Source: Bacteroidota bacterium (GTDB taxonomy: Bacteria; Bacteroidota; Bacteroidia; NS11-12g; UBA9320). Taken from it: a DNA stretch of 64,000 nucleotides. The translations under genes were made by a program, and so were the position numbers. How positions within the stretch are numbered: position 1 is the first letter of the stretch; every line of letters begins with the position of its first letter. Where the stretch lies: contig CANIKO010000007.1 in the NCBI GenBank assembly GCA_947468275.1, forward strand, positions 1-64,000, given 5' to 3'. A model generated the notes under the pieces. The model made no database searches and was not told where the DNA came from. It saw only the letters and a list, made by a program, of their open reading frames with translations. Positions 1 through 64,000 of this stretch are shown here, one piece after another.

Positions 1-978
1 CAAATTTCTATTGACAGACCAGATTTAGTGGGTCGCGAAGAGATTTTTAAAGTACATTTAAAAGGTTTGAAATTAGGAACAGATATTGACCCTAAAAAAT
101 TATCAGCTCAAACCCCTGGATTTGCAGGAGCTGAAATTGCAAACGTTTGTAACGAAGCTGCATTAATAGCCGCTCGTGGAAATAAAACAGAAATAAACAT
201 GCATGATTTTCAGGATGCCATCGACCGTGTAATTGGTGGATTGGAAAAGAAAAATAAAATTATTTCCCCTGAAGAAAAGAAAATTGTGGCTTATCACGAA
301 GCTGGTCATGCTATAGCAGGATGGTTTTTAGAATTTGCCGATCCTTTGGTTAAAGTATCGATTGTTCCTCGCGGTGTTGCAGCGTTAGGCTATGCCCAAT
401 ATTTACCAAAAGAACAGTATTTATACCGCACTGAACAATTAATTGACATGATGTGCATGACGCTTGGGGGACGTGTAGCGGAGGATGTTTTCTTTGGTAA
501 AATATCAACTGGAGCTCAAAATGACCTTGAGAAAATCACTAAAATGGCTTATGCGATGGTAACTATTTATGGCATGAATGATAAGATTGGTCACGTTTCA
601 TTTAAAGATGATACTGGTGAGTATGGATTGATGGGTAAACCATACTCAGAAAACACCTCACAAATGATAGATGAGGAGGTAAGGAAATTAATAGAAGAGG
701 CTTACCAAAAAACTAAAAATCTTATCATCGAACATAAGCAACATCTTGAAAACCTTGCTCAGGCTCTATTAGCTAAGGAAATATTATTTCAACAAGATTT
801 GGAAGGATTAATTGGCAAACGCCCATTTGACACTAAAACTACTTATCAGGAATATATGGACACGCCGGCAACAAACACCGAAGAACCTGTGGCTGAAGAG
901 TCGACCAATGAAACCGCTGAAGAACCAACGGAAATCAAGACTCCTGATGAACCAAGTGCGGAACCAACTGCAGCCTGA
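1..978 (+). CDS. ftsH: ATP-dependent zinc metalloprotease FtsH, 3' part
   Basis: This is the C-terminal part of the membrane-bound AAA+ protease that degrades misassembled membrane proteins and short-lived regulators. The reading frame is open from base 1, so the N-terminal membrane segments and Walker motifs lie outside the window. The first residues (QISIDRPDLVGR) are the end of the AAA second region of homology with its arginine finger, followed by the AAA lid. The zinc motif HEAGH is at 295-309, and the downstream TGAQNDLEKIT stretch carries the third metal ligand. The tail after about residue 280 is Glu/Thr/Pro-rich and unconserved, as is common in Bacteroidota FtsH. A start at the GTG at 28 would be artificial. 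Confidence 0.97.
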   Translation, partial: QISIDRPDLVGREEIFKVHLKGLKLGTDIDPKKLSAQTPGFAGAEIANVCNEAALIAARGNKTEINMHDFQDAIDRVIGGLEKKNKIISPEEKKIVAYHEAGHAIAGWFLEFADPLVKVSIVPRGVAALGYAQYLPKEQYLYRTEQLIDMMCMTLGGRVAEDVFFGKISTGAQNDLEKITKMAYAMVTIYGMNDKIGHVSFKDDTGEYGLMGKPYSENTSQMIDEEVRKLIEEAYQKTKNLIIEHKQHLENLAQALLAKEILFQQDLEGLIGKRPFDTKTTYQEYMDTPATNTEEPVAEESTNETAEEPTEIKTPDEPSAEPTAA

Positions 979-1061
979 TTTAATCGAAATAAATAGCTTT
1001 TATGACTGTTGCCCATTTTATCAAACAATAATTTTAAAGACTTTCGCTTTAATTAATTAGT

Positions 1062-3134
1062 ATGACACTAAAAAAAATATTAATGGTTTTGGTTCCTGTA
1101 TCATTATTGGGAACCGGTTTTTACATAAAAAATCAAGAATCAGGTAAAAGTTTTCTTGTACCTGCCATTTTAGAAAACCTCAAAAATTATCATTACATTC
1201 CCGCCGATATTAATGATGATTTTTCAAAAAAAGTATTTGATGAATTTATAGGAGTTTTGGATGCTGATAAACGTTTTTTTACCCAAGAGGATATTAAAGC
1301 TTTATCAGGTTATAAAAACAAAATTGACGAGCTTTCGAAAGAAGGAAGTTATGAATTTTTTGATAAAACCATCGCAATTTACGAAAGCAGGATTAATCAA
1401 AATCAGGTTTGGTTTAGAGAAATTTTATCTCAACCCATGGAGTTTGAATCCAATGAAACCTATACCATCGATGACAAACAGCCCTTTGCTAAAAACGATA
1501 TTGAGCTTAAAGATAGGGTAAGGAAATTACTTAAATACAATGTTATGAGTCGTTTGGCAACAAGCCTAGAAGCTCAGGAATCAAAGGACTCTGCTGTAAG
1601 AATTCTATCAACAGATACTTTAGAATACAGAGCCCGAAAAGGCGTTTTAAAATCGTCAGAAGATTTTGTGACCCGTTGGAGAAAAGTAAAGATGGAAGAA
1701 AAACAAAGTTATTACATTAATGCCATAACATCCATCTTCGATCCGCATACCAGTTATTTTCCACCTGCTGATAAGGAAAATTTTGATATAGCAATGTCAG
1801 GTCAATTAGAAGGAATTGGTGCCCAATTGCAGGAAAAGGATGGTTATATAAAAGTAACACGGGTGGTTCCAGGTGCACCATCGGCATTGCAGGGTGAACT
1901 TAAAGAAGGAGATTTGATACTTAAGGTGGCCCAAGGTGCAAGTGAACCTATAGATGTAGTAAATATGCCTATTGATGATGCCATAAAAATGATTCGCGGC
2001 CCTAAAGGAACAGAAGTTCGGCTAACCGTTAAGAAGCCTGATGGTACGATCAAAGTGATTAAAATTATACGAGATGTGGTTGTTGTAGATGAAACTTTTG
2101 CTAAATCAGTTGTTATTGAAGATAACGACCATAAGAAAACCGGTTATTTATACCTACCTACATTTTATACGGATATGAATGGAAGAGGCGGAAGAACCAG
2201 TTGGGATGATGTTAGAAAAGAAATTAAAAAGCTTAAAAAAGCTGGTGTTGGCCGTATTGTTTTTGATTTAAGAAATAATGGTGGTGGCTCATTGCAAGAT
2301 GTGGTGACTATGTCAGGATTATTTATTGAAAAAGGTCCTATTGTTCAGGTAAAATCAAGAGAAAGAAGTCCTGAGTTTTTAGAAGATTATGACCCATCAG
2401 TAGAATGGAACGGCCCTTTAGTTGTTATGGTGAATCAATACAGCGCATCGGCTAGTGAAATATTGGCAGCCGCCATGCAGGATTATAAACGTGCCGTAAT
2501 TATCGGCAGCAATCACACCTTTGGTAAAGGAACCGTTCAGCGTTTTGTAGACCTCAATGAAACCGTTCGCAGCAAGGATGCCTCTGAATTTGGCTCCCTT
2601 AAAATCACCATTCAAAAGTTTTATAGAATTGATGGCGGCGCTACACAATTAAAAGGCGTTTCATCGGATATTGAATTACCAGATAATTTCACCTACTTGG
2701 AATCAGGTGAGGGGGAACAAGATTACCCAATGGCTTGGGATAAAATAAAACCAGCTACTTATAATGCGTATGATAAATATTTCAGTAACTTTTCTTCGGT
2801 AAAAGCCAATTCAAACAAGCGTGTAAAGGATAGCCCAATTTTTAATCTGATAGATGAAAATGCAAAACGTATTAAAGCTGAAAATGATAAAAAAGTTGTG
2901 AGCCTGAATCTTAAAACCTACCTAGCTGAAGATAAACTTAGAAAAATAGAATCCAAAAAATTAGAGGTTTTAAACAAGGAAAATTCCGAATTAATTATTA
3001 CCACATTGGATGAAGACAAAAAGGATTTGGACAGCGATAAAGGCAAAAACGACCGGGCTAAAGACTGGTACAAAAACCTAAAGAAAGACCCTTATATTTT
3101 TGAGGCGTTGCAAGTCGCTGAAGAATTGAAATAA
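1062..3134 (+). CDS. carboxy-terminal processing protease (Tsp/Prc, S41A)
   Basis: This is a periplasmic serine protease of the Tsp/Prc group, which cleaves proteins from their C-terminus using a Ser/Lys dyad. An N-terminal hydrophobic signal or anchor is present (residues about 4-20). A PDZ domain lies around residues 240-340 and the S41 catalytic domain follows. By alignment with the E. coli Tsp motif, the nucleophile is Ser463 in SASASEI and the general base is Lys489 in FGKGTVQ. The C-terminal 150 residues are Lys/Asp-rich and helical, matching the extra C-terminal domain of long Tsp proteins. At 690 aa the length is normal for this subgroup. It sits 83 bp after ftsH on the same strand and ends at a strong terminator. 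Confidence 0.95.
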   Translation: MTLKKILMVLVPVSLLGTGFYIKNQESGKSFLVPAILENLKNYHYIPADINDDFSKKVFDEFIGVLDADKRFFTQEDIKALSGYKNKIDELSKEGSYEFFDKTIAIYESRINQNQVWFREILSQPMEFESNETYTIDDKQPFAKNDIELKDRVRKLLKYNVMSRLATSLEAQESKDSAVRILSTDTLEYRARKGVLKSSEDFVTRWRKVKMEEKQSYYINAITSIFDPHTSYFPPADKENFDIAMSGQLEGIGAQLQEKDGYIKVTRVVPGAPSALQGELKEGDLILKVAQGASEPIDVVNMPIDDAIKMIRGPKGTEVRLTVKKPDGTIKVIKIIRDVVVVDETFAKSVVIEDNDHKKTGYLYLPTFYTDMNGRGGRTSWDDVRKEIKKLKKAGVGRIVFDLRNNGGGSLQDVVTMSGLFIEKGPIVQVKSRERSPEFLEDYDPSVEWNGPLVVMVNQYSASASEILAAAMQDYKRAVIIGSNHTFGKGTVQRFVDLNETVRSKDASEFGSLKITIQKFYRIDGGATQLKGVSSDIELPDNFTYLESGEGEQDYPMAWDKIKPATYNAYDKYFSNFSSVKANSNKRVKDSPIFNLIDENAKRIKAENDKKVVSLNLKTYLAEDKLRKIESKKLEVLNKENSELIITTLDEDKKDLDSDKGKNDRAKDWYKNLKKDPYIFEALQVAEELK

Positions 3135-3150
3135 AATAATAGATATAATA

Positions 3151-3180
3151 AAAAAGCTACCTTAGTGGGTAGCTTTTTTT
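3151..3180. terminator. bidirectional intrinsic terminator between tsp and dnaJ
   Basis: The arms AAAAAAGCTACC and GGTAGCTTTTTT enclose a short TTAGTG loop. The A-run on one side and the T-run on the other let it work on both strands, which fits the convergent tsp (+) and dnaJ (-) genes. Confidence 0.9.
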
Positions 3181-3205
3181 TATGAGTAATTTTTTAAAAT
3201 CAACA

Positions 3206-4339
3206 TTACTGAAACAAATCCTTCATTCTGCCAAAAAACCCTTTTTCTTTATTTTCAGCAGGAGGGATAAAATTTTCGGATTGTTCTAATTTCCGAAGCA
3301 GTTCTTTTTCTTCGCTTGTAAGCTTTTTAGGGGTATATACATTTACCTGCACCAATTGGTCGCCACGACCGTAGCCGTTGATATCTGGCACTCCTTTATT
3401 GCGCAATCGCAGCATTTTTCCACCTTGTGTACCTGGGTCTATTTTTACTTTTACTTTACTGTCGATGGTTGGTATTTCTACCTCACCACCCAAAGCAGCT
3501 GTAGGGAAGCTAATAAAAAGATCGTACAATAAATTATTATTTTCGCGACGGAAATCCGCATGTATCATTTCTTCAATAAGAACCAACAAATCACCCGATC
3601 CGCCACCCATTGGTGAATCATTACCATATCCGCTTAAGGAAAGTTGCATACCGTTTTGCACACCAGCTGGTATTTTTATTGAAGTGGTTACTTCCTCGTC
3701 CATCAATCCTTGGCTATCAGCCCCAGCAGGACGGTTTTCTAATTTTCGGCCCAATCCATTGCAACTATGGCAAGTACTTGAAGTTTGCATTTGCCCCAAA
3801 AATGTATTAGTCATTCGCGTTACGGAACCACTACCATGGCAGGTGCTACAAGTTGTAAACTTAGCCCCAGGTGCTACAATTTTTTTAGTGTATTTAACTT
3901 TTTTCTCTATTCCATTGCAAATTTCTTCCAATGTAAGTTTAAGTTTTATACGAATATTGGAACCAGAAGGAGCTCTGCCCCCACCGCGGTTTCCTCTTCC
4001 TCCAAAAAAACTTTCAAACGGACTGTTATCTCCAAAAATATCACCAAACTGACTGAAGATGTCGTCCATATTCATACCACCACCACTAAATCCTCCCTGA
4101 CCACTTGCACCTCTAACTCCATCATGGCCAAAACGGTCGTAGGAACTGCGTTTTTCGGAATTACTTAAAACTTCATATGCCTGAGCGGCTTCCTTAAAAC
4201 GCTCCTCGGCGGCTTTATCACCAGGGTTTTTATCAGGATGATATTTAATAGCCATCTTCCTATACGCCTTTTTAAGCTCTTCTTCAGTAGCTGATTTGCT
4301 TATCCCAAGTATTTCGTAATAATCTCGCTTTGCTGCCAT
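3206..4339 (-). CDS. dnaJ: chaperone DnaJ, form with a single zinc centre
   Basis: This is an Hsp40 co-chaperone that stimulates DnaK ATPase activity. The J domain is at residues 1-70 with HPD in YHPDKNPGD, followed by a Gly/Phe-rich linker, the substrate-binding domains and a C-terminal dimerisation tail. The zinc-finger domain normally has four CxxCxGxG motifs forming two zinc centres. Here only the motifs matching the second and third remain (Cys164/Cys167 and Cys190/Cys193). The first is replaced by an APGAKF stretch and the fourth by [10 protein letters not shown] recall similar sequences in other Bacteroidota DnaJ proteins, so this is probably a lineage form rather than damage. It lies 4 bp downstream of grpE in one operon. 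Confidence 0.96.
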
Positions 4340-4343
4340 TGGG

Positions 4344-4955
4344 TTATTCTCCTACTATTACTTTGGCAAATCGAATCACTTTTTCTTGCAGTTTATAGCC
4401 TTTTTCAATTTCATCTACAATTTTACCTTTCAAATCCTTTGATGGAGCGGGAATCTTGGTTATAGCTTCATGTAAATCGGCATCAAATGCCTCGCCAATA
4501 GAGGTATAGGCTTTTAATCCTTGTTGCTCCAAGGTGCTTTTTAATTTTGATGAAACTAACTTTACACCTTCGGCCAATGAAGTAGCATCGGTTGATTTTT
4601 CAAAAGCTTTTTCAGCCCGTTCAAAATCATCCATTACAGGAATTAATGATTTCAGAACATCTTGCCCTGCCATTTTAAATAGATCTATACGTTCTTTATT
4701 TGTTCGGCGTTTGTAATTTTCAAAATCGCTATATAGACGCAGGTATTTATCTTTCAATTCTTCATTCTCAGAATGCAATTTACCTAATTCATCTGTAGCA
4801 TTTTGTTCTTCAGTATTTTCAGCCGATTCATTAATAGTGGCTGATTCGTCAGTATTAATCTCTTCGTTTTGCTCTATATCTTGCTCCTTGTGCTTATTTT
4901 TTCCCTGCATTCTGTTTTTAAATAATTTATTGAACATATTCAAAACCTTTGCCAA
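4344..4955 (-). CDS. grpE: nucleotide exchange factor GrpE
   Basis: GrpE releases ADP from DnaK. The first 75 residues are charged and Glu/Asn-rich. A long dimerising helix follows (about residues 55-110, containing [19 protein letters not shown]), then a four-helix region and the C-terminal beta-domain with the family ending [18 protein letters not shown]. The order grpE-dnaJ with 4 bp between them indicates one transcript. The start is slightly uncertain: an internal Met at residue 7 (MFNKLF) is an equally good N-terminus. Confidence 0.96.
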
Positions 4956-5033
4956 GGCAATTTGGGTGACAATTTGACTGCAAACAATTTATTAATTTTT
5001 AAAGTTTTAATAATTTTTAAAACGAGGGTATTT

Positions 5034-5573
5034 TTAATTTTCAATTAGCTTATCCAACTCGGCTTCAAGTAAAGTTCCAGTTAAATCAATCGCTATGATT
5101 TTTCCAGCGGGATCTAATAAGAAACTACTTGGTATTGAAGAAACACCATAAGAAGCGGCTGCAGGACAATCCCATTTTATAAGAGCGGATACATGGTTGG
5201 GCCAAACCAATTTATCGTTTTTTATAGCTTTTTTCCATATTTCAATATCGTTGTCCAATGAAACAGAATAGACGGTAAAACCTTGTGAATCTTTAAATTT
5301 TTGGTCTTTGAATTTATTATAAGCCCGCACCAAATTTTGGTTTTCTCTGCGGCATGGTCCACACCATGATGCCCAAAAATCAACCAAAACATATTTTCCT
5401 TTTAGTGACTCAAGTTCAATGTTTTGGCCATTAGTTGATGCCAAACTTATATTAGGTGCCTGTTCCCCAACTTTAACTTTCGTATTAACTGATGAATTAT
5501 AAATAAATGCCCCAAGCATCAGCAGAGCTAGCGCGGGAATAATTATCAAAATCTTTTTTTTCACGATTATCAT
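5034..5573 (-). CDS. TlpA/ResA-like thioredoxin-fold protein
   Basis: This is an extracytoplasmic disulfide oxidoreductase of the TlpA/AhpC-TSA type. Residues 5-25 are a hydrophobic signal anchor. The thioredoxin fold begins at about residue 37 (VGEQAPNISL), and the redox motif WCGPC sits in VDFWASWCGPCR. The insertion and cis-Pro region (GVSSIPSSFLLD) are typical. Such proteins reduce cytochrome c haem-binding cysteines or secreted proteins, but the exact partner cannot be read here. The gene lies between murA and grpE on the same strand, with gaps of 46 and 78 bp, and has no obvious functional partner nearby. Confidence 0.9.
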   Translation of the reverse strand: MIIVKKKILIIIPALALLMLGAFIYNSSVNTKVKVGEQAPNISLASTNGQNIELESLKGKYVLVDFWASWCGPCRRENQNLVRAYNKFKDQKFKDSQGFTVYSVSLDNDIEIWKKAIKNDKLVWPNHVSALIKWDCPAAASYGVSSIPSSFLLDPAGKIIAIDLTGTLLEAELDKLIEN

Positions 5574-5619
5574 ATTGTCTATTTAACAAATTTATTACCA
5601 AATAAATTTGTTTGTATTT

Positions 5620-6927
5620 TTATATCCTTTCAATATCAGCACCTAATGCTATTAACCTTTTTTCAATATTTTGATATCCCCGGTCTATTTGCTCAATATT
5701 ATGAATAGTACTTGTTCCTTGTGCTGATAATGCAGCAATTAGCAATGAAACTCCGGCTCTGATATCGGGAGATGTCATTTGAATTCCACGCAATGGCATT
5801 CTTCTGTCTAGCCCCATAACTGTAGCCCTGTGAGGGTCGCACAAAATAATTTGTGCTCCCATATCAATCAAATTATCTACAAAAAACAAACGACTTTCAA
5901 ACATTTTTTGATGAATAAGCACATTGCCTTTTGCCTGTGTCGCCATCACCAAAATAACACTTAACAAGTCTGGCGTTAAACCCGGCCAAGGGGCATCGGC
6001 AATGGTTAGCATGCTTCCGTCAATAAAAGATTCAATTTCATAATGCCTTTGTGAAGGAATAAAAATATCATCATCTTTTATTATAAAACTCATCCCAAGT
6101 TTTTCAAAGGTTAAAGGTATTATGCCTAAGTGTTTTATTCCGGCACCTTTAATAGTTATTTCAGATTCTGTTAAAGCCGCCAATGCCATAAAACTTCCAA
6201 CCTCAATCATATCAGGCAAGCAGGTATGATTACATCCTTTCAATGAATCAACCCCTTCTACGATTAATAAATTAGATCCAATTCCTGAAATTTTAGCCCC
6301 CATACTCAGCAGCATTTGACATAACTGCTGCACATAGGGCTCACAAGCAGCATTATAAATTGTGGTAGTTCCTAACGCCATAGACGCAGCCATCAAAATA
6401 TTAGCAGTTCCCGTTACCGAGGCTTCTTCAAGCAACATAAAGCTACCTGTAAGCCTTCCGGCTTTTACTTTATAAAAATTTTCATCTTTTAGGTATTCAA
6501 ATTTTGCACCTAATTTTTCGAACCCAATAAAGTGGGTATCAAGCCGGCGACGGCCTATTTTATCGCCTCCTGGACTTGGTATATATCCTTTGCCAAATCG
6601 AGTTAATAATGGCCCAATAATCATGATGGACCCGCGAAGTGCGGAACCCTTTTTTCTAAATTCCTTGCTGTTTAAAAAATTTAAATCCAAATCATCAGCT
6701 TTAAATGACCAGGACCCATCTTTTTTAAGTTTATTTACTTTAACACCTAAATCCTTAAGTAAATCAATTAGTTTATTGACATCTACAATATTTGGAATAT
6801 TATTGATTACTACTTCATCGGCGGTTAGTAAAACAGCTGATAGAACTTGAAGTGCCTCGTTTTTTGCTCCTTGAGGAATAAGTTCTCCTTTTAGTTTATT
6901 GCCCCCTGATATTTTAAATGAACCCAT
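5620..6927 (-). CDS. murA: UDP-N-acetylglucosamine 1-carboxyvinyltransferase MurA (Asp active-site form)
   Basis: MurA catalyses the first committed step of peptidoglycan synthesis, transferring enolpyruvate from PEP to UDP-GlcNAc in the cytoplasm. The length (435 aa) and the EPSP-synthase-like double domain are normal. The conserved Lys/Asn pair is in GAKNEAL near the N-terminus. The loop that carries Cys115 in E. coli (PGGCTIG) reads PGGDKIG here, so Asp122 (codon 6562-6564) replaces the cysteine alkylated by fosfomycin. The C-terminal IDRGYQNIEKRL motif is intact. Asp at this position still supports catalysis in the known Asp-type enzymes, so the gene is expected to be functional and fosfomycin-insensitive. 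Confidence 0.97.
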   Translation of the reverse strand: MGSFKISGGNKLKGELIPQGAKNEALQVLSAVLLTADEVVINNIPNIVDVNKLIDLLKDLGVKVNKLKKDGSWSFKADDLDLNFLNSKEFRKKGSALRGSIMIIGPLLTRFGKGYIPSPGGDKIGRRRLDTHFIGFEKLGAKFEYLKDENFYKVKAGRLTGSFMLLEEASVTGTANILMAASMALGTTTIYNAACEPYVQQLCQMLLSMGAKISGIGSNLLIVEGVDSLKGCNHTCLPDMIEVGSFMALAALTESEITIKGAGIKHLGIIPLTFEKLGMSFIIKDDDIFIPSQRHYEIESFIDGSMLTIADAPWPGLTPDLLSVILVMATQAKGNVLIHQKMFESRLFFVDNLIDMGAQIILCDPHRATVMGLDRRMPLRGIQMTSPDIRAGVSLLIAALSAQGTSTIHNIEQIDRGYQNIEKRLIALGADIERI

Positions 6928-7015
6928 TTTTGAAATTGAAAATTGGAAATTGGAAAATGTAACAAACCACTTTTATATTTTATGCCGTACAATTCCCCCT
7001 TGGGGGGTAAAGGCT

Positions 7016-7684
7016 TTAAAATCTAGTGTCTTTACCCCTATTACGATTCTTATTATTGTTATTATTTCTAAATTTATTATTTCTGTTATTTGTATTGCTT
7101 TTAAAATGCCCAGGATGCCGCTTAATATCTTTTTCAACATGAATATTTAAATCTTCTGAATTAAGATGAAGTTTATCCTTGGACAATATTTTTAAATGCT
7201 CAGTAATTACATCCGGTGTTAGGTTTTCATTATTCCAGTTGCGCGATGAATTGGTCATAAACGAGGCAATCATATTAATGAAACTTTGTTTTATTTCTTG
7301 ATTGTCTACACGAGTCGCCCTATCTACCATGTATTGTAAATTGCGACCATAAAATCTAAATTTTATTCTAACATTATTATAAGGTACTTGTTCCGGTTTT
7401 TGATGTATCAATTCGGGAACTGGCTTAGGATATGGCCCATCAATATCTAACCTAAAACCAGACATTATATGCAAGTGGTCCCAAAGCTTTTGCTGATAAT
7501 TATCTAAGTCTTTTATAGAAGGATTAAGATTTATCATCACATTCATTAGACTTACAGATAGTTTTGAACGTAATTCACGGTCGGGAACATCCACAACCTT
7601 ATCTACCATTTTTTGCATACCACGCCCATACTCACTTAATAGCAAATCGGGTCGTTGGGTATTGTATTCCATTTGGTTTTGCAC
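7016..7684 (-). CDS. DUF4290 family protein
   Basis: This is a cytoplasmic protein of unknown function from a Bacteroidota-specific family. The N-terminus MEYNTQRPDLLLSEYGR and the segment KLWDHLHIMSGFRLDIDGPYP are the family signature. It is usually found immediately upstream of murA, as here (88 bp, same strand), which suggests a cell-envelope link by context only. The last 30 residues are an Asn/Arg/Lys low-complexity tail that may bind nucleic acid (inference). Either Met1 or Met5 could be the start; most relatives I recall begin at the equivalent of Met5. Confidence 0.9.
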   Translation of the reverse strand: MQNQMEYNTQRPDLLLSEYGRGMQKMVDKVVDVPDRELRSKLSVSLMNVMINLNPSIKDLDNYQQKLWDHLHIMSGFRLDIDGPYPKPVPELIHQKPEQVPYNNVRIKFRFYGRNLQYMVDRATRVDNQEIKQSFINMIASFMTNSSRNWNNENLTPDVITEHLKILSKDKLHLNSEDLNIHVEKDIKRHPGHFKSNTNNRNNKFRNNNNNKNRNRGKDTRF

Positions 7685-7958
7685 GGTTCAAAGGTAACAA
7701 AAAATTGTTTTCTATTCCTTTGAAAAATAATTGCCTTGAAATTCAACCAATTATATCATAACCCAAAATATGGATTCATTTTATTTTCATCCTATGGATT
7801 TATTATTACTTTGGGTAACTAATTAACACTTATAAATAAAAAAGAATATCAACCTATTCAATGTTTTTCTCATTTTTGAAACTATACTAAGAACACATCT
7901 ATTGCCAATTTAAGGCTGATGCTAAATAATTTTAATTTTCAAATCATATAAAAAATAA

Positions 7959-8198
7959 ATGAGCGAACAAATACAATTAATTCCGAATAATTCCTTAATA
8001 ACAAATTCGCCAGAAGAAGGAAGACAATTGGCTGTAAAAATGGCAAGACTAATTATTAAAGTAACGCAACCAGGTGCGGAAGCAAGAGAGAAGCTGCGTC
8101 CTTTATATGCTAATGATGCTAAAATGCTTATTGCCATAGGACAAACAGTTGCCACCGAATTTGCTACAAGTGCTGCTGCAAATAATTACAGGAGATAA
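7959..8198 (+). CDS. small hypothetical protein (79 aa)
   Basis: This is a short open frame with ordinary codon use for the window, preceded by an A-rich leader. The protein is soluble, with a mostly helical second half (EEGRQLAVKMARLIIKVTQPG) and an Ala-rich end. I recognise no domain. An overlapping minus-strand frame (7922-8155) is a less likely alternative because its product is a mixture of hydrophobic and Cys residues without family features. No promoter or terminator was seen. Confidence 0.4.
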   Translation: MSEQIQLIPNNSLITNSPEEGRQLAVKMARLIIKVTQPGAEAREKLRPLYANDAKMLIAIGQTVATEFATSAAANNYRR

Positions 8199-8532
8199 AC
8201 TATTGTTATATGCTAGGGCCTCGATACGTCAGCAGGTCATACAATTTTGCCAAGCTTGCACAAAAGCTTTTGTAGTTTTTGTTGTAGAATGAGTTTATAA
8301 ATAATTGATGAACTGATTTGCTTCATGAAGTTAAAATTCAAGTTTTTATTCCATTATATTTTTAGTTATTGTTTTTTGTTTAATTTAGGTGGGCATAGCT
8401 TCACCGTTAAAAGTAGACAAGAAAGTTGTTTATTAATTTGCGGCTTTCCTATTAAATAACAGTGTGACAAAAAATATTTCCGTTTTACTATTACACAATA
8501 AAAACATAATTTAGCTCCTTACATTTTCAGAT
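8199..8532. other. intergenic stretch, no gene seen
   Basis: This is AT-rich DNA between the 79-aa frame and the M2 peptidase. The base before the peptidase start (TAATTTAG near 8508) weakly resembles a -7 element. No RNA gene, repeat or convincing open frame was found. Confidence 0.5.
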
Positions 8533-10338
8533 ATGAAAAAAATAATTATTGCCTTAATTTGTTTGACCATTATAAACAGTTGCTCGAATACTAAAAACGA
8601 AAAAGCTATTCAAAAAGATGTTCAAACTTATTTGGATGCTTATAACGTGGCGTTCCAAAAATTACTTATTGCCAATAACGAGGCCCAATGGAAACTTAAT
8701 ACCATGATTATAGATGGAGATACAATAACTGCACAAATTGCAACTAAAACTGGAGAAGCCTTTGCACAATTTACAGGAAGCAAGGAAAATATTGAAAAAG
8801 CAAAAACGTATTTAAAATCTAAAGATCAACTCACTCCTTTGCAGATTAAACAATTGGAAACAATACTTTTCATGGCTGGAGGAAATCCCGAAGTAGCTGG
8901 AGATGTAGTAAAACAAAGAATAAAAGCTGAAACTGACCAAACCGGATTGTTATATGGGTTTAAATATTTGCTAAAAGGCAAAGAGGTAACCACCAATAAT
9001 ATTGACGAAATATTAAGAAATTCAAATGTTTTGGATGATCGATTGGCTGCCTGGAATACAAGTAAAGAAGTTGGTAAAACCTTAAAAACAGGATTAGAAA
9101 ATCTTCGAAATTTGCGCAACAAATCCGTTCAGGCCTTGGAATACAAAGATTTTTTCGCTTATCAAGCTGCGGAATATGGTATGAGTAGCGATGAAGTTAT
9201 GCAATCGTGCAATCTAATGATCAATGATGTTTGGCCACTTTATAGAGAATTGCACACTTGGGCACGGTATGAATTGGCAGCAAAATACAAACAGCCGGTG
9301 CCTGAATATTTACCTGCACATTGGTTACCCAACCGCTGGGGCCAAGACTGGACCGCAATGGTAAACGCTGAAGGAATAAACTTAGATGAAGCATTAAAAA
9401 CCAAATCTCCAGAATGGATTGTCCAGCAAGGGGAAGCTTTTTATAAAAGTCTTGGATTTAATGCATTGCCAAAATCTTTTTATGAAAAGTCAAGTCTTTA
9501 CCCTCTGCCTGCTGAAGCAAAATACAAAAAGAATAACCATGCAAGTGCTTGGCATATTGATAACGACAAGGATGTGAGAAGTCTTATGAGCGTGGAACCA
9601 AACACCGAATGGTGGGGAACTGCATTGCATGAATTAGGACACATTTATTATTATCAAACATACTCAAATCCTGATGTGCCAATAATATTAAGAGGGGGAG
9701 CTAACCGCGCATATCATGAAGCCATGGGAAGTTTAATAGGTTTGGCAGCCATGCAAAAACCATTTCTTCAAAATTTCGGATTAGTAGGGAAAAATGTAAA
9801 AACGAATGACACAATAAATATGCTTAAAGAGGCTTTGGATTATGTGGTACATATTCCTTGGGGGGCAGGAGTTATGACTGGTTTTGAAAATGAACTTTAC
9901 ACTAAAAATTTAACGAAAGACGAATTCAATAAAGCATGGTGGGAGTTAGTAAAAAAATACCAAGGAATAGTGCCACCGATCGACCGAGGTGAAATTTATT
10001 GTGATGCGGCTACCAAAACTCATATTAATGATGACGCTGCCCAATATTATGATTATTCGATGAGCAATGTCTTATTATTCCAATTTCACGACCATATAGC
10101 AAAAAAAATACTTAAGCAAGACCCACACAATACCAACTATTGGGGGAGCACTGCCACAGGTCAGTTTTTAAAAGAATTAATGTATCCCGGCGCGAGTGTT
10201 GATTGGCGTGAGCATCTTAAGAAAAACCTAGGAAGTGACATGAGTGCAAAACCAATGTTGGAATATTTTGAACCTTTATTGGTGTACCTAAAAAAACTGA
10301 ATACAGGAAGAATTTATACCTTACCAGCGAAACTTTAG
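8533..10338 (+). CDS. lipoprotein M2-family (ACE-like) zinc dipeptidyl carboxypeptidase
   Basis: This is a secreted zinc metallopeptidase of family M2 (angiotensin-converting-enzyme-like), expected to remove dipeptides from peptide C-termini. The first 17 residues are a lipoprotein signal with a lipobox ending at Cys17 (INSC). The active-site helix HELGHIYYYQ carries the two zinc histidines and the catalytic Glu. The downstream HEAMG motif gives the third ligand, preceded by the family's conserved RGGANRAYHEA segment. At 601 aa it matches single-domain bacterial M2 enzymes. Its stop overlaps the end of recR (tail to tail) by 4 bp. Confidence 0.92.
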   Translation: MKKIIIALICLTIINSCSNTKNEKAIQKDVQTYLDAYNVAFQKLLIANNEAQWKLNTMIIDGDTITAQIATKTGEAFAQFTGSKENIEKAKTYLKSKDQLTPLQIKQLETILFMAGGNPEVAGDVVKQRIKAETDQTGLLYGFKYLLKGKEVTTNNIDEILRNSNVLDDRLAAWNTSKEVGKTLKTGLENLRNLRNKSVQALEYKDFFAYQAAEYGMSSDEVMQSCNLMINDVWPLYRELHTWARYELAAKYKQPVPEYLPAHWLPNRWGQDWTAMVNAEGINLDEALKTKSPEWIVQQGEAFYKSLGFNALPKSFYEKSSLYPLPAEAKYKKNNHASAWHIDNDKDVRSLMSVEPNTEWWGTALHELGHIYYYQTYSNPDVPIILRGGANRAYHEAMGSLIGLAAMQKPFLQNFGLVGKNVKTNDTINMLKEALDYVVHIPWGAGVMTGFENELYTKNLTKDEFNKAWWELVKKYQGIVPPIDRGEIYCDAATKTHINDDAAQYYDYSMSNVLLFQFHDHIAKKILKQDPHNTNYWGSTATGQFLKELMYPGASVDWREHLKKNLGSDMSAKPMLEYFEPLLVYLKKLNTGRIYTLPAKL

Positions 10339-10937
10339 CTTACTTGTATCCTGCTCAATAATGACCTTCCCAAGGTTATTTCGTCGGCAAATTCCAACTC
10401 ACCACCAATAGAAATACCTCTTGAAATTTGTGTAATTTTAATCGATTTCTCTTTTAGTTTTTTAGAAATATAAAAGGAGGTAGTATCGCCTTCCATAGTA
10501 GCACTAAGAGCTAATATAACTTCATCAGTTTCATTTTCATTTACCCTCATTAATAAAGTAGAAATATTGATTTCCTCGGGGCCAATTCCATCTAATGGAG
10601 AAATTAAACCATTGAGCACATGATATGTTCCGTTATATTGCCCGGTACTTTCTACTGAAATACAATCCTGAAAATCTTTTACAACGCAAATAACCCGTTT
10701 ATTGCGATTAATGCTTTTACAAATATCACATGTATCCGATTCAGCTACGTTGTGACAAATAGAACAAAATTGAAGATTCGTCTTCAAATTAATTATGGCT
10801 TTAGCTAATGAACCTACCGACTCTTCTGGCTGTTTCATTAAATGAATAACCATCCTTAAAGCTGTTTTTTTTCCAATACCCGGAAATTGGGAAAGCTCGT
10901 TTACAGCGTGTTCTAATATTTTGGAAGGCAGATTCAA
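10335..10937 (-). CDS. recR: recombination mediator RecR
   Basis: RecR acts with RecO/RecF to load RecA at gaps. It has an N-terminal helix-hairpin-helix (FPGIGKKTALRM), a four-cysteine zinc finger (CSICHNVAESDTCDIC), a Toprim domain beginning VICVVKDFQD, and a C-terminal Walker-like segment (ISRGISIGGELEFAD). The length of 200 aa is standard. The gene is convergent with the M2 peptidase and transcribed away from the tRNA-Pro. Confidence 0.97.
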   Translation of the reverse strand: MNLPSKILEHAVNELSQFPGIGKKTALRMVIHLMKQPEESVGSLAKAIINLKTNLQFCSICHNVAESDTCDICKSINRNKRVICVVKDFQDCISVESTGQYNGTYHVLNGLISPLDGIGPEEINISTLLMRVNENETDEVILALSATMEGDTTSFYISKKLKEKSIKITQISRGISIGGELEFADEITLGRSLLSRIQVS

Positions 10938-11019
10938 ATAATTTAAATTTTAGTTAGCAAAAATACATGGATACAATTAAAGCAAAGTAGTAAAGAGTGC
11001 AAAATCTAAAAATATTCGA

Positions 11020-11049
11020 TTGAATTTTTCAAAAGGCAATGTACTTTTG
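11020..11049 (+). promoter_or_regulatory. promoter of tRNA-Pro
   Basis: TTG at 11020-11022 and TACTTTTG at 11042-11049 are separated by exactly 19 nt. This is a full match to the Bacteroidota vegetative consensus (TTG-N19-TAnnTTTG). Transcription would start near 11055, about 12 nt before the mature tRNA. Confidence 0.8.
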
Positions 11050-11066
11050 CACTCCGATTTTAAAAT

Positions 11067-11143
11067 CGGGGTGTAGCTCAGCCCGGTAGAGTACACGTCT
11101 GGGGGGCGTGTGGTCGCAAGTTCGAATCTTGTCACCCCGACCA
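11067..11143 (+). tRNA. tRNA-Pro (anticodon GGG)
   Basis: The acceptor stem CGGGGTG pairs with CACCCCG at 11133-11139, followed by discriminator A and an encoded CCA. The D-loop has AGCCCGGTAGA and the T-arm has GTTCGAATC. The anticodon stem CACGT/GCGTG encloses a 7-nt loop, CTGGGGG, with GGG at positions 34-36. The accessory island begins right after this gene, so it is the probable landing site, although no second copy of the tRNA 3' end was found at the far side. Confidence 0.95.
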
Positions 11144-11151
11144 ATTATAGC

Positions 11152-11188
11152 AAGGGTTGCAGAGTTTTAAAACTGCAACCCTTTTTTA
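11152..11188 (+). terminator. intrinsic terminator after tRNA-Pro
   Basis: The perfect 11-bp stem AAGGGTTGCAG / CTGCAACCCTT with a 10-nt loop is followed by a T-run. Confidence 0.85.
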
Positions 11189-11331
11189 TTTGCCGACTTT
11201 TTGCCGACTAATAAGGGCGGTTTCGACCCTCTAAAAAATTTTGATTTACTTTCCTGGCTCATAATTCATAATAGTCCCGGAATAATAGCAAAAACCATTT
11301 CAGTTTTATTGAATAATCGTCCTATAATCAG

Positions 11332-11427
11332 CCAAAGCTTGCTACAGGCTTAGAAATTAAAGTAAGAGATGTGGTTGGAGATATAGCTGGAGATATAGCT
11401 GCTAAAACTATTAAAGCCAAAGATTGA
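11332..11427 (+). pseudogene. decayed C-terminal gene fragment with a 12-bp duplication
   Basis: An open stretch without a start encodes LATGLEIKVRDVVGDIAGD and ends at the TGA at 11425-11427. The 12-bp unit GGAGATATAGCT occurs twice in tandem (11377-11400), giving GDIAGDIA. A comparable tail with tandem units sits upstream of the second 208-aa paralog (14391-14636). It is probably the remnant of a regulator or ATPase gene, but the identity is inference. The rest of 11189-11488 holds no gene that I can support. Confidence 0.4.
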
Positions 11428-11488
11428 AAGTCTTCCTATAACATAATTTGATTTTTTATTTTTGAGATTTAAAACTTCTTAAAGATTT

Positions 11489-12115
11489 ATGAGACGCCAA
11501 CAAAGAAAACTAATTCTGCATTATGCAACGACACTTGAAAAACTATATTGTCTTTCCAATAGCCAGGTATGGGCAAAATTACTGCTGGGAAAAGACAAGA
11601 AATATAATCAATTTTTAGAAGATATGTGCAGGAATGAGTTCTTTAAAAATGAGGAAAAGGTTAGCGTTAAAAAAATTGCCACTGATTTAGGTTTTAACTA
11701 TGCACATATTACAAAGTGGATTGCCCAGATTTACGAAGACATCTTTGAGTTAAATTCAGAGGAACCCGAATTATTTCAGACTCCTGGGATAAAACACGAT
11801 TGTTATTTTAAGTATTATGATAGCTATGCGTATTTTACCTTATGGCTACCGCAAATCCCAAAAGAGTTTGAAGAATTTGATTTCCATTTTGTTAAGGCCA
11901 AAGTTGGAATAAATAGATTTTGGGTGAAGAATGTAACTCATTATGTGGTAAATGGAGAGTATAGCGTCGATCTTGAACTAATCGGTGGTAATCTAAATAA
12001 GTATAGAGAACACCTGCTTGATAAGGCGCTATTCGAAAACGTCCTTAATATATTCACCATGTATGATCAAACGGAATGGGAAATAGATGAAATATTGAAG
12101 AGACATTACCGCTAA
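11489..12115 (+). CDS. hypothetical protein, 208-aa paralog A
   Basis: I do not recognise the family. Residues 1-30 are basic and start MRRQQRK. Residues about 55-85 (VSVKKIATDLGFNYAHITKW) look like a helix-turn-helix. The C-terminal half is rich in aromatic residues and probably beta (YAYFTLWLPQIPKEFEEF). A close paralog lies at 14652-15278, aligned over the full length without gaps. The shared similarity extends upstream through the 5' leader (AAACTTCTTAAAGATTTATG and a TATTTTTG -7-like element). The two copies flank the AbiE-type operon. A DNA-binding regulatory role is possible; there is no evidence for an enzyme. Confidence 0.75.
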   Translation: MRRQQRKLILHYATTLEKLYCLSNSQVWAKLLLGKDKKYNQFLEDMCRNEFFKNEEKVSVKKIATDLGFNYAHITKWIAQIYEDIFELNSEEPELFQTPGIKHDCYFKYYDSYAYFTLWLPQIPKEFEEFDFHFVKAKVGINRFWVKNVTHYVVNGEYSVDLELIGGNLNKYREHLLDKALFENVLNIFTMYDQTEWEIDEILKRHYR

Positions 12116-12192
12116 TTCAAATTGACATTTTAGTCACAAAATACCTAATGTTTGTATGAGATATAATTCGTTAATATTGAAAATAGCATATT

Positions 12193-12540
12193 ATGACTGA
12201 ATTATCATACCAAAATTGGGCATCTATGACTGATAGAGTCCTGGCAGAACAAATCGGAGCTTTTGTGAAACATCAGCGGCTTGAGCAAAATAAAACGCAG
12301 GACATATTAGCTCATGATGCTGGCATCAGTCGTTCAACCTTAAGTTTACTCGAAAAGGGAGAAACAGTAACTATGGCTACCTTAATACAAGTGCTTAGGA
12401 TATTAGATCAATTACAAGTAATGGACGCTTTTGTTGTACAAAAAAGTATCAGCCCGATTGCTATGGCCAAATTAGAAAGAAACCAACGAAAAAGATCAAG
12501 GAATAAAAAAACAAAAGATACCGGTGATTCTGTGTGGTAG
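12193..12540 (+). CDS. XRE-family helix-turn-helix regulator (HipB-like, orphan)
   Basis: This is a 115-aa DNA-binding protein with a Cro/C1-type helix-turn-helix at about residues 22-75 (QDILAHDAGISRSTLSLLEKG) and a basic Lys/Arg-rich tail. This arrangement, including the SPIAMAKLERNQRKRSR tail, is what one sees in HipB-like regulators that precede a hipA gene. No hipA follows here: the next genes are an AbiEi/AbiEii pair, starting 139 bp downstream from their own promoter. It may be a leftover of a lost hipBA operon or may have been recruited by the neighbouring module. Confidence 0.85.
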   Translation: MTELSYQNWASMTDRVLAEQIGAFVKHQRLEQNKTQDILAHDAGISRSTLSLLEKGETVTMATLIQVLRILDQLQVMDAFVVQKSISPIAMAKLERNQRKRSRNKKTKDTGDSVW

Positions 12541-12626
12541 TATGTAGTGCCAACTTGGTCCCAATGTCTTCTCCTAAAGTTTCAAACAACAAAATGAATA
12601 TGATACCTGGTATGAGTTATAAATTA

Positions 12627-12662
12627 TTGTTTTTCGTCACATATTTACGGTATATTTGTGAC
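12627..12662 (+). promoter_or_regulatory. promoter with overlapping palindromic operator of the AbiE-type operon
   Basis: TTG (12627-12629) and TATATTTG (12651-12658) lie 21 nt apart, matching the Bacteroidota promoter. The -7 element sits inside a near-perfect palindrome, GTCACATATTTAC - G - GTATATTTGTGAC (12636-12662, two mismatched pairs in 13). Known AbiEi antitoxins repress their own operon through inverted repeats at the promoter, so this is the likely operator. Confidence 0.7.
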
Positions 12663-12679
12663 AAGAATTGGCTTATAAA

Positions 12680-13282
12680 ATGACTTATAGCACTGAAATA
12701 CAAATACTTGATAAAATTAAAAAAGCGAGGAGGGGTACGCTATTTTTTACAGATAGTTTTACTGCTAAAGGCAATACCGATGCTGAGCGCAAAGCATTGG
12801 AAAGATTAGTGAAAGCCGGTGAATTAGTAAGGGTTGCCACAGGCATATATGTGCGCCCTGAGAACGACCCTGTAATCGGTTTTGTAACTCCCGGTATTGA
12901 CGCAATTGCCAAAGCCATAGCCAAAAGGGATAAGGCACGAATAGTACCCACAGGTGTTTATGCGCTCAACAGGTTAGGGCTTTCAACACAAGTACCGCTG
13001 AATGTGGTTTACCTTACTGATGGAGCGAAACGAAAAATAAAAATTGGCAAAAGGATAATCACGTTTAAAAATACAACACCAAAAAATGTTGCTGCTATTG
13101 GTGAGATAAGTCGGTTAGTAATACAAGCACTTCGCACTATTGGAAAAGACAAAGCAACACCTGATGAAATTAAAAAAATACAGCAAGTGTTGAAGAAAGA
13201 AAAAAGCACACACCTCCAACACGATATTCGTTTGGCTCCTGTGTGGGTTAGAAAAATTATGCAACCTGTTTTAAAGCCGTAA
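12680..13282 (+). CDS. AbiEi-like antitoxin (DUF6088 family)
   Basis: This is the predicted antitoxin and transcriptional regulator of a type IV toxin-antitoxin pair. The N-terminal winged-helix region contains GTLFFTDSF and ends in a GELVRVATGIYVRP turn typical of AbiEi-like proteins. The C-terminal domain has GVYALNRLGLSTQVP and a strand-rich RKIKIGKRIITFKN segment. The ATG at 12680 is preferred over the in-frame TTG at 12668 because the promoter places the transcript start near 12665. The toxin gene starts 5 bp after the stop. The upstream palindrome is the likely autoregulatory site. Confidence 0.85.
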   Translation: MTYSTEIQILDKIKKARRGTLFFTDSFTAKGNTDAERKALERLVKAGELVRVATGIYVRPENDPVIGFVTPGIDAIAKAIAKRDKARIVPTGVYALNRLGLSTQVPLNVVYLTDGAKRKIKIGKRIITFKNTTPKNVAAIGEISRLVIQALRTIGKDKATPDEIKKIQQVLKKEKSTHLQHDIRLAPVWVRKIMQPVLKP

Positions 13283-13286
13283 TGAA

Positions 13287-14300
13287 ATGAACCCAACAAC
13301 AATAATGGAATGGCTGAAACTTGCCGCCCGTACAAGACAAAATATTTTTAATGAAACAGGTAAGCAAATAGGACTGCCAGATGCAGCCGTTGAAAAAGAT
13401 TGGTGGGTAGTGCGTACACTCGAATTGGTTTTTGAAACATCCATTGCACCACATACTGTTTTCAAAGGCGGCACATCATTAAGTAAAGCATGGAATGTGA
13501 TTGACCGCTTTTCGGAAGACATTGATTTGGCATTGGACAGAAAATTTTTGGGTTTTGAAAAAGAAGATACGGAGATGAATAGTTCGCAAGTATCCAAATT
13601 GCGAAGGCATTCTGTTAAATTTATTTCTGAAAAATATTTTCCGGAACTAACTGATAAATTTATTGAAGTAGGTTTGGATGTAAAAATTCAACTCCGAGAA
13701 ATTAAAACGGATGACCAGGACCCGCTGGTTATTGAAATCCATTACCCATCTGTAACAGAGTATGTAGCTTATGTGCAACCAACAATATTGATTGAAGTAA
13801 GCAGCCGTTCTTTATTGGAACCACATTCTCCAAAAAGTTTTTCCTCTATGGTGGGTGAGCATTTCAAAGGCCGGCCATTTGCCGATACAAATATTACCAT
13901 ACCAACCGTAAATCCTGAGAGAACATTTTTAGAAAAAATATTTCTGTTGCACGAAGCATTTCAGGGATCGTTGGAGAAAACGAAAATTGAACGCAAAAGT
14001 CGGCACCTGTACGATTTGGAAAAGTTGATGGATACTGATTTTGCAAAATCAGCATTAAATGACAGGGTACTTTATCAAACTATCGTTGAACACCGAAGAA
14101 AGCTTAATGCCATTAGAGAAGTGAATTATGATAATCACATACCGGCAAAAATAAACCCCATACCACCTGATGAAATTATCGGAGAATGGGAAAAGGATTA
14201 CTTAGCTATGCAACAAAGTATGTTGTACAATCCATCGCTACCTTTTGATAAACTTATAGAAAGGCTTAAAGAACTAAAGACCAGAATTAATACTCTGTAA
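13287..14300 (+). CDS. AbiEii/AbiGii-family nucleotidyltransferase toxin
   Basis: This is the predicted toxin of the AbiE-type pair: a DNA polymerase beta-fold nucleotidyltransferase. Characterised relatives (AbiEii, MenT) block growth, in MenT by adding nucleotides to tRNA 3' ends. The signature is complete: KGGTSLSKAW with G61-G62-T63-S64, then RFSEDIDLAL with metal ligands Asp78 and Asp80. A C-terminal helical region contains the family's conserved ERTFLEKIFLLHEA. The 337-aa length is normal. The gene is co-transcribed with the antitoxin (5 bp apart). Confidence 0.92.
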   Translation: MNPTTIMEWLKLAARTRQNIFNETGKQIGLPDAAVEKDWWVVRTLELVFETSIAPHTVFKGGTSLSKAWNVIDRFSEDIDLALDRKFLGFEKEDTEMNSSQVSKLRRHSVKFISEKYFPELTDKFIEVGLDVKIQLREIKTDDQDPLVIEIHYPSVTEYVAYVQPTILIEVSSRSLLEPHSPKSFSSMVGEHFKGRPFADTNITIPTVNPERTFLEKIFLLHEAFQGSLEKTKIERKSRHLYDLEKLMDTDFAKSALNDRVLYQTIVEHRRKLNAIREVNYDNHIPAKINPIPPDEIIGEWEKDYLAMQQSMLYNPSLPFDKLIERLKELKTRINTL

Positions 14301-14390
14301 ACTTTTCCCGGTTTTTTCGCTGTCATTCCGGCGGAATGTTTACCACTTAAAAATGATTTTCAAGGTTATCATTTATAATAAAGCAGATTG

Positions 14391-14636
14391 AAAGTCTTCA
14401 ATTTATAAAGAAGCCTTGCCCGAATAAATGTAAACAGACTTATACAGGAATATTCAAAAGCAGGAAAAGTTGAATTTATTGAAGGTGCGACTTTTAAGAC
14501 TATAATACCGCTTGATGCTAATTTTATTGACGGTGTAAATGACGGTGTAAATGACGGTGTAAATGATTTTGTAACCAAAGAAGTTACCGCAAAAAACTTC
14601 AACACAGAATTTGATTTTTTATTTTTGAGATTTTAA
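14391..14636 (+). pseudogene. remnant of an AAA_4/RecG-C-type ATP-binding regulator (C-terminal tail)
   Basis: A frame open up to the TAA at 14634-14636 encodes NRLIQEYSKAGKVEFIEG and TFKTIIPLD, then a DGVN tandem repeat. The pattern is the C-terminal end of the Bacteroidota putative DNA-binding/ATP-binding proteins with AlbA_2 (AAA_4) and HATPase_c_4 domains, which often carry such four-residue repeats. The body of the gene is absent. It shares the leading 14-mer GATTGAAAGTCTTC with the fragment upstream of paralog A. The family assignment is from memory. The rest of 14301-14390 has only a small CATTCCG/CGGAATG hairpin. Confidence 0.5.
14529..14564 (+). repeat. 12-bp tandem repeat, three units
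   Basis: There are three perfect copies of GACGGTGTAAAT, in frame as DGVN in the decayed gene fragment. The unit length equals that of the GGAGATATAGCT duplication at 11377-11400, but the sequence differs. Confidence 0.9.
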
Positions 14637-14651
14637 ACTTCTTAAAGATTT

Positions 14652-15278
14652 ATGAGACGCCAACAAAGAAAACGAATTCCCCATAATGAAACCACCCTTG
14701 GAAAACTAAATTGTCTTTACAATAACCAGGTATGGGTAAAATTACTGCTGGGTAAAGACAAAAAATATGATGAATTTTTAGAAAAAATGTGTCAGAATGA
14801 CTTCTTTAAAAATGAAGAAAGGGTTAGCATTAAGAAAATTTCCACAGATTCGGGTTTTAACTATGAGCATGTAATCAAATGGATTGCCCAAATTTATAAT
14901 GATATTTATGAGCTAAATAGTGAAGAATTCCATTTGTTTAAATCTGCCGGGATAAAGCATAAATGTTATTTTAGATATATTGATAATCACGCATATTTTA
15001 CCGTATGGCTGCCACAAAGCCCAAAAGAGTTTGAAGAGTTTGATTTCCATTTTGTTAGTGCTAAAGTTGGAACACATAGATTTTGGGTGAAGAATATCAC
15101 TCATTATATGGAAAATGGTGAATATAGTGTCCATCTTGAACTAATCGGTGATAATCTAAATAAATATAGAGAACATCTGGTTGATAAAGCACTATTCGAA
15201 AACGTCCTTAATATATTAACTATGTATGGTCAAACTAAAAGGGAAATAGATGAAGTATTAAAGAGACATTATCGCTAA
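14652..15278 (+). CDS. hypothetical protein, 208-aa paralog B
   Basis: This is a close paralog of 11489-12115, with the same length, the same MRRQQRK start, a helix-turn-helix-like segment (VSIKKISTDSGFNYEHVIKW) and an aromatic C-terminal half. Differences are scattered and largely conservative, and no stop or indel interrupts the frame, so both copies look maintained. The conserved upstream leader includes TATTTTTG at 14620-14627. Function unknown. The next 300 bases carry the first 42-bp palindromic site. Confidence 0.75.
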   Translation: MRRQQRKRIPHNETTLGKLNCLYNNQVWVKLLLGKDKKYDEFLEKMCQNDFFKNEERVSIKKISTDSGFNYEHVIKWIAQIYNDIYELNSEEFHLFKSAGIKHKCYFRYIDNHAYFTVWLPQSPKEFEEFDFHFVSAKVGTHRFWVKNITHYMENGEYSVHLELIGDNLNKYREHLVDKALFENVLNILTMYGQTKREIDEVLKRHYR

Positions 15279-15424
15279 TGACGCAAAACGAATTATTTTA
15301 AAATATAGCAACCCTATTGATAAAAGCAATTATATCTTTTAAAGTTTTGGCACCGGGATTATGTCCCGAAATCGAAAGAAAATTGATTAAACAATTTAAT
15401 AGTAACGTTAAAGACCAGTTACCC

Positions 15425-15466
15425 ATTAATATTCATTAACATGCATGGTTGTTAATGAATATTAAC
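15425..15466. repeat. 42-bp palindromic site 1 (inverted relative to sites 2-4)
   Basis: The left arm ATTAATATTCATTAAC and right arm GTTAATGAATATTAAC (16 bp each) flank a 10-nt spacer, ATGCATGGTT. Each arm is itself a GTTAAT-N4-ATTAAC palindrome. The spacer read on the minus strand (AACCATGCAT) matches the spacers of the other sites better than the plus-strand reading, so this copy appears inverted. It is 119 bp upstream of the HNH gene. The remainder of 15279-15585 is AT-rich with no gene seen. Confidence 0.9.
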
Positions 15467-15585
15467 GATTAAATTTTGTACTTAATAATTAATTTAAGTA
15501 TTATTTTTGGTCTTTTCTTATTCAAACGCTTTTATAAAATTGTATTCCTAATTAAATCATTCCAAATTATACTGATGCAACGAAA

Positions 15586-16637
15586 ATGGAATTACCAAAA
15601 ATAAATGGTTTACCGGTAAATAAACTTGCAGCATGCTTTAATAATACATCTGCAACTTATAAGTTTTATTGGTTGCTGGCAATTTTACAATCTGTAGAAT
15701 CAGGAAAAACAAAAATTTTGAAAAGAGACTTGTTTTCCCGGATGATTTCAAATGCTTGGTATACTGTAAATTATTTTCATGTTTCCTTTGGAAAGCAAGA
15801 TAAATTACAAAGAGCCATAGAATTGGTTAAAGTTTTTGAAACCTTAGGAATAGATGATAACCAGAAAAAGTATTTCAAACTTTAACCGAAACAGAAAACC
15901 AAAACTCACTCAGCCAACTTAATTATTTTAATAACCAGGTTCCCCATTGGTTTTTAAGCCCGTGGTTCCCAGGTAATGGCAAAAATGAGATTTATACGAA
16001 GTCGCAAAAATTCACCAATATGAGTTTATATGCCTTGTATGATAACCATATTGAGATAAATCCCAAATGGATAGAATATCTGGAGAATAATACTAAAATG
16101 CTCAAAGATTATTGCCATTGGAACCTCGAAATTTACCTTCAGGCTAAAAATCCCAATGTTCCCGACATCCCGAATAAGATTGTAAAACCTGCCACAAGAA
16201 GCAGTTTAACAAAACAACGTACCTTATTTTGGGATATAGTTGTAAACGAACTAGGATCGGTAGAATGTATTTATACAGGAAAGAAACTTACCATAGGAAA
16301 TTATGCGGTTGAACATTTTATCCCATATAATTTTGTGTCCCATGATTTGATCTGGAATTTGATTCCGGCAGATAAATCCTTCAATAGCTCTAAAAGTGAT
16401 AAACTTCCCCCACTTGATAAATATTATAATCCGTTTTTTACAATGCAGAAAACTGCCATTGAAATTGTAAGGCAAAAAACACCAAAGAATGTCTTCCTAG
16501 AAGATTACCTTACAATTTTTTCTGACCTGGATGAATTAAATACTTTGTCAATAAATTTTACCCGGGAAAAATTTAAAGAAAGGATTCAGCCATTAATCAC
16601 AATTGCCTCCAATAATGGATTTGAGTTTTTAAGATAA
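15586..16637 (+). pseudogene. HNH endonuclease gene broken by a frameshift
   Basis: Two frames together make one protein. Residues 1-99 (15586-15885) have the N-terminal region of Bacteroidota HNH proteins (NNTSATYKFYWLLAIL). The continuation is in another frame, open from about 15876 (QTLTETENQNSLSQL, then VPHWFLSPWFPG) to 16637. The second part holds the HNH core: VECIYTGKKL, VEHFIPYNFVSHD, LIWNLIPADKSFN and SKSDKLP. The junction is in AAGTATTTCAAACTTTAACC (about 15868-15888), where a one-base change restores the frame. It is either a recent inactivating mutation or a sequencing error; no slippery heptamer is evident. A HIT gene follows after 9 bp. A DNase role in defence is inference from context. 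Confidence 0.8.
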
Positions 16638-16646
16638 GTAATAAGA

Positions 16647-17030
16647 ATGGAAATAAAATCCCAATGTCCTTTCTGTAAACTTGATTCCGAACGCGAAATA
16701 GTTCTGGAATCTGAAAATGTTCATGCAATCTTTGATAAATTTCCGGTAAGCAAGGGCCACTCCTTAATTATTCCTAAAAAACATGTTTCAGATTATTTTC
16801 AACTCAACCGTTCGGAACAATCCGAATGCTGGCTAATGGTCAACAACATTAAACAAATATTGGATAATAAATTTAATCCAGATGGTTACAATATTGGTAT
16901 CAATATTATGGAATCTGCCGGTCAGACAGTTCCGCATGTTCATATTCATGTTATACCTCGATACAAAGGTGATGTTAAAGAACCGAGAGGGGGAGTAAGG
17001 GGGGTTATCCCCGCACAGCAGAATTATTAA
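16647..17030 (+). CDS. HIT-family protein
   Basis: This is a small nucleotide-binding hydrolase or transferase of the histidine-triad superfamily, acting on nucleoside phosphoramidates, adenylylated compounds or dinucleotides. The triad HVHIHV has His97, His99 and His101. An N-terminal CPFC and the segment GHSLIIPKKHV are typical of the HIT hydrolase branch. The length (127 aa) is normal. It starts 9 bp after the HNH frame, so the two were probably made together. HIT proteins next to HNH nucleases may process nucleotide signals or adenylylated termini, but the role here is unknown. Confidence 0.93.
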   Translation: MEIKSQCPFCKLDSEREIVLESENVHAIFDKFPVSKGHSLIIPKKHVSDYFQLNRSEQSECWLMVNNIKQILDNKFNPDGYNIGINIMESAGQTVPHVHIHVIPRYKGDVKEPRGGVRGVIPAQQNY

Positions 17031-17175
17031 CTATTTGTATTTTGTACTTTTCAGACCAATTGGCGAATTAAATCAAAACTATTACAATTGGTAATCAATC
17101 AGAGATTAACTCTTGTTACTAACTTTATTTTTCAACATTCAGAATCAAACAAATCATTCCTTATAATTTTACTCC

Positions 17176-18219
17176 ATGAAAGGTGGAGTAATCAAAGGCA
17201 TTGAAAACATCATATCCCATCCCAATATGGATGAGGGGGAGATGGTGTTTCAGATAAAAAATCTGATTTATGAATCGGAAATACATCATGTGAAGCCACA
17301 CGAATCGAGATCTATTTCAGAGCTCATTGGCGAAAATCTGGATCTGATTAAAAATGGGATGACCGATGATAAGGTTTTAAGAACCGGATTTAAGGATTTG
17401 GATAACATTATAGGCGGTTTTTCTTTTGGTGAATTGAATGTAATAGCGGGCAGACCAGGAATGGGTAAAACAGTGCTTTTAGTCAATTTGGTTCTTAAAA
17501 TGTCGGAAACTGTTCCAGTCCTTTATTTTTCATTTGAATTATCTGAATCTCAATTATCAAGCCGTTTCATATCAACCCTGTCAAAAATCCCGGCGAATAA
17601 AATTGCACAGCAAAACCTTACCATGGATGAAATGGAGTTTTTATTTTCTCTTGAAGAAACGATAGCAAACCACCAAATTTTTATAAACGATAGTTGCAGC
17701 AATTCTTTTACTGCCTTCAAAGAAAATTGCCAGAAGCAAATAGAAGAAAACGGGGTAAAAGTTATCATTGTAGATTACATACAATTGATGGGTTCGAGCA
17801 GAAACCGAAACAGTCGGGAATTAGAAATAAGCTACATCAGCCGGGAATTAAAAAATATTGCCAAAAACAACAACGTTTGTATCATTGCTGCAAGCCAGTT
17901 AAGCCGTAATTCTGAGCGAAGGGAAGGAAATAGACCACAGTTGGCCGACCTAAGCGATAGTGCCGCTATTGAACAAAACGCCGACAAGGTTATGATGATT
18001 TACCGCCCTGAATATTATGGACTGGAAGAAGATGAGCAAGGAAACAGCACAAAAAATGTTATGGAATTGCTTATCAGAAAAAACAGAAACGGACCGGTAA
18101 ATGATATAAAGCTTAAAAGGGATTCTGAATTTACAACAATTACTGATTTTGATGAGTATACAACAGGTTTTTCCTTCTCACAAAACCGTTTGGATGAGTT
18201 GGATAGACCACCCTTTTAG
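17176..18219 (+). CDS. DnaB-like RecA-fold ATPase, short form, adjacent to retron
   Basis: This is a replicative-helicase-type ATPase lacking the usual DnaB N-terminal primase-binding domain (347 aa against about 450-500). After about 65 variable residues comes the DnaB_C domain: RTGFKDLDNIIGGFSFGEL, Walker A GRPGMGKT (residues 92-99), Walker B VIIVDYIQLM (around Asp200), the conserved AASQLSR and LADLSDSAAIEQNAD segments, and the C-terminal arginine-finger motif RKNRNGP. It ends 11 bp before the retron RNA and shares strand and module with the reverse transcriptase. It could be a retron effector, a helicase hijacking replication proteins, or a phage-derived DnaB. I do not recall this class as a described retron partner. 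Confidence 0.88.
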   Translation: MKGGVIKGIENIISHPNMDEGEMVFQIKNLIYESEIHHVKPHESRSISELIGENLDLIKNGMTDDKVLRTGFKDLDNIIGGFSFGELNVIAGRPGMGKTVLLVNLVLKMSETVPVLYFSFELSESQLSSRFISTLSKIPANKIAQQNLTMDEMEFLFSLEETIANHQIFINDSCSNSFTAFKENCQKQIEENGVKVIIVDYIQLMGSSRNRNSRELEISYISRELKNIAKNNNVCIIAASQLSRNSERREGNRPQLADLSDSAAIEQNADKVMMIYRPEYYGLEEDEQGNSTKNVMELLIRKNRNGPVNDIKLKRDSEFTTITDFDEYTTGFSFSQNRLDELDRPPF

Positions 18220-18230
18220 TTAAAGATAGT

Positions 18231-18394
18231 GAGCCGTTGCCTTAAAATTATGAGTCAAACAATTAATGACTTGGGGTTGTGTTCCTGCAACCCATGCCGA
18301 AGTGGAAGCATTAGAGTAGCGATCTCAATCCGATGCTCACTGCGTTCCGCCTCGCATTAAGATCGATTTTATCAAAGATAATTGGCAGCGGCTC
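18231..18394 (+). ncRNA. retron msr-msd noncoding RNA
   Basis: The a1/a2 ends pair over 11 bp: GAGCCGTTGCC (18231-18241) with GGCAGCGGCTC (18384-18394), including one G-U. Inside, an msr hairpin GGGTTG-8 nt-CAACCC lies at 18274-18293. A long msd hairpin has arms at 18320-18336 and 18349-18365 (14 of 17 positions complementary) and a 12-nt loop. The RNA ends 18 nt before the ATG of a reverse transcriptase with retron-specific motifs, the canonical arrangement. The branching guanosine is not assigned. This is direct reading of complementarity; no folding program was run. Confidence 0.85.
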
Positions 18395-18412
18395 TTTTTA
18401 AAAAACGAAACA

Positions 18413-19546
18413 ATGGAAGACATAGCAGCATTTGCAAGAAGTGAAAAAAGCAACATTTGGAAATTCCAACATGGGATGTCGCATTTGATTGGAGCCTCAT
18501 TTCAAAACTTCAAAAAACATGAATTTAATGCGCTATTACTTCTTACTCTCGAAAAGCCATCTGAACTCTGTAAGCTATTGCGAACGAATTTTATTGTTTT
18601 AGAAGAAACGATTAATTATCCTATCTATAAACTTTATACCATAGAAAAGAAAAAAGGAGGCACCCGGGAAATATTTGCCCCAGGTAACCGATTAAAACTT
18701 TACCAGAAAACGCTAAACTTTTATTTACAAGCATACTATTTATGGATTAAACCGGAAGAAGTTCATGGCTTTGTGATTAATCCCAACTATTTAGGAACTC
18801 AATGCAATATTGTAGAAAATGCCAAAGTACATATCAATAAGAAGTATGTTTTGAATATCGACCTTAAAGATTTTTTTCCTAATATTAAGGCTTATCGGGT
18901 AAAGGAACTTTTTACCTCGCCATTATTTAAATTTAATGAACCGTTAGCCACAGCCTTAACACTGCTAACCACGTTACAGGGAAAGCTCCCTATTGGGGCA
19001 CCTACATCTCCTGTTATTTCAAATTTTATTTGCCATCAGCTTGATAAGGATTTAAAGGAATTTTGTGTCACTGATAATCTGGCCTATACACGCTATGCCG
19101 ATGATTTAACGTTTTCATCGGATTTAGAAATAACCACCGATACCATTCTAGATATCATAAACCTTATTAATAAAAACGATTTTCAAATTAATGAGAAAAA
19201 ACTACGCCTGAAAACTTCAGGCCGCAGGCAAATAGTTACCGGTCTAACAGTAAATGAAAAAGTAAATGTTGACCGTAAGCTGTTAAAAAAAATAAGGGCC
19301 ATGCTTCATGATTTTATCACCAACGGCCTTCATCATGCAACAAAAAAGCACTTTAAATTAAAAGAAGGATTTAGAATTGAATATCTAACCCGGTTTATGA
19401 ACCGGCTCGAAGGTTATATCAACTTTGTGGGTCAGGTAAGAGGTAAAAATGACGCTTTATATAGAAAATTTAAATCTCAGATTAAACCGAAACCGGAATA
19501 TATAGTTACCTCCACATTAACGGTGAATCGGGATTTTGATGAATAA
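18413..19546 (+). CDS. retron reverse transcriptase
   Basis: It converts part of the adjacent msr-msd RNA into multicopy single-stranded DNA that guards a toxic effector in anti-phage defence. The RT palm motifs are present: LNIDLKDFFPNI (first catalytic Asp), LPIGAPTSPVISN, and YADD at residues 228-231. Both retron-specific signatures are present: NAxxH in region X (Asn136-His140, NAKVH) and VTG in region Y (residues 275-277, VTGLTVN). The C-terminal thumb is basic. The length of 377 aa is slightly long for a stand-alone retron RT, with about 60 extra N-terminal residues. The preceding DnaB-like ATPase and HNH/HIT genes are effector candidates. Confidence 0.95.
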   Translation: MEDIAAFARSEKSNIWKFQHGMSHLIGASFQNFKKHEFNALLLLTLEKPSELCKLLRTNFIVLEETINYPIYKLYTIEKKKGGTREIFAPGNRLKLYQKTLNFYLQAYYLWIKPEEVHGFVINPNYLGTQCNIVENAKVHINKKYVLNIDLKDFFPNIKAYRVKELFTSPLFKFNEPLATALTLLTTLQGKLPIGAPTSPVISNFICHQLDKDLKEFCVTDNLAYTRYADDLTFSSDLEITTDTILDIINLINKNDFQINEKKLRLKTSGRRQIVTGLTVNEKVNVDRKLLKKIRAMLHDFITNGLHHATKKHFKLKEGFRIEYLTRFMNRLEGYINFVGQVRGKNDALYRKFKSQIKPKPEYIVTSTLTVNRDFDE

Positions 19547-19703
19547 AATGTAAAATCAATAAAACCTTTTTATAAATGATTGAATTAATAGGTTTAAAAA
19601 AAATTAGTTATCGGCTCCTCCGAATTGACCACCCAAGGAGAATTTGAGAAGTAGCTTTAAGGAGATAATGGTAAAATTGAATTTGCCGTAAAAAGCGATA
19701 TCC

Positions 19704-19745
19704 GTTAATATTCATTAACAACCATGAAGGTTAATGAATATTAAC
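19704..19745. repeat. 42-bp palindromic site 2
   Basis: This is the perfect-consensus copy: GTTAATATTCATTAAC - AACCATGAAG - GTTAATGAATATTAAC. The arms are fully complementary to each other. It lies 157 bp after the retron RT and 107 bp before the exonuclease-RecQ-UvrD gene. No other feature was recognised in 19547-19852. Confidence 0.95.
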
Positions 19746-19852
19746 GCTTAAATAATCTAATTCGAATCTTCTTTTCCAAGATATTAACAATCTAAATGGA
19801 AGGCCTACTATTCATGTGAAAACATAATTGAGTAAATTTCGCAAATTTCGAA

Positions 19853-22800
19853 ATGAACCCAATCGTTTTTATTGATACGGAGATTGATCCAAGCAGTAAT
19901 AAGATAAATGACCTGGGGGGCATTAAAGTCAACGGCAATGAATTTCATTCTGGTTCAGTTGTTGATTTTATTTCATTTCTTAAAGGGTCCCAATTTATTT
20001 GTGGACACAATATTATTCGACACGATTATAAGTATATACAAAATGCTATAACTAATTCTGGTATTAATCCTGAGAACATTATTGATACCTTATTTCTCTC
20101 TCCTTTATTGTATCCGGCTAAACCTTATCATGCCTTATTAAAAGATGACAAACTGCAATCTGATGATTTAAATAATCCTTTAAATGACTCTATTAAGGCT
20201 AGAGACTTATTCTATGATGAAGTATCAAAATTCAATCAAACAGAAGAGTCATTAAAGCTAATATTTTATGCTTTATTGAATGAAACCAAGGAATTTAAGG
20301 CTTTCTTTAATTTTTTATCCTATAAGCCGGATTACCCGAATATTGAATCAATTATTTCAGAGAGTTTCCAATCACAAATTTGCGAAAATGCAAATCTTAA
20401 TAAAATAATAGCTGAGAATCCCATTGAATTATCCTATTGCTTAGCATTAATAAATTCTAGCGACCGTTATTCCATCACACCCCGATGGGTTCTTAAAAAC
20501 TTCCCTGATGTCGAGAAAATAATGTTTGCTTTAAGAAGTAAACCCTGTTTATACGGTTGTCAATATTGTACTAATGCATTGGATGTTAAAAAGGGGCTTA
20601 AAAAATATTTTGGCTTTGATTCTTACAGAACCTACGAAGAGAAACCTTTACAGGAACAAGCGGTTAAAGCCGCCGTTGATAACAAATCTATTTTGGCGGT
20701 ATTTCCTACCGGTGGAGGAAAGTCAATAACCTTTCAGGTTCCGGCTTTAATGAGTGGTGAGGCAAGCAAAGGTTTGACAGTTATTATTTCGCCTCTTCAA
20801 TCGTTAATGAAGGACCAGGTTGATAATCTTGAAAAAGTAAATATTACGGATGCTGTAACAATTAATGGTCTTCTTGACCCAATTGAGAGAGCTAAATCAT
20901 TCGAAAGGGTTAATGATGGTTCTGCTTCTATTTTATATATTTCACCGGAATCATTGCGCTCAAAAACGATTGAGCATTTGCTCCTCGGCCGAAATATAGT
21001 TCGGTTTGTTATTGATGAAGCGCATTGCTTTTCCTCATGGGGGCAGGATTTCAGAGTTGATTATTTATATATTGCTGAATTTATAAAGTCGCTTCAAGCT
21101 AAGAAAAATCTTACAGAAAAAATCCCGGTATCCTGTTTCACTGCTACTGCAAAACTTAAAGTTATTGAAGATATTCGGGATTATTTTAAAGATAAACTAT
21201 CTATTGATTTAGAAATTTTCAGTTCAGGTGCATCACGTACAAACCTTGAATACAAAGTATATGAAAAGGAAGATGAGGTAGCAAAGTATAGCGCCGTTAG
21301 AGACCTCTTAGATGAAAAGAAATGTCCAACAATTATTTACGTTTCTAGAACCAAAAAGGCATTTTCGTTGGCCGAAAATTTGACTAAGGATGGTTTCAAT
21401 GCAAAACCCTACCACGGCAAAATGGAATCTAAGGAAAAGTCTGAGAATCAGAATGCTTTTATCTCAGGTGAAGTACAAATTATGGTTGCCACTTCTGCTT
21501 TTGGAATGGGGGTTGACAAAAAGGACGTTGGAATGGTTATCCATTATGAAATATCAGATTCATTAGAGAATTATATACAAGAGGCTGGCAGGGCCGGACG
21601 GGACGAAAGTATGCATGCCGATTGTTTTGTGCTTTTTAATGAAGAAGATTTAGCAAAGCATTTTATACTCCTTAATCAAACCAAAATTTCGATAAAGGAG
21701 ATTCAACAGATTTGGAAGGCCATCAAAGAAATTACGGCGTTCCGTAATAATGTTTCAAATTCAGCTTTGGAAATAGCCAGGAAAGCCGGTTGGGATGATA
21801 GTGTTAAGGAAATTGAAACACGGGTTACCACTGCCATCTCAGCATTAGAGGAGGCCGGGTATTTAAAACGAGGGCAAAATATGCCCAAAATTTTCGCCAA
21901 TAGTATATTATCAAAAACTGCCAATGAAGCCATAAATAAAATAAATAACTCCGAAAGGTTCAATGATCGACAAAAAGTTAGTGGCATTCGGATTATTAAA
22001 AAGCTTTTTTCAAGCAAAAGTAGGGTTCAGGCTAATGATGAAGCGGCGGAATCAAGAATTGATTATATCTCCGATCATTTGGGTATTGTAAAGGAAGAGG
22101 TTATAAATATTGTTAATTTATTAAGGGAAGAAAATATACTCGCTGATGCAAAAGATTTAACAGCATATATAAAAAGAACCGGTGGCAGTAAAGGATCATT
22201 GAAAATTTTGGAAACCTTTGGCCAGATTGAAAATTTTCTACTGCCGGAATTTGAAGAACACGAAAGAACTTTTCATATTAAAGAGCTAAATGAATTGGCT
22301 GAAAGCCAAGGTTACATAGATGTAACACCTAACAAGTTAAAAACCATTATTAATTTTTGGGCGATAAAAAATTGGTTAAAGCGGCATATTGATGAAAATT
22401 CAAAGAATCATATAAATGTTTTATTAATTCAACCGAAAGATTTATTAAAGCAAAAACTTGAAAAAAGGCATGTCTTGTCAAAATTTATCATTGAATTTCT
22501 TCATGATAAAAGCCAGCTAATTAAATCAGAATCTGAAAGCGAAAAAGATGAAGTTTTGGTTGAGTTTTCAGTACTTGAATTAAAAGATGAATTTGAAAAA
22601 AGAGCTCAACTCTTTCGGTTGGATATTACATTAGACGATATTGAAGATACACTCTTCTTCCTTTCAAGAATTGACGCACTAAAAATTGAGGGTGGATTTT
22701 TGGTTGTTTATAACAAACTTACCATTGAAAGTATAGAAAAGGAAAAACCGAAATTCAAAAAGGAAGATTATCAAAAGCTCAATCAATTTTACGAAAACAG

Positions 22801-24652
22801 AGTACAGCAAATTCATATCGTTGGCGAATACGCTAAAAAAATGATTGGTGATTATAAAGGTGCATTGCAATTTGTTGAAGACTATTTTCATTTAAATTAT
22901 ACCTCGTTTCTCAACTTATACTTTCCGGGTAGCCGGCAAAATGAAATAAAACGAAATATTACACCAGCTAAATTCCGTCAATTATTCGGAACCTTATCTG
23001 CAACCCAATTAGAAATAATTAAAGATAACCAAACTAAATATATTGTTGTAGCCGCCGGTCCCGGAAGCGGTAAAACAAGGGTTCTCGTTCATAAACTTGC
23101 CTCACTTTTATTGATGGAGGATGTTAAACATGAGCAACTTTTAATGGTAACATTTTCAAGAGCTGCCGCCACCGAATTTAAAAAGAGATTATTTACACTC
23201 ATTGGAAATGCAGCAGCCTATATTGAAATTAAGACGTTTCATTCCTATTGTTTTGACCTATTAGGAAAGGTAGGAAGTTTAGAAAAATCGGAAGTGATAA
23301 TAAGAAACACCATTGAAAAAATAAAAAATGGGGAGGTTGAAGCCAATCGAATTACGAAAACAGTTTTGGTAATAGACGAGGCTCAAGATATGGATGCCAA
23401 TGAATTTGCCTTAATTAATGCTTTGATAGATTTAAATGATGATATGCGGGTTATTGCCGTTGGTGATGATGACCAAAATATTTTTGAATTTAGAGGGGCT
23501 AGTTCAAAATACTTGGAAGAGTTTATTGTACAAAAAAATGCGACTAAACATGAGTTAATCGAAAATTACCGAAGCAAGCAAAATCTAGTAGAATTCACCA
23601 ATGGGTATGTAAAAAAAATTAACCATAGACTAAAGCAAATACCAATTCATGCCATTCAACCGGATAACGGAACCATTAAATTAGTGCATCATCAAAAGGG
23701 GAACCTCATCACCCCGGTTGTTAATGATGTATTATCATCAAGACTAGCAGGAACAATATGTGTGCTAACTCAGAGAAATGATCAAGCGCTACAAATTACC
23801 GGACTACTTTTGAAAAGCGGAATGCATGCTAAATTGATTCAAACGAACGATGGTTTCAGTTTATACAACTTATTAGAGGTACGGTATTTTTTGCAACGCA
23901 TTCATTTTGAAAATGATGAAATTATTATTGATGATGAAAATTGGAATCGCGCAAAAAATGAATTAAAAGACCACTTTCAGCAGAGTGCAAAATTGGAAAT
24001 TTGTTTAAATCTTTTGAATGATTTCGAAGCCATAAATCCAAAAGCCAAATACAAAACGGACTTGGAAGTTTTTATACGAGAATCTAAGATTGAAGATTTT
24101 TACAATGAAAAAGGTGATATCATATACGTATCCACTATTCATAAAGCCAAGGGTAAAGAGTTTGATAATGTTTTCATTATGCTTGAAGACTTTAACGGCA
24201 GCACGGATGAAAAAAAACGGCTGCTTTATGTGGCTATGACGAGGGCCAAAACCAATTTAACTATTCATACAAATGGAAAATATTTGGATGATTTAACAGC
24301 CGGAAATTTAGAAGTAATAGTAGACGCCGAATCCTACACAGAACCCAATCAACTTGTAATGCACATGTCGCATAATGATGTAAAACTTGGTTACTTTGAA
24401 TTTGTTCAACGCCGACTAAGCGGAATGGTCAGCGGTGATTTGCTAACCAAATCAGGGGAAGGATATGCTAATACAAAGGGAGAATTGGTATTGAAGTTTT
24501 CTAAGAAATTTACTGAAGAAATTATCTTACAAGAAGGAAAAGGTTATATACTCAAAGAAGCAAAGGTTAACTTTATTTTATATTGGAAAAATGAAGAAAC
24601 CTATAAGGAGGTCAAAATAATTTTGCCGGAAGTTTGTTTTGAGAAAAAATAA
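19853..24652 (+). CDS. three-part DNA-processing protein: DEDD-type exonuclease, RecQ helicase, UvrD-type helicase
   Basis: This 1599-aa protein carries three enzyme modules. Residues 1-170 resemble a DEDD 3'-5' exonuclease (VFIDTE, HNIIRHDYKYI, then YHALLKDD and NNPLNDS). Residues about 270-600 are RecQ, with Walker A TGGGKS (from about 287), DEAHCFSSWGQDFR (from 388), SCFTATA, and YIQEAGRAGRDE (to about 583). A winged-helix and linker region follows. Residues about 1050-1500 are a UvrD/Rep-type helicase, with AAGPGSGKT, VIDEAQDMD, GDDDQNIFEFRG, STIHKAKGKEFD and LLYVAMTRAK. The exonuclease-RecQ order resembles the human WRN layout. A four-Cys cluster (CLYGCQYC) lies before the RecQ part. It forms its own module between palindromic sites 2 and 3. 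A role in defence or in processing invading DNA is inferred from the island context. Confidence 0.92.
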   Translation: MNPIVFIDTEIDPSSNKINDLGGIKVNGNEFHSGSVVDFISFLKGSQFICGHNIIRHDYKYIQNAITNSGINPENIIDTLFLSPLLYPAKPYHALLKDDKLQSDDLNNPLNDSIKARDLFYDEVSKFNQTEESLKLIFYALLNETKEFKAFFNFLSYKPDYPNIESIISESFQSQICENANLNKIIAENPIELSYCLALINSSDRYSITPRWVLKNFPDVEKIMFALRSKPCLYGCQYCTNALDVKKGLKKYFGFDSYRTYEEKPLQEQAVKAAVDNKSILAVFPTGGGKSITFQVPALMSGEASKGLTVIISPLQSLMKDQVDNLEKVNITDAVTINGLLDPIERAKSFERVNDGSASILYISPESLRSKTIEHLLLGRNIVRFVIDEAHCFSSWGQDFRVDYLYIAEFIKSLQAKKNLTEKIPVSCFTATAKLKVIEDIRDYFKDKLSIDLEIFSSGASRTNLEYKVYEKEDEVAKYSAVRDLLDEKKCPTIIYVSRTKKAFSLAENLTKDGFNAKPYHGKMESKEKSENQNAFISGEVQIMVATSAFGMGVDKKDVGMVIHYEISDSLENYIQEAGRAGRDESMHADCFVLFNEEDLAKHFILLNQTKISIKEIQQIWKAIKEITAFRNNVSNSALEIARKAGWDDSVKEIETRVTTAISALEEAGYLKRGQNMPKIFANSILSKTANEAINKINNSERFNDRQKVSGIRIIKKLFSSKSRVQANDEAAESRIDYISDHLGIVKEEVINIVNLLREENILADAKDLTAYIKRTGGSKGSLKILETFGQIENFLLPEFEEHERTFHIKELNELAESQGYIDVTPNKLKTIINFWAIKNWLKRHIDENSKNHINVLLIQPKDLLKQKLEKRHVLSKFIIEFLHDKSQLIKSESESEKDEVLVEFSVLELKDEFEKRAQLFRLDITLDDIEDTLFFLSRIDALKIEGGFLVVYNKLTIESIEKEKPKFKKEDYQKLNQFYENRVQQIHIVGEYAKKMIGDYKGALQFVEDYFHLNYTSFLNLYFPGSRQNEIKRNITPAKFRQLFGTLSATQLEIIKDNQTKYIVVAAGPGSGKTRVLVHKLASLLLMEDVKHEQLLMVTFSRAAATEFKKRLFTLIGNAAAYIEIKTFHSYCFDLLGKVGSLEKSEVIIRNTIEKIKNGEVEANRITKTVLVIDEAQDMDANEFALINALIDLNDDMRVIAVGDDDQNIFEFRGASSKYLEEFIVQKNATKHELIENYRSKQNLVEFTNGYVKKINHRLKQIPIHAIQPDNGTIKLVHHQKGNLITPVVNDVLSSRLAGTICVLTQRNDQALQITGLLLKSGMHAKLIQTNDGFSLYNLLEVRYFLQRIHFENDEIIIDDENWNRAKNELKDHFQQSAKLEICLNLLNDFEAINPKAKYKTDLEVFIRESKIEDFYNEKGDIIYVSTIHKAKGKEFDNVFIMLEDFNGSTDEKKRLLYVAMTRAKTNLTIHTNGKYLDDLTAGNLEVIVDAESYTEPNQLVMHMSHNDVKLGYFEFVQRRLSGMVSGDLLTKSGEGYANTKGELVLKFSKKFTEEIILQEGKGYILKEAKVNFILYWKNEETYKEVKIILPEVCFEKK

Positions 24653-24672
24653 TTTAACCTCGATTTTTATCA

Positions 24673-24714
24673 GTTAATATTCATTAACAATCATTAATTT
24701 TAATGAATATTAAC
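24673..24714. repeat. 42-bp palindromic site 3
   Basis: GTTAATATTCATTAAC - AATCATTAAT - TTTAATGAATATTAAC. It has one departure from consensus in the right arm and the same 16-10-16 spacing. It is 20 bp after the helicase gene and 151 bp before the XRE gene of the HipBST module. Confidence 0.93.
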
Positions 24715-24791
24715 GCAAAATAAAATCCATAAATCACATTTTAATAGGAAATTGACCTTTTTCCATTGTTATAATTTCATTTTTACAGCTT

Positions 24792-24862
24792 AAATCGCAC
24801 TATGATGTGATTTTAATTGTGTAATATTAAAATAAGCGCTATTTTTACAGCAAAATCACACT
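24792..24862 (+). promoter_or_regulatory. putative HipB operator half-sites
   Basis: Three similar 9-mers lie directly upstream of the XRE gene: AAATCGCAC (24792-24800), its inverted counterpart TGTGATTTT (24806-24814), and AAAATCACA (24852-24860), which ends 5 nt before the ATG. The first two form a loose inverted repeat. Autoregulation by the antitoxin complex is the usual logic for hip operons; the assignment here is inference. Confidence 0.45.
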
Positions 24863-24865
24863 AAA

Positions 24866-25075
24866 ATGTTATTTAATTCAATTGGAGAATCTGTAAGAAA
24901 TCGCAGAAAAGGACTGGGAATAACCCAACCCCACTTAGCCGAACTGGCAAAAGTAAGTACAAACACTCTCTACAAACTTGAACGGGGACAAGGCAATCCC
25001 ACTTTAGAGGTTCTTAATAAATTGGCGGAGGTGTTGGGCATGGAACTGAAACTTGAAGTTAAAAAGAACCTTTAA
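24866..25075 (+). CDS. hipB: HipB-like XRE antitoxin/regulator
   Basis: This is a 69-aa DNA-binding protein that is almost entirely a Cro/C1 helix-turn-helix (RRKGLGITQPHLAELAKVS, then TLYKLERGQGNPTLEVLNKL). In HipBST systems the HipB subunit binds the promoter and helps hold the kinase inactive. It is first of three same-strand genes, followed by HipS-like and HipT-like products. The start is fixed by the single ATG after the operator region. Confidence 0.9.
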   Translation: MLFNSIGESVRNRRKGLGITQPHLAELAKVSTNTLYKLERGQGNPTLEVLNKLAEVLGMELKLEVKKNL

Positions 25076-25156
25076 ATAAAAATTGATCTAAATTAATTAT
25101 CAAATCGAAGATTAGAAAATGCCACTAACTAAAAATAGATTTAAAATAATTTTCAA

Positions 25157-25495
25157 ATGAGGGCTGCAGAAATATATAGAGACGGGAGTTTTACCGGAGT
25201 TTTGACCGAACTCAACCACAAGCATTTTGTGTTTAAGTATGATGATAATTATTTTAATGATGCAGGTAAACCTGCCATCAGTTTAACACTTCCGAAAACC
25301 CAAAAGGAATACTCTAGTGAATTTTTATTCCCGTGTTTTTTTAACATGCTTAGCGAAGGTGTTAACAAAAAATTGCAAAGCAAACAATTGCGAATTGATG
25401 AGGAAGACAATTTTGGTTTATTGATGGCAACAGCGCAATTCGATACCATTGGTGCGGTAACTGTAATACCAATAAAAGTGATTAGTGAAGAATGA
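25157..25495 (+). CDS. hipS: HipS-like protein (HipA N-terminal subdomain alone)
   Basis: This 112-aa protein corresponds to the N-terminal subdomain of HipA kinases encoded as a separate gene. Its features are EIYRDGSFTGVLTEL, AISLTLPKTQKEYSSEFLFP, FFNMLSEGVNK and the closing DTIGAVTVIP motif. In the described HipBST module the small HipS protein is the antitoxin that blocks the HipT kinase. Its last codons overlap the hipT start by 4 bp (ATGA), indicating translational coupling. Confidence 0.88.
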   Translation: MRAAEIYRDGSFTGVLTELNHKHFVFKYDDNYFNDAGKPAISLTLPKTQKEYSSEFLFPCFFNMLSEGVNKKLQSKQLRIDEEDNFGLLMATAQFDTIGAVTVIPIKVISEE

Positions 25496-26538
25496 AAAAG
25501 GAAAAACACACACAGTCAGATGCAACTATTGTTAATTTTCCGGTGGCCACTGAAGTTTGTCCCGGAACATTGGCTGAAGGGTTTACCACTTATAGTCCGA
25601 GTTGTTTACGGAATTTGTTTAAAGGCAAAAAGGTAAACCATCTATTGCCCTATGAGCCACCTCAACAAAGCGAAGATGTCGCAGAACAATTTATCGAAAA
25701 CCGCAAACGTATTTCCATATCAGGAGTTCAGGAAAAATTAAGTTTTATACTTGAAAAAAATCAATTGCGGCTTACCAAAGAAGGGGAACTTGGAACATAT
25801 ATTCTAAAACCAATACCACGAGACTTAAAAAAAGTTGACCAAGTACCGGCAAACGAACATCTAACAATGCAAATTGCCCGGCAGGTTTATGGAATAAATA
25901 CAGCCGAAAATGCTATGATTTTTTTTAAGAATGGTTTGCCGGCCTATATAACCAAACGTTTTGATGTAAAGAAAGATTTAGGAAAATTGGGCCTTGAAGA
26001 TTTTGCAACCCTTGCAGGCAAAACCAAGGATAATGCAGGGGCTGATTTTAAATATGAATATAGCTATGAAGAGGTTGGGATGCTGATACAGAAATTTGTC
26101 CCGGCTTGGAGAGTAGAAATAGAGAAATATTTTTCGTTAGTAGTATTCAATTTTCTTTTTTCAAACGGCGATGCACATTTGAAGAATTTTTCATTATTGG
26201 AATCAACCAACGGCGATTATTTGTTGAGCCCTGCTTATGATTTAATAAACACTAAACTGCATGTAGATGATCCAGATTTTGCGCTGAGTAAAGGATTATT
26301 TGCGGACGAGTTTAAAAGTGATAAATTTAAAAATAGCGGTCACCCATCCAAAGCTGATTTTATTGAATTTGCTAGACGTATAGGGGTTTCAGAAAGCAGA
26401 TTTGAAAAACTTTTGGCTCCATTTTTAGAAATACAAAATCAGGTAGATGAATTGACAAGCCGTTCTTTTTTGAGCGAACCAAACAAGAGGGGGTATCTAC
26501 TGATGTATCAAACCAAACGAAATTATTTAACTGCTTAA
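25492..26538 (+). CDS. hipT: HipT-like serine/threonine kinase toxin
   Basis: This is a HipA-superfamily kinase without the N-terminal subdomain (348 aa), as in HipT, whose E. coli member phosphorylates tryptophanyl-tRNA synthetase. The Gly-rich loop reads ISISGVQEKLSF with Ser75 and Ser77, matching the SIS pair that is autophosphorylated in HipT. The catalytic loop SNGDAHLKN has Asp227 and Asn232. The metal-binding Asp is Asp250 in AYDLINT. The N-terminal 60 residues contain a PSCLRNLF segment common to split HipA proteins. The target in this organism cannot be told from sequence. The gene ends 7 bp before palindromic site 4. Confidence 0.92.
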   Translation: MKKEKHTQSDATIVNFPVATEVCPGTLAEGFTTYSPSCLRNLFKGKKVNHLLPYEPPQQSEDVAEQFIENRKRISISGVQEKLSFILEKNQLRLTKEGELGTYILKPIPRDLKKVDQVPANEHLTMQIARQVYGINTAENAMIFFKNGLPAYITKRFDVKKDLGKLGLEDFATLAGKTKDNAGADFKYEYSYEEVGMLIQKFVPAWRVEIEKYFSLVVFNFLFSNGDAHLKNFSLLESTNGDYLLSPAYDLINTKLHVDDPDFALSKGLFADEFKSDKFKNSGHPSKADFIEFARRIGVSESRFEKLLAPFLEIQNQVDELTSRSFLSEPNKRGYLLMYQTKRNYLTA

Positions 26539-26545
26539 ACTATGT

Positions 26546-26587
26546 GTTAATATACATTAACAAGAATGTATGTTAATGAATATTAAT
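26546..26587. repeat. 42-bp palindromic site 4
   Basis: GTTAATATACATTAAC - AAGAATGTAT - GTTAATGAATATTAAT. It shows two departures from the site 2 consensus, with arms and spacer of the same lengths. It closes the last defence module; the next gene (26650-27294, minus strand) looks chromosomal. Confidence 0.9.
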
Positions 26588-26649
26588 GGAAACGAATTGA
26601 ATTTTTGAATTCTAGAAAAGGTACAAGTCCTATATATTTTAATATACTC

Positions 26650-27294
26650 TCACTTTAAAAATTCTAAAATATTTTGTCCTGTCATTGAAGAGTCTCCATT
26701 TTTTAAAACTTTTACAGATTTCAGCATCGCTCCTGCTAATAGTTTTGTAGAAATTGGTTTTTGGGAACGAAAAATTCCCAGACTATTTAAGAAAAGAATC
26801 ATTTTAGCTCCTAAAACTTCCATTTTTCGGTCGGTATTTTCCCTTAGTAATAAAGGAGGATTTAAAATAATTGTTTTTAAAAACTGAAGGGCTTTCACAT
26901 CATCCTCTAATTTCCCTTTCATTTTTGAATAAAATATCAGCGATTTACTTGAAGCGTTTGCAGCCGACACCAAAACATAACTATTCACGTTGCTTTCTCT
27001 AGCAATTTTTGCAAACTGATATTGATATTCATAATCAATTTTCCATTGAGCTTCCTTGCTTCCTGCTAGTTTAAGCGTAGTTCCTAAACAGGAAAATAAT
27101 ATATCCCCTTTTACCAAATATTTCCATTCTTCGGGCTTATCAAAGTCAATAATGTGACTGTTTAATTTTTCATGCTTAACATTCAACTCACGCCTTACAA
27201 AAACATCTACTTGGTTAATTTCTTCATCTTTCAGAAGCAATTCCAATAAATCCTTTCCGGTAGCTCCGGTTGCTCCAATTAATAATGCTTTCAT
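26650..27294 (-). CDS. NAD(P)-binding Rossmann oxidoreductase (NmrA/HTATIP2-like)
   Basis: This is a short atypical SDR protein of 214 aa. The dinucleotide-binding motif GATGATG is at residues 7-13 within MKALLIGATGATGKDLLELL. A later LVSAANASSKSLIFYSKMKG segment contains the Ser and YxxxK pattern of the superfamily. It is often annotated as an oxidoreductase or nucleoside-diphosphate-sugar epimerase-like protein; the substrate is unknown. It is divergent from the defence island and is probably the first backbone gene after it. Confidence 0.85.
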   Translation of the reverse strand: MKALLIGATGATGKDLLELLLKDEEINQVDVFVRRELNVKHEKLNSHIIDFDKPEEWKYLVKGDILFSCLGTTLKLAGSKEAQWKIDYEYQYQFAKIARESNVNSYVLVSAANASSKSLIFYSKMKGKLEDDVKALQFLKTIILNPPLLLRENTDRKMEVLGAKMILFLNSLGIFRSQKPISTKLLAGAMLKSVKVLKNGDSSMTGQNILEFLK

Positions 27295-28044
27295 TTTTTA
27301 ATGTTAATTTTTATCTTAGGACTAGATTTTTCTATTCAATATTTTGCAAAACGGTTGGTTATATAACTGATATCGTATACCAGCGCCAATCAAAATTCAG
27401 CCTAAGACAAAGATAGTTAGAGAAACTATTTTCTCAAACTATAAAATTGCCATCCGCCTAACTGCTGATAGGTATAAGTCTAAAGTCCAATAATACTATA
27501 TGATAGTCCCGTACTGTAAATCGTTAGCAGAAGAGGAGAACGAGATGAGCAACAAACATAATGTGAAAAAACGTACGATTTATTGCATGATTCGAAGTTA
27601 CAAAGGGAATCTGCCTCAAGCTATTATGATGGTGTGTTTGGGTTAGTGAAGGGAACTATAATAACTAATGTTTCTTTTTTGTTTCCATCTTTTGTAAAAT
27701 TATAATTTTTTGGAAACACTCCCTTATATTTGACTAATTTTAGTCCACTTTATGCTGATGATTTACATTTTGTCACCATTTCATGTAGCTCCTAAAAATA
27801 ATTAAACTCTTTGAATTGTTTTAAAACGCCAACCACTTCAAGTCCACTTTAGTTTGACGACATAAACTATTGGTTGCAAAAACCACAGATTTAGATCACC
27901 TTAAACTAGCGATTATTGGGACAACGAAAATGGTCCATGTAAACCGCATTTGCAAATTGAACACTTAGAAAAGTAAATAATTGAAATAGTGTTTATTTCG
28001 GGGGGATGGTAAATAGCGGAAATGAAAAGGATTAGATTTGGCCG
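27295..28044. other. long non-coding stretch with an imperfect 20-bp direct repeat
   Basis: No coding frame or RNA gene could be supported. AGTCCACTTTATGCTGATGA (27742-27761) and AGTCCACTTTAGTTTGACGA (27841-27860) form an imperfect direct repeat 99 bp apart, in a region that could be the remains of a mobile element. No copy of the tRNA-Pro 3' end was found here. Confidence 0.45.
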
Positions 28045-29100
28045 ATGAAAAAGATAGTAAGTTTTTGTTTTATAGTGTTTGCGCTTTTAATACAAATTAA
28101 GGCACAACCCCCTTCAGACTATTATTCAAGTTTGGAAGGTAAATACACCGAAGAATTAAAAACTGCAACCCACCTTGCTATTAAAGTGCATTTAAGACTT
28201 AGTTATACTGCCCTTTGGAAATACTTTCAACAAACCGATTGTATGCCAGATGATACCTCAAGAATTTGTGATATGTATTCAAGTAATATTACATATTTCA
28301 GCGATTATAGTACACTAAACAAAGAACATTGTGTTCCTAATTCATGGTGGGGCGGACCCACGGCAGATAATGAGTATGCTTATAGGGATTTAAATAATTT
28401 ATACCCAGCCAACGAAACAGTAAATATGTCAAAAAGCAATAATCCGCTCAGTGAAGTTGGAGCTACAACATTAAATAACGGAGTCAGTAAATCAGGCACA
28501 TCTATTTTTAAAGGATTTTCAGGAAAGGCATTTGAACCAGCGGATGAATATAAAGGTGACTTTGCAAGAACTTATTTATATATGGCAACCTGCTACCAAG
28601 ATTATACCACTTGGATGAAAGATACAACAGGACAATATCAGATTATTATTGGCGCATATCCTTCAATACAACCATGGGCCATCAATTTACTATTAAAATG
28701 GCACAGACAAGACCCTTTAAGCTTAAAAGAAACAACCCGAAATAATATAGTATTTGTACTTCAAGAAAATAGAAATCCATTTATTGACTATCCGCAATTG
28801 GCTGAATACATTTGGGGAAATATGAAAGATAGTATTTGGCATGCAGCCACCATTAATATAAAAGATAATACTATTACACAACCCACTATATACCCTAATC
28901 CATCGAAAGATCAAATTCATATAAACATTGAAAATTCATCCTCCTCGGATTTCCAATATGATATTTACACCATCACTGGAATTATGAAACTATCAGGCCA
29001 TTCCAGTATTATTGATATTTCACAGCTGCCAACAGGTGTTTATTCTTGTAAGATTACTAACCAATCAAAAGTATATATCAATAAGCTAATTATACGCTAG
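28045..29100 (+). CDS. endonuclease I family nuclease, T9SS-exported
   Basis: This is a secreted nonspecific nuclease of the endonuclease I (EndA) family. A signal peptide covers residues 1-20 (cleavage after IKAQ). The catalytic region has NKEHCVPNSWWGG, with the metal-site His, and DLNNLYPANETVN, both hallmarks of the family. The final 75 residues form a type A T9SS sorting domain beginning TIYPNPSKDQIHI and ending in a basic IINKLIIR-like segment (INKLIIR), so the enzyme should be exported across the outer membrane. It may supply nucleotides or degrade extracellular DNA. Confidence 0.93.
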   Translation: MKKIVSFCFIVFALLIQIKAQPPSDYYSSLEGKYTEELKTATHLAIKVHLRLSYTALWKYFQQTDCMPDDTSRICDMYSSNITYFSDYSTLNKEHCVPNSWWGGPTADNEYAYRDLNNLYPANETVNMSKSNNPLSEVGATTLNNGVSKSGTSIFKGFSGKAFEPADEYKGDFARTYLYMATCYQDYTTWMKDTTGQYQIIIGAYPSIQPWAINLLLKWHRQDPLSLKETTRNNIVFVLQENRNPFIDYPQLAEYIWGNMKDSIWHAATINIKDNTITQPTIYPNPSKDQIHINIENSSSSDFQYDIYTITGIMKLSGHSSIIDISQLPTGVYSCKITNQSKVYINKLIIR

Positions 29101-29196
29101 CGCAGCTGGCTTGAAGATTGAGTAAAGGATGAACCACCAAACAGTCAAACGGCAGCCAAATACCGCCATTTAAGATTTACTGTTATGCATATGTAC

Positions 29197-29550
29197 TTAT
29201 TTTTTTTTAAGTGAATAATACCAACTCCATATGTAAAGAACGGATATCAAATAGGTTGGAAGCAAAAAAATGAATAAAAACATTACATTAAGTGGATTAA
29301 AAAAATAAAATAATAACCCTCCGGCCATAATTATTATTGAGCCCCAAAGTGGTTTCCACCAAATAATAATATACCCTAATAGATAAGTAAAAAACAAACC
29401 AATAGGGTTGTCATACCAGTTAAGAATACTCGACATAGAAAGTTTATCAATTGAACCGATTAACTTTGGTCCAAATAAACCTAACATAATTAATGTAATT
29501 ACGATTCCATAAATCTTAGAAACAAGCGAAAGAATTTTTTCTTTTTTCAT
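29197..29550 (-). CDS. small multi-pass membrane protein, unknown
   Basis: This is a 117-aa protein with about four hydrophobic segments (residues about 9-30, 50-65, 68-86 and 90-110) and a basic end (YYSLKKK). I recognise no family. It follows a T9SS nuclease on the opposite strand, tail to tail, and is preceded by a long AT-rich gap. Confidence 0.65.
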   Translation of the reverse strand: MKKEKILSLVSKIYGIVITLIMLGLFGPKLIGSIDKLSMSSILNWYDNPIGLFFTYLLGYIIIWWKPLWGSIIIMAGGLLFYFFNPLNVMFLFIFLLPTYLISVLYIWSWYYSLKKK

Positions 29551-30150
29551 CTTCTTTTAAATATCCTGTTAAATCCATTTTATTTTGAGCACCCCCATTT
29601 ATTTTTCTTGATTTTCACTTTCAGCTAAATGGTATGTAAGATTTGGCTTATCATGAAGCAATTCAAGTATTTATGCATTGTAAATGTGATCCTCTTGTAC
29701 AAAGCTATATTTTTTTTTACAAATCATCAAAAAGAGATTATTATTTTACATATTTATATTAATAAGTTGAATTCAATTTCATTGACTTAATTATTTTCAT
29801 TTTCAAAGTGTAAGCTTCCCAAAAAAAAGCACAATTGAAAGTTGTCAAGAAATGGTAATTTCATAGCATGAAATGAGAAACAAAAACACTTTACCTTATA
29901 TAAAACAGAGGTTAAGTAGTCTATATTTTATCAAAATTCTAAACAAATTTTTAAATACTATTTATTTTTATTTGAAAAATGGAAATAATTGATAATTTTG
30001 TCCGTCTAAAATGATTGTGCCTATAGAAAAAAATTACTTCACTATTGCCTTTTAAACCCCCTTTAATTACCCACCTTAAAAAAGGCACGGCTGTTCAGTA
30101 GTTTATTACTCTATCAGGGCACTCCTAAAAGATTTTTACAATTAATAAGA
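29551..30150. other. AT-rich intergenic region ahead of the PKD surface-protein operon
   Basis: There is no gene, RNA or repeat that I can support. It contains one credible promoter (29971-30000), leaving a leader of about 145 nt before the start codon at 30151. Confidence 0.5.
29971..30000 (+). promoter_or_regulatory. promoter of the PKD-CHU_C / PorP-SprF operon
   Basis: TTTG (29971-29974) and TAATTTTG (29993-30000) are 18 nt apart, close to the Bacteroidota consensus. Confidence 0.6.
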
Positions 30151-33100
30151 ATGCAAAACTTAACAAAAATGACACAAAAGAACCCTCTAATGAAAAAAGT
30201 TCGAATCAGTATTCGTAGGTCCATTAAATTTAATTTGATGGCCTTAATACTATTTAATTTCTCAGTTTTAGTTGACGCTCAATCCTTTTACAATGGTTCG
30301 AGTGCAGCCAGCGGCAATATATATCCATTAAGTTCCACCACGAATAAGGTCTCATGGATATATGGACCCAAAGTATTTAATAGTGCAGGAACAACAGGAA
30401 CTGCAGCCCCCTCTGGTTCAATCTCAAAAGTATATTTCCGCTTGGGGTCCACAGTTAGTGGTAGTGCAAGCTATACGGATTATACGATTTCATTGGCTCA
30501 AAATCAGAGCACGAATACTGCATGGACTTCTACAACTTTTGCGACTGGATTGACCACGGTGTTTTATTCTAGTACGTTCAGTATGACTGGAGCTACAGCC
30601 AACTCTTGGTATGGAATTTCTTTAAACACTCCCTTTAATTACGACCCAACTTTGGCGCTAGTATTTGAACTTAAGGTTTCCGCGGGAACTGGAAATCAAA
30701 TATTACAAGCCACTGCGAGTGGAACCACTAGAAACTATGGCACTTACGCCGGATCTTCTGGATCCATTGACAATCAATTGATTGATTTCGGTTTTGATAT
30801 AAAAGCCTCTAAAAATGATTTATCAAATTTAGGTATAACAGGCTTGACAAATGCATGTGGTACTAGCTCAGATCCCGTATTTATTCAAATAAAAAATACT
30901 GGTGTTGTGGATATTCCTACTGGTAAAAATATCGCAGCAAAAACTGTTGTTACAGGGGTAGGAAGCGCAACCTTCAATAAGGTGTATAACAGAGCCCTTA
31001 AAGTGGGGAGCACAGACACAATTCATATGGGCTATCTTAACACAGCTTCCTATACTGGGGCTATTAGTTTGAAATCATGGTATACATTTGCACTAGATTC
31101 CATACCGGCTAATGACACCAATGTTACGAGTAAAACTTTTACAGGATTTGTAAAACCAACTCCTAGTTTTACTTTTACAACGGTATGCGATACCGTAAAA
31201 TTTACCAATGCAACAAAGGATCCTTGTGGCGCCGTTACTTCTTATAAATGGGATTTTGAAAATGGTAAAATTTCTAATGTCGTTTCTCCTAAATACTCTT
31301 ATCCTTCGCCTGGCACCTATAATGTAAAGTTACTCGTATTCTATGGTACAGGGTCTAAAGACTCGTTCACTAAGCAAGTTATTGTTTACCCCAAACCACA
31401 GGCTAATTTTTATGCCACCAACCAGTGTTTAGGTACTGCGATTGATTTTAGCAACTTCTCATATGGCACTAACTCTTATAAATGGTCTTTTGGTGATGCA
31501 ACAACTAGCACTCTTACCAGCCCGAGTCGCACTTATACTGCAGCAGGAACATACGCAGTTAAGGTAGTTGCAACTAATTCAAACAGTTGCAGAGATTCTA
31601 TCACCAAAAACGTGATTGTTTATTCAAAACCTGTTGCGAGTTTCAGCGTAACGAATGCCTGTGCAGGAAATAATGCTTATTTTAATAATACTACCTCAGG
31701 AGGGTCTACTTACAGTTGGGATTTAGGCGATGGTACGTCATCAAGTTTTTTTAATCCTTTTAAAATTTATAATGTAGCAGGTACTTATGGTATTATTTTA
31801 ACTGTTACCTCTACCACGGGTTGTACCGATAAAACCAGTGGCTCTGTCGTTATATATTCCCTGCCTGTTTCAAGCTTTACAGCGAAAGACAATTGCAAGG
31901 GCACTCCTACTGCCTTCACGAACACTGCCACCGGTGGTAATACATATTTATGGACTTTTGGTGATTCAAAATCATCTAGTTCATTTTCGCCTACAAATAT
32001 GTACACTAACGCAGGTTCGTATAACGTTACACTTTTAACTACTTCTACTACTGGATGTAATCACTCGTACTCCAAGACTGTGAATATTAACTCAATTCCA
32101 AGAGCTAATTTTTCAGCTAAGGACGTTTGTATAGGGGTTCAGACAGATTTCACCAATCAATCTACTATGCCTAGCGGTGGAGGAGATTATATTTGGAGAT
32201 TTGGTAATGGAAGCACAAGTGTTTCTGCCAACCCATCGTATTTATATAGTTCAGCCGGTTCATATGATGTGCATTTAGTTGCTATCTCTAGTTTTGGCTG
32301 CAAAGATTCCGCAATAACTACTGTTAGTGTCTTTGGAAAGCCTCAACCGAGTTTTACAGCAGTTGATGTTTGTGACGGTAAGGCAGTACAATTTATCAAT
32401 ACGTCCTCAGGAATAGTAAGTCAATCTTGGGATTTTGGGGATGGAGCTAAAGACAATTCATATAGTCCTTTGCATTCCTATAGTGGACCAAGCACTTATA
32501 AAGTAGTGCTTAATGTTACCAGTGCGGATAATTGCAAGGAATTATTTGAAGGAAAAGTTACAGTAAATGCAATTCCTGAACTCGTATTTTTCACAACTGA
32601 TCACTGCCTTGGTACTGTAGCAACTTTCGCTAATCAAAGCACAGGAGCTTCTTCATATACATGGAAATTTGGAGATGGTGATTCCACTAAAACTACACAA
32701 CCTAGTCATACGTATCTTTCTGCAGGCAGTTATAGCGTTAAACTAAAAGGTATATCATCTAAAGGATGTACGATTGAACAGACCAAATCTATCAAGGTAT
32801 TTGCAAGACCTAAAACTGCATTTAGCGCACCTACAGTTTGTAATGGGGTAATTACCCAATTTGCCAACACCTCAAGTGGGGCAGTAAATTATTCTTGGAA
32901 TTTCGGAGATGGGGGTGGAAGTAGCACCGCAAGCAATCCATCGTATCAATACCTAAACTCAGGTAATTACAAAGTGATATTAACTGCTACATCAACTGAT
33001 AATTGTAAGGAAGAATTGTCAAAAATAATTAATGTAGCATCTTTACCTGTACCTATATTCCTAGTTCAGGATGCTTGTGAAGGCGTTGCAGTTAATCCAT

Positions 33101-33780
33101 CTAACGCATCACAAGGATCTATAACTTCACAAAAATGGATATTTGGAGATGGAAATACCGACACTTCCAAATCACCATCTCATATTTATGCTAATGCCGG
33201 AATTTACAAAATTAAGCTAACGTTAACTTCAGGATTAGGATGTACAGATTCAACCTCCAAAACCATTTTAATTTATACAAAACCAGTGATTAAAATTAGC
33301 AAGGATGTAACAATTAGTAAGGGTCATAGTACACAATTATTAGCTAGCGGTGGTAATGATTACCTTTGGAATCCTGCTGGGACGCTCGACAATCCTTTGT
33401 CTGCTAGCCCAACGGCTACTCCTTTGGCCGATACGCGTTATACTGTAAAAGTGATGAATGCATTCGGTTGTTTTGATAGCGCATCCGTTAATGTTGCATT
33501 CATAGAAGACTTTGCTATAGAACCACAAAATTTAATTTCACCAAATAGCAACGGACAAAACGATGTTTGGAAAATTAAAGGAATAGAATTTTACCCACTT
33601 GCCAAAGTCATGATTTTTGACCAATGGGGTAGAATTATCTTGGAACAAACAGATTATAAGAATAATTGGGATGGTACTATGAAAGGTAAACCTTTATCAG
33701 ACGGAACCTATTTTTATGTAATTACACTTCCAGGCTCAGAAAGACAATACAAAGGAACGATTAATATTTTAAGGAATTAA
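30151..33780 (+). CDS. giant PKD-repeat surface protein with type B T9SS sorting domain
   Basis: This is an extracellular protein of 1209 aa. A signal peptide ends near residue 48 (LVDAQ), and an N-terminal beta domain of about 180 residues is followed by a CARDB-like part (DLSNLGITGLTN). At least nine PKD-type repeats follow, each with a W-x-F-G-D-G-like core (for example SWDFGDG, TWKFGDG and SWNFGDG) and a Cys-containing linker. The end is a CHU_C gliding-motility-associated domain (ISPNSNGQNDVWKI to GTINILRN) that sends type B cargo through T9SS. A PorP/SprF gene follows after 44 bp, the usual partner for such cargo. Likely an adhesin or cell-surface filament. Confidence 0.93.
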   Translation: MQNLTKMTQKNPLMKKVRISIRRSIKFNLMALILFNFSVLVDAQSFYNGSSAASGNIYPLSSTTNKVSWIYGPKVFNSAGTTGTAAPSGSISKVYFRLGSTVSGSASYTDYTISLAQNQSTNTAWTSTTFATGLTTVFYSSTFSMTGATANSWYGISLNTPFNYDPTLALVFELKVSAGTGNQILQATASGTTRNYGTYAGSSGSIDNQLIDFGFDIKASKNDLSNLGITGLTNACGTSSDPVFIQIKNTGVVDIPTGKNIAAKTVVTGVGSATFNKVYNRALKVGSTDTIHMGYLNTASYTGAISLKSWYTFALDSIPANDTNVTSKTFTGFVKPTPSFTFTTVCDTVKFTNATKDPCGAVTSYKWDFENGKISNVVSPKYSYPSPGTYNVKLLVFYGTGSKDSFTKQVIVYPKPQANFYATNQCLGTAIDFSNFSYGTNSYKWSFGDATTSTLTSPSRTYTAAGTYAVKVVATNSNSCRDSITKNVIVYSKPVASFSVTNACAGNNAYFNNTTSGGSTYSWDLGDGTSSSFFNPFKIYNVAGTYGIILTVTSTTGCTDKTSGSVVIYSLPVSSFTAKDNCKGTPTAFTNTATGGNTYLWTFGDSKSSSSFSPTNMYTNAGSYNVTLLTTSTTGCNHSYSKTVNINSIPRANFSAKDVCIGVQTDFTNQSTMPSGGGDYIWRFGNGSTSVSANPSYLYSSAGSYDVHLVAISSFGCKDSAITTVSVFGKPQPSFTAVDVCDGKAVQFINTSSGIVSQSWDFGDGAKDNSYSPLHSYSGPSTYKVVLNVTSADNCKELFEGKVTVNAIPELVFFTTDHCLGTVATFANQSTGASSYTWKFGDGDSTKTTQPSHTYLSAGSYSVKLKGISSKGCTIEQTKSIKVFARPKTAFSAPTVCNGVITQFANTSSGAVNYSWNFGDGGGSSTASNPSYQYLNSGNYKVILTATSTDNCKEELSKIINVASLPVPIFLVQDACEGVAVNPSNASQGSITSQKWIFGDGNTDTSKSPSHIYANAGIYKIKLTLTSGLGCTDSTSKTILIYTKPVIKISKDVTISKGHSTQLLASGGNDYLWNPAGTLDNPLSASPTATPLADTRYTVKVMNAFGCFDSASVNVAFIEDFAIEPQNLISPNSNGQNDVWKIKGIEFYPLAKVMIFDQWGRIILEQTDYKNNWDGTMKGKPLSDGTYFYVITLPGSERQYKGTINILRN

Positions 33781-33824
33781 TCATTAATAAATAAGATAAC
33801 ACTCATCAAATAATAGTATTAAAC

Positions 33825-35804
33825 ATGAAGAAAAGCTTTATAACAACCTTAGTGGTTATATTAGTTGGAATTGGAACTGCCTCCGCCCAACAAATACCTA
33901 TGTTCAATTCGTATACTTTAAATAAGTTTTTAATTAACCCATCCTATGCGGGGGCTAATGGTAAAACCAATATTTATGGAATCAATAGGATTCAGTACGC
34001 TGGCTTCGACGGAGCACCTATAACCTACATGTTCACTGCGGATGCGGGTTTTAAAGACAAAAAATTCGGTTTGGGTGGAATGCTATTTTCTGACCGAAAC
34101 AACCTAATAGCTCAAAATGGATTTCAATTATCTTACGCCTATACGGTTAAATTAAATGATAAATGGAATGTAGGAATGGGGCTAAATGCTGGAGCAGTTC
34201 AGTGGACATTAAATCTTGATCAACTAAAAATAGACGATCCTACAGAAGCTGTTTTGTCTAATTACAAATCAAATGCAACCACGTTCCGTTCTGATTTGGG
34301 TTTAAGATTAAGTTCTGATAAAATTGAATTTGGATTTGCTCTTCCACAAGTAGTGAGTAGCAAGGTTAAGTACAGTGACTATGTAAGAAATTCTAATGGA
34401 AAATATACTACAGTTCCTCATTATGTAGCAAATTTGAGTTACTTACTCAGCTTAGGCAACGATATTAATATTAAACCAATGGTTGTAGTTAGAGGTGCTA
34501 AAGGTGTGAAGCCACAAATAGATGTAGTTGGAATGCTTGACTGGAAAAGTAAAGCCTATGCAACCCTTGGATATAGAACCAATTATGCTGTATCAATTGG
34601 TGGTGGCGTAAGATTAACAAAAGGTGTTACATTTGGTTATGTTTACGATCGTCCTGTTAATAACATTGGCAAGTATTCTTCAGGGAGCCATGAAATTGTA
34701 GTTGGAATTACATTAGGATCAAAAGGTAGTGCTGAAGAAAAACCAGAACCTGCGAATGACTTTACCAAGGAAGCTGAGGCTAAGCTCAAAGCTGACATTG
34801 AACAAAAGCTATCTGCCAACTATGAAACTAGATTAAAACAAGAATTGGATTTGAGGGTTAGCAAGGCTGTGGATGAAAAAATTGCAAAGGCTTTCGCTGA
34901 CAGACCAGTTAGCACAGCATCAAATGATGGCAAAACTACTACGACCACTACTACGGCAAGCGTAAGCAAAGAAGAATTAGAAAAAATAAAAAAAGACATT
35001 GAGGAAAAAATCCGTAAACAAATGGATGAAAATTACACTAAACTCATTGACGAAAAGATTAAAAAGGCAATAGAAAGTAAACCTACAACTCCTGTAGCTG
35101 CTGCTCAACCAAGTAAGGAAGAAACCGAACGATTGAGAAAAGAGAGTGAAGAAAAAATCAGAAAAGAAGTTGAGGAAAAACTCAGAAAAGAACTAACAGA
35201 TAAAATCAGTCAATCTATACAGGAGAGAATGGACAAAGACGCTCAAAAAGCGAAGGAAGAAGCTCTTAAAGCTCCTAAAGAATATAAGATGACTGCTAAG
35301 GATAAGGCTGTATTAGATTCTTTAAAAATGACAAATGTAGAAAATCAAAGGAAAATTGCATACCTAGAAATTCAGTTAAAAAACTTTCCAGAAAGTGATC
35401 GTATTGAAAATGAACAATTGAGGGAAATTACCAGAATCGTGCACCAAAACGATATTGAAATGAAAGATTTTAAAGCCAAGAATAGGGTTATTCTTGAAGG
35501 AGCAAAAGATGCACCTCCTTCTAAAAAAACAGAAGAAACAGAAACAGTGGATGAGCACTCTAAATTTATTCTTGTTCTTGCTTGTTTTAAAACGCTTAAG
35601 GAAGCACAGTTTTACCAAAAACTTGCGACACAAACATTTGAATTTCCTAATACCAAAGTTTTAAAACCAAGTCAACCTGAGGGGTGGTATTTTGTTTATC
35701 AAAAATCATTTGACAAGAAAAAGATGGCATGGGAGGCTCACACAAAGATTTCTGAATCAAAATTTAATACGCCTAATTTCCCTTGGATTTATGTTACAGA
35801 ATAA
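33825..35804 (+). CDS. PorP/SprF-family T9SS protein with coiled-coil and SPOR-like tail
   Basis: This is an outer-membrane protein partner of type B T9SS cargo. A signal peptide covers residues 1-21. The PorP/SprF barrel spans about residues 22-305 (IPMFNSYTLNKFLINPSYAG, and later GITLGSKGS). Unusually, the protein then continues with about 240 residues of Glu/Lys-rich coiled coil (310-545) and an 80-residue globular end (KFILVLACFKTLKEAQFYQ to FPWIYVTE) resembling a SPOR-type domain, which in other proteins binds peptidoglycan. Ordinary SprF proteins are about 300-350 aa. The tail would reach across the periplasm to the cell wall (inference). It ends at a strong terminator. Confidence 0.88.
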   Translation: MKKSFITTLVVILVGIGTASAQQIPMFNSYTLNKFLINPSYAGANGKTNIYGINRIQYAGFDGAPITYMFTADAGFKDKKFGLGGMLFSDRNNLIAQNGFQLSYAYTVKLNDKWNVGMGLNAGAVQWTLNLDQLKIDDPTEAVLSNYKSNATTFRSDLGLRLSSDKIEFGFALPQVVSSKVKYSDYVRNSNGKYTTVPHYVANLSYLLSLGNDINIKPMVVVRGAKGVKPQIDVVGMLDWKSKAYATLGYRTNYAVSIGGGVRLTKGVTFGYVYDRPVNNIGKYSSGSHEIVVGITLGSKGSAEEKPEPANDFTKEAEAKLKADIEQKLSANYETRLKQELDLRVSKAVDEKIAKAFADRPVSTASNDGKTTTTTTTASVSKEELEKIKKDIEEKIRKQMDENYTKLIDEKIKKAIESKPTTPVAAAQPSKEETERLRKESEEKIRKEVEEKLRKELTDKISQSIQERMDKDAQKAKEEALKAPKEYKMTAKDKAVLDSLKMTNVENQRKIAYLEIQLKNFPESDRIENEQLREITRIVHQNDIEMKDFKAKNRVILEGAKDAPPSKKTEETETVDEHSKFILVLACFKTLKEAQFYQKLATQTFEFPNTKVLKPSQPEGWYFVYQKSFDKKKMAWEAHTKISESKFNTPNFPWIYVTE

Positions 35805-35846
35805 TCTGAAGAATTTTATTTATAAATAATAATTAACAAATTAATT

Positions 35847-35877
35847 AAAAAGGGTTACAAAGTTTGTAACCCTTTTT
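35847..35877. terminator. bidirectional intrinsic terminator
   Basis: The perfect 14-bp stem AAAAAGGGTTACAA / TTGTAACCCTTTTT has a 3-nt loop. It lies between the PorP/SprF gene (+) and the convergent alpha-2-macroglobulin-like gene (-). Confidence 0.9.
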
Positions 35878-35945
35878 AATTTGTAAAATATTTAGTTATT
35901 AAAGACAGCTCTATTTATGATGAAATAATCTAAATTTAAATCATT

Positions 35946-38900
35946 TTATTTACCAACTAACCATCGTTGCTTTGCTGTAAAGGCCGCTTTGTCGGGATAA
36001 AACATTAATGCGCTTCTTGCAGGAGCAGTATTAAATGTTCCGCTAAAACGAGGCACCAAACGAACAGTAAACGTATGATAACAAAAAGGCAGCTCATCAC
36101 TAAAAATTAATACCCTGTCGTTTTGATATTCACGATGGCTTTCAACCCAACTTTCTCCTTGAATTTTTGTACCATACACACAACCTGCTGGAATTGGAAT
36201 TTCAATTACCGTATTGTATTGGTTTCGTTTTGAAAAAACAGTGACCTTCATATCCACCGGAACACCTGCCGTAAAATGATTTTCTTTTATTTGAGGTACT
36301 GAAATTTTTATATCAAATTGGGTTGAGTCGGATTTCGGAGTATATGTTCTGAATTTACGGTTGGCAGCCAAATATACAGGAGATCCTTTATGTTTTAAGC
36401 TTAGACTTTGACCGGGCATTAAATGGTAAGTCGTAGGTAGATTTTCTATCGGAATTAATTGTCCATTTACAAATACTTCAGGATTGAATTTGGATTTAAT
36501 AGAACTGTCTTTCAGAGCTTCGGCCAGCATGGCTTCAGCGGCTTTTATCCAGCTGTTTCCGGAACTTGTGCATTCGGTAGCCATAAAATCAACCAATGAA
36601 TTGCGACGTTCTTTATGAGCATTGGCATTAAATAATATTTGCCAGGCTTTATAAGTATTGGCTGCATCGTCTGTTACCGGTGCAATTTTCCAGTCCCAGG
36701 TGCCGGCTACTTTCAGGTTTCCTTCATTTGTTATTTCCAACAATTCGTTTACTTCATCCAAAGGAATTTTTTTACCCATCAATTGCATCAGATGCCAATA
36801 CTCCAGTTTTTCACTTCTGTCCATTTTGTCCGGCTTTAATGAACGGCTAAAACTGTCGTAAAAAAATGATCGGTTCATCTTTTTAAGTGTTAAAAGATAT
36901 TCTAAGCGTTCTTGCCCTGAAACACTAGGGATGTTTGTTTCTATAGTTCTGGCAGCGTTAAGCCAGGTGTTGTTTTCATAACCCATTTGGTTGGCTTTAA
37001 ACATTACTTCCGCCACGTAAGCACTCACTATATAGTTATGTTTTCCACCTTTAAACCAGCCAAACAGCCCGTTGTCACTCTGGGATTTTTTCAGTTTACT
37101 CATAGCTTCCCTTATTTTTCTTTCCTGAGTAAATGGAATATTCAGGGTTTTACAAACTGATTTTTTTATAAGCAAAGCATTTAAATACGCAGCAACACTT
37201 CGGTTGTCAAATGCCGTAAGATTTTCAATTTTTGAGATCATTTCCAATATCAGACTCAGATTTTGGTTATAAATGGCTACATCCATCCCAATATCACCAT
37301 CTTCTGCTTTTAACATGTATGTTGTGTCGCTGCTTATTTCTTTAAAGATACTTTTACCGCTGATCACTGTTCCGGCATTTACAATTATTTTTCGCATTTC
37401 AGCGTCCCGATAACCATTGGCTAATTCAAAACCTGCCTCAACTGAAATTGTATCCCCGGATTTTACAGCATTAACTTTCATACTGTCGGTATACATGTCT
37501 TTGAAGTTAATCTCTTTGGTCAATACATTCTGATTGTATTTTAAATAATATTTTCCCTGTTGCATTTTTCCGGTATAGTTCATAACCCGTCCGTAAGCCA
37601 ACAAAGAATCGCCTTCTGTTAGAAATAAAGGCAGAGCCAATGATGTGGTAATTGGTTTATAACTTCGAACAGTTAATTCTCCGAGTCCGCTGTGCCGGTG
37701 GCCATCCATGGCAGGCACAAAGGTTCTCCAACTGGTAACGTTGTCGGGATATTTTACTGTAAAACCAGCCTTGCCCTGTTTATTGGTATATAGATTGGGA
37801 ATCCAATAAGCATAATCTTTAAAATCCTTTCGGGTGCGTTTGGCATTTTTATCGCCTGCCATTTGGTTTAAGCGTTCATCTTCTGCTTTGCGGTCAGCAG
37901 ATGACCATTGAATCAATCCTAAATCAGAAGCTATCTCCGGGTCATCAATATTTCCATAACCCCATATTTCCTCTTGACCCGCCGATGGTATTGAAGAACT
38001 CCTTATTACAGGCACCCCATCAACAAAAATTCGTGTTCCATCAGTTCTGCTTCCGAAAAAAGAAACACCTGAAGCAGCATTTGCTATTGCACCAATGCCT
38101 CTTTGGGGAAGCCGTAAAATATCTTTGGAAGTTGTAATATTCATATTATAACTCTGCGGAGATGTTGCGCTGTAGCTTTCTGAAGCTCCCATCCACGTGT
38201 TGCTGTAACTGTCACCCGGACCATCACCGCTAACACTGTATCCATCAGCCTCGTAAACCAACCATGCAAAAGGTTTCATCTCGGCCTGAACCAAATGGTT
38301 AAATCCGGCTTTTATCTCCAGACTATAATGTATCCAATAGTTGTAGTTATCCGCTTTAATTTTTAACATATAGGTTCCGGGTTGGAGTTTGTCCATATAA
38401 AACCTTCCTTCCCGGTTGGTAATCGCTCCGCGAACAAAAAGCCCGTTTTTTTCAAGTACAACAAATGCATTCTGAACCGGATATTTAATTCCGGGCCCAA
38501 TTACTGTTCCTTCAATGCTTGTTTTACCATTTTTTTGGTTTAAGGAAATTACAAATAATCCCTTATTTATGGTTGGTGTATCCGGCCATACAGCCATTTC
38601 TTCCCGGGTTAAATTTTTTGCAAGACGGTCGTAAAGTATATATTCGGCCTTGCCAAGTTTCCTGAATTGTTTTGGATTTAAAGTATAAAATAAATGCACA
38701 CTGCTGTCAATACTCATATTTTTTACAAACCAGGTACTGTCGTTCATTTCCACTACCAACCTGAAATTTTGAAGTTTCTTTTTGGGTGAAATGGTCCACA
38801 TATTTCGAATTGCATTTATTCCGATAGCAGGATACGAGTTGTTTGCAACACTGGAATTTTGAAGAATAGAATAGGTGGAATCGTTTCTGTCGAATAACCA

Positions 38901-41900
38901 TATTTTTTGTATAGAGTAAATATTGGCTAAATAAATATTGATGATACTGTTGTATACAGCCGGTGCCTCAATCGGGTGGGCATAATCTGAATATTGAAAC
39001 TCGGTGAGTTCACCTGACGAATAATAAGGAGTCTCTGGCTTGTAAGGTGTTATAATTTTTTTAGTTGAATCTTTAAACTCCGGATCCCACCAAAATGTAT
39101 TAAATGCATAGTTGTTGTAATTCTGAAGCTGAAGAAACTTTATTTCTTTTGTCCACTCTTTGTTGAAATCGGACACCTGATCATTGGCTGTAAATCCGTA
39201 AGAAAAACCTGGAATAAATTTTATCAGATGTGAGTAATGATTTTTCCAGTAAAGCTCAACCTCATCCTCCGAATTTAATTGACCGAAAATAAAAAACTCC
39301 TGACGTGACATTTGTTTTCTAATGCTTTTGTCCGGATTATAAAGAGCTGTAGACAGAGTTGCTTTATTCAGTAAATTGTAGGTTTGAAACCCATGAATTA
39401 GCTTACCGTTGATTTTAACAATAAGGGTGTCGTTCAAATACGAGTCAAATCGAAACAAAAGCGAATGAAGATAGAACATTTCCAGTTCCATAGAGTCCAG
39501 AATTCCGGCCGGCATGGAATCTCCGAGATCTTGCTGTTTTAACGAATCTATTTGAAGACACACAAAATTCTTTTTACCTTCCATTATTTCAACATTTTTG
39601 AAATTAAATATTCTATCAAATGTTCTGACTTTGAAATCATACTTGCCGGGCTTTATTCTAAAAACCTCGGGCTTCGGACTGTTTTTTTGGGATATAAAAA
39701 GCGTGTCGTTGGCTTTTACATAAATAATGTTTTGTCTCAGTTGCTTGCCATGGGCATAAAACTCAATTTCTGTGGTGTTTCCCGGTGTGGTATCTGTAAG
39801 AACGGCAAAGCCTTTTGAAGGATAAACCAATTTAAAAATATCATTTTTAATAAGAAAGAATTCTTTGAGCTGCCAATCTTTTATAACAGCCTGATAGGTT
39901 GCCTGAAATGGAATCAAAGGCCAGTTTTTGATTGGCAATTCCTTTTGAGGTTTCAATAATCCAAGGTAAGGAACATCGGGGGCTACGATACCCTCCAATT
40001 GAGTGCTGACTGCCCAGGCTGCTAGGTTCACTTTATTTACGGGTTTTCCGTAAGCATCTTTTACCTGAATTTCGATGGCAACATCCTGTCCCGGATAAAT
40101 TGTGGCGGGTTGAATAATATCTACTGTTAATTCCTTTTCAGCAAGATGAAAGCTCCTGCTATAAAATCTTGGAGTTGTGACACTTCCTTCTAAAATACCG
40201 TATTGAATATGGTACGAATTTTTTGATTTGTCTTTAACCTTCCAGATTAAGTTTGTGTTTTGGCCACTGTTCACCAATTTATTATTGGCATAAAGGCGAT
40301 AAAAAACCGGAATATCAAATGCCGATGTAAACTGAATTGATATTGAATCGTGGGTGCGTTTTCCAGAGACTTCGGGCAATTGGGTTGCGCGATAAAAACT
40401 CCCGGAAAGCGTATCGCCTCTAAAAATTTGAGCCAAATATACATTCGGTGGCAGGTACAATTTTAAAGGGGTATGAAATATGGAATCGGCAATTAAGTCT
40501 TTTTTACTCCACAATTTAATTCGCATTTCGCGCCTCACGCTTTTCATATTGTACAGTCGTTTTACATTCAACGAATCCTTTTCTAGCGAGGCTTCCTGCC
40601 TGTCGCGGGTGGTTTGGTAATTAAAAACGAGAGTTGCCTCACGGGTTTCATTGTCGGCGGTAAGAAGTGCGCATGTTACTGAGTATGAACCATCCAGAGG
40701 AATAAAAACAGAATCGGGCATATCAAAAACGGTTACTCCGCTTGGATCAGTCTGAACGCTGCTGCTATACCAGTTATTATACTTTTCAAACGGGATAACC
40801 ACGGAGTCACCGTCAGTAAAATTTACAGTATTCAGTCTTACTTTAAAGGTTAATCTTCCGTCCATTATTGGCAAACGGTTGGCAGTAGAGGCAGAAGCAT
40901 AAAATTTTATACCGCCTCCAGGCGTAACTAAATATTTATCAGCTCTCAATTCAAAATTTATGTCTCGTAGCTCATAATTTTCAAGCATAACACTCTGTGA
41001 CTTTATTTGGGTTCTGTATTTATTTAATAGGGTTAGGGTAATTTCCTGATCCAGGGTAAAGCTGTCGTTTATAATAAAGTATCCATTGTAAGCTCCCTTT
41101 TCAGTTCGTTTTATTTTATATTCTTTTGCATATCCACTCGAATTCTGAAATAACCGGGCTATTAGTTTACCCTTTAATGGTTTGCCATCCGAATTAACCA
41201 GAAAGCTTTTAAAAAACAAGGTATCCCATGGTTTGTACCTTGGTTTATTGGTTACCATATACCCGTCATACCAGTTCGTGTTATACTGATAATTATCACC
41301 TGGTGGCTTTGTGTTATTGGATTTATCTAAATAACCATTGACAGTAATCATCGAAAATTGATTGCCCCGTTCTATCTTTAAAATTCCCGAAATATTTTTA
41401 CCTTTTATTTTATACCCTCCCACACTGCTGTCGTATGGACAATACGCCGTATCCAGGTGAACACTGGCATTATAGACCGGCAATCCCGCAGTATCTTCTA
41501 CAAAAATGAAGGATTCATACCCTATTTTATAAACCCCGGCGTTGAACAGGGGATTTTCGATGAGACGATAAGCGGCCGTATAAAGTGAATTGACACACAC
41601 CTCTAGGAAGTATCCGTTTTGGCGAATATCCCAAACATGAAACTTCGCCATGAATTTTTGATGTCTAATTTTATCAGTAAAAGGTTTTATTGGAAATTCA
41701 TCAGATGGGCTTTTGTGCAATGGAATAAGGCTATCCACACTCAATTTGCCTACCAATTGTGTAAACAAAAATTGGGAATCTATTTTCTGTGGATTCTTGG
41801 CCAAAAAGGCCACTTGCGTCGGGGTTAGTTTATAAAGCAAGATATATGGTCCTTGACATTTGTTGTTATAAAGTCGCTGTGCATTAGTAGATAAAGATAA

Positions 41901-41942
41901 AAGCAACAGACATATAGACGAAATACGAAATACAGATTGCAT
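35946..41942 (-). CDS. alpha-2-macroglobulin-like protein with carboxypeptidase-regulatory and TonB-plug-like inserts
   Basis: This is a 1998-aa exported protein with a signal peptide at residues 1-21. The N-terminal part consists of macroglobulin-type beta domains (MG2-like: DTLFFKSFLVNSDGKPLKGK). A carboxypeptidase-regulatory-like domain is at about 1134-1217 (VQNAFVVLEKNG, TNREGRFYMDKLQPGTYML). A plug-like stretch follows at about 1260-1330 (SKDILRLPQRGIGAIANA, FVDGVPVIR). Then comes the A2M core (YWIPNLYTNKQGKAGFTVKY, LFLTEGDSLLAYGRV) and a helical toroid-like C-terminal region. The thioester motif CxEQ of protease-trapping A2Ms was not found. Relatives are common in Bacteroidota and may act in envelope integrity or transport; function uncertain. 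Confidence 0.85.
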   Translation of the reverse strand: MQSVFRISSICLLLLSLSTNAQRLYNNKCQGPYILLYKLTPTQVAFLAKNPQKIDSQFLFTQLVGKLSVDSLIPLHKSPSDEFPIKPFTDKIRHQKFMAKFHVWDIRQNGYFLEVCVNSLYTAAYRLIENPLFNAGVYKIGYESFIFVEDTAGLPVYNASVHLDTAYCPYDSSVGGYKIKGKNISGILKIERGNQFSMITVNGYLDKSNNTKPPGDNYQYNTNWYDGYMVTNKPRYKPWDTLFFKSFLVNSDGKPLKGKLIARLFQNSSGYAKEYKIKRTEKGAYNGYFIINDSFTLDQEITLTLLNKYRTQIKSQSVMLENYELRDINFELRADKYLVTPGGGIKFYASASTANRLPIMDGRLTFKVRLNTVNFTDGDSVVIPFEKYNNWYSSSVQTDPSGVTVFDMPDSVFIPLDGSYSVTCALLTADNETREATLVFNYQTTRDRQEASLEKDSLNVKRLYNMKSVRREMRIKLWSKKDLIADSIFHTPLKLYLPPNVYLAQIFRGDTLSGSFYRATQLPEVSGKRTHDSISIQFTSAFDIPVFYRLYANNKLVNSGQNTNLIWKVKDKSKNSYHIQYGILEGSVTTPRFYSRSFHLAEKELTVDIIQPATIYPGQDVAIEIQVKDAYGKPVNKVNLAAWAVSTQLEGIVAPDVPYLGLLKPQKELPIKNWPLIPFQATYQAVIKDWQLKEFFLIKNDIFKLVYPSKGFAVLTDTTPGNTTEIEFYAHGKQLRQNIIYVKANDTLFISQKNSPKPEVFRIKPGKYDFKVRTFDRIFNFKNVEIMEGKKNFVCLQIDSLKQQDLGDSMPAGILDSMELEMFYLHSLLFRFDSYLNDTLIVKINGKLIHGFQTYNLLNKATLSTALYNPDKSIRKQMSRQEFFIFGQLNSEDEVELYWKNHYSHLIKFIPGFSYGFTANDQVSDFNKEWTKEIKFLQLQNYNNYAFNTFWWDPEFKDSTKKIITPYKPETPYYSSGELTEFQYSDYAHPIEAPAVYNSIINIYLANIYSIQKIWLFDRNDSTYSILQNSSVANNSYPAIGINAIRNMWTISPKKKLQNFRLVVEMNDSTWFVKNMSIDSSVHLFYTLNPKQFRKLGKAEYILYDRLAKNLTREEMAVWPDTPTINKGLFVISLNQKNGKTSIEGTVIGPGIKYPVQNAFVVLEKNGLFVRGAITNREGRFYMDKLQPGTYMLKIKADNYNYWIHYSLEIKAGFNHLVQAEMKPFAWLVYEADGYSVSGDGPGDSYSNTWMGASESYSATSPQSYNMNITTSKDILRLPQRGIGAIANAASGVSFFGSRTDGTRIFVDGVPVIRSSSIPSAGQEEIWGYGNIDDPEIASDLGLIQWSSADRKAEDERLNQMAGDKNAKRTRKDFKDYAYWIPNLYTNKQGKAGFTVKYPDNVTSWRTFVPAMDGHRHSGLGELTVRSYKPITTSLALPLFLTEGDSLLAYGRVMNYTGKMQQGKYYLKYNQNVLTKEINFKDMYTDSMKVNAVKSGDTISVEAGFELANGYRDAEMRKIIVNAGTVISGKSIFKEISSDTTYMLKAEDGDIGMDVAIYNQNLSLILEMISKIENLTAFDNRSVAAYLNALLIKKSVCKTLNIPFTQERKIREAMSKLKKSQSDNGLFGWFKGGKHNYIVSAYVAEVMFKANQMGYENNTWLNAARTIETNIPSVSGQERLEYLLTLKKMNRSFFYDSFSRSLKPDKMDRSEKLEYWHLMQLMGKKIPLDEVNELLEITNEGNLKVAGTWDWKIAPVTDDAANTYKAWQILFNANAHKERRNSLVDFMATECTSSGNSWIKAAEAMLAEALKDSSIKSKFNPEVFVNGQLIPIENLPTTYHLMPGQSLSLKHKGSPVYLAANRKFRTYTPKSDSTQFDIKISVPQIKENHFTAGVPVDMKVTVFSKRNQYNTVIEIPIPAGCVYGTKIQGESWVESHREYQNDRVLIFSDELPFCYHTFTVRLVPRFSGTFNTAPARSALMFYPDKAAFTAKQRWLVGK

Positions 41943-42170
41943 GATTCAAAATTACAACGCTATTCTGCATCAAACTATTGCTAATGTATAAATGGAGTAT
42001 TTGGATTAGGCAAGGGATTAAATTTTAAAACCTTTAATTAATGGTCATTAATATGCATGAATTATTACAAGATCAACTCTTATAATTAGATTCTATATCC
42101 AATCTATAATAAGTCTACAACCTTCAAGGAGTAACGATGCCTTTTTTTAATTATTTTTGACACCACCCAA

Positions 42171-42788
42171 ATGAACAAAAATTTATTTATAGCCTTTGAA
42201 GGTATTGATGGCAGTGGCAAAAGCACTCAGGTGAAACTTTTGGCCGAAAGGCTTACCAAAGAAGGCCATAAGGTGTATAGTACCTTTGAGCCCACTGATA
42301 GTGATATTGGCAAATTAATTCGAAATATTTTTTCTCATAAAACTCAGGCGAACCACCAAACTATTGCAGCTCTTTTTTTGGCCGATCGATTTCACCATTT
42401 ACTTAATAAAACCGACGGTTTACTTAAAAAATTAGAAGATGGATACACAGTCATTACCGACCGTTATTATTTTTCATCTTATGCTTATCATAGCGTTCAC
42501 ATGCCTATGGATTGGGTCATTGATATAAATGCACCTTGCACCAAATTACTTCGGCCTGACTTAAATATTTATATAGATATATCACCCGAAGAAAGTATGA
42601 ACCGAATAACCAAGGCACGTGAAAAAGCTGAACTTTATGAAACTTTAGAAAACCTTACGAATGTTAGAAATAAATACATGGAGGCATTTGAACTAAAAAA
42701 AACGGATGAAAAGGTTTTTATTACAAATGGCAACCGCAAACCTGACCTGATTGCAAAGGATATTACTACAATGATTTTGTCATTATAA
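42171..42788 (+). CDS. tmk: thymidylate kinase
   Basis: It phosphorylates dTMP to dTDP. The P-loop is FEGIDGSGKST (residues 9-19), with the DRYYFSSYAYH motif for base and phosphate binding, a lid region (RITKAREKAELYE) and the normal length of 205 aa. It is monocistronic, between two divergent surface-protein genes. A TATTTTTG element 12 nt before the ATG suggests a very short leader. Confidence 0.96.
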   Translation: MNKNLFIAFEGIDGSGKSTQVKLLAERLTKEGHKVYSTFEPTDSDIGKLIRNIFSHKTQANHQTIAALFLADRFHHLLNKTDGLLKKLEDGYTVITDRYYFSSYAYHSVHMPMDWVIDINAPCTKLLRPDLNIYIDISPEESMNRITKAREKAELYETLENLTNVRNKYMEAFELKKTDEKVFITNGNRKPDLIAKDITTMILSL

Positions 42789-42891
42789 GGACAAAATTTA
42801 TGACTGCTTAACCAAAAATAATCCTGTCATAATTTCCTCTTTATTTGGAAATGCGGTATATTTACATTTGTTTTAAAAAAAATTATCTATT

Positions 42892-45594
42892 ATGATTCGT
42901 TTTTACTTTATATGTTTTTTATTCTTTGCTTTTTCAATTACCGGCTTTAGCCAACTTTCAGAAATAAAAGTTAAGATAACTGACGATTTGCCAAAATATA
43001 CTGATCTTAAATCTTATAAAAAATCAGCTACAAATCCTAAAAAATGTGGTAATGATACGATTGAGTACGTTCGTCGAAAGGCCTCAGCCTTTAATTCTAT
43101 TAGCATGAGAAAGAACTATTCATTAGGACAAATATATGGAGCACCTCAAGATATTACCATTTACGGTTTTACTTTTTATGCTTGGGCTTTGTCCAATCCC
43201 CCTACTGAAAAAACTGTGCGACTCATTTGTAATATTTATAAAGCAGGCACCGATTCATTACCTACTGGTAGTCCTTTAAGAAGCGATACGGTAACTGTAG
43301 ATTCAACTTTTGGAAACGGGGTATTAACCAAATTAGAAAAGCATGCTACTTTCAAATCTCCCATTACCGTTAATTATCCATATATAATTACTGTGGAATC
43401 TGATAGCACAAACCTTAGCGCAGGATTGGTAGCCAACCAATGGACTAGTAAAGACGGTGACAGGGCCAATTTACTTTGTGGGTCAGTAAGTGGGAAATGG
43501 TATCGCGGATTAAGCCTTAATATTAGCGGAAACCCATTAGATGCCGATATGCAGTTTTATCCTCATGTCAGTTATAAGTTTGGTACCGACTTTAAAGTGC
43601 CAGACTGTTTTGATTTTAAAGATTCAGCGAGATTTAAAAACGACTATTTAAACAATGTTTCAGGTAGTATATTTTACAGTCTGTATACTTTTTATAATAT
43701 AGACCAGTATATTCATCGATGGAATTACGGAGAAATGCCTTGGGATTACAATTCTAAAAATGGCATTTATAAATATAGCGGCAAGGGTAATTTTAAAATT
43801 CGTTTAATTACAACTTTGTACCAATATCGGGGAAATACCCCATGTATTGATACAACAGAAAAATTGCTTTATTTCAAGCCTACAAATCCAATGGCCCTAA
43901 GTAATCCAAATATTTGCAGAGGCGAAATAGCAGATATTAAGGTGGGCTCAGATACAGGAACTACCATTGAATGGTATAGAAATCCCGCAGGAAGTGTGGT
44001 TCACAAAGGCACTTCATACAATCTTGGCAAAATTCAGAACAATGACACTTTTTATTTAAAGGCGAAAAATTATACGTGTGAAAGTGGTTTTACCCAACTT
44101 ATAATTTCAGTAAATGATTACCCAAAACCTCCTAAAATAAGTAACGATAGTATATGTCTTGGGGCAAAGGCCAATCTCGAGGCAATTAGTACCTTGGGGA
44201 ATACTGAATGGTATATTGACAGCGCAAAATTGCCTTTTTATGCTGGAAATGTATACCAAACCGGCAGCCTTTCAAAAAATGCTTCGTATTTTGTTAGAGC
44301 TAATAATAATGGTTGCTATAGCCCGTTTTTTAAAACCGTTACAGCCTTTGTTGACAATAGTTTTGCACCTAATGATCCTATCATTTCTAACGATACTAAT
44401 ATTTGCTTACGCCCATTAGGTAAAGCTTTATTAAAAGCTTACAGCAAAGACAATGATTCGATACGCTGGTATAATGTTCCTAGCGGTGGAACTAGTATTG
44501 CCAGAGGTAATTCTTTTAATTTAACCGCCTCATCTGTGGGTGTTTATAAAATTTATGTAGAAGCTCAAAAATCTATTTGTGCTAGTTCACGCCTTGCCAT
44601 CAATGTTAATGTTAATGATTACCCTTCGATCAAACAAATATTTAATGATGAAAAATGTAAAGGTGATACATCGCAAGTTGGCGCCTCATTATCTGGGTTG
44701 GGAAATATAATTTGGTACAATACTAATGCGGGAGGAACTCCTGTCGACAAGGGAATGGTAATTAGATATTTTACTTTAAAATCAAAAAACCTTTATGCTG
44801 AGGCAGAAGTTAATGGATGTGTAAATCCAACCAGATCGCTTGCCTCTATTAAAATAAATGCCTTCGATTCCATTACAAAAATTGATGCCCCAATTGTTTG
44901 TGGAAACGCTAAAGTTACGTTAAAAGTAACAGCAGGAACCAATTTAGTAAAATGGTATGAAGATGAAGCGACAACAAAATTAATAGCTAGTACAGCTGCC
45001 TACACCACTCCAAAATTATTAGTTTCAACAAATTACTATTTTACAGTAGAAAAAAATGGTTGTAAGAGTGCAGTCAATACGGTTTTAGCTGAAGTTTTAT
45101 CTTTACCTGTGGCGGGTTATAATTATAATTTCGTTACCGGTCATAAGATGAGTCTTATACCTTCCTTAACAAGTGGGGTAACCTATAAATGGTTTATGGG
45201 AGATGGCGCTACTTTTACCACCAAGTTTGTAACCTATAAATATGCGGTTTACGGAACTTATAATGTTAAGCTCATTGTAAGAAATATAACCAGTGGCTGC
45301 ACAGATAGCACTAGTCAAGATATAGTATTTGATTTTTCAGGGATTAATCCAGTTAATAAGCCTACAATCAGTGTTTCGCCCAATCCTGCGGTGCAAGGGT
45401 TTAAAGTATCAGTTAGCCCTGAGATGTCAAAAGGAAAACTTACAATACTAGGATTGGATGGAAAGTTGGTTTTTCAAAGAGTTTTATCAGGCCAACAAGA
45501 AATTGAGATTAATGAAATGCTTACCTCCGGAACTTATATTATTAAGGTAGAGTCAAATAAAGGAGTAGGTGTTTCGAAGTTAATAATTCGATAA
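42892..45594 (+). CDS. secreted Ig-like/PKD repeat protein with type A T9SS sorting domain
   Basis: This is a 900-aa cell-surface or released protein with a signal peptide to about residue 20 (ITGFSQ). The first 280 residues form a beta-rich domain. Several Ig-like repeats of the type IEWYRNPAG / NTEWYIDSA / IRWYNVPSGG / IIWYNTNAGG follow, each with two cysteines. One PKD domain (YKWFMGDGATF) and a C-terminal sorting domain (VSPNPAVQGFKVSVSP to VSKLIIR) complete it. The order resembles adhesins with unknown ligands. A TACATTTG element at 42863-42870 may be its -7 box. Confidence 0.88.
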   Translation: MIRFYFICFLFFAFSITGFSQLSEIKVKITDDLPKYTDLKSYKKSATNPKKCGNDTIEYVRRKASAFNSISMRKNYSLGQIYGAPQDITIYGFTFYAWALSNPPTEKTVRLICNIYKAGTDSLPTGSPLRSDTVTVDSTFGNGVLTKLEKHATFKSPITVNYPYIITVESDSTNLSAGLVANQWTSKDGDRANLLCGSVSGKWYRGLSLNISGNPLDADMQFYPHVSYKFGTDFKVPDCFDFKDSARFKNDYLNNVSGSIFYSLYTFYNIDQYIHRWNYGEMPWDYNSKNGIYKYSGKGNFKIRLITTLYQYRGNTPCIDTTEKLLYFKPTNPMALSNPNICRGEIADIKVGSDTGTTIEWYRNPAGSVVHKGTSYNLGKIQNNDTFYLKAKNYTCESGFTQLIISVNDYPKPPKISNDSICLGAKANLEAISTLGNTEWYIDSAKLPFYAGNVYQTGSLSKNASYFVRANNNGCYSPFFKTVTAFVDNSFAPNDPIISNDTNICLRPLGKALLKAYSKDNDSIRWYNVPSGGTSIARGNSFNLTASSVGVYKIYVEAQKSICASSRLAINVNVNDYPSIKQIFNDEKCKGDTSQVGASLSGLGNIIWYNTNAGGTPVDKGMVIRYFTLKSKNLYAEAEVNGCVNPTRSLASIKINAFDSITKIDAPIVCGNAKVTLKVTAGTNLVKWYEDEATTKLIASTAAYTTPKLLVSTNYYFTVEKNGCKSAVNTVLAEVLSLPVAGYNYNFVTGHKMSLIPSLTSGVTYKWFMGDGATFTTKFVTYKYAVYGTYNVKLIVRNITSGCTDSTSQDIVFDFSGINPVNKPTISVSPNPAVQGFKVSVSPEMSKGKLTILGLDGKLVFQRVLSGQQEIEINEMLTSGTYIIKVESNKGVGVSKLIIR

Positions 45595-45598
45595 TTGC

Positions 45599-48085
45599 TT
45601 ATCGAATTAGGTTAAATTCTCCATTGATTACATGCCTTTGGTTATCACAACCAAGGTAATTAAGGGTGTAAATATATACATCACTTTGGCATAATTTGCC
45701 TGCTACAAAACCATCCCAATTTTTACTTGGAGATTGTGTCTCAAATAATTTTTCACCCCAGCGATTGAAAATAATTAAATGATAATATGCATGAATATCA
45801 TGAAATCTATTATCTGGATATTGGTCGTTTAGCTTGTCACCATTTGGGGTAAAAACGTTTGGCATATATATATTGTTGGGTAATGCGTTTGGATTTTTAG
45901 TAATCCTATGATATACTGTATCCAAACAACCATTTTTATCTGTTAAAATTACTTCATAAATTCCATCTTCCTGCACTTTAATCGTCTGTGTAGTTTCTCC
46001 AGTACTCCAAACGTAAGTATTACTATCTGATGCTGTTAAATCTAAAATTGAAGAGGTACAAGCTGTGGTATCTCCAACTATTGAGCCAATATTTTCTGAA
46101 TAATCTATTATAAAAAGACTGTCAGACTGAAAACAACCTTCAGCACTTTCAATAGTTACTTTTACCTTTCCCTGTTTATTAATAGTTGTTGCCCTCCCAT
46201 TTGCACCATTATTCCAATTGTAATTAGCAAATGGCTTATTGGTTTTTATTGCAAAATTAAATGGACCACAAAAAGAAGTATCTTTCCCTATTTCTAACCC
46301 AGGATTTATAGTGGACAATACCGCGCTATCGGCACTGCTGCAGAGCCCATTGGTAATATTTACCCAATGTAATCCAGGAACGGAAGTACTAATTTGTCGG
46401 GTAGTTTCACCAGTATTCCAAAGATAGGAATAGTACAAAATTTTAACATCAAATAATCCATTAAACCCAACACAAACGGATGTATCTCTAAGATAACCCA
46501 TTGGGGGAGAATAATAAAATGCTTCTATGGTATCCGTTCGTTTACAATTATTTTGATTAGTGACGGTCACCCAATATTTCCCTGGTTTAGTAATATTTAT
46601 GGTATTAACTGTTGAATTATCATTCCATAAAAAGTATTTATAAATGTTCGGAACCGCATACACTAATGGAATAAAACTCAGATTGCATTGCACTGTATCT
46701 TTTCCAGCATTAAAGCTTGATTGATCTATGATTACTGAAATGGTATCTTTGGCCACACATGGATTATTCATAACGGTAACAATATATGTTCCAGTTTGAG
46801 TTACAGTAATTATTTGAGTATTTTGTCCGCTATTCCAACCAAATTGGCTTCCGGCATTTCCGGCATCCAATTTAAAAGAGGCTGCTTTGCAAAAAATAGT
46901 ATCTCTACCCAAATTTACTTTAATGTTCTCTTTTATTGTAACGATATAATCAAACGTATCAATACAAACTGCATTGATAGCAATTAAGGTTACTTTGTAT
47001 GTTCCAGCTTTTGAATATAAATAGGTTGGAGAAGTTTTATTTGAAGTATCTGAATTAATACCTATTACCCCAAAATCCCAATGATACCTTACAGCTCCGC
47101 TACTTTGGTTAGTAAATGAAACGTTGGCATTTGTGCAATTGGTTTTAGCTGTAGAAAATACGGAAATCACATCAAAAACACAGTTAGCCACGTTAAACTG
47201 GTAATCTCGTCTTGTTTCACCTATCAAAACTCCCTTTCGGTATTCCTTAACTTTTATTCCTATTACAAATTGTCCACTTTGGTCAGGTGTTATAGTAAGC
47301 CGGCCTGTTAATTCATCAATCTCTAATATTGGGTTCCCCCCCATTTGATCTAACAAGCTATAAGGGCTCACCCATTTCACAAGCCGATTCCCAAGTAATG
47401 GAAATGTTGGATTTCCGGTACCACCACCACTATAACTCGGGCGTGAATTGGCAGTAGAGCCACCAAGAAATGGTGTGGTTAATTCGTAAGCTAATGAATC
47501 ACCATCTTCATCGGTAGCCGAATGATCAAAAGTAAATGGAGCGTTTAAGCATAAAAAAATTGGTGGTCTGGCTTTAAAAACAGGGCTGCTGTTTTTACCG
47601 ATAACCGATTCAGGTTTTATTTCAGTCCAATAGGTTGCTCCGATGTTTGAACTATTAATATTAACAACAATTGCATTTCTGCAACACCTTTCAAATGTAA
47701 CAATATACCCATCTGTAAGTTTAGGCAGTGTCATATCTGTTTCATACACATACATATCAACACAAACAACAGGTTTATTTTTTATGCATTTATAAGCATT
47801 AGCTGATACCCTAACGGCATTTTGTCGCGTTACAGATTTACCTAAACTCTTTATTTGGTTTCCGGTTTTGGCATTAAATACATTTAAAAAGGCTGCAGCA
47901 TCTTGGGCAATGGATGCCGAACTACCATCTTTGCAATCCATATAAACGGTTAAATTTATAGTATAAGTAACATCTCCATTACTCGCTTTTGATTTATACT
48001 TATAAGTTATTTGGCCACCGACAATATGCGAAGCAAAAGTCCAATGACAAAGGAAAAGAAAAATCAGAATTAACCCTTTTTTCAA
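45599..48085 (-). CDS. PKD-containing surface protein with type B (CHU_C) T9SS domain
   Basis: This is an 828-aa exported protein. The signal peptide ends at about residue 18 (WTFAS). The N-terminal domain (HIVGGQITYKYKS) is the one repeatedly found at the start of Bacteroidota gliding-associated proteins. It is followed by one PKD domain (YHWDFGVIG) and several short beta repeats of the form LGRDTIFC...YIVTV. The end is a CHU_C domain (YMPNVFTPNGDKLNDQYP to INGEFNLIR). It is convergent with the preceding gene, with only 4 bp between stops. Confidence 0.9.
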   Translation of the reverse strand: MKKGLILIFLFLCHWTFASHIVGGQITYKYKSKASNGDVTYTINLTVYMDCKDGSSASIAQDAAAFLNVFNAKTGNQIKSLGKSVTRQNAVRVSANAYKCIKNKPVVCVDMYVYETDMTLPKLTDGYIVTFERCCRNAIVVNINSSNIGATYWTEIKPESVIGKNSSPVFKARPPIFLCLNAPFTFDHSATDEDGDSLAYELTTPFLGGSTANSRPSYSGGGTGNPTFPLLGNRLVKWVSPYSLLDQMGGNPILEIDELTGRLTITPDQSGQFVIGIKVKEYRKGVLIGETRRDYQFNVANCVFDVISVFSTAKTNCTNANVSFTNQSSGAVRYHWDFGVIGINSDTSNKTSPTYLYSKAGTYKVTLIAINAVCIDTFDYIVTIKENIKVNLGRDTIFCKAASFKLDAGNAGSQFGWNSGQNTQIITVTQTGTYIVTVMNNPCVAKDTISVIIDQSSFNAGKDTVQCNLSFIPLVYAVPNIYKYFLWNDNSTVNTINITKPGKYWVTVTNQNNCKRTDTIEAFYYSPPMGYLRDTSVCVGFNGLFDVKILYYSYLWNTGETTRQISTSVPGLHWVNITNGLCSSADSAVLSTINPGLEIGKDTSFCGPFNFAIKTNKPFANYNWNNGANGRATTINKQGKVKVTIESAEGCFQSDSLFIIDYSENIGSIVGDTTACTSSILDLTASDSNTYVWSTGETTQTIKVQEDGIYEVILTDKNGCLDTVYHRITKNPNALPNNIYMPNVFTPNGDKLNDQYPDNRFHDIHAYYHLIIFNRWGEKLFETQSPSKNWDGFVAGKLCQSDVYIYTLNYLGCDNQRHVINGEFNLIR

Positions 48086-48205
48086 AATGTGTTGAATCCC
48101 TTCAAATTTATTATTGATAATTGTATTATCCTAAATAAGTAGGTAAAAGATTTGATTAATGAGGTATATTTATAGTTAAGTTAATCCATTAATTTGTGAA
48201 GGTTC

Positions 48206-48235
48206 TTGCTAATAAAATATAAATTACTAATTTTG
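48206..48235 (+). promoter_or_regulatory. promoter placing a start site at the ATG (leaderless candidate)
   Basis: TTG (48206-48208) and TAATTTTG (48228-48235) are exactly 19 nt apart. The ATG of the Gre-like gene is at 48241, only 5 nt after the -7 box, so transcription should begin at or within a base or two of the start codon. Confidence 0.7.
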
Positions 48236-48240
48236 ATTAA

Positions 48241-48699
48241 ATGGCTTTAACAATAGAATTTAAAACAGACCTTTTAAAAACTTGCAAAAAAATTATTCAG
48301 GAACGAATTGATAATGCCAGTCATGCAATGAATGCTGCTCAGGAAGCTGCCAATGGTGAAGATAAAAGTAGTGCTGGTGATAAGTATGAAACTTCCAGAG
48401 CTATGGGTCATCGCGACCGGGATATGTATGCCCGGCAATTGGTGGAGGCAAAAAATGAATGGCAAAAATTAGATAAAATAAATCTTGAACCTTCAGCTAT
48501 AATAAAAGCCGGCTCATTGATAGAAGCTAATGAAACCTATTATTTTATTGCCACAGGTATTGGTAAAGTAGAAGTTAACGGGCAAATGGTAATGGTAATA
48601 TCTAAAGAATCGCCCATTGCTAATTTAATGTTAAACAAGAAAATAAATGATATGTTTAGCTTTAATAATAAACTTTGGAAAATATCCGGTCTTATTTAA
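48241..48699 (+). CDS. GreA/GreB-like protein (often misnamed 3-oxoacyl-ACP synthase)
   Basis: This is a 152-aa protein with an N-terminal coiled coil (KKIIQERIDNASHAMNAAQ) and a C-terminal GreA/GreB-type FKBP-fold domain (IKAGSLIEANETYYFIATG, VISKESPIANLMLNKK). The segment SAGDKYETSRAMGHRDRD between the two helices carries acidic residues like the Gre factor tip. In databases, Bacteroidota relatives are frequently labelled 3-oxoacyl-ACP synthase, which the sequence does not support: there is no thiolase-fold Cys-His-Asn set. A role as an RNA-polymerase secondary-channel factor is inference. Confidence 0.75.
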   Translation: MALTIEFKTDLLKTCKKIIQERIDNASHAMNAAQEAANGEDKSSAGDKYETSRAMGHRDRDMYARQLVEAKNEWQKLDKINLEPSAIIKAGSLIEANETYYFIATGIGKVEVNGQMVMVISKESPIANLMLNKKINDMFSFNNKLWKISGLI

Positions 48700-48702
48700 A
48701 AA

Positions 48703-49545
48703 TCAATCCTGAGTTTTAACTCCCTTATCACTGTAATAGTTCAATACTTTTTGTATTTCATTTTCATTTTGCACCGGAACATAAATCCTGAATTGGTCAT
48801 TTGTAACCCCACTTCTTGTTAGCCACTGCAACGAAAACTCTATAAAATTATATTCATTTATTTTTACAGATTTCACATACTCTAATTTTATATCATTATC
48901 GTTAATGGTTTTAAATTTTCCATTAACTATTAAAGCATTCGTGGTTATTATTATGCTATTATTTTTTCGAAGTGTAAAAAGATTATTGGAAAGTAAAACC
49001 TTAAGAAATGAAAGGAAAATACCAACCGAAGCCGAAATAATGAAACCTGTTAAAATTGAAGCACCCTTTGCTGCAATAAGAACCCAAGTTCCTAAACCTG
49101 CAATTCCTAAGGTTACCCAAATACCTTCTTTTAATCGTCGGGTGGTTTCTTCTTTGGTCATTAGTTTCCACTCAGCTGTTGTATAATTCCATTTAGAAAT
49201 AATATCGGGTTTATAAATTTCTGAATCCTTTGTTTCCAAGGGTTTGCTAACACCAACACTCGTTGACTCCTTCTCTGTTTGAACAGTTTTTAATAAACTT
49301 TCTACTTGTTCTTCGTATTGATGAACGGCGATATCTTTTTGCTTTGCTTTCGCAATATTTTGATACCCTCCTATTAACATCAATACCCCGCTAATAAGAC
49401 TTAACGCCATTATAGTGTTTTCAAATTCGCCTCTGTTATCAATAAAAATAAATGGTACACCTATGCAAAGCATTGCAAAACCAAACAAAATAAAAACACA
49501 CCCAATTACTTTATTAATACTATTGGATTGTTTTTGATCAATCAT
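48703..49545 (-). CDS. membrane protein of unknown function
   Basis: This is a 280-aa protein with four predicted membrane segments, in two pairs (about residues 12-32 and 42-60; 145-162 and 165-185). A charged cytoplasmic linker between the pairs contains a short coiled coil. A C-terminal soluble beta-rich domain (NSIIITTNALIVNGKFKTI, VKSVKINEYNFIEFSLQW) resembles PH-like YcxB/bPH2-type domains. I do not recognise the family more precisely. It lies 15 bp downstream of the DUF2461 gene on the same strand. Confidence 0.7.
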   Translation of the reverse strand: MIDQKQSNSINKVIGCVFILFGFAMLCIGVPFIFIDNRGEFENTIMALSLISGVLMLIGGYQNIAKAKQKDIAVHQYEEQVESLLKTVQTEKESTSVGVSKPLETKDSEIYKPDIISKWNYTTAEWKLMTKEETTRRLKEGIWVTLGIAGLGTWVLIAAKGASILTGFIISASVGIFLSFLKVLLSNNLFTLRKNNSIIITTNALIVNGKFKTINDNDIKLEYVKSVKINEYNFIEFSLQWLTRSGVTNDQFRIYVPVQNENEIQKVLNYYSDKGVKTQD

Positions 49546-49560
49546 GGATTCGTTTTTTTA

Positions 49561-50229
49561 TTAAAGGGCTTTGCAAAGAAAAGCACTCACCGGCCGGGCT
49601 GCCTTAAAATAATCCGTTAAAATATCAATCAGATTATCTTTGGTTAAACAACTTTCATCCAAAACGGCTTTAAAATAAAACTGTTTGTTAAAAATCAGAG
49701 GTTGCTTTTGGGCAGCTTCTTTAAATTCTGGAGCTAGTCTCACTTGCTTTTCCCCTAAAATTTCACCACCATATTTTTTCTTAAAGTCAGGTTCGGCTAT
49801 CAGAGTTTCAAATGGTTTAAGATTATTTGTTATTAAATTCCGAATAGCTTCCAATTGCTGTTTTTCAGCCATATACACTCCCCCATAAATATTTATTCCT
49901 TCGGGTGTGGCTTCAAAATAAAACCCGGGATAACTCATGTTTTTCCTTCCTCCGGGTGCTATGGCCGCCGACATACTAAGCTTGTACGGTGTTTTATCTT
50001 TACTAAACCGTATATCGCGGTTTATTCTAAAAATACAATCGGAAGGTTTGGTTCCTTCCAAATTTTTATCAATTTTAGTTAACTGTGTAATTAGGTCCGC
50101 CACCAAATTATGAAATGGAATTTTTACATCCTTTTCATAGCGTTTTCTGTTTTCGTTAAACCACTCCGAGTTATTGTTTGGAGCCAAATCCATAAAAAAC
50201 CGGCTGTAATTTTCTGTTAAATGTGACAT
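49561..50229 (-). CDS. DUF2461 family protein
   Basis: This is a 222-aa protein of a widespread family of unknown function (TIGR02453/DUF2461). The signature is present: FFMDLAPNNNSEWFNENRKRY, RINRDIRFSKDKTPYK and GFYFEATPEGINIYGGVYM. The C-terminus has the usual AARPVSAFL ending. The gene is separated from rimK by a palindromic repeat at 50257-50314. Confidence 0.93.
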   Translation of the reverse strand: MSHLTENYSRFFMDLAPNNNSEWFNENRKRYEKDVKIPFHNLVADLITQLTKIDKNLEGTKPSDCIFRINRDIRFSKDKTPYKLSMSAAIAPGGRKNMSYPGFYFEATPEGINIYGGVYMAEKQQLEAIRNLITNNLKPFETLIAEPDFKKKYGGEILGEKQVRLAPEFKEAAQKQPLIFNKQFYFKAVLDESCLTKDNLIDILTDYFKAARPVSAFLCKAL

Positions 50230-50256
50230 GTTTATTCTAAATTTTTATTCAATTTA

Positions 50257-50314
50257 TTTTGTCATTACGAAGCATGAGATTTTTTTTAGATCCTTCCTTC
50301 GTCAGGATGACAAA
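50257..50314. repeat. REP-like interrupted palindrome
   Basis: TTTTGTCATTACGAAG (50257-50272) and CTTCGTCAGGATGACAAA (ending at 50314) form an imperfect inverted repeat around an AGATTTTTTTTAGATCC centre. I recall similar TGTCATTnCGA...GATGACA elements scattered between genes in many Bacteroidota genomes. Only this full copy was noticed in the window. Confidence 0.6.
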
Positions 50315-50324
50315 CCCGAATGCC

Positions 50325-51227
50325 TTACCCTTGTTTCAAATTTGGTTTGCCTTGTTTATAATTCCGTTCGGCATATTCAATTATTTTTCCGGCAATGTCC
50401 TTTCCTGTGGCTTTTTCAATGCCTTCCAAACCGGGCGATGAATTAACCTCAATTACCAACGGCCCACGTTCACTTCGTAAAATATCAACCCCGGCGACTC
50501 CCAAATCCATTGCCTCGGCAGCTGCTAAAGCGGCTTTTTCTTCTTCCTTGGTCAATTGCACAATAGAGGCCGTTCCTCCTTTATGCAAATTGCTTCTAAA
50601 TTCACCTTCCACTCCTTTGCGTTTCATAGCTCCCACTACTTCTCCATTCACCACAAATGCACGAATATCTTCCGCTTTGGCTTCTTTAATAAATTCCTGA
50701 ACAATGATATTTTCGTCCAAATCATAAAAGGCTTCAATAACAGATTCGGCAGCCTTGGCGGTTTCGGCCAACACCACTCCTTTTCCTTGTGTGCTTTCCA
50801 ATAGCTTTACAACCAAAGGGGCACCTCCCACAATTTTTATAAGGTTTTTAATATCACTCGGATATTTTGCAAAAGCAGTTTTGGGAATATTTACATCCGC
50901 ACTAGCCAATATTTGAAGGCTTCGCAGTTTGTCCCTACTTCGCATTAATCCGACGGAAGTGGTAGTTGTAAAAATATTTTTAACCTCAAACTGACGAATA
51001 ATATTTGCCCCGTAAAAAGTAACAGAAGCACCAATTCTCGGAATAATTGCATCCAACGGCTCCAACTCATGATCGCCCAAAAATATTTTAGAATTAAAAT
51101 GCTCAATGGCCACATAGCATTTTGTAAAATTAATGACTCGGGCGTTGTGGCCTCGTTCTATGGCAGCCTCTACCAGGCGGCGGGTAGAAACTAAGTTTCC
51201 GTTTCGTGATAATATTCCAATATTCAT
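50325..51227 (-). CDS. rimK: RimK-type ATP-grasp amino acid ligase
   Basis: RimK adds glutamate residues to the C-terminus of ribosomal protein S6 or makes poly-alpha-glutamate. ATP-grasp features are present: [19 protein letters not shown] (ATP-binding loop), [20 protein letters not shown], and [15 protein letters not shown] carrying the Mg-binding Glu and Asn. The length of 300 aa is normal. It lies 5 bp downstream of a retropepsin-like zinc-protease-family gene, a pairing seen across bacteria and consistent with one regulating or trimming the other's product. Confidence 0.95.
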
Positions 51228-51232
51228 TGAAT

Positions 51233-51676
51233 TTATTTTTTTGATTTAAATGAAAGGTTTTGCTGTGATACATCGACCAAAAATTTTCCTTTCAAAAATT
51301 TTTTGCCCAACAATACCGGGTAGGTCATTTGCTTGCGATTGGTAAGGGTAAACGATGAATTATAAATTTTATCAAAAACCCGTATTTTCAGTTTCACCTG
51401 AAACCTATTTTCGGCTTCGCCAAAACTATTTTTTATACGCTTTTCAGTAAAATCGTTGGTCAGTATTTCTTTATTATTAAATTTTGGGTGCTTTTTATCC
51501 AGTAATTTAAAAGCTAAATAATCCACGCCATTTTTTTCTATAATCCGAATTCTATCCGCATGAATGGCCGATATAGCTGCACCTGTATCTATTTTACAAG
51601 GAAGATTTTCTATCTCCGCATCCATAAAATCAATACAATCCGTGGTTCCTAATATTAGTAATTTCCGTTTTGCCAA
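51233..51676 (-). CDS. RimK-associated retropepsin-like protease (ATP-dependent zinc protease family)
   Basis: This is a 147-aa protein of the PF05618 family, annotated historically as ATP-dependent zinc protease but with a retropepsin-like fold. The aspartic-protease signature [12 protein letters not shown] is at about residues 29-40, and the C-terminal [10 protein letters not shown] motif is conserved. It is transcribed with rimK. Relatives are linked to poly-glutamate tailing of S6 or related substrates; the cleavage target is unknown here. Confidence 0.9.
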
Positions 51677-51824
51677 AGCGGTTATAAAATAGTCTGCAAA
51701 CTACAAATTTTAAAATTCGTATCCATCACCAAATTATTTTTTTGTTTAATAATTATAACAATTACTTTTTTGTCATTGGTAAAGAAAATTATGATTGAAA
51801 ACGAAACAATAACGAATGAAAGCC

Positions 51825-52146
51825 ATGAAAAAACCGAACAGTTTGATAAGCGGTATGCTTGGTGAGATGGCAACCATAGATACTATATCAAAACCAATTT
51901 AAAAGCACTAGTCGCATTTTATTGATGGGCTTGGTTGGTTTTGTAATAGCAGCCTCAGTGCATTATTTTATGGATAGCCCCACCCTTTATTGGATAACCT
52001 CTTTTGCCGGAGTTGTTATTTTTACAGGATTGGTAGTTATTGATTCTAAAAAACTAAAGGAAATAAATAAGATTGGAAACGAAGGCTCCGACGAAGATGA
52101 AAAGGAAGCCATTATGGGAGCCGTTTGCTTGTATATCGTTTTTTAA
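51825..52146 (+). pseudogene. remnant of a Bax-inhibitor-1-like membrane protein gene
   Basis: Two pieces in different frames remain. The first is a start-like N-terminus at 51825-51902 (MKKPNSLISGMLGEMATIDT...) that hits a stop. The second, at 51922-52146, encodes membrane helices and the family's conserved VIDSKKLKEINKIGNEG stretch, then loses the last transmembrane part (ends GAVCLYIVF). The several transmembrane helices expected between the pieces are missing, so this is an internal deletion plus frameshift. The second piece alone is unlikely to be functional. The family assignment is from the second piece. Confidence 0.65.
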
Positions 52147-52202
52147 AATAAAGAATCAATCTCAAACTCTAAACATTTTTCAATCCATATCCTACTTTCT
52201 CC

Positions 52203-52210
52203 TATTTTTG
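52203..52210 (+). promoter_or_regulatory. -7 element of the TPP-riboswitch transcript
   Basis: TATTTTTG matches TAnnTTTG and lies 12 nt before the riboswitch core. No clear -33 TTG was seen at the proper distance. Confidence 0.5.
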
Positions 52211-52221
52211 CATCATCTTTT

Positions 52222-52300
52222 TAAGGGGTGCTTGATGTTATAAATCAGGCTGAGATTACACCCAATGAACCTGATACGGATAATGCCGGCGAAGGGAGAA
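52222..52300 (+). promoter_or_regulatory. TPP (thiamine pyrophosphate) riboswitch
   Basis: The THI-box core is readable: AAGGGGTGC at the 5' side, GGCTGAGATTACACCC, GAACCTGATACGGATAATG, then CCGGCGAAGGGA. It lies 62 nt upstream of the TonB-dependent receptor ATG. No classic terminator follows, so control may be at translation or by an A/T-rich alternative fold. An open frame beginning at a GTG inside the riboswitch (52228) should not be used as the gene start. Confidence 0.95.
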
Positions 52301-52362
52301 TAAAGGTCAACACTCAGGCCTTGCACTACTTTAAGAGATATTTTTATTTAGAAAATATTAAT

Positions 52363-54816
52363 ATGCAAAAGCTATTTACTCTTTTATTCGTCTTAATTGG
52401 ATGCAACGTTTTGGCACAAATCAATACCACGGTTACGGTTTACAATTTATCGGATTCAACAAAACTTGCAGAAGTTAAAGTTGAGATTGATTTTTTGGCT
52501 CAAAATTTAAAAGGTTTTTCAAAACTAACCGATGCCAATGGCACGGTATCGTTTGAATTGCCTTCATCCACAGCCTTTAATTTATTGGTAAGTAAAGATG
52601 GGTTTAAACCTATTTTTAATAAAATAACCAACGCTCCGTCGCAATTAAATATTTATTTAAAAACGCTTGTGTATGACGGTGAAGAAGTTACTGTGACCGC
52701 CACTCGCGCCGGAACTGCAAGCACAGCCACGTTTACCCAATTGACAAAAAAAGAATTAGCCGCTCGAAATTTTGGGCAAGATTTACCCATTTTGTTGCAA
52801 ACCACTCCATCATCGGTAACCACCAGCGATGCCGGTGCCGGAATTGGATATACAGGAATTCGAATTCGTGGTATTGACCCCACCCGTATAAACGTTACCA
52901 TTAATGGTGTGCCGCTTAACGATGCCGAATCGCAAGGGGTGTTTTGGGTAAATATGCCCGACTTTGCCAGCGGGGTTGAAAATATTCAGGTTCAACGAGG
53001 CGTTGGAACAAGTACTAATGGTGCAGGGGCTTTTGGAGCCAGTATCAACGTGAAAACTGATAAATTTTCGGAAACTCCGTATGCCAAATTGAGTGCTTCC
53101 ATGGGAAGTTTTAATACCAACCGCCAATCGGTAAAATTAGGAACCGGCCGAATGAAAAACGATTGGTATGCCGAAGGCCGTATTTCATGGATACACAGCG
53201 ATGGATTTATAGATAGAGCCGCTTCGGATTTACAGGCTTGGTCATTTAGCACAGGGCACAAAACCAAAAAAAGTTTGTTTCAGGTAATTGTATTTTCAGG
53301 CAATGAAAAAACCTATCAGGCTTGGAATGGCGTGCCAATGGCTAAGTATAAAAATGATTCATCAGAGGTAGATTCACTAATAAATTATTTATGGTATGAC
53401 AGCACTAAGGCCGCCCAATTGAGAAGCGGCGACCCAAGTAAATACAACTATTACACCTACAAAAACGAAACGGATAATTATAAGCAAAGTCATATTCAGG
53501 TGGTTTATAATCACAGTTTGCGAAAAAACCAAAGCTTCAATGTGGTGTTGCACGGCACATTAGGTGGAGGTTATTATGAAAATTTTGAACATAAAACCGA
53601 TTTGAAGAATTATATGGATTCACCTGCGGTATCTTATGGCAACAGATATTATCAGGCTGATTTAATTAGGCAGCGGTGGCTGGATAATAAATTTGCCGGA
53701 GTTGTTTTTTCATACACTAAAAATGGTGTAAAAACCAACCAAACGATTGGCGGAGCAGCAAATGCCTACCACGGTAAAAATTTCGGAAAAGTCATCTGGC
53801 ATGAATTTATGGACATGGAAAAAGGACCTTTTAAATATTATGACAACAAAAGCCTAAAAACCGATGCCAACATATATTGGAAAGTTCAGCACCGTTTTAC
53901 TAAAGAACTTTCAGCCTTCACAGATATGCAGGTAAGGCATATTTATTATGAATGGTTTGGGCCAAACAATACAGGAACCAAAGAACAGCAAAACACCAAT
54001 TACTTATTTTTTAATCCCAAAGCAGGCTTGCAATACCAGCCTAAAAGCAACCAATTGTTTTATCTGACTTACGGGCGAGGAAGTCACGAACCCATTCGTG
54101 ATGATTTTGTAAATTCCAGCACAAACAGCCGCCCCAAACCAGAATTTATGGATAATGTGGAAGCGTCTTTTAAAAGCAGTCATGGCGATTGGAAATATTC
54201 GTTTACAGGTTATTATATGGGTTACAAAAATCAATTGGCCTTATCCGGAAAAATTAATGATGTGGGAGGTTACTCACGAATTAATATTCCTAAAAGTTAC
54301 CGTGCAGGTATTGAAATGGAAGGCTCAGTAGACATTGCAACATGGATAAACTGGAGCATAAATCTAACTTTGAGCATGAACAAAGTGAAGAAATTTACTG
54401 AATATGTGGATGACTTGACCAACAGCGGGCAAGTGAGCTACGAATGGAAAAATACTGATTTAGCATTATCCCCCAATAAAATTTTAGGGTCACAGTTTAC
54501 AATAAAAGCGAGCAAAGATTTATCTATTTTGTTTATTACCAAATATGTGGGTCGCCAGTATTTGGACAATACTCAAACTGCCAGCCGATGCCTCGATCCC
54601 TATGTCATAAATGATATGGTTATTCAATATTCTATCCCTGCAAAAGGGTATAAAAACTGTAATTTGGCTTTAATGATTAACAATATTGGAAATCAAGCTT
54701 ACACCTCCAATGGATACTCGTATAGCGGGATTATTAATAACTCTCGCAAGGATTTCAATTTTGTTTACCCGCAAGCTGGCACTAATTTTATGGCAAGGGT
54801 AGAAATTGGGTTTTAA
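52363..54816 (+). CDS. TonB-dependent outer-membrane receptor, thiamine-regulated
   Basis: This is a 22-strand-type outer-membrane transporter of 817 aa. The signal peptide MQKLFTLLFVLIGCNVLAQ is followed by a carboxypeptidase-regulatory-like domain (about residues 20-105), the plug (EEVTVTATRAGT, GIRIRGIDPTRINVTINGVP, IQVQRGVGTSTNGAGAFG) and the barrel ending in FMARVEIGF with the terminal Phe. The ATG at 52363 starts a perfect signal peptide and is downstream of the riboswitch. Control by a TPP riboswitch indicates uptake of thiamine or a precursor. No pnuT or tenA gene is next to it; a 114-aa hypothetical gene follows. Confidence 0.94.
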   Translation: MQKLFTLLFVLIGCNVLAQINTTVTVYNLSDSTKLAEVKVEIDFLAQNLKGFSKLTDANGTVSFELPSSTAFNLLVSKDGFKPIFNKITNAPSQLNIYLKTLVYDGEEVTVTATRAGTASTATFTQLTKKELAARNFGQDLPILLQTTPSSVTTSDAGAGIGYTGIRIRGIDPTRINVTINGVPLNDAESQGVFWVNMPDFASGVENIQVQRGVGTSTNGAGAFGASINVKTDKFSETPYAKLSASMGSFNTNRQSVKLGTGRMKNDWYAEGRISWIHSDGFIDRAASDLQAWSFSTGHKTKKSLFQVIVFSGNEKTYQAWNGVPMAKYKNDSSEVDSLINYLWYDSTKAAQLRSGDPSKYNYYTYKNETDNYKQSHIQVVYNHSLRKNQSFNVVLHGTLGGGYYENFEHKTDLKNYMDSPAVSYGNRYYQADLIRQRWLDNKFAGVVFSYTKNGVKTNQTIGGAANAYHGKNFGKVIWHEFMDMEKGPFKYYDNKSLKTDANIYWKVQHRFTKELSAFTDMQVRHIYYEWFGPNNTGTKEQQNTNYLFFNPKAGLQYQPKSNQLFYLTYGRGSHEPIRDDFVNSSTNSRPKPEFMDNVEASFKSSHGDWKYSFTGYYMGYKNQLALSGKINDVGGYSRINIPKSYRAGIEMEGSVDIATWINWSINLTLSMNKVKKFTEYVDDLTNSGQVSYEWKNTDLALSPNKILGSQFTIKASKDLSILFITKYVGRQYLDNTQTASRCLDPYVINDMVIQYSIPAKGYKNCNLALMINNIGNQAYTSNGYSYSGIINNSRKDFNFVYPQAGTNFMARVEIGF

Positions 54817-54861
54817 TTTTTAAAAAGTTAAGAATATTTAAGACCTATTTTTGCACCTGAT

Positions 54862-55206
54862 ATGCAATCGGAAATGGTGGCCAAATGGCAAGCAATAATT
54901 CAAAAAATTCAACAGGATTTTAATAAAACACCAGATGTAAATGCCATCTTGTTTTTAATAGGGATGCGAGAATTTGGATTGCCTCGTGAAAAATTCACAA
55001 AGGAAGAAAAAGTAGAATTGATGCACATTGCTGTGTGCCGGCTTTTGAGCAGTTCGGGATATTATGAATTGGAAGGAATAGATAAAGATGGTTGGCCTCA
55101 CTGGAAATCTATTAAAAAACTTCCATTTATTGATGTGTTTCAACAGGAGACTTTTTTGCGCCAGCACATCATTGATTATTTTGAAACCGAAGGTCTTTTA
55201 GAATAA
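54862..55206 (+). CDS. conserved hypothetical protein (114 aa)
   Basis: This is a soluble, mostly helical protein (KWQAIIQKIQQDFNKTPDVN, FLIGMREFG, FTKEEKVELMHIAVCRLLS) ending in acidic residues. I have the impression of a Bacteroidota-restricted family but cannot name it. It starts 45 bp after the TonB receptor, with its own TATTTTTG element (54846-54853) 8 nt before the ATG, so it may be transcribed separately with almost no leader. Confidence 0.75.
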   Translation: MQSEMVAKWQAIIQKIQQDFNKTPDVNAILFLIGMREFGLPREKFTKEEKVELMHIAVCRLLSSSGYYELEGIDKDGWPHWKSIKKLPFIDVFQQETFLRQHIIDYFETEGLLE

Positions 55207-55220
55207 TTAGGAATCTGGAA

Positions 55221-56510
55221 TTAGGAATTAGAAATTGATTTTATTGCTTCCACAAACTTATCCAAATCAGCAATTGAGGTATAAAGATGTGGAGTAACTC
55301 TTACTCCTTTGATATAAGGATGATCAATAGCTACCGTAAAAATTTTAAAGTCTTTTAAGAGTTTATCGGCCAATTGCTGTGGGGTATAACCTTTCACCGA
55401 AATATTAGCAATAGCTCCACTTCGTTCACTAGCCAAAGGTGTATTGATGGTTACCTTATCTAAATTTTGAACTTTTGCCACCCAATAACTTTTTAAGTAT
55501 TGCAGTCGCTCTTGTTTTAGAGTGCTTCCTATGGCATTATGAAATTTTATGGCTTCGTTAATAGCCATCACCGTTTGAGGTGGTTTGGTTCCCTGATGTT
55601 CAAATTTTCGGATATTATCATCTCCAAATTCATCTTCGGCCATCAACGGCCAAATTTTAGGAATATGCTGTATCTTCATCGTCAAAAAACCTACGCCTAA
55701 AGGGCAACACAGCCATTTGTGCAAACTTGCCGCTAAATAATCGGCTCCTAATTCGTCCAATTTAAAATCGATATGGGCCACACTATGAGCAGCATCTACT
55801 ATTACTTCTATTCCTTTGGCATGAGCAGCATCTATAATTTTTTTGGCTGGTAATAATTGGCCACTCAGATTGACCATATGAGTAAGATGAATGACTTTGG
55901 TTTTGGAAGTGACTAACGAAAAATACGCATTAATCAGATCATCGTCCGACTTTGGTAACAATGGTATTTGAGCAATTTTTATGACAATACCTGCTCTTTT
56001 TTCCTGTTGTTTAAAAGCAGACACCATACTTCCATAATCCTGATTGCCAATAATCACTTCATCCCCTTTTTGCCATGGAAAACCTGAAATTACAGTATTC
56101 AAACCCTCCGTGGTATTTCGAGTAATTACCAATTCTTCAGGATCACACCCTAAAAATTCAGACAAATTTTTGCGAGTTTGTTCAATCATATCGCGCTGTT
56201 CGCGGCGCATAAACCAACTTGTCTTGTTGTTAATTTCATGCTCCTTGGCTTGGTGAAACAGCTCGGTACTAAATGGCTGCGGACTAAAATACCCGTTTTC
56301 AAGATTGATAAAATCTTTGGAATAATTAAACATTCCTCTCACAACATTCCAGTAATTTTCATCCGTTACCGGATTTGTTTCCATCTTTTCTTTTAATTTA
56401 CTTAATACCTCCGTATTCATAGTTTCTGCGAATGGAGGATTAGACAAACCTGCCAATGGCAAACCCGTTAATAGAATTCCGGTTTGGGTTAAAAATGTTT
56501 TGCGCTGCAT
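55221..56510 (-). CDS. exported class V aminotransferase-fold PLP enzyme
   Basis: This is a 429-aa PLP enzyme of the aminotransferase class V / cysteine desulfurase / isopenicillin N epimerase superfamily. The N-terminus (MQRKTFLTQTGILLTGLPLAGL) is an export signal, so the enzyme is probably periplasmic. PLP contacts are visible in TRNTTEGLNTVISG, the Asp in VDAAHSVAHIDF, and the Schiff-base Lys in ASLHKWLCCPLG. Isopenicillin N epimerase-like proteins with Tat-type leaders share this layout. The substrate is unknown. It is convergent with the 114-aa gene, 14 bp apart. Confidence 0.88.
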   Translation of the reverse strand: MQRKTFLTQTGILLTGLPLAGLSNPPFAETMNTEVLSKLKEKMETNPVTDENYWNVVRGMFNYSKDFINLENGYFSPQPFSTELFHQAKEHEINNKTSWFMRREQRDMIEQTRKNLSEFLGCDPEELVITRNTTEGLNTVISGFPWQKGDEVIIGNQDYGSMVSAFKQQEKRAGIVIKIAQIPLLPKSDDDLINAYFSLVTSKTKVIHLTHMVNLSGQLLPAKKIIDAAHAKGIEVIVDAAHSVAHIDFKLDELGADYLAASLHKWLCCPLGVGFLTMKIQHIPKIWPLMAEDEFGDDNIRKFEHQGTKPPQTVMAINEAIKFHNAIGSTLKQERLQYLKSYWVAKVQNLDKVTINTPLASERSGAIANISVKGYTPQQLADKLLKDFKIFTVAIDHPYIKGVRVTPHLYTSIADLDKFVEAIKSISNS

Positions 56511-56634
56511 AGTTTTTCAAACCACTAAAGTACTTTAATTTTTAAATAACTAAATATGATAAAAAAAACAGAATAAATCATTGAATGCCTATTAAAAAAA
56601 TGAATCCATTAGCTGTGGGAGGTTAGTTCTTACT

Positions 56635-56780
56635 AACTTTTTTGTTTGCCCAAAAAAGTTACAAAAAAAGGCCCCAACAAAACCAACTTCAAAAATTTTC
56701 AATACCGTTGTTTAGTTGTAGACAAATCTACCAAATTTTTTAAGTTCGCTCTTTTGTTGGATCCCCACCGCACCCTTGCG
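56635..56780. repeat. intergenic palindromic repeat element
   Basis: The hairpin AACTTTTTTG - TTTGCC - CAAAAAAGTT (56635-56660) is followed by a CCCCAACAAAA / TTTTGTTGG inverted pair (about 56672-56760) and a CGCACCCTTGCGGACGATGCC end. Sequences of this kind (ACTTTTTTG...CAAAAAAGT) occur between genes in many Bacteroidota, from memory. The rest of 56511-56865 is AT-rich with no gene. Confidence 0.5.
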
Positions 56781-56916
56781 GACGATGCCTAATAGAAGTT
56801 GAATTGCGTAGAAAAGGACGTGATTTTAATGATTTTTTTATAAAAATAAAATAAATGGCATTTTAATGACAGGCATTGGGTTCAAAAAATCGTCTATACT
56901 TTTTAAAGATACTAAA

Positions 56917-57096
56917 ATGTCACGGATATTATGCCCCAATTGCAGCCATCACAGTTATCATATAGCAAATAACAATGATAGCAAACCCAGTCATTTATTG
57001 GTAGGAAAAGTTTTATTAAAGTTGGGGTATATTCCTTCTTTTATCAAGAATCTACCTATCCAGTGTGATATTTGCAGCTATAGCTGGAAAGCTTGA
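56917..57096 (+). CDS. small zinc-ribbon protein
   Basis: This is a 59-aa protein beginning MSRILCPNCSHHSYH and containing a second pair, CDIC, near the end, a typical two-knuckle zinc ribbon. The internal ATG is preferred over the upstream in-frame ATG at 56866 because the added 17 residues are unlike a protein N-terminus and the zinc knuckle would otherwise be displaced. Function unknown; it could bind RNA or another protein. Confidence 0.55.
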   Translation: MSRILCPNCSHHSYHIANNNDSKPSHLLVGKVLLKLGYIPSFIKNLPIQCDICSYSWKA

Positions 57097-57106
57097 GAAA
57101 GAAACG

Positions 57107-58150
57107 CTATTTGCTCACAACCATTCTTTGGTTTTGACTATTTTCTCCGTTAGTCACCCTAATCAAATAAATGCCACTAGGTAAATTCAAATTCATTGGG
57201 TTCAGATAATCATTCAGTTCGGCTTTATAAACTATCTGCCCCATTTGATTAATTATTTCAATGGTTAAAATTTCTTTGGTTTCTTTCCTAATAGTAAAGT
57301 TGCCCGAATTTGGGATGGGGTAAATTTTAAAGCTATTTTGTTTGAAGGTACTGGAAATACCTGCTGTTATAGAAATGTCTTTGCAAGTTTTTGAAAAACA
57401 CCCGGCAGCATTTGTCACATTTAAACAAACCAAATAGGTATCTAACTTCGGAAAATTATAAATTGGATTGGGAATTAAAGTACTATCAATATTACCAAAA
57501 AACCATTTGTAAATAGTATTCCCGGCTTGTTTCGCTTTAAAATTAACTTTTGTTTGATTAACTGTAAACGTAAAATCTGAGATGGGATAACTATTAATTG
57601 TTATTGGTTTGCTTATGGAATCAGAGCATCCATTTGAATCAATAGCAACTAAAGTGACATTAGGGAAACATCCAATTGAAGTATAAAAATGCTTCGGGGA
57701 TTTTTCTGTCGAGGCTTGAGCATCACCAAATTTCCATTTATAGGTTTGCGCCCCTCTTGACAGGTTAATAAAAGTTGCACTATCTCCTTCGCAAATATCC
57801 TGAACACTAAAATCAGCTATAGCATGTAGCTTAATTGTAACCGTAATAGCAGTTCGGTTTGCACTTGCTTCGCAGGTACTGTCCTGAACATAGAAGGTGG
57901 TGGTTTTTGTTAATTCACCTGTTATATAATTTGAATCATTACCAAGATACGTTCCTCCGGTAGGTTCGCTATACCAGCCTATTTTCCCAATACCTTTTAC
58001 TGATAATTTTGTGCTCAGTCCTTGGCATATAGAGAGATTGGCGGAAATGGTAGTATTGGCAGGAGCCGATGGAGGATTGCACGAGAATACGTTTACCCTC
58101 ATTCCAAAAATCAATAAAATTATTAAACTTGTCCGAACAACTATTTTCAT
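57107..58150 (-). CDS. PKD-domain secreted protein with type A T9SS sorting domain
   Basis: This is a 347-aa exported protein with a signal peptide of about 23 residues. It has an Ig-like repeat (IGWYSEPTGGTYLG with flanking cysteines), a PKD domain (YKWKFGDAQAS), a second, weaker PKD-like unit (YKWFFGNIDS), and a C-terminal sorting domain (FKIYPIPNSGNFTI to NQRMVVSK). It is a smaller relative of the 900-aa protein at 42892, with the same order of Ig-like, PKD and sorting domains. Confidence 0.88.
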   Translation of the reverse strand: MKIVVRTSLIILLIFGMRVNVFSCNPPSAPANTTISANLSICQGLSTKLSVKGIGKIGWYSEPTGGTYLGNDSNYITGELTKTTTFYVQDSTCEASANRTAITVTIKLHAIADFSVQDICEGDSATFINLSRGAQTYKWKFGDAQASTEKSPKHFYTSIGCFPNVTLVAIDSNGCSDSISKPITINSYPISDFTFTVNQTKVNFKAKQAGNTIYKWFFGNIDSTLIPNPIYNFPKLDTYLVCLNVTNAAGCFSKTCKDISITAGISSTFKQNSFKIYPIPNSGNFTIRKETKEILTIEIINQMGQIVYKAELNDYLNPMNLNLPSGIYLIRVTNGENSQNQRMVVSK

Positions 58151-58238
58151 GATTTTAGCTCCATATTACTTGTTAACGCTAACAAATATATCACTTTTCA
58201 AACCTTTTCTTAGATATTTAAGGCTGGTTTGTTAAAGC

Positions 58239-58775
58239 CTACCAATCGTCCTTCTTCTTGGCTGGTGGAGTTTTTACCGCTTTTTTAAGTTCGGTTTTCA
58301 GGTTATCAAAATAAGTATTGGTTTGTTGTATATAACCCTGATAGGCTTCTTTGTAATATTGGTCTTTGGTATCCATCCATTTCGAAACATCATAATAAGA
58401 GGCTTGTACCCAACGAATACGAGAAATTTCATACTTAAATTTACCGTCCTTAAAATTTAAAGTAATGGTGTATGCCACCATTCCGTCATAGGATTCAACG
58501 CCTTTTTTATCTTTACTATTAATTTTAAATTGTGCTTTACCCACTATTTCACCAGTCTCAGGGTTTTTGGTTTGCACCATTCCGGTTGGGTTAGGATAAA
58601 ATTTATTAATCCAAGCCATAGTCCTGTCATACAAATCTGCTTGTTTAGCTCCTGGCACATCCACCACTTCTTTAATAAGGGCTTGTTTGGTTTCGGCATC
58701 TACAGGCAGTGTTTGCTGGGCATACGAAATTAAAAACGAACAGAACAGACTAATGGTAAAGATGATTTTTTGCAT
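58239..58775 (-). CDS. exported DUF4468-domain protein
   Basis: This is a 178-aa protein with a signal peptide (MQKIIFTISLFCSFLISYAQ) and a DUF4468 domain with TBP-like fold (MAWINKFYPNP, GKAQFKI, YTITLNFKDGKFKYEISRI). Such domains are frequent in Bacteroidota envelope proteins of unknown function. The Met at 58775 gives the signal peptide directly; the longer frame from 58832 adds 19 basic residues and is unlikely. Confidence 0.85.
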   Translation of the reverse strand: MQKIIFTISLFCSFLISYAQQTLPVDAETKQALIKEVVDVPGAKQADLYDRTMAWINKFYPNPTGMVQTKNPETGEIVGKAQFKINSKDKKGVESYDGMVAYTITLNFKDGKFKYEISRIRWVQASYYDVSKWMDTKDQYYKEAYQGYIQQTNTYFDNLKTELKKAVKTPPAKKKDDW

Positions 58776-58917
58776 TTTTATAGATTTGTTTCTTAATTTA
58801 AACCTCAAAGGTAAAGATTTATTGTATTTCATTGTTTGGTTTTAGAGTTACTTTTGCCAAAGCATAAACAAACAAAAGATTATTAATCGAGTTTATATTT
58901 AAAACCATTCTACTATA

Positions 58918-59577
58918 TTGAATTTTTTTGCACATTACTATTTTCATCATAAGCCCACAAATACTTGGCATAACGCTGGTTTGTTGTTTCCTGATTTATT
59001 ACGAATTTTTACCAAGGACCAACGCATATCCGAAAAAAGTAACATTGATTTTGGCTATCAACAAAATAATTATGAAAATTTAATTGGCGGAATTCAAAAC
59101 CATTTCAGAGGGGATGATATTTTTCACAATTGGGATTGGTTTAAAGCTATAAATCATGAATTGGCTGTAACCATTCGTGAAAGTAAATTGGGAATAAAAC
59201 GCGATTGGTTTTTAGCTCATATTTTTATTGAACTTGCCATTGACCATGTTTTGGTAAGCGAAAATGAAACACTCGTAAAGAAACTTTATGTCGATTTAAT
59301 GGCTTGTGATAAATCAGGATGGGAATTTTTTTTTAATAAAAACAATTTTGAAGAATTTGAAATATGGCATTTAGGATTTGAGCGATTTGTTAAGAATCAA
59401 TATATTTTCAACTATAAAGATACTGCCAATGTTATTTATGCGTTAAACCGTATATATCTGAGCGCAGGCATAGGGGAATTTGATGATACTCAAAATCAAT
59501 TTTTATTAGTATTATTGAACAATTTTATTCCACAAGTAAAATTAAAAATGAACGAGCTATATAATATATTAGAATGA
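58918..59577 (+). CDS. AcpH-like (ACP phosphodiesterase family) protein
   Basis: This is a 219-aa protein whose beginning (NFFAHYYF, then GLLFPDLL) matches the N-terminal pattern of acyl-carrier-protein phosphodiesterases (DUF479/AcpH: NFLAHLYL, G...D). The later HDxH-type contacts are less clear (FRGDDIFHNWDWF, FLAHIFIELAIDHVL). No ATG is available, so a TTG at 58918 is taken as the start, immediately before the conserved segment. The stop overlaps the next gene by 4 bp (ATGA), so the two are translationally coupled. The exact activity is uncertain. Confidence 0.65.
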   Translation: MNFFAHYYFHHKPTNTWHNAGLLFPDLLRIFTKDQRISEKSNIDFGYQQNNYENLIGGIQNHFRGDDIFHNWDWFKAINHELAVTIRESKLGIKRDWFLAHIFIELAIDHVLVSENETLVKKLYVDLMACDKSGWEFFFNKNNFEEFEIWHLGFERFVKNQYIFNYKDTANVIYALNRIYLSAGIGEFDDTQNQFLLVLLNNFIPQVKLKMNELYNILE

Positions 59578-60656
59578 GGAAGTACTTAATAATTATTTTT
59601 CTAACCTTTTTTTCAGCTAGTGCTTTTGCGCAAAGCACCCCTAAATACAGTAACGATTTTTTAAATATTGGAGTCGGGGCAAAAGCCTTTGGAATGGCCA
59701 ATGCTGTGGTAGCCTCAAGTGATGATGCAACTTCAGGGTATTGGAATCCCTCAGGATTACTCTCTTTAAAAGACAATGTTCAACTATCATTTATGCACTC
59801 CGCTTATTTGGCTGGAATAGCCAATTATGATTATGGTTCTTTTGCTACCAAACTAGATGATAAGCGAGCCATCGGTGTTTCAGTAATACGTTTTAGTGTA
59901 GATGGAATTCCAAACACTTTAGATTTGATTAGAAACGGGCAAATTGACTACAATCGAGTGACTAGTTTTTCGGCGAGTGACTATGCATTTTTATTTAGTT
60001 ATGCTCAAAAAACAAATATTGAAGGGTTAACTTTGGGAGGAAATGCAAAAATAATTCATCGCAAGGCTGGCGAATTTACTACTGCTTGGGGTTTTGGATT
60101 AGATGCCTCCTTACAATACAAAAGTAAAGGTCACTGGCAATTTGGCCTCATGGCTCGGGATATTTCAACCACCTTTAATGCTTGGAATTTTTCATTTACC
60201 GATGCCGAAAAAAATACATTTATTCAAACTCAAAATGAAATTCCTAAAAACTCATTAGAAATAACCTTACCTACATTTATACTCGGTGCGGGAAAATTAT
60301 TCCAAATAAATAACAATATAGGATTGAGGGCTGAAAGCAATGTCGCCATCAATACTGATGGGCAACGCAACGTACTGGTAAGTTCCAAATATTTCAATCT
60401 TGACCCTAATATGGGGGTAGAAGCTAATTATAAAAAGGCGGTTTTTATTCGTGCTGGTATAGGTAAGTTTCAACGTGAACTTGATATTAATAATAAAAAA
60501 GCTTTAACCTTTCAACCCAATATTGGCTTAGGTTTAAAATTAGGAAGTATCATGTTAGATTATGCACTTACTGATATTGGTGATGTTTCAGCTTCACTTT
60601 ATAGTAATTTGTTTTCCGTAAGATTTAGTATTAACAAAAAAGATGTACCTAAGTAA
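59574..60656 (+). CDS. PorV/PorQ-family outer-membrane protein (T9SS-associated)
   Basis: This is a 360-aa predicted beta-barrel. The signal peptide is MRKYLIIIFLTFFSASAFAQ. The conserved FadL/PorV-like start follows: FLNIGVGAKAFGMANAVVAS, then DDATSGYWNPSGL. The barrel strands continue to a C-terminal LFSVRFSINKK. PorV is the shuttle for type A cargo in T9SS; several paralogs exist per genome, so the precise role of this one is open. It is coupled to the preceding AcpH-like gene. Confidence 0.88.
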   Translation: MRKYLIIIFLTFFSASAFAQSTPKYSNDFLNIGVGAKAFGMANAVVASSDDATSGYWNPSGLLSLKDNVQLSFMHSAYLAGIANYDYGSFATKLDDKRAIGVSVIRFSVDGIPNTLDLIRNGQIDYNRVTSFSASDYAFLFSYAQKTNIEGLTLGGNAKIIHRKAGEFTTAWGFGLDASLQYKSKGHWQFGLMARDISTTFNAWNFSFTDAEKNTFIQTQNEIPKNSLEITLPTFILGAGKLFQINNNIGLRAESNVAINTDGQRNVLVSSKYFNLDPNMGVEANYKKAVFIRAGIGKFQRELDINNKKALTFQPNIGLGLKLGSIMLDYALTDIGDVSASLYSNLFSVRFSINKKDVPK

Positions 60657-60757
60657 CTTTGACTAGTTAATTTTTCCTAATTTAAAATTCTTACTTAACT
60701 ACCTCCTTACTTTCCATTAATTTTTTCGTAGGTTTGTTTCCATTAATTTAAAAAATT

Positions 60758-61747
60758 ATGCCAAATTCATACATTGCCGGTTTAGGCCATTATTTGCCTG
60801 AGAGAATGGTTACAAATAAAGATCTTGAAAAAATAATGGATACCACCGATGAGTGGATAGTGGAACGCACTGGAATCAACTCAAGACATTGGGCCGATAT
60901 GAGCGTAGACAGCACTTCCAATATGGGAACCAGAGCTGCGCTAAAAGCTTTAAAAAATGCAAACCTAGAAGCCTCTGATGTGGATTTTATAATATTTTGC
61001 ACTTTGTCTCCTGATTACAGTTTTCCGGGTGGTGGAGTTATGGTTCAGGAGCAATTGGGGATTGATACAATAGGAGCTCTGGATATTCGAAATCAATGTT
61101 CGGGTTTTGTGTATGGATTAAGCGTAGCCGACCAATTTATAAAAAGTGGAATGTATAAAACCATTTTAGTAATTGGTTCAGAAATACACAGTACAGGGTT
61201 GGATAAAACCACCCGTGGTCGAAATGTATCAGTTATATTTGGTGATGGAGCCGGGGCTGCGGTTATAAGAGCTACGGATAAACCTGGTCATGGTGTTTTA
61301 TCTACCCACTTGCACAGCCAAGGAAAGTATGCTGAAGAATTAGTGGTACTAGAACCGGGTTCATCAAGTTTGAACAGAACGGAATATTTACCGGAAAAAA
61401 TTTATCCGATAATGAATGGCAGCAATGTTTTTAAACATGCAGTTACCCGTTTTCCGGAGGTGATAATGGAAGCTTTAAATAAAAATGGATATTCTCCTTC
61501 TGATATCAATTTATTAATTCCTCATCAGGCCAATTTGCGAATATCTCAGTTTATTCAAAAAACCATGCACCTGCGTGATGACCAAGTTTTTAATAATATC
61601 ATGAAATACGGAAATACCACTGCCGCCTCTGTACCCATAGCTTTATCGGAAGCTTGGCAGGAAGGAAAAGTTAAAGAAGGTGACCTAATTTGTTTGGCCG
61701 CCTTTGGAAGCGGATTTACTTGGGCAAGTGCTTTAATTCGCTGGTAA
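60758..61747 (+). CDS. fabH: 3-oxoacyl-ACP synthase III (KAS III)
   Basis: It starts fatty-acid synthesis by condensing acyl-CoA with malonyl-ACP. The catalytic triad is complete: Cys in NQCSGFVYGL, His in LIPHQANLRI and Asn in YGNTTAASVPIALSEA. The length of 329 aa and the C-terminal CLAAFGSGFTWASALIRW are normal. A TAGGTTTG element (60729-60736) is 21 nt before the ATG. The usual fapR/plsX/rpmF neighbours are absent, so this may be one of several KAS III paralogs. Confidence 0.94.
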   Translation: MPNSYIAGLGHYLPERMVTNKDLEKIMDTTDEWIVERTGINSRHWADMSVDSTSNMGTRAALKALKNANLEASDVDFIIFCTLSPDYSFPGGGVMVQEQLGIDTIGALDIRNQCSGFVYGLSVADQFIKSGMYKTILVIGSEIHSTGLDKTTRGRNVSVIFGDGAGAAVIRATDKPGHGVLSTHLHSQGKYAEELVVLEPGSSSLNRTEYLPEKIYPIMNGSNVFKHAVTRFPEVIMEALNKNGYSPSDINLLIPHQANLRISQFIQKTMHLRDDQVFNNIMKYGNTTAASVPIALSEAWQEGKVKEGDLICLAAFGSGFTWASALIRW

Positions 61748-61763
61748 AATTAATTGTAAAGGT

Positions 61764-63269
61764 TTGAATTTAATTAGAGGCTTTTACCGCGAACATCCTT
61801 TACGAAGTATTATGTTTTTAGCCTTATTCGTGAGGGTTATTTCTGCTTTATTTTCTCATGGTTACGGGTTTTCTGACGATCATTTTTTAGTGATTGAAGT
61901 AGCTCAACAATGGGTTGACGGAGTCAATGAAAAACTTTGGATGCCATGGAATGGAAACACAATCCCAAGTGGTCATAGTTTGTTTTATCCTGGGTTGCAT
62001 TACTTATTATTTCTGTTTTTTAAATCAATTGGAATAAGCAGTCCTGTTATAAAAATGTATGTCGTTCGTTTGCTGCATGCTGTTTATAGCATATCTATTG
62101 TTTACTTTGGATTTAAAATTTCAAAAAAACTTAGTAATGATGAAGTAGCTAAAAAAGTGGGTTTATTATTGGCTATATTTTGGTTTATGCCAATGCTAAG
62201 CATTCGTAATATGGTAGAAATGGTTTGTATTCCTCCTTTAATATTTTCGATATGGTTATTAATAAAATCTCAGGATGACAATAATTATTCACGATTTTTA
62301 ATTGCAGGTTTGGTGGCTGGCATTGCTTTTTCATTTCGGTTTCAAACGATGATGTTCATAGGCGGAATTGGATTGGCAATTTGGATACAAAAAAAATGGC
62401 TTCAAGGAATATGGTTTGGAATTGGCGCACTTCTATCCATAGTAATTATTCAATGCAGCATTGATTTGTACATTTGGGGCAAACCCTTTGCCGAGTTCAC
62501 CGAATACGTTCGTTATAACATCGAAAACGCAAATAACTATGGAAAAGGACCTTGGTATAATTATCTCTTATTAATTGCAGGTTTGATGATTCCCCCCATC
62601 AGTCTGTTTATTTTATTCGGGTTAGTTAAATCTTGGAAAAAATATCTCCTCATTATTTTCCCAGCACTTTGCTTTTTAGTATTTCACAGTGTTTTTCCCA
62701 ACAAACAGGAACGTTTTATCTTACCTGTAATTCCTTTCTTTGTAATGGCAGGAGTGGCGGGTTGGTATAATTTTGAGCAACAATCTTCCTTTTGGATGAA
62801 AAGAAACAAATTGCTCAAAGGAAGTTGGACATTTTTTTGGGTACTAAATACAATTTTACTAGTCCTATTAACGCCAAGTTCTACCAAAGTGAGCCGAGTA
62901 GATGCAATGTCCTATCTTTCAACCAAAAACGACTTGAAACATTATATGATTGAATCTTCAAATTCATGGGGAGCGGTAATGATGCCTCTTTTTTATGTTG
63001 GCAGATGGGAACTTCCTTATGAAGTTTGCGGAGCATGTCCAGCTAAAATGAACTTTGATTCCATTCAATACAAACATTTACCTTGGCCGGATTATATCGT
63101 TTTTGCGGAAGCCGAAAATATTAAAGCCAGGGTAGATACCATTAAAAAATATGTAAAAGGTTTAACGTACGAAAAAACTATAAACCCAAGTCTTTTGGAT
63201 ATAACAATGCATTTTTTGAATCCGGTAAACGTTAATCAAACTTACTTTATTTATAAGGTTAAAAAATAG
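61764..63269 (+). CDS. GT22-like membrane mannosyltransferase
   Basis: This is a polytopic membrane glycosyltransferase of about 500 aa with about 10 hydrophobic segments. It carries the features of the ALG/PIG-B GT-C group: an early FVRVISALFSHGYGFSDDHF loop (Asp-Asp, sugar-phosphate lipid donor site), GIAFSFRFQTMMF, and FHSVFPNKQERFILPVIPFF, the conserved HKExRF-like motif. The donor is probably a polyprenyl-phosphate sugar; the acceptor is unknown. The start is uncertain: a TTG at 61764 is used, and the internal ATG at 61812 is an alternative. It lies 16 bp after fabH. Confidence 0.82.
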   Translation: MNLIRGFYREHPLRSIMFLALFVRVISALFSHGYGFSDDHFLVIEVAQQWVDGVNEKLWMPWNGNTIPSGHSLFYPGLHYLLFLFFKSIGISSPVIKMYVVRLLHAVYSISIVYFGFKISKKLSNDEVAKKVGLLLAIFWFMPMLSIRNMVEMVCIPPLIFSIWLLIKSQDDNNYSRFLIAGLVAGIAFSFRFQTMMFIGGIGLAIWIQKKWLQGIWFGIGALLSIVIIQCSIDLYIWGKPFAEFTEYVRYNIENANNYGKGPWYNYLLLIAGLMIPPISLFILFGLVKSWKKYLLIIFPALCFLVFHSVFPNKQERFILPVIPFFVMAGVAGWYNFEQQSSFWMKRNKLLKGSWTFFWVLNTILLVLLTPSSTKVSRVDAMSYLSTKNDLKHYMIESSNSWGAVMMPLFYVGRWELPYEVCGACPAKMNFDSIQYKHLPWPDYIVFAEAENIKARVDTIKKYVKGLTYEKTINPSLLDITMHFLNPVNVNQTYFIYKVKK

Positions 63270-63384
63270 ATTTTGGTTTACAAAAACATCAATGGTTATT
63301 TGTAAATTTTAACAACATAAAGTTATCGTTATCAAACAAATCCTAGAATTGAATAAAATTACCGAAATTCGCCACACCTAACAT

Positions 63385-64000
63385 ATGAGTCAAAAAATTA
63401 AAATAGGAATAACTGCAGGGGATATAAATGGAGTGGGGCTTGATATTATTTTAAGAATATTTGCCGAAGATGGATTTGGCAAACAATTCATTCCGGTATT
63501 ATACGCCAGTCCACAATCTATTAAGTTTTATAAGAACCTTTTAACACTTAACGATAATCCGGTTTACAAATTAATAAAACACACCTCGGAGTGTGAAGAA
63601 GACAAACTAAATCTCAGAATTTGCACTGAAGAAGAAATTGTGATTACCCCAGGTGAGGCATCTGAAACTGGAGGAAAGTTTGCTTTGGCTGCCCTAAAAA
63701 TGGCTATGGCCGATGTTAAAGATGGACAGATTCAAGCCATTTGCACCGCTCCTATTGATAAACACAGCATTAAAAGCAGCGACTTCCCTTATAACGGTCA
63801 CACGAGTTATTTGGCCAAGGAAATGGATGCTTCAAACTATGCAATGATGCTAGTTTCGGATAATTTACGCGTGGGATTGGTAACGGAACATGTTCCTTTA
63901 AAAGACGTATCTTCCTTATTAACTCAAGAACTTATACTTGAAAAAATAAGAGTAATTCATGAATCTTTAAAAATAGATTTTGGGATTATAAAACCAAAAA
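63385..64000 (+). CDS. pdxA: 4-hydroxythreonine-4-phosphate dehydrogenase, 5' part
   Basis: This is an enzyme of the deoxyxylulose-5-phosphate-dependent pyridoxal phosphate pathway. The reading frame from ATG 63385 stays open to the window end, so at least the last third is missing. Visible motifs are IGITAGDINGVGLDI at the N-terminus, ICTAPIDKHSIKSS, NGHTSYLAKEM with the metal-binding His, and VTEHVPLKDVS. No stop is seen. Confidence 0.95.
   Translation, partial: MSQKIKIGITAGDINGVGLDIILRIFAEDGFGKQFIPVLYASPQSIKFYKNLLTLNDNPVYKLIKHTSECEEDKLNLRICTEEEIVITPGEASETGGKFALAALKMAMADVKDGQIQAICTAPIDKHSIKSSDFPYNGHTSYLAKEMDASNYAMMLVSDNLRVGLVTEHVPLKDVSSLLTQELILEKIRVIHESLKIDFGIIKPK

Follow-up and report, generated by a model that had tools for sequence, protein, structure and literature searches.

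Within the window, by which we mean the whole 64,000-nucleotide stretch analysed here, a single open reading frame encodes a 1599-residue protein that joins a predicted DnaQ-fold, DEDD exonuclease-like domain to a RecQ-type and a UvrD/PcrA-type helicase core (Table 1). The frame starts with ATG and has no internal stop in the ORF list of the window. It lies in a 31-kb accessory region (11144-42138) that reaches from a tRNA-Pro gene to a gene resembling, by eye, a thymidylate kinase, and near-identical 42-bp palindromes, four in all, split this tRNA-Pro island into a retron block, the fusion helicase and a HipBA module.

Table 1. Position of the fusion gene, its domains and the neighbouring island features in the window
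Feature	Position	Strand	Context or basis
tRNA-Pro (ggg)	11067..11143	+	Left edge of accessory region
Palindrome copy 1	15425..15466		Left of HNH/HIT/DnaB-like/retron block
Retron-block module, total	15586..19546	+	
HNH_4 gene, frame-broken	15586-15885 / 16020-16637	+	Retron-block module
HIT protein	16647-17030	+	Retron-block module
DnaB-C-like ATPase	17176-18219	+	Retron-block module
Retron-like RNA	about 18231-18392	+	Retron-block module
Retron-like RT	18413-19546	+	Retron-block module
Palindrome copy 2	19704..19745		Left edge of fusion-gene module, 107 bp before ATG
Exonuclease-RecQ-UvrD fusion protein, 1599 aa	19853..24652	+	ORF, Pfam, homologs, structure
DnaQ-fold DEDD exonuclease-like domain (predicted), residues 1-240	19853..20572	+	AF2, Foldseek/VIA, conservation
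RecQ-type SF2 helicase core, ~residues 244-616	20582..21700	+	TIGR00614, Pfam, motifs
UvrD/PcrA-type SF1 helicase core, ~residues 1047-1476	22991..24280	+	PF00580, PF13361, Foldseek (low-confidence model), motifs
Palindrome copy 3	24673..24714		20 bp after fusion-gene stop
HipBA module, total	24866..26538	+	
HipB-like HTH	24866-25075	+	Named from sequence
HipA-N	25157-25495	+	HipBA module
HipA-C	25492-26538	+	HipBA module
Palindrome copy 4	26546..26587		Right edge of HipBA module, 7 bp after HipA-C stop

Several other features of the window were seen along the way. The RNA upstream of the retron-like RT is strongly folded (z -4.9) and is closed by complementary GAGCCGUUGCC/GGCAGCGGCUC ends; the DnaB-C-like ATPase stands ahead of this retron (17176-19546), a pairing that may merit attention. 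An AbiEi/AbiEii-type pair (12668-14300) with an HTH-like ORF occupies 11489-15278, bracketed by paralogous ORFs (11489-12115 and 14652-15278) that are 76% identical and have no Pfam match, and its AbiEii shares 51% identity with the AbiEii immediately ahead of a fusion homolog elsewhere (L113). An Endonuclease I with a type IX secretion tail is found at 28045-29100, and a TPP riboswitch (52214-52314) at the mechanically assigned start of an 862-aa ORF (52228-54816).

Domains of the Fusion Protein

Residues 1-240 match nothing in Pfam and, by sequence, nothing in the PDB. Structure prediction, which the sequence-only reading had proposed as a check of DEDD geometry, was run with AlphaFold2 on residues 1-245; the model (pLDDT 86, pTM 0.85, with a weak stretch at 99-105) has a DnaQ fold carrying D8, E10, D58 and D112. 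Staphylococcus aureus DinG is its top match in VIA-align (Z 14.2, 225 aligned residues, rmsd 3.9) and the first in Foldseek (E 2.9e-4), with DnaQ, ExoX, Orn, RNase T and Pol III epsilon among those that follow. The four acidic residues are present in all 81 aligned fusion sequences; a deeper alignment of 104 rows, in which two loci are entered twice, shows them in 103, the remaining row having a gap there. This deeper alignment takes in plasmid homologs of Bacteroidota, Campylobacterota, Pseudomonadota and Cyanobacteriota, and the active-site residues are fixed across these several phyla. By fold and acidic residues, the N-terminal part is predicted to be a DEDD exonuclease.

DEDDh enzymes carry a histidine five residues before the last aspartate, and DEDDy enzymes, such as the WRN exonuclease and RNase D, a tyrosine four residues before it. 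By this spacing, the general-base position of the fusion protein is Asn107, in the weakly modelled stretch, and no row of the 104 has the DEDDh histidine there (Asn in 99, Ser in four, a gap in one); nor does any have the DEDDy tyrosine at position 108 (Asn in 97, Asp in five, Ser in one, a gap in one). Asparagine at the His/Tyr place argues for a DnaQ-like nuclease with an unusual catalytic corner that is not demonstrably WRN-like, and, judged from the residues, the replacement might weaken the nuclease. The domain had been read as a WRN-like exonuclease: the DEDD exonuclease fold stands, whereas its closest structural matches are DinG and DnaQ and the usual His or Tyr is absent. A WRN-type assignment finds no support among the 50 structural matches listed, which hold no WRN exonuclease, a result that does not amount to an exclusion. 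Ahead of the helicase core, a C-x3-C-x2-C cluster (Cys 232, 236 and 239) is kept by most distant homologs in the 104-row alignment and lost by some.

The two motors are recognised directly by Pfam (DEAD at 265-440, Helicase_C at 478-583, UvrD-helicase from 1050 and UvrD_C to 1473), so that, with the fold match of the AlphaFold2 model for the exonuclease, the three domains proposed for this one 1599-residue protein are all accounted for. The RecQ core scores 281.9 bits with TIGR00614, against an NCBIfam cut-off of 219.8, which places it in the RecQ family. Its motifs PTGGGKS (285), DEAHC (388) and QEAGRAGRD (576) are present, and motifs I, II and VI are conserved in the 104-row alignment. Pfam reports no RecQ zinc, RQC or HRDC domain at E <= 0.01, in a protein whose C-terminal model is of low confidence (pLDDT 61). 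The second core, with AGPGSGKT (1068), IDEAQD (1174), VGDDDQN (1203), STIHKAKG (1427) and YVAMTRA (1459), has motifs I, II, III, V and VI of the UvrD/PcrA SF1A helicases and matches PF00580 and PF13361 above cut-off; the motif table thus agrees with the earlier view that both motors are intact. Foldseek on the C-terminal part returns UvrD, PcrA and Rep, then RecB and the Gabija protein GajB, from a low-confidence model (residues 604-1599, pLDDT 61, pTM 0.42) in which the region between the motors and the C-terminus are therefore left uninterpreted.

RecQ and UvrD/PcrA helicases belong to different superfamilies and are both 3'-5' translocases. The description of the motors as an opposite-family pair is therefore right as to superfamily and wrong if extended to polarity, and since the polarity is shared, they do not form an opposed pair of the RecBCD kind.

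Palindromes as Module Boundaries

Copies 2 and 3 of the palindrome flank the fusion gene as a single-gene module, much as the sequence-only reading had it. A search with a 16-mer at up to 2 mismatches finds eight arm matches (four hairpins), with 0.23 expected. The genome has five occurrences of the 13-base palindrome arm and, when 3 mismatches are allowed, four of the whole pattern, all of them within the island. In a sister species (G005), two palindromes bracket HipB/HipA alone at the same recR/tRNA-Pro place; homology between it and the window starts at 24665, eight bases before copy 3, with 93-94% identity across the HipBA block. Taken together with the split of the island, this start of homology indicates that module boundaries coincide with palindromes. 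A search of seven genomes of the genus for the gene on the right flank (26650-27294) gave the host's own copy only at E <= 1e-20, although DNA homology shows the end of this gene at the start of the sister contig. Three further genomes (G004, G006 and G007) join the tRNA-Pro side to the 42.1-kb side with 16, ~500 and ~100 bp between, respectively, and so lack the accessory region; this comparison leaves out G002 and G003, whose contigs end near the tRNA.

Among 183 loci the palindrome pattern occurs in 12, all pieces of the host genome or of the sister species; it is found in one of 395 phylum genomes, namely the host, and in two of 38 genomes of the family (up to 3 mismatches). It was not found in the viral contig and phage collections, and the plasmid records gave a weak partial match only (E 0.07, two Vibrio records). 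None of the homolog loci L038-L117, 80 in number, carries the exact pattern. Hairpins do occur there, but those listed as lying up to 600 bp from a homolog are not this palindrome, and the ones that recur have different sequences, present in 2-3 copies and often of terminator type. We considered the palindromes as part of the helicase system and rejected this on their absence from the 80 loci, together with the different hairpins there. They bound swappable modules of the island and are not part of the mechanism of the fusion gene.

Integron attC sites have the core RYYYAAC...GTTRRRY and a linked integron integrase. Compared by eye with this core pattern, the palindromes do not fit; no integrase or recombinase was found among the island ORFs scanned, and the six Phage_integrase matches in the genome all lie outside the island. 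No compensatory stem changes were noticed in six palindrome copies, a tiny sample, and hence there is no sign of an RNA role.

Distribution and Phylogeny of the Family

A scan of the collection found 501 encoded relatives of the fusion protein. The best 80 of these (81 sequences with the window) are 66-74% identical to it in their best segment and span nearly the whole query, with the exception of L108, which is cut by its contig end. Isolates with a homolog include Flavobacterium denitrificans (L100) and Roseivirga spongicola (L107). The N-terminal domain is encoded in 15 of 395 phylum genomes and 12 of 171 genera, the host included, each time within an open frame of 1601-1731 aa (15/15), and within the host's own family the full-length fusion is found in two of 38 genomes. 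This is a conserved single-gene family.

The tree of the fusion protein mixes bacterial orders. On a FastTree phylogeny of the 81 sequences the order labels need 30 changes, compared with a minimum of 10 and a mean of 40.1 after shuffling, and none of 200 shuffles came as low as 30; the extra changes are in themselves no proof of transfer. The orders are nonetheless more clustered than by chance, and 13 Flavobacteriales rows form one clade, both of which point to partly vertical inheritance. It would seem that the gene moves between lineages. Two Brocadia records form one clade and have a downstream neighbour in common (81% identical); a few of the homologs outside the Bacteroidota are from metagenome-assembled genomes and may be contamination.

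Homologs are also carried by plasmids. Coverage of the query reaches 80% or more in five of the 488 matching plasmid records; these five come from Bacteroidota, Campylobacterota, Pseudomonadota and Cyanobacteriota. The plasmid homologs are listed at NCBI as "RecQ family ATP-dependent DNA helicase" of ~1600-1750 aa and align over up to 100% of the query; two lie near par/rep genes, and others near type I RM or Cas6/WYL genes. HipA-type genes were seen within 8 kb of the Aliarcobacter and Rhizobium plasmid homologs (L177 and L182), and a DnaB-like gene also accompanies the former. Six peptide patterns found no relative in the viral contigs, and no phage record covers 80% of the query; the 20 phage records listed of 104 match the RecQ region only.

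Neighbourhoods of Homologs

No family of neighbouring genes spans more than six of the 81 loci, so housekeeping synteny is absent. A conserved core gene in a syntenic housekeeping position, the observation named beforehand as speaking against a defence role, is not what was found; the gene is sporadic and without fixed synteny. The gene upstream is on the same strand in 44 of 76 loci (window included), and in 16 of the 75 homolog loci having an upstream gene it is on the same strand and within 120 bp. Eleven of these 16 genes are of defence type: five of an HNH_2 nuclease family (L039, L044, L071, L088 and L107), two McrC (L053 and L099), two methyltransferase-HIT genes with an HNH_4-family gene ahead (L064 and L097) and two AbiEii (L069 and L113). 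Seven of the 11 were confirmed singly with Pfam; the remaining four (L044, L071, L099 and L113) were assigned from BLAST matches to proteins of these kinds, least securely in the case of L071 (31% over 146 residues), and only four neighbours reach HNH_2 at 1e-5. Of the rest, L073, L082, L112 and L114 show no defence-type link by eye, and L101 has a weak PLD match only.

PADLOC models of 49 families match at 123 immediate neighbours, as against 17 at 123 (of 178) distant genes. At E <= 1e-41 about 9-14 of the 123 immediate and two of the 123 distant proteins match (one-sided Fisher 0.03-0.0016), counts that were estimated from family tables and, on the immediate side, from the best 25 of the 49 families. 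The enrichment of defence genes around homologs is moderate. The neighbourhood check that had been suggested thus came out mixed: close upstream genes and the PADLOC excess speak for a link to defence, but at most loci the fusion gene is solitary, by housekeeping-type genes and without a close defence-type gene.

Possible Functions

The reading we favour, at slightly less than an even chance, is that the fusion protein is a mobile stand-alone nuclease-helicase that protects the cell from incoming or parasitic replicating DNA. The sporadic spread, the mixed tree and the defence-type genes close upstream would fit an accessory role against mobile DNA, as would the exchangeable island here, the plasmids elsewhere and the minority linkage to restriction-type nucleases, McrC, methyltransferase-HIT and AbiE. 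Such a protein might load at a single-stranded 3' end, whether free or flapped, at a fork, or at a branched replication or recombination intermediate; one or both of the RecQ and UvrD motors would open the duplex, and the exonuclease would trim the 3' end in the manner of DinG, so that primers and ends needed by phage or plasmid replication are lost. Where a linked nuclease gene is present, it may make the entry cut.

An accessory enzyme of DNA repair or replication stress, clearing R-loops, flaps and stalled forks in the manner of DinG or WRN and patchy simply as an optional gene, is possible, though on the unlikely side. The nuclease part has its closest fold in S. aureus DinG, and Bacillus subtilis DinG degrades R-loops and, in vitro, 3' ends, and acts in replication stress (PMC12525004); many homologs adjoin housekeeping-type genes and inheritance is partly vertical. 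Weighing against a repair role are the sporadic spread with its order-mixing tree, the lack of housekeeping synteny, the recurrent tight linkage to restriction and toxin-antitoxin-type genes, and the presence in the host genome of two further RecQ-like frames (738 and 640 aa). The homologs near par/rep genes would suit plasmid maintenance as well, and the protein could serve a mobile element's own replication or resolution, or the exclusion of competing plasmids. The five plasmid homologs covering at least 80% of the query, from four phyla, are consistent with this, as is the pACIB copy, which adjoins ParA/ParB near replication initiation. We regard it as rather improbable, however, since so few of the matching plasmid records reach that coverage and since chromosomal-type genes adjoin the copy in the window and many of the others, albeit on contigs untyped as chromosome or plasmid.

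A component of a multi-gene restriction-like system, in which HNH, or HNH_4 plus methyltransferase-HIT, acts with the helicase and which has decayed in the window, is just as improbable. L064 (8108-9995) and L097 (8113-10001) have an intact HNH_4-family gene, assigned in L064 by cluster and by eye, and a methyltransferase-HIT gene directly upstream of the fusion helicase; the window holds relatives of HNH_4, frame-broken, and of the HIT part at 15586-17030; and HNH_2-type genes run into the fusion-gene start in L044, L088 and L107. These are a minority, however, with the HNH_4 family in three of 81 loci, window included, and the HNH_2 cluster in six of 81, of which the L097 member lies downstream, and in the window the retron genes and a palindrome separate HNH_4/HIT from the fusion gene. 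As the multi-gene reading overlaps the stand-alone defence reading, the likelihoods given here add up to more than one.

A joint proposal, namely a widespread single-gene immunity family with an Asn-type DEDD-N nuclease and two motors of the same polarity, together with 42-bp, four-half-site palindromes by tRNA-Pro where defence modules (retron block, fusion helicase, HipBA) enter or are exchanged singly in the genus, is unlikely to hold as a whole. An enzyme uniting a nuclease and two motors would be able to clear DNA as one compact machine, and the family, which extends over several phyla and for which we found no published function, lends itself readily to testing. Modules set off by palindromes beside a tRNA hotspot likewise offer a testable case of defence genes exchanged as units in Bacteroidota.

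Comparison with Known Systems

Each part of the fusion is familiar, and at NCBI the protein is named for its RecQ part alone; the plasmid RecQ records noted above belong to the same family. Our literature search, which left many subscription papers uncovered and is weak evidence of absence, found no characterised member of the family and no description of the three-part fusion, the Asn signature or palindrome-bounded modules; the relevant passages of PMC5512222 concern other proteins. Each of the 25 PADLOC models listed of 63 matches within one motor (residues 241-647 or SF1 parts), and none of these 25 is a full-length defence match.

Gram-positive DinG (S. aureus, 9ii8/8zef) resembles the fusion in having an N-terminal DnaQ-fold DEDD exonuclease followed by a helicase, but has a single XPD-like SF2 helicase where the fusion has RecQ and UvrD cores and an asparagine at the His/Tyr position. 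WRN likewise has an exonuclease and then RecQ, and the RecQ part of the fusion matches WRN and other RecQ chains; unlike WRN, the fusion has an extra UvrD motor, a nuclease fold closest to DinG and DnaQ, no DEDDy tyrosine, and no Pfam match to the RecQ accessory domains. GajB of Gabija and UvrD/PcrA match the SF1 core by model or structure. In Gabija the partner is GajA, whereas here the motor is fused to an exonuclease and RecQ; PADLOC reports neither a GajA nor a Dpd partner among the seven neighbours scanned. The PADLOC models for DpdF (317 bits) and PsyrT (271 bits) match the RecQ core; no paired antitoxin or dpd locus was recognised in the island, and the fusion differs from DpdF and from the PsyrT/RqlH-type RecQ proteins of defence and toxin-antitoxin loci by its added exonuclease and UvrD parts.
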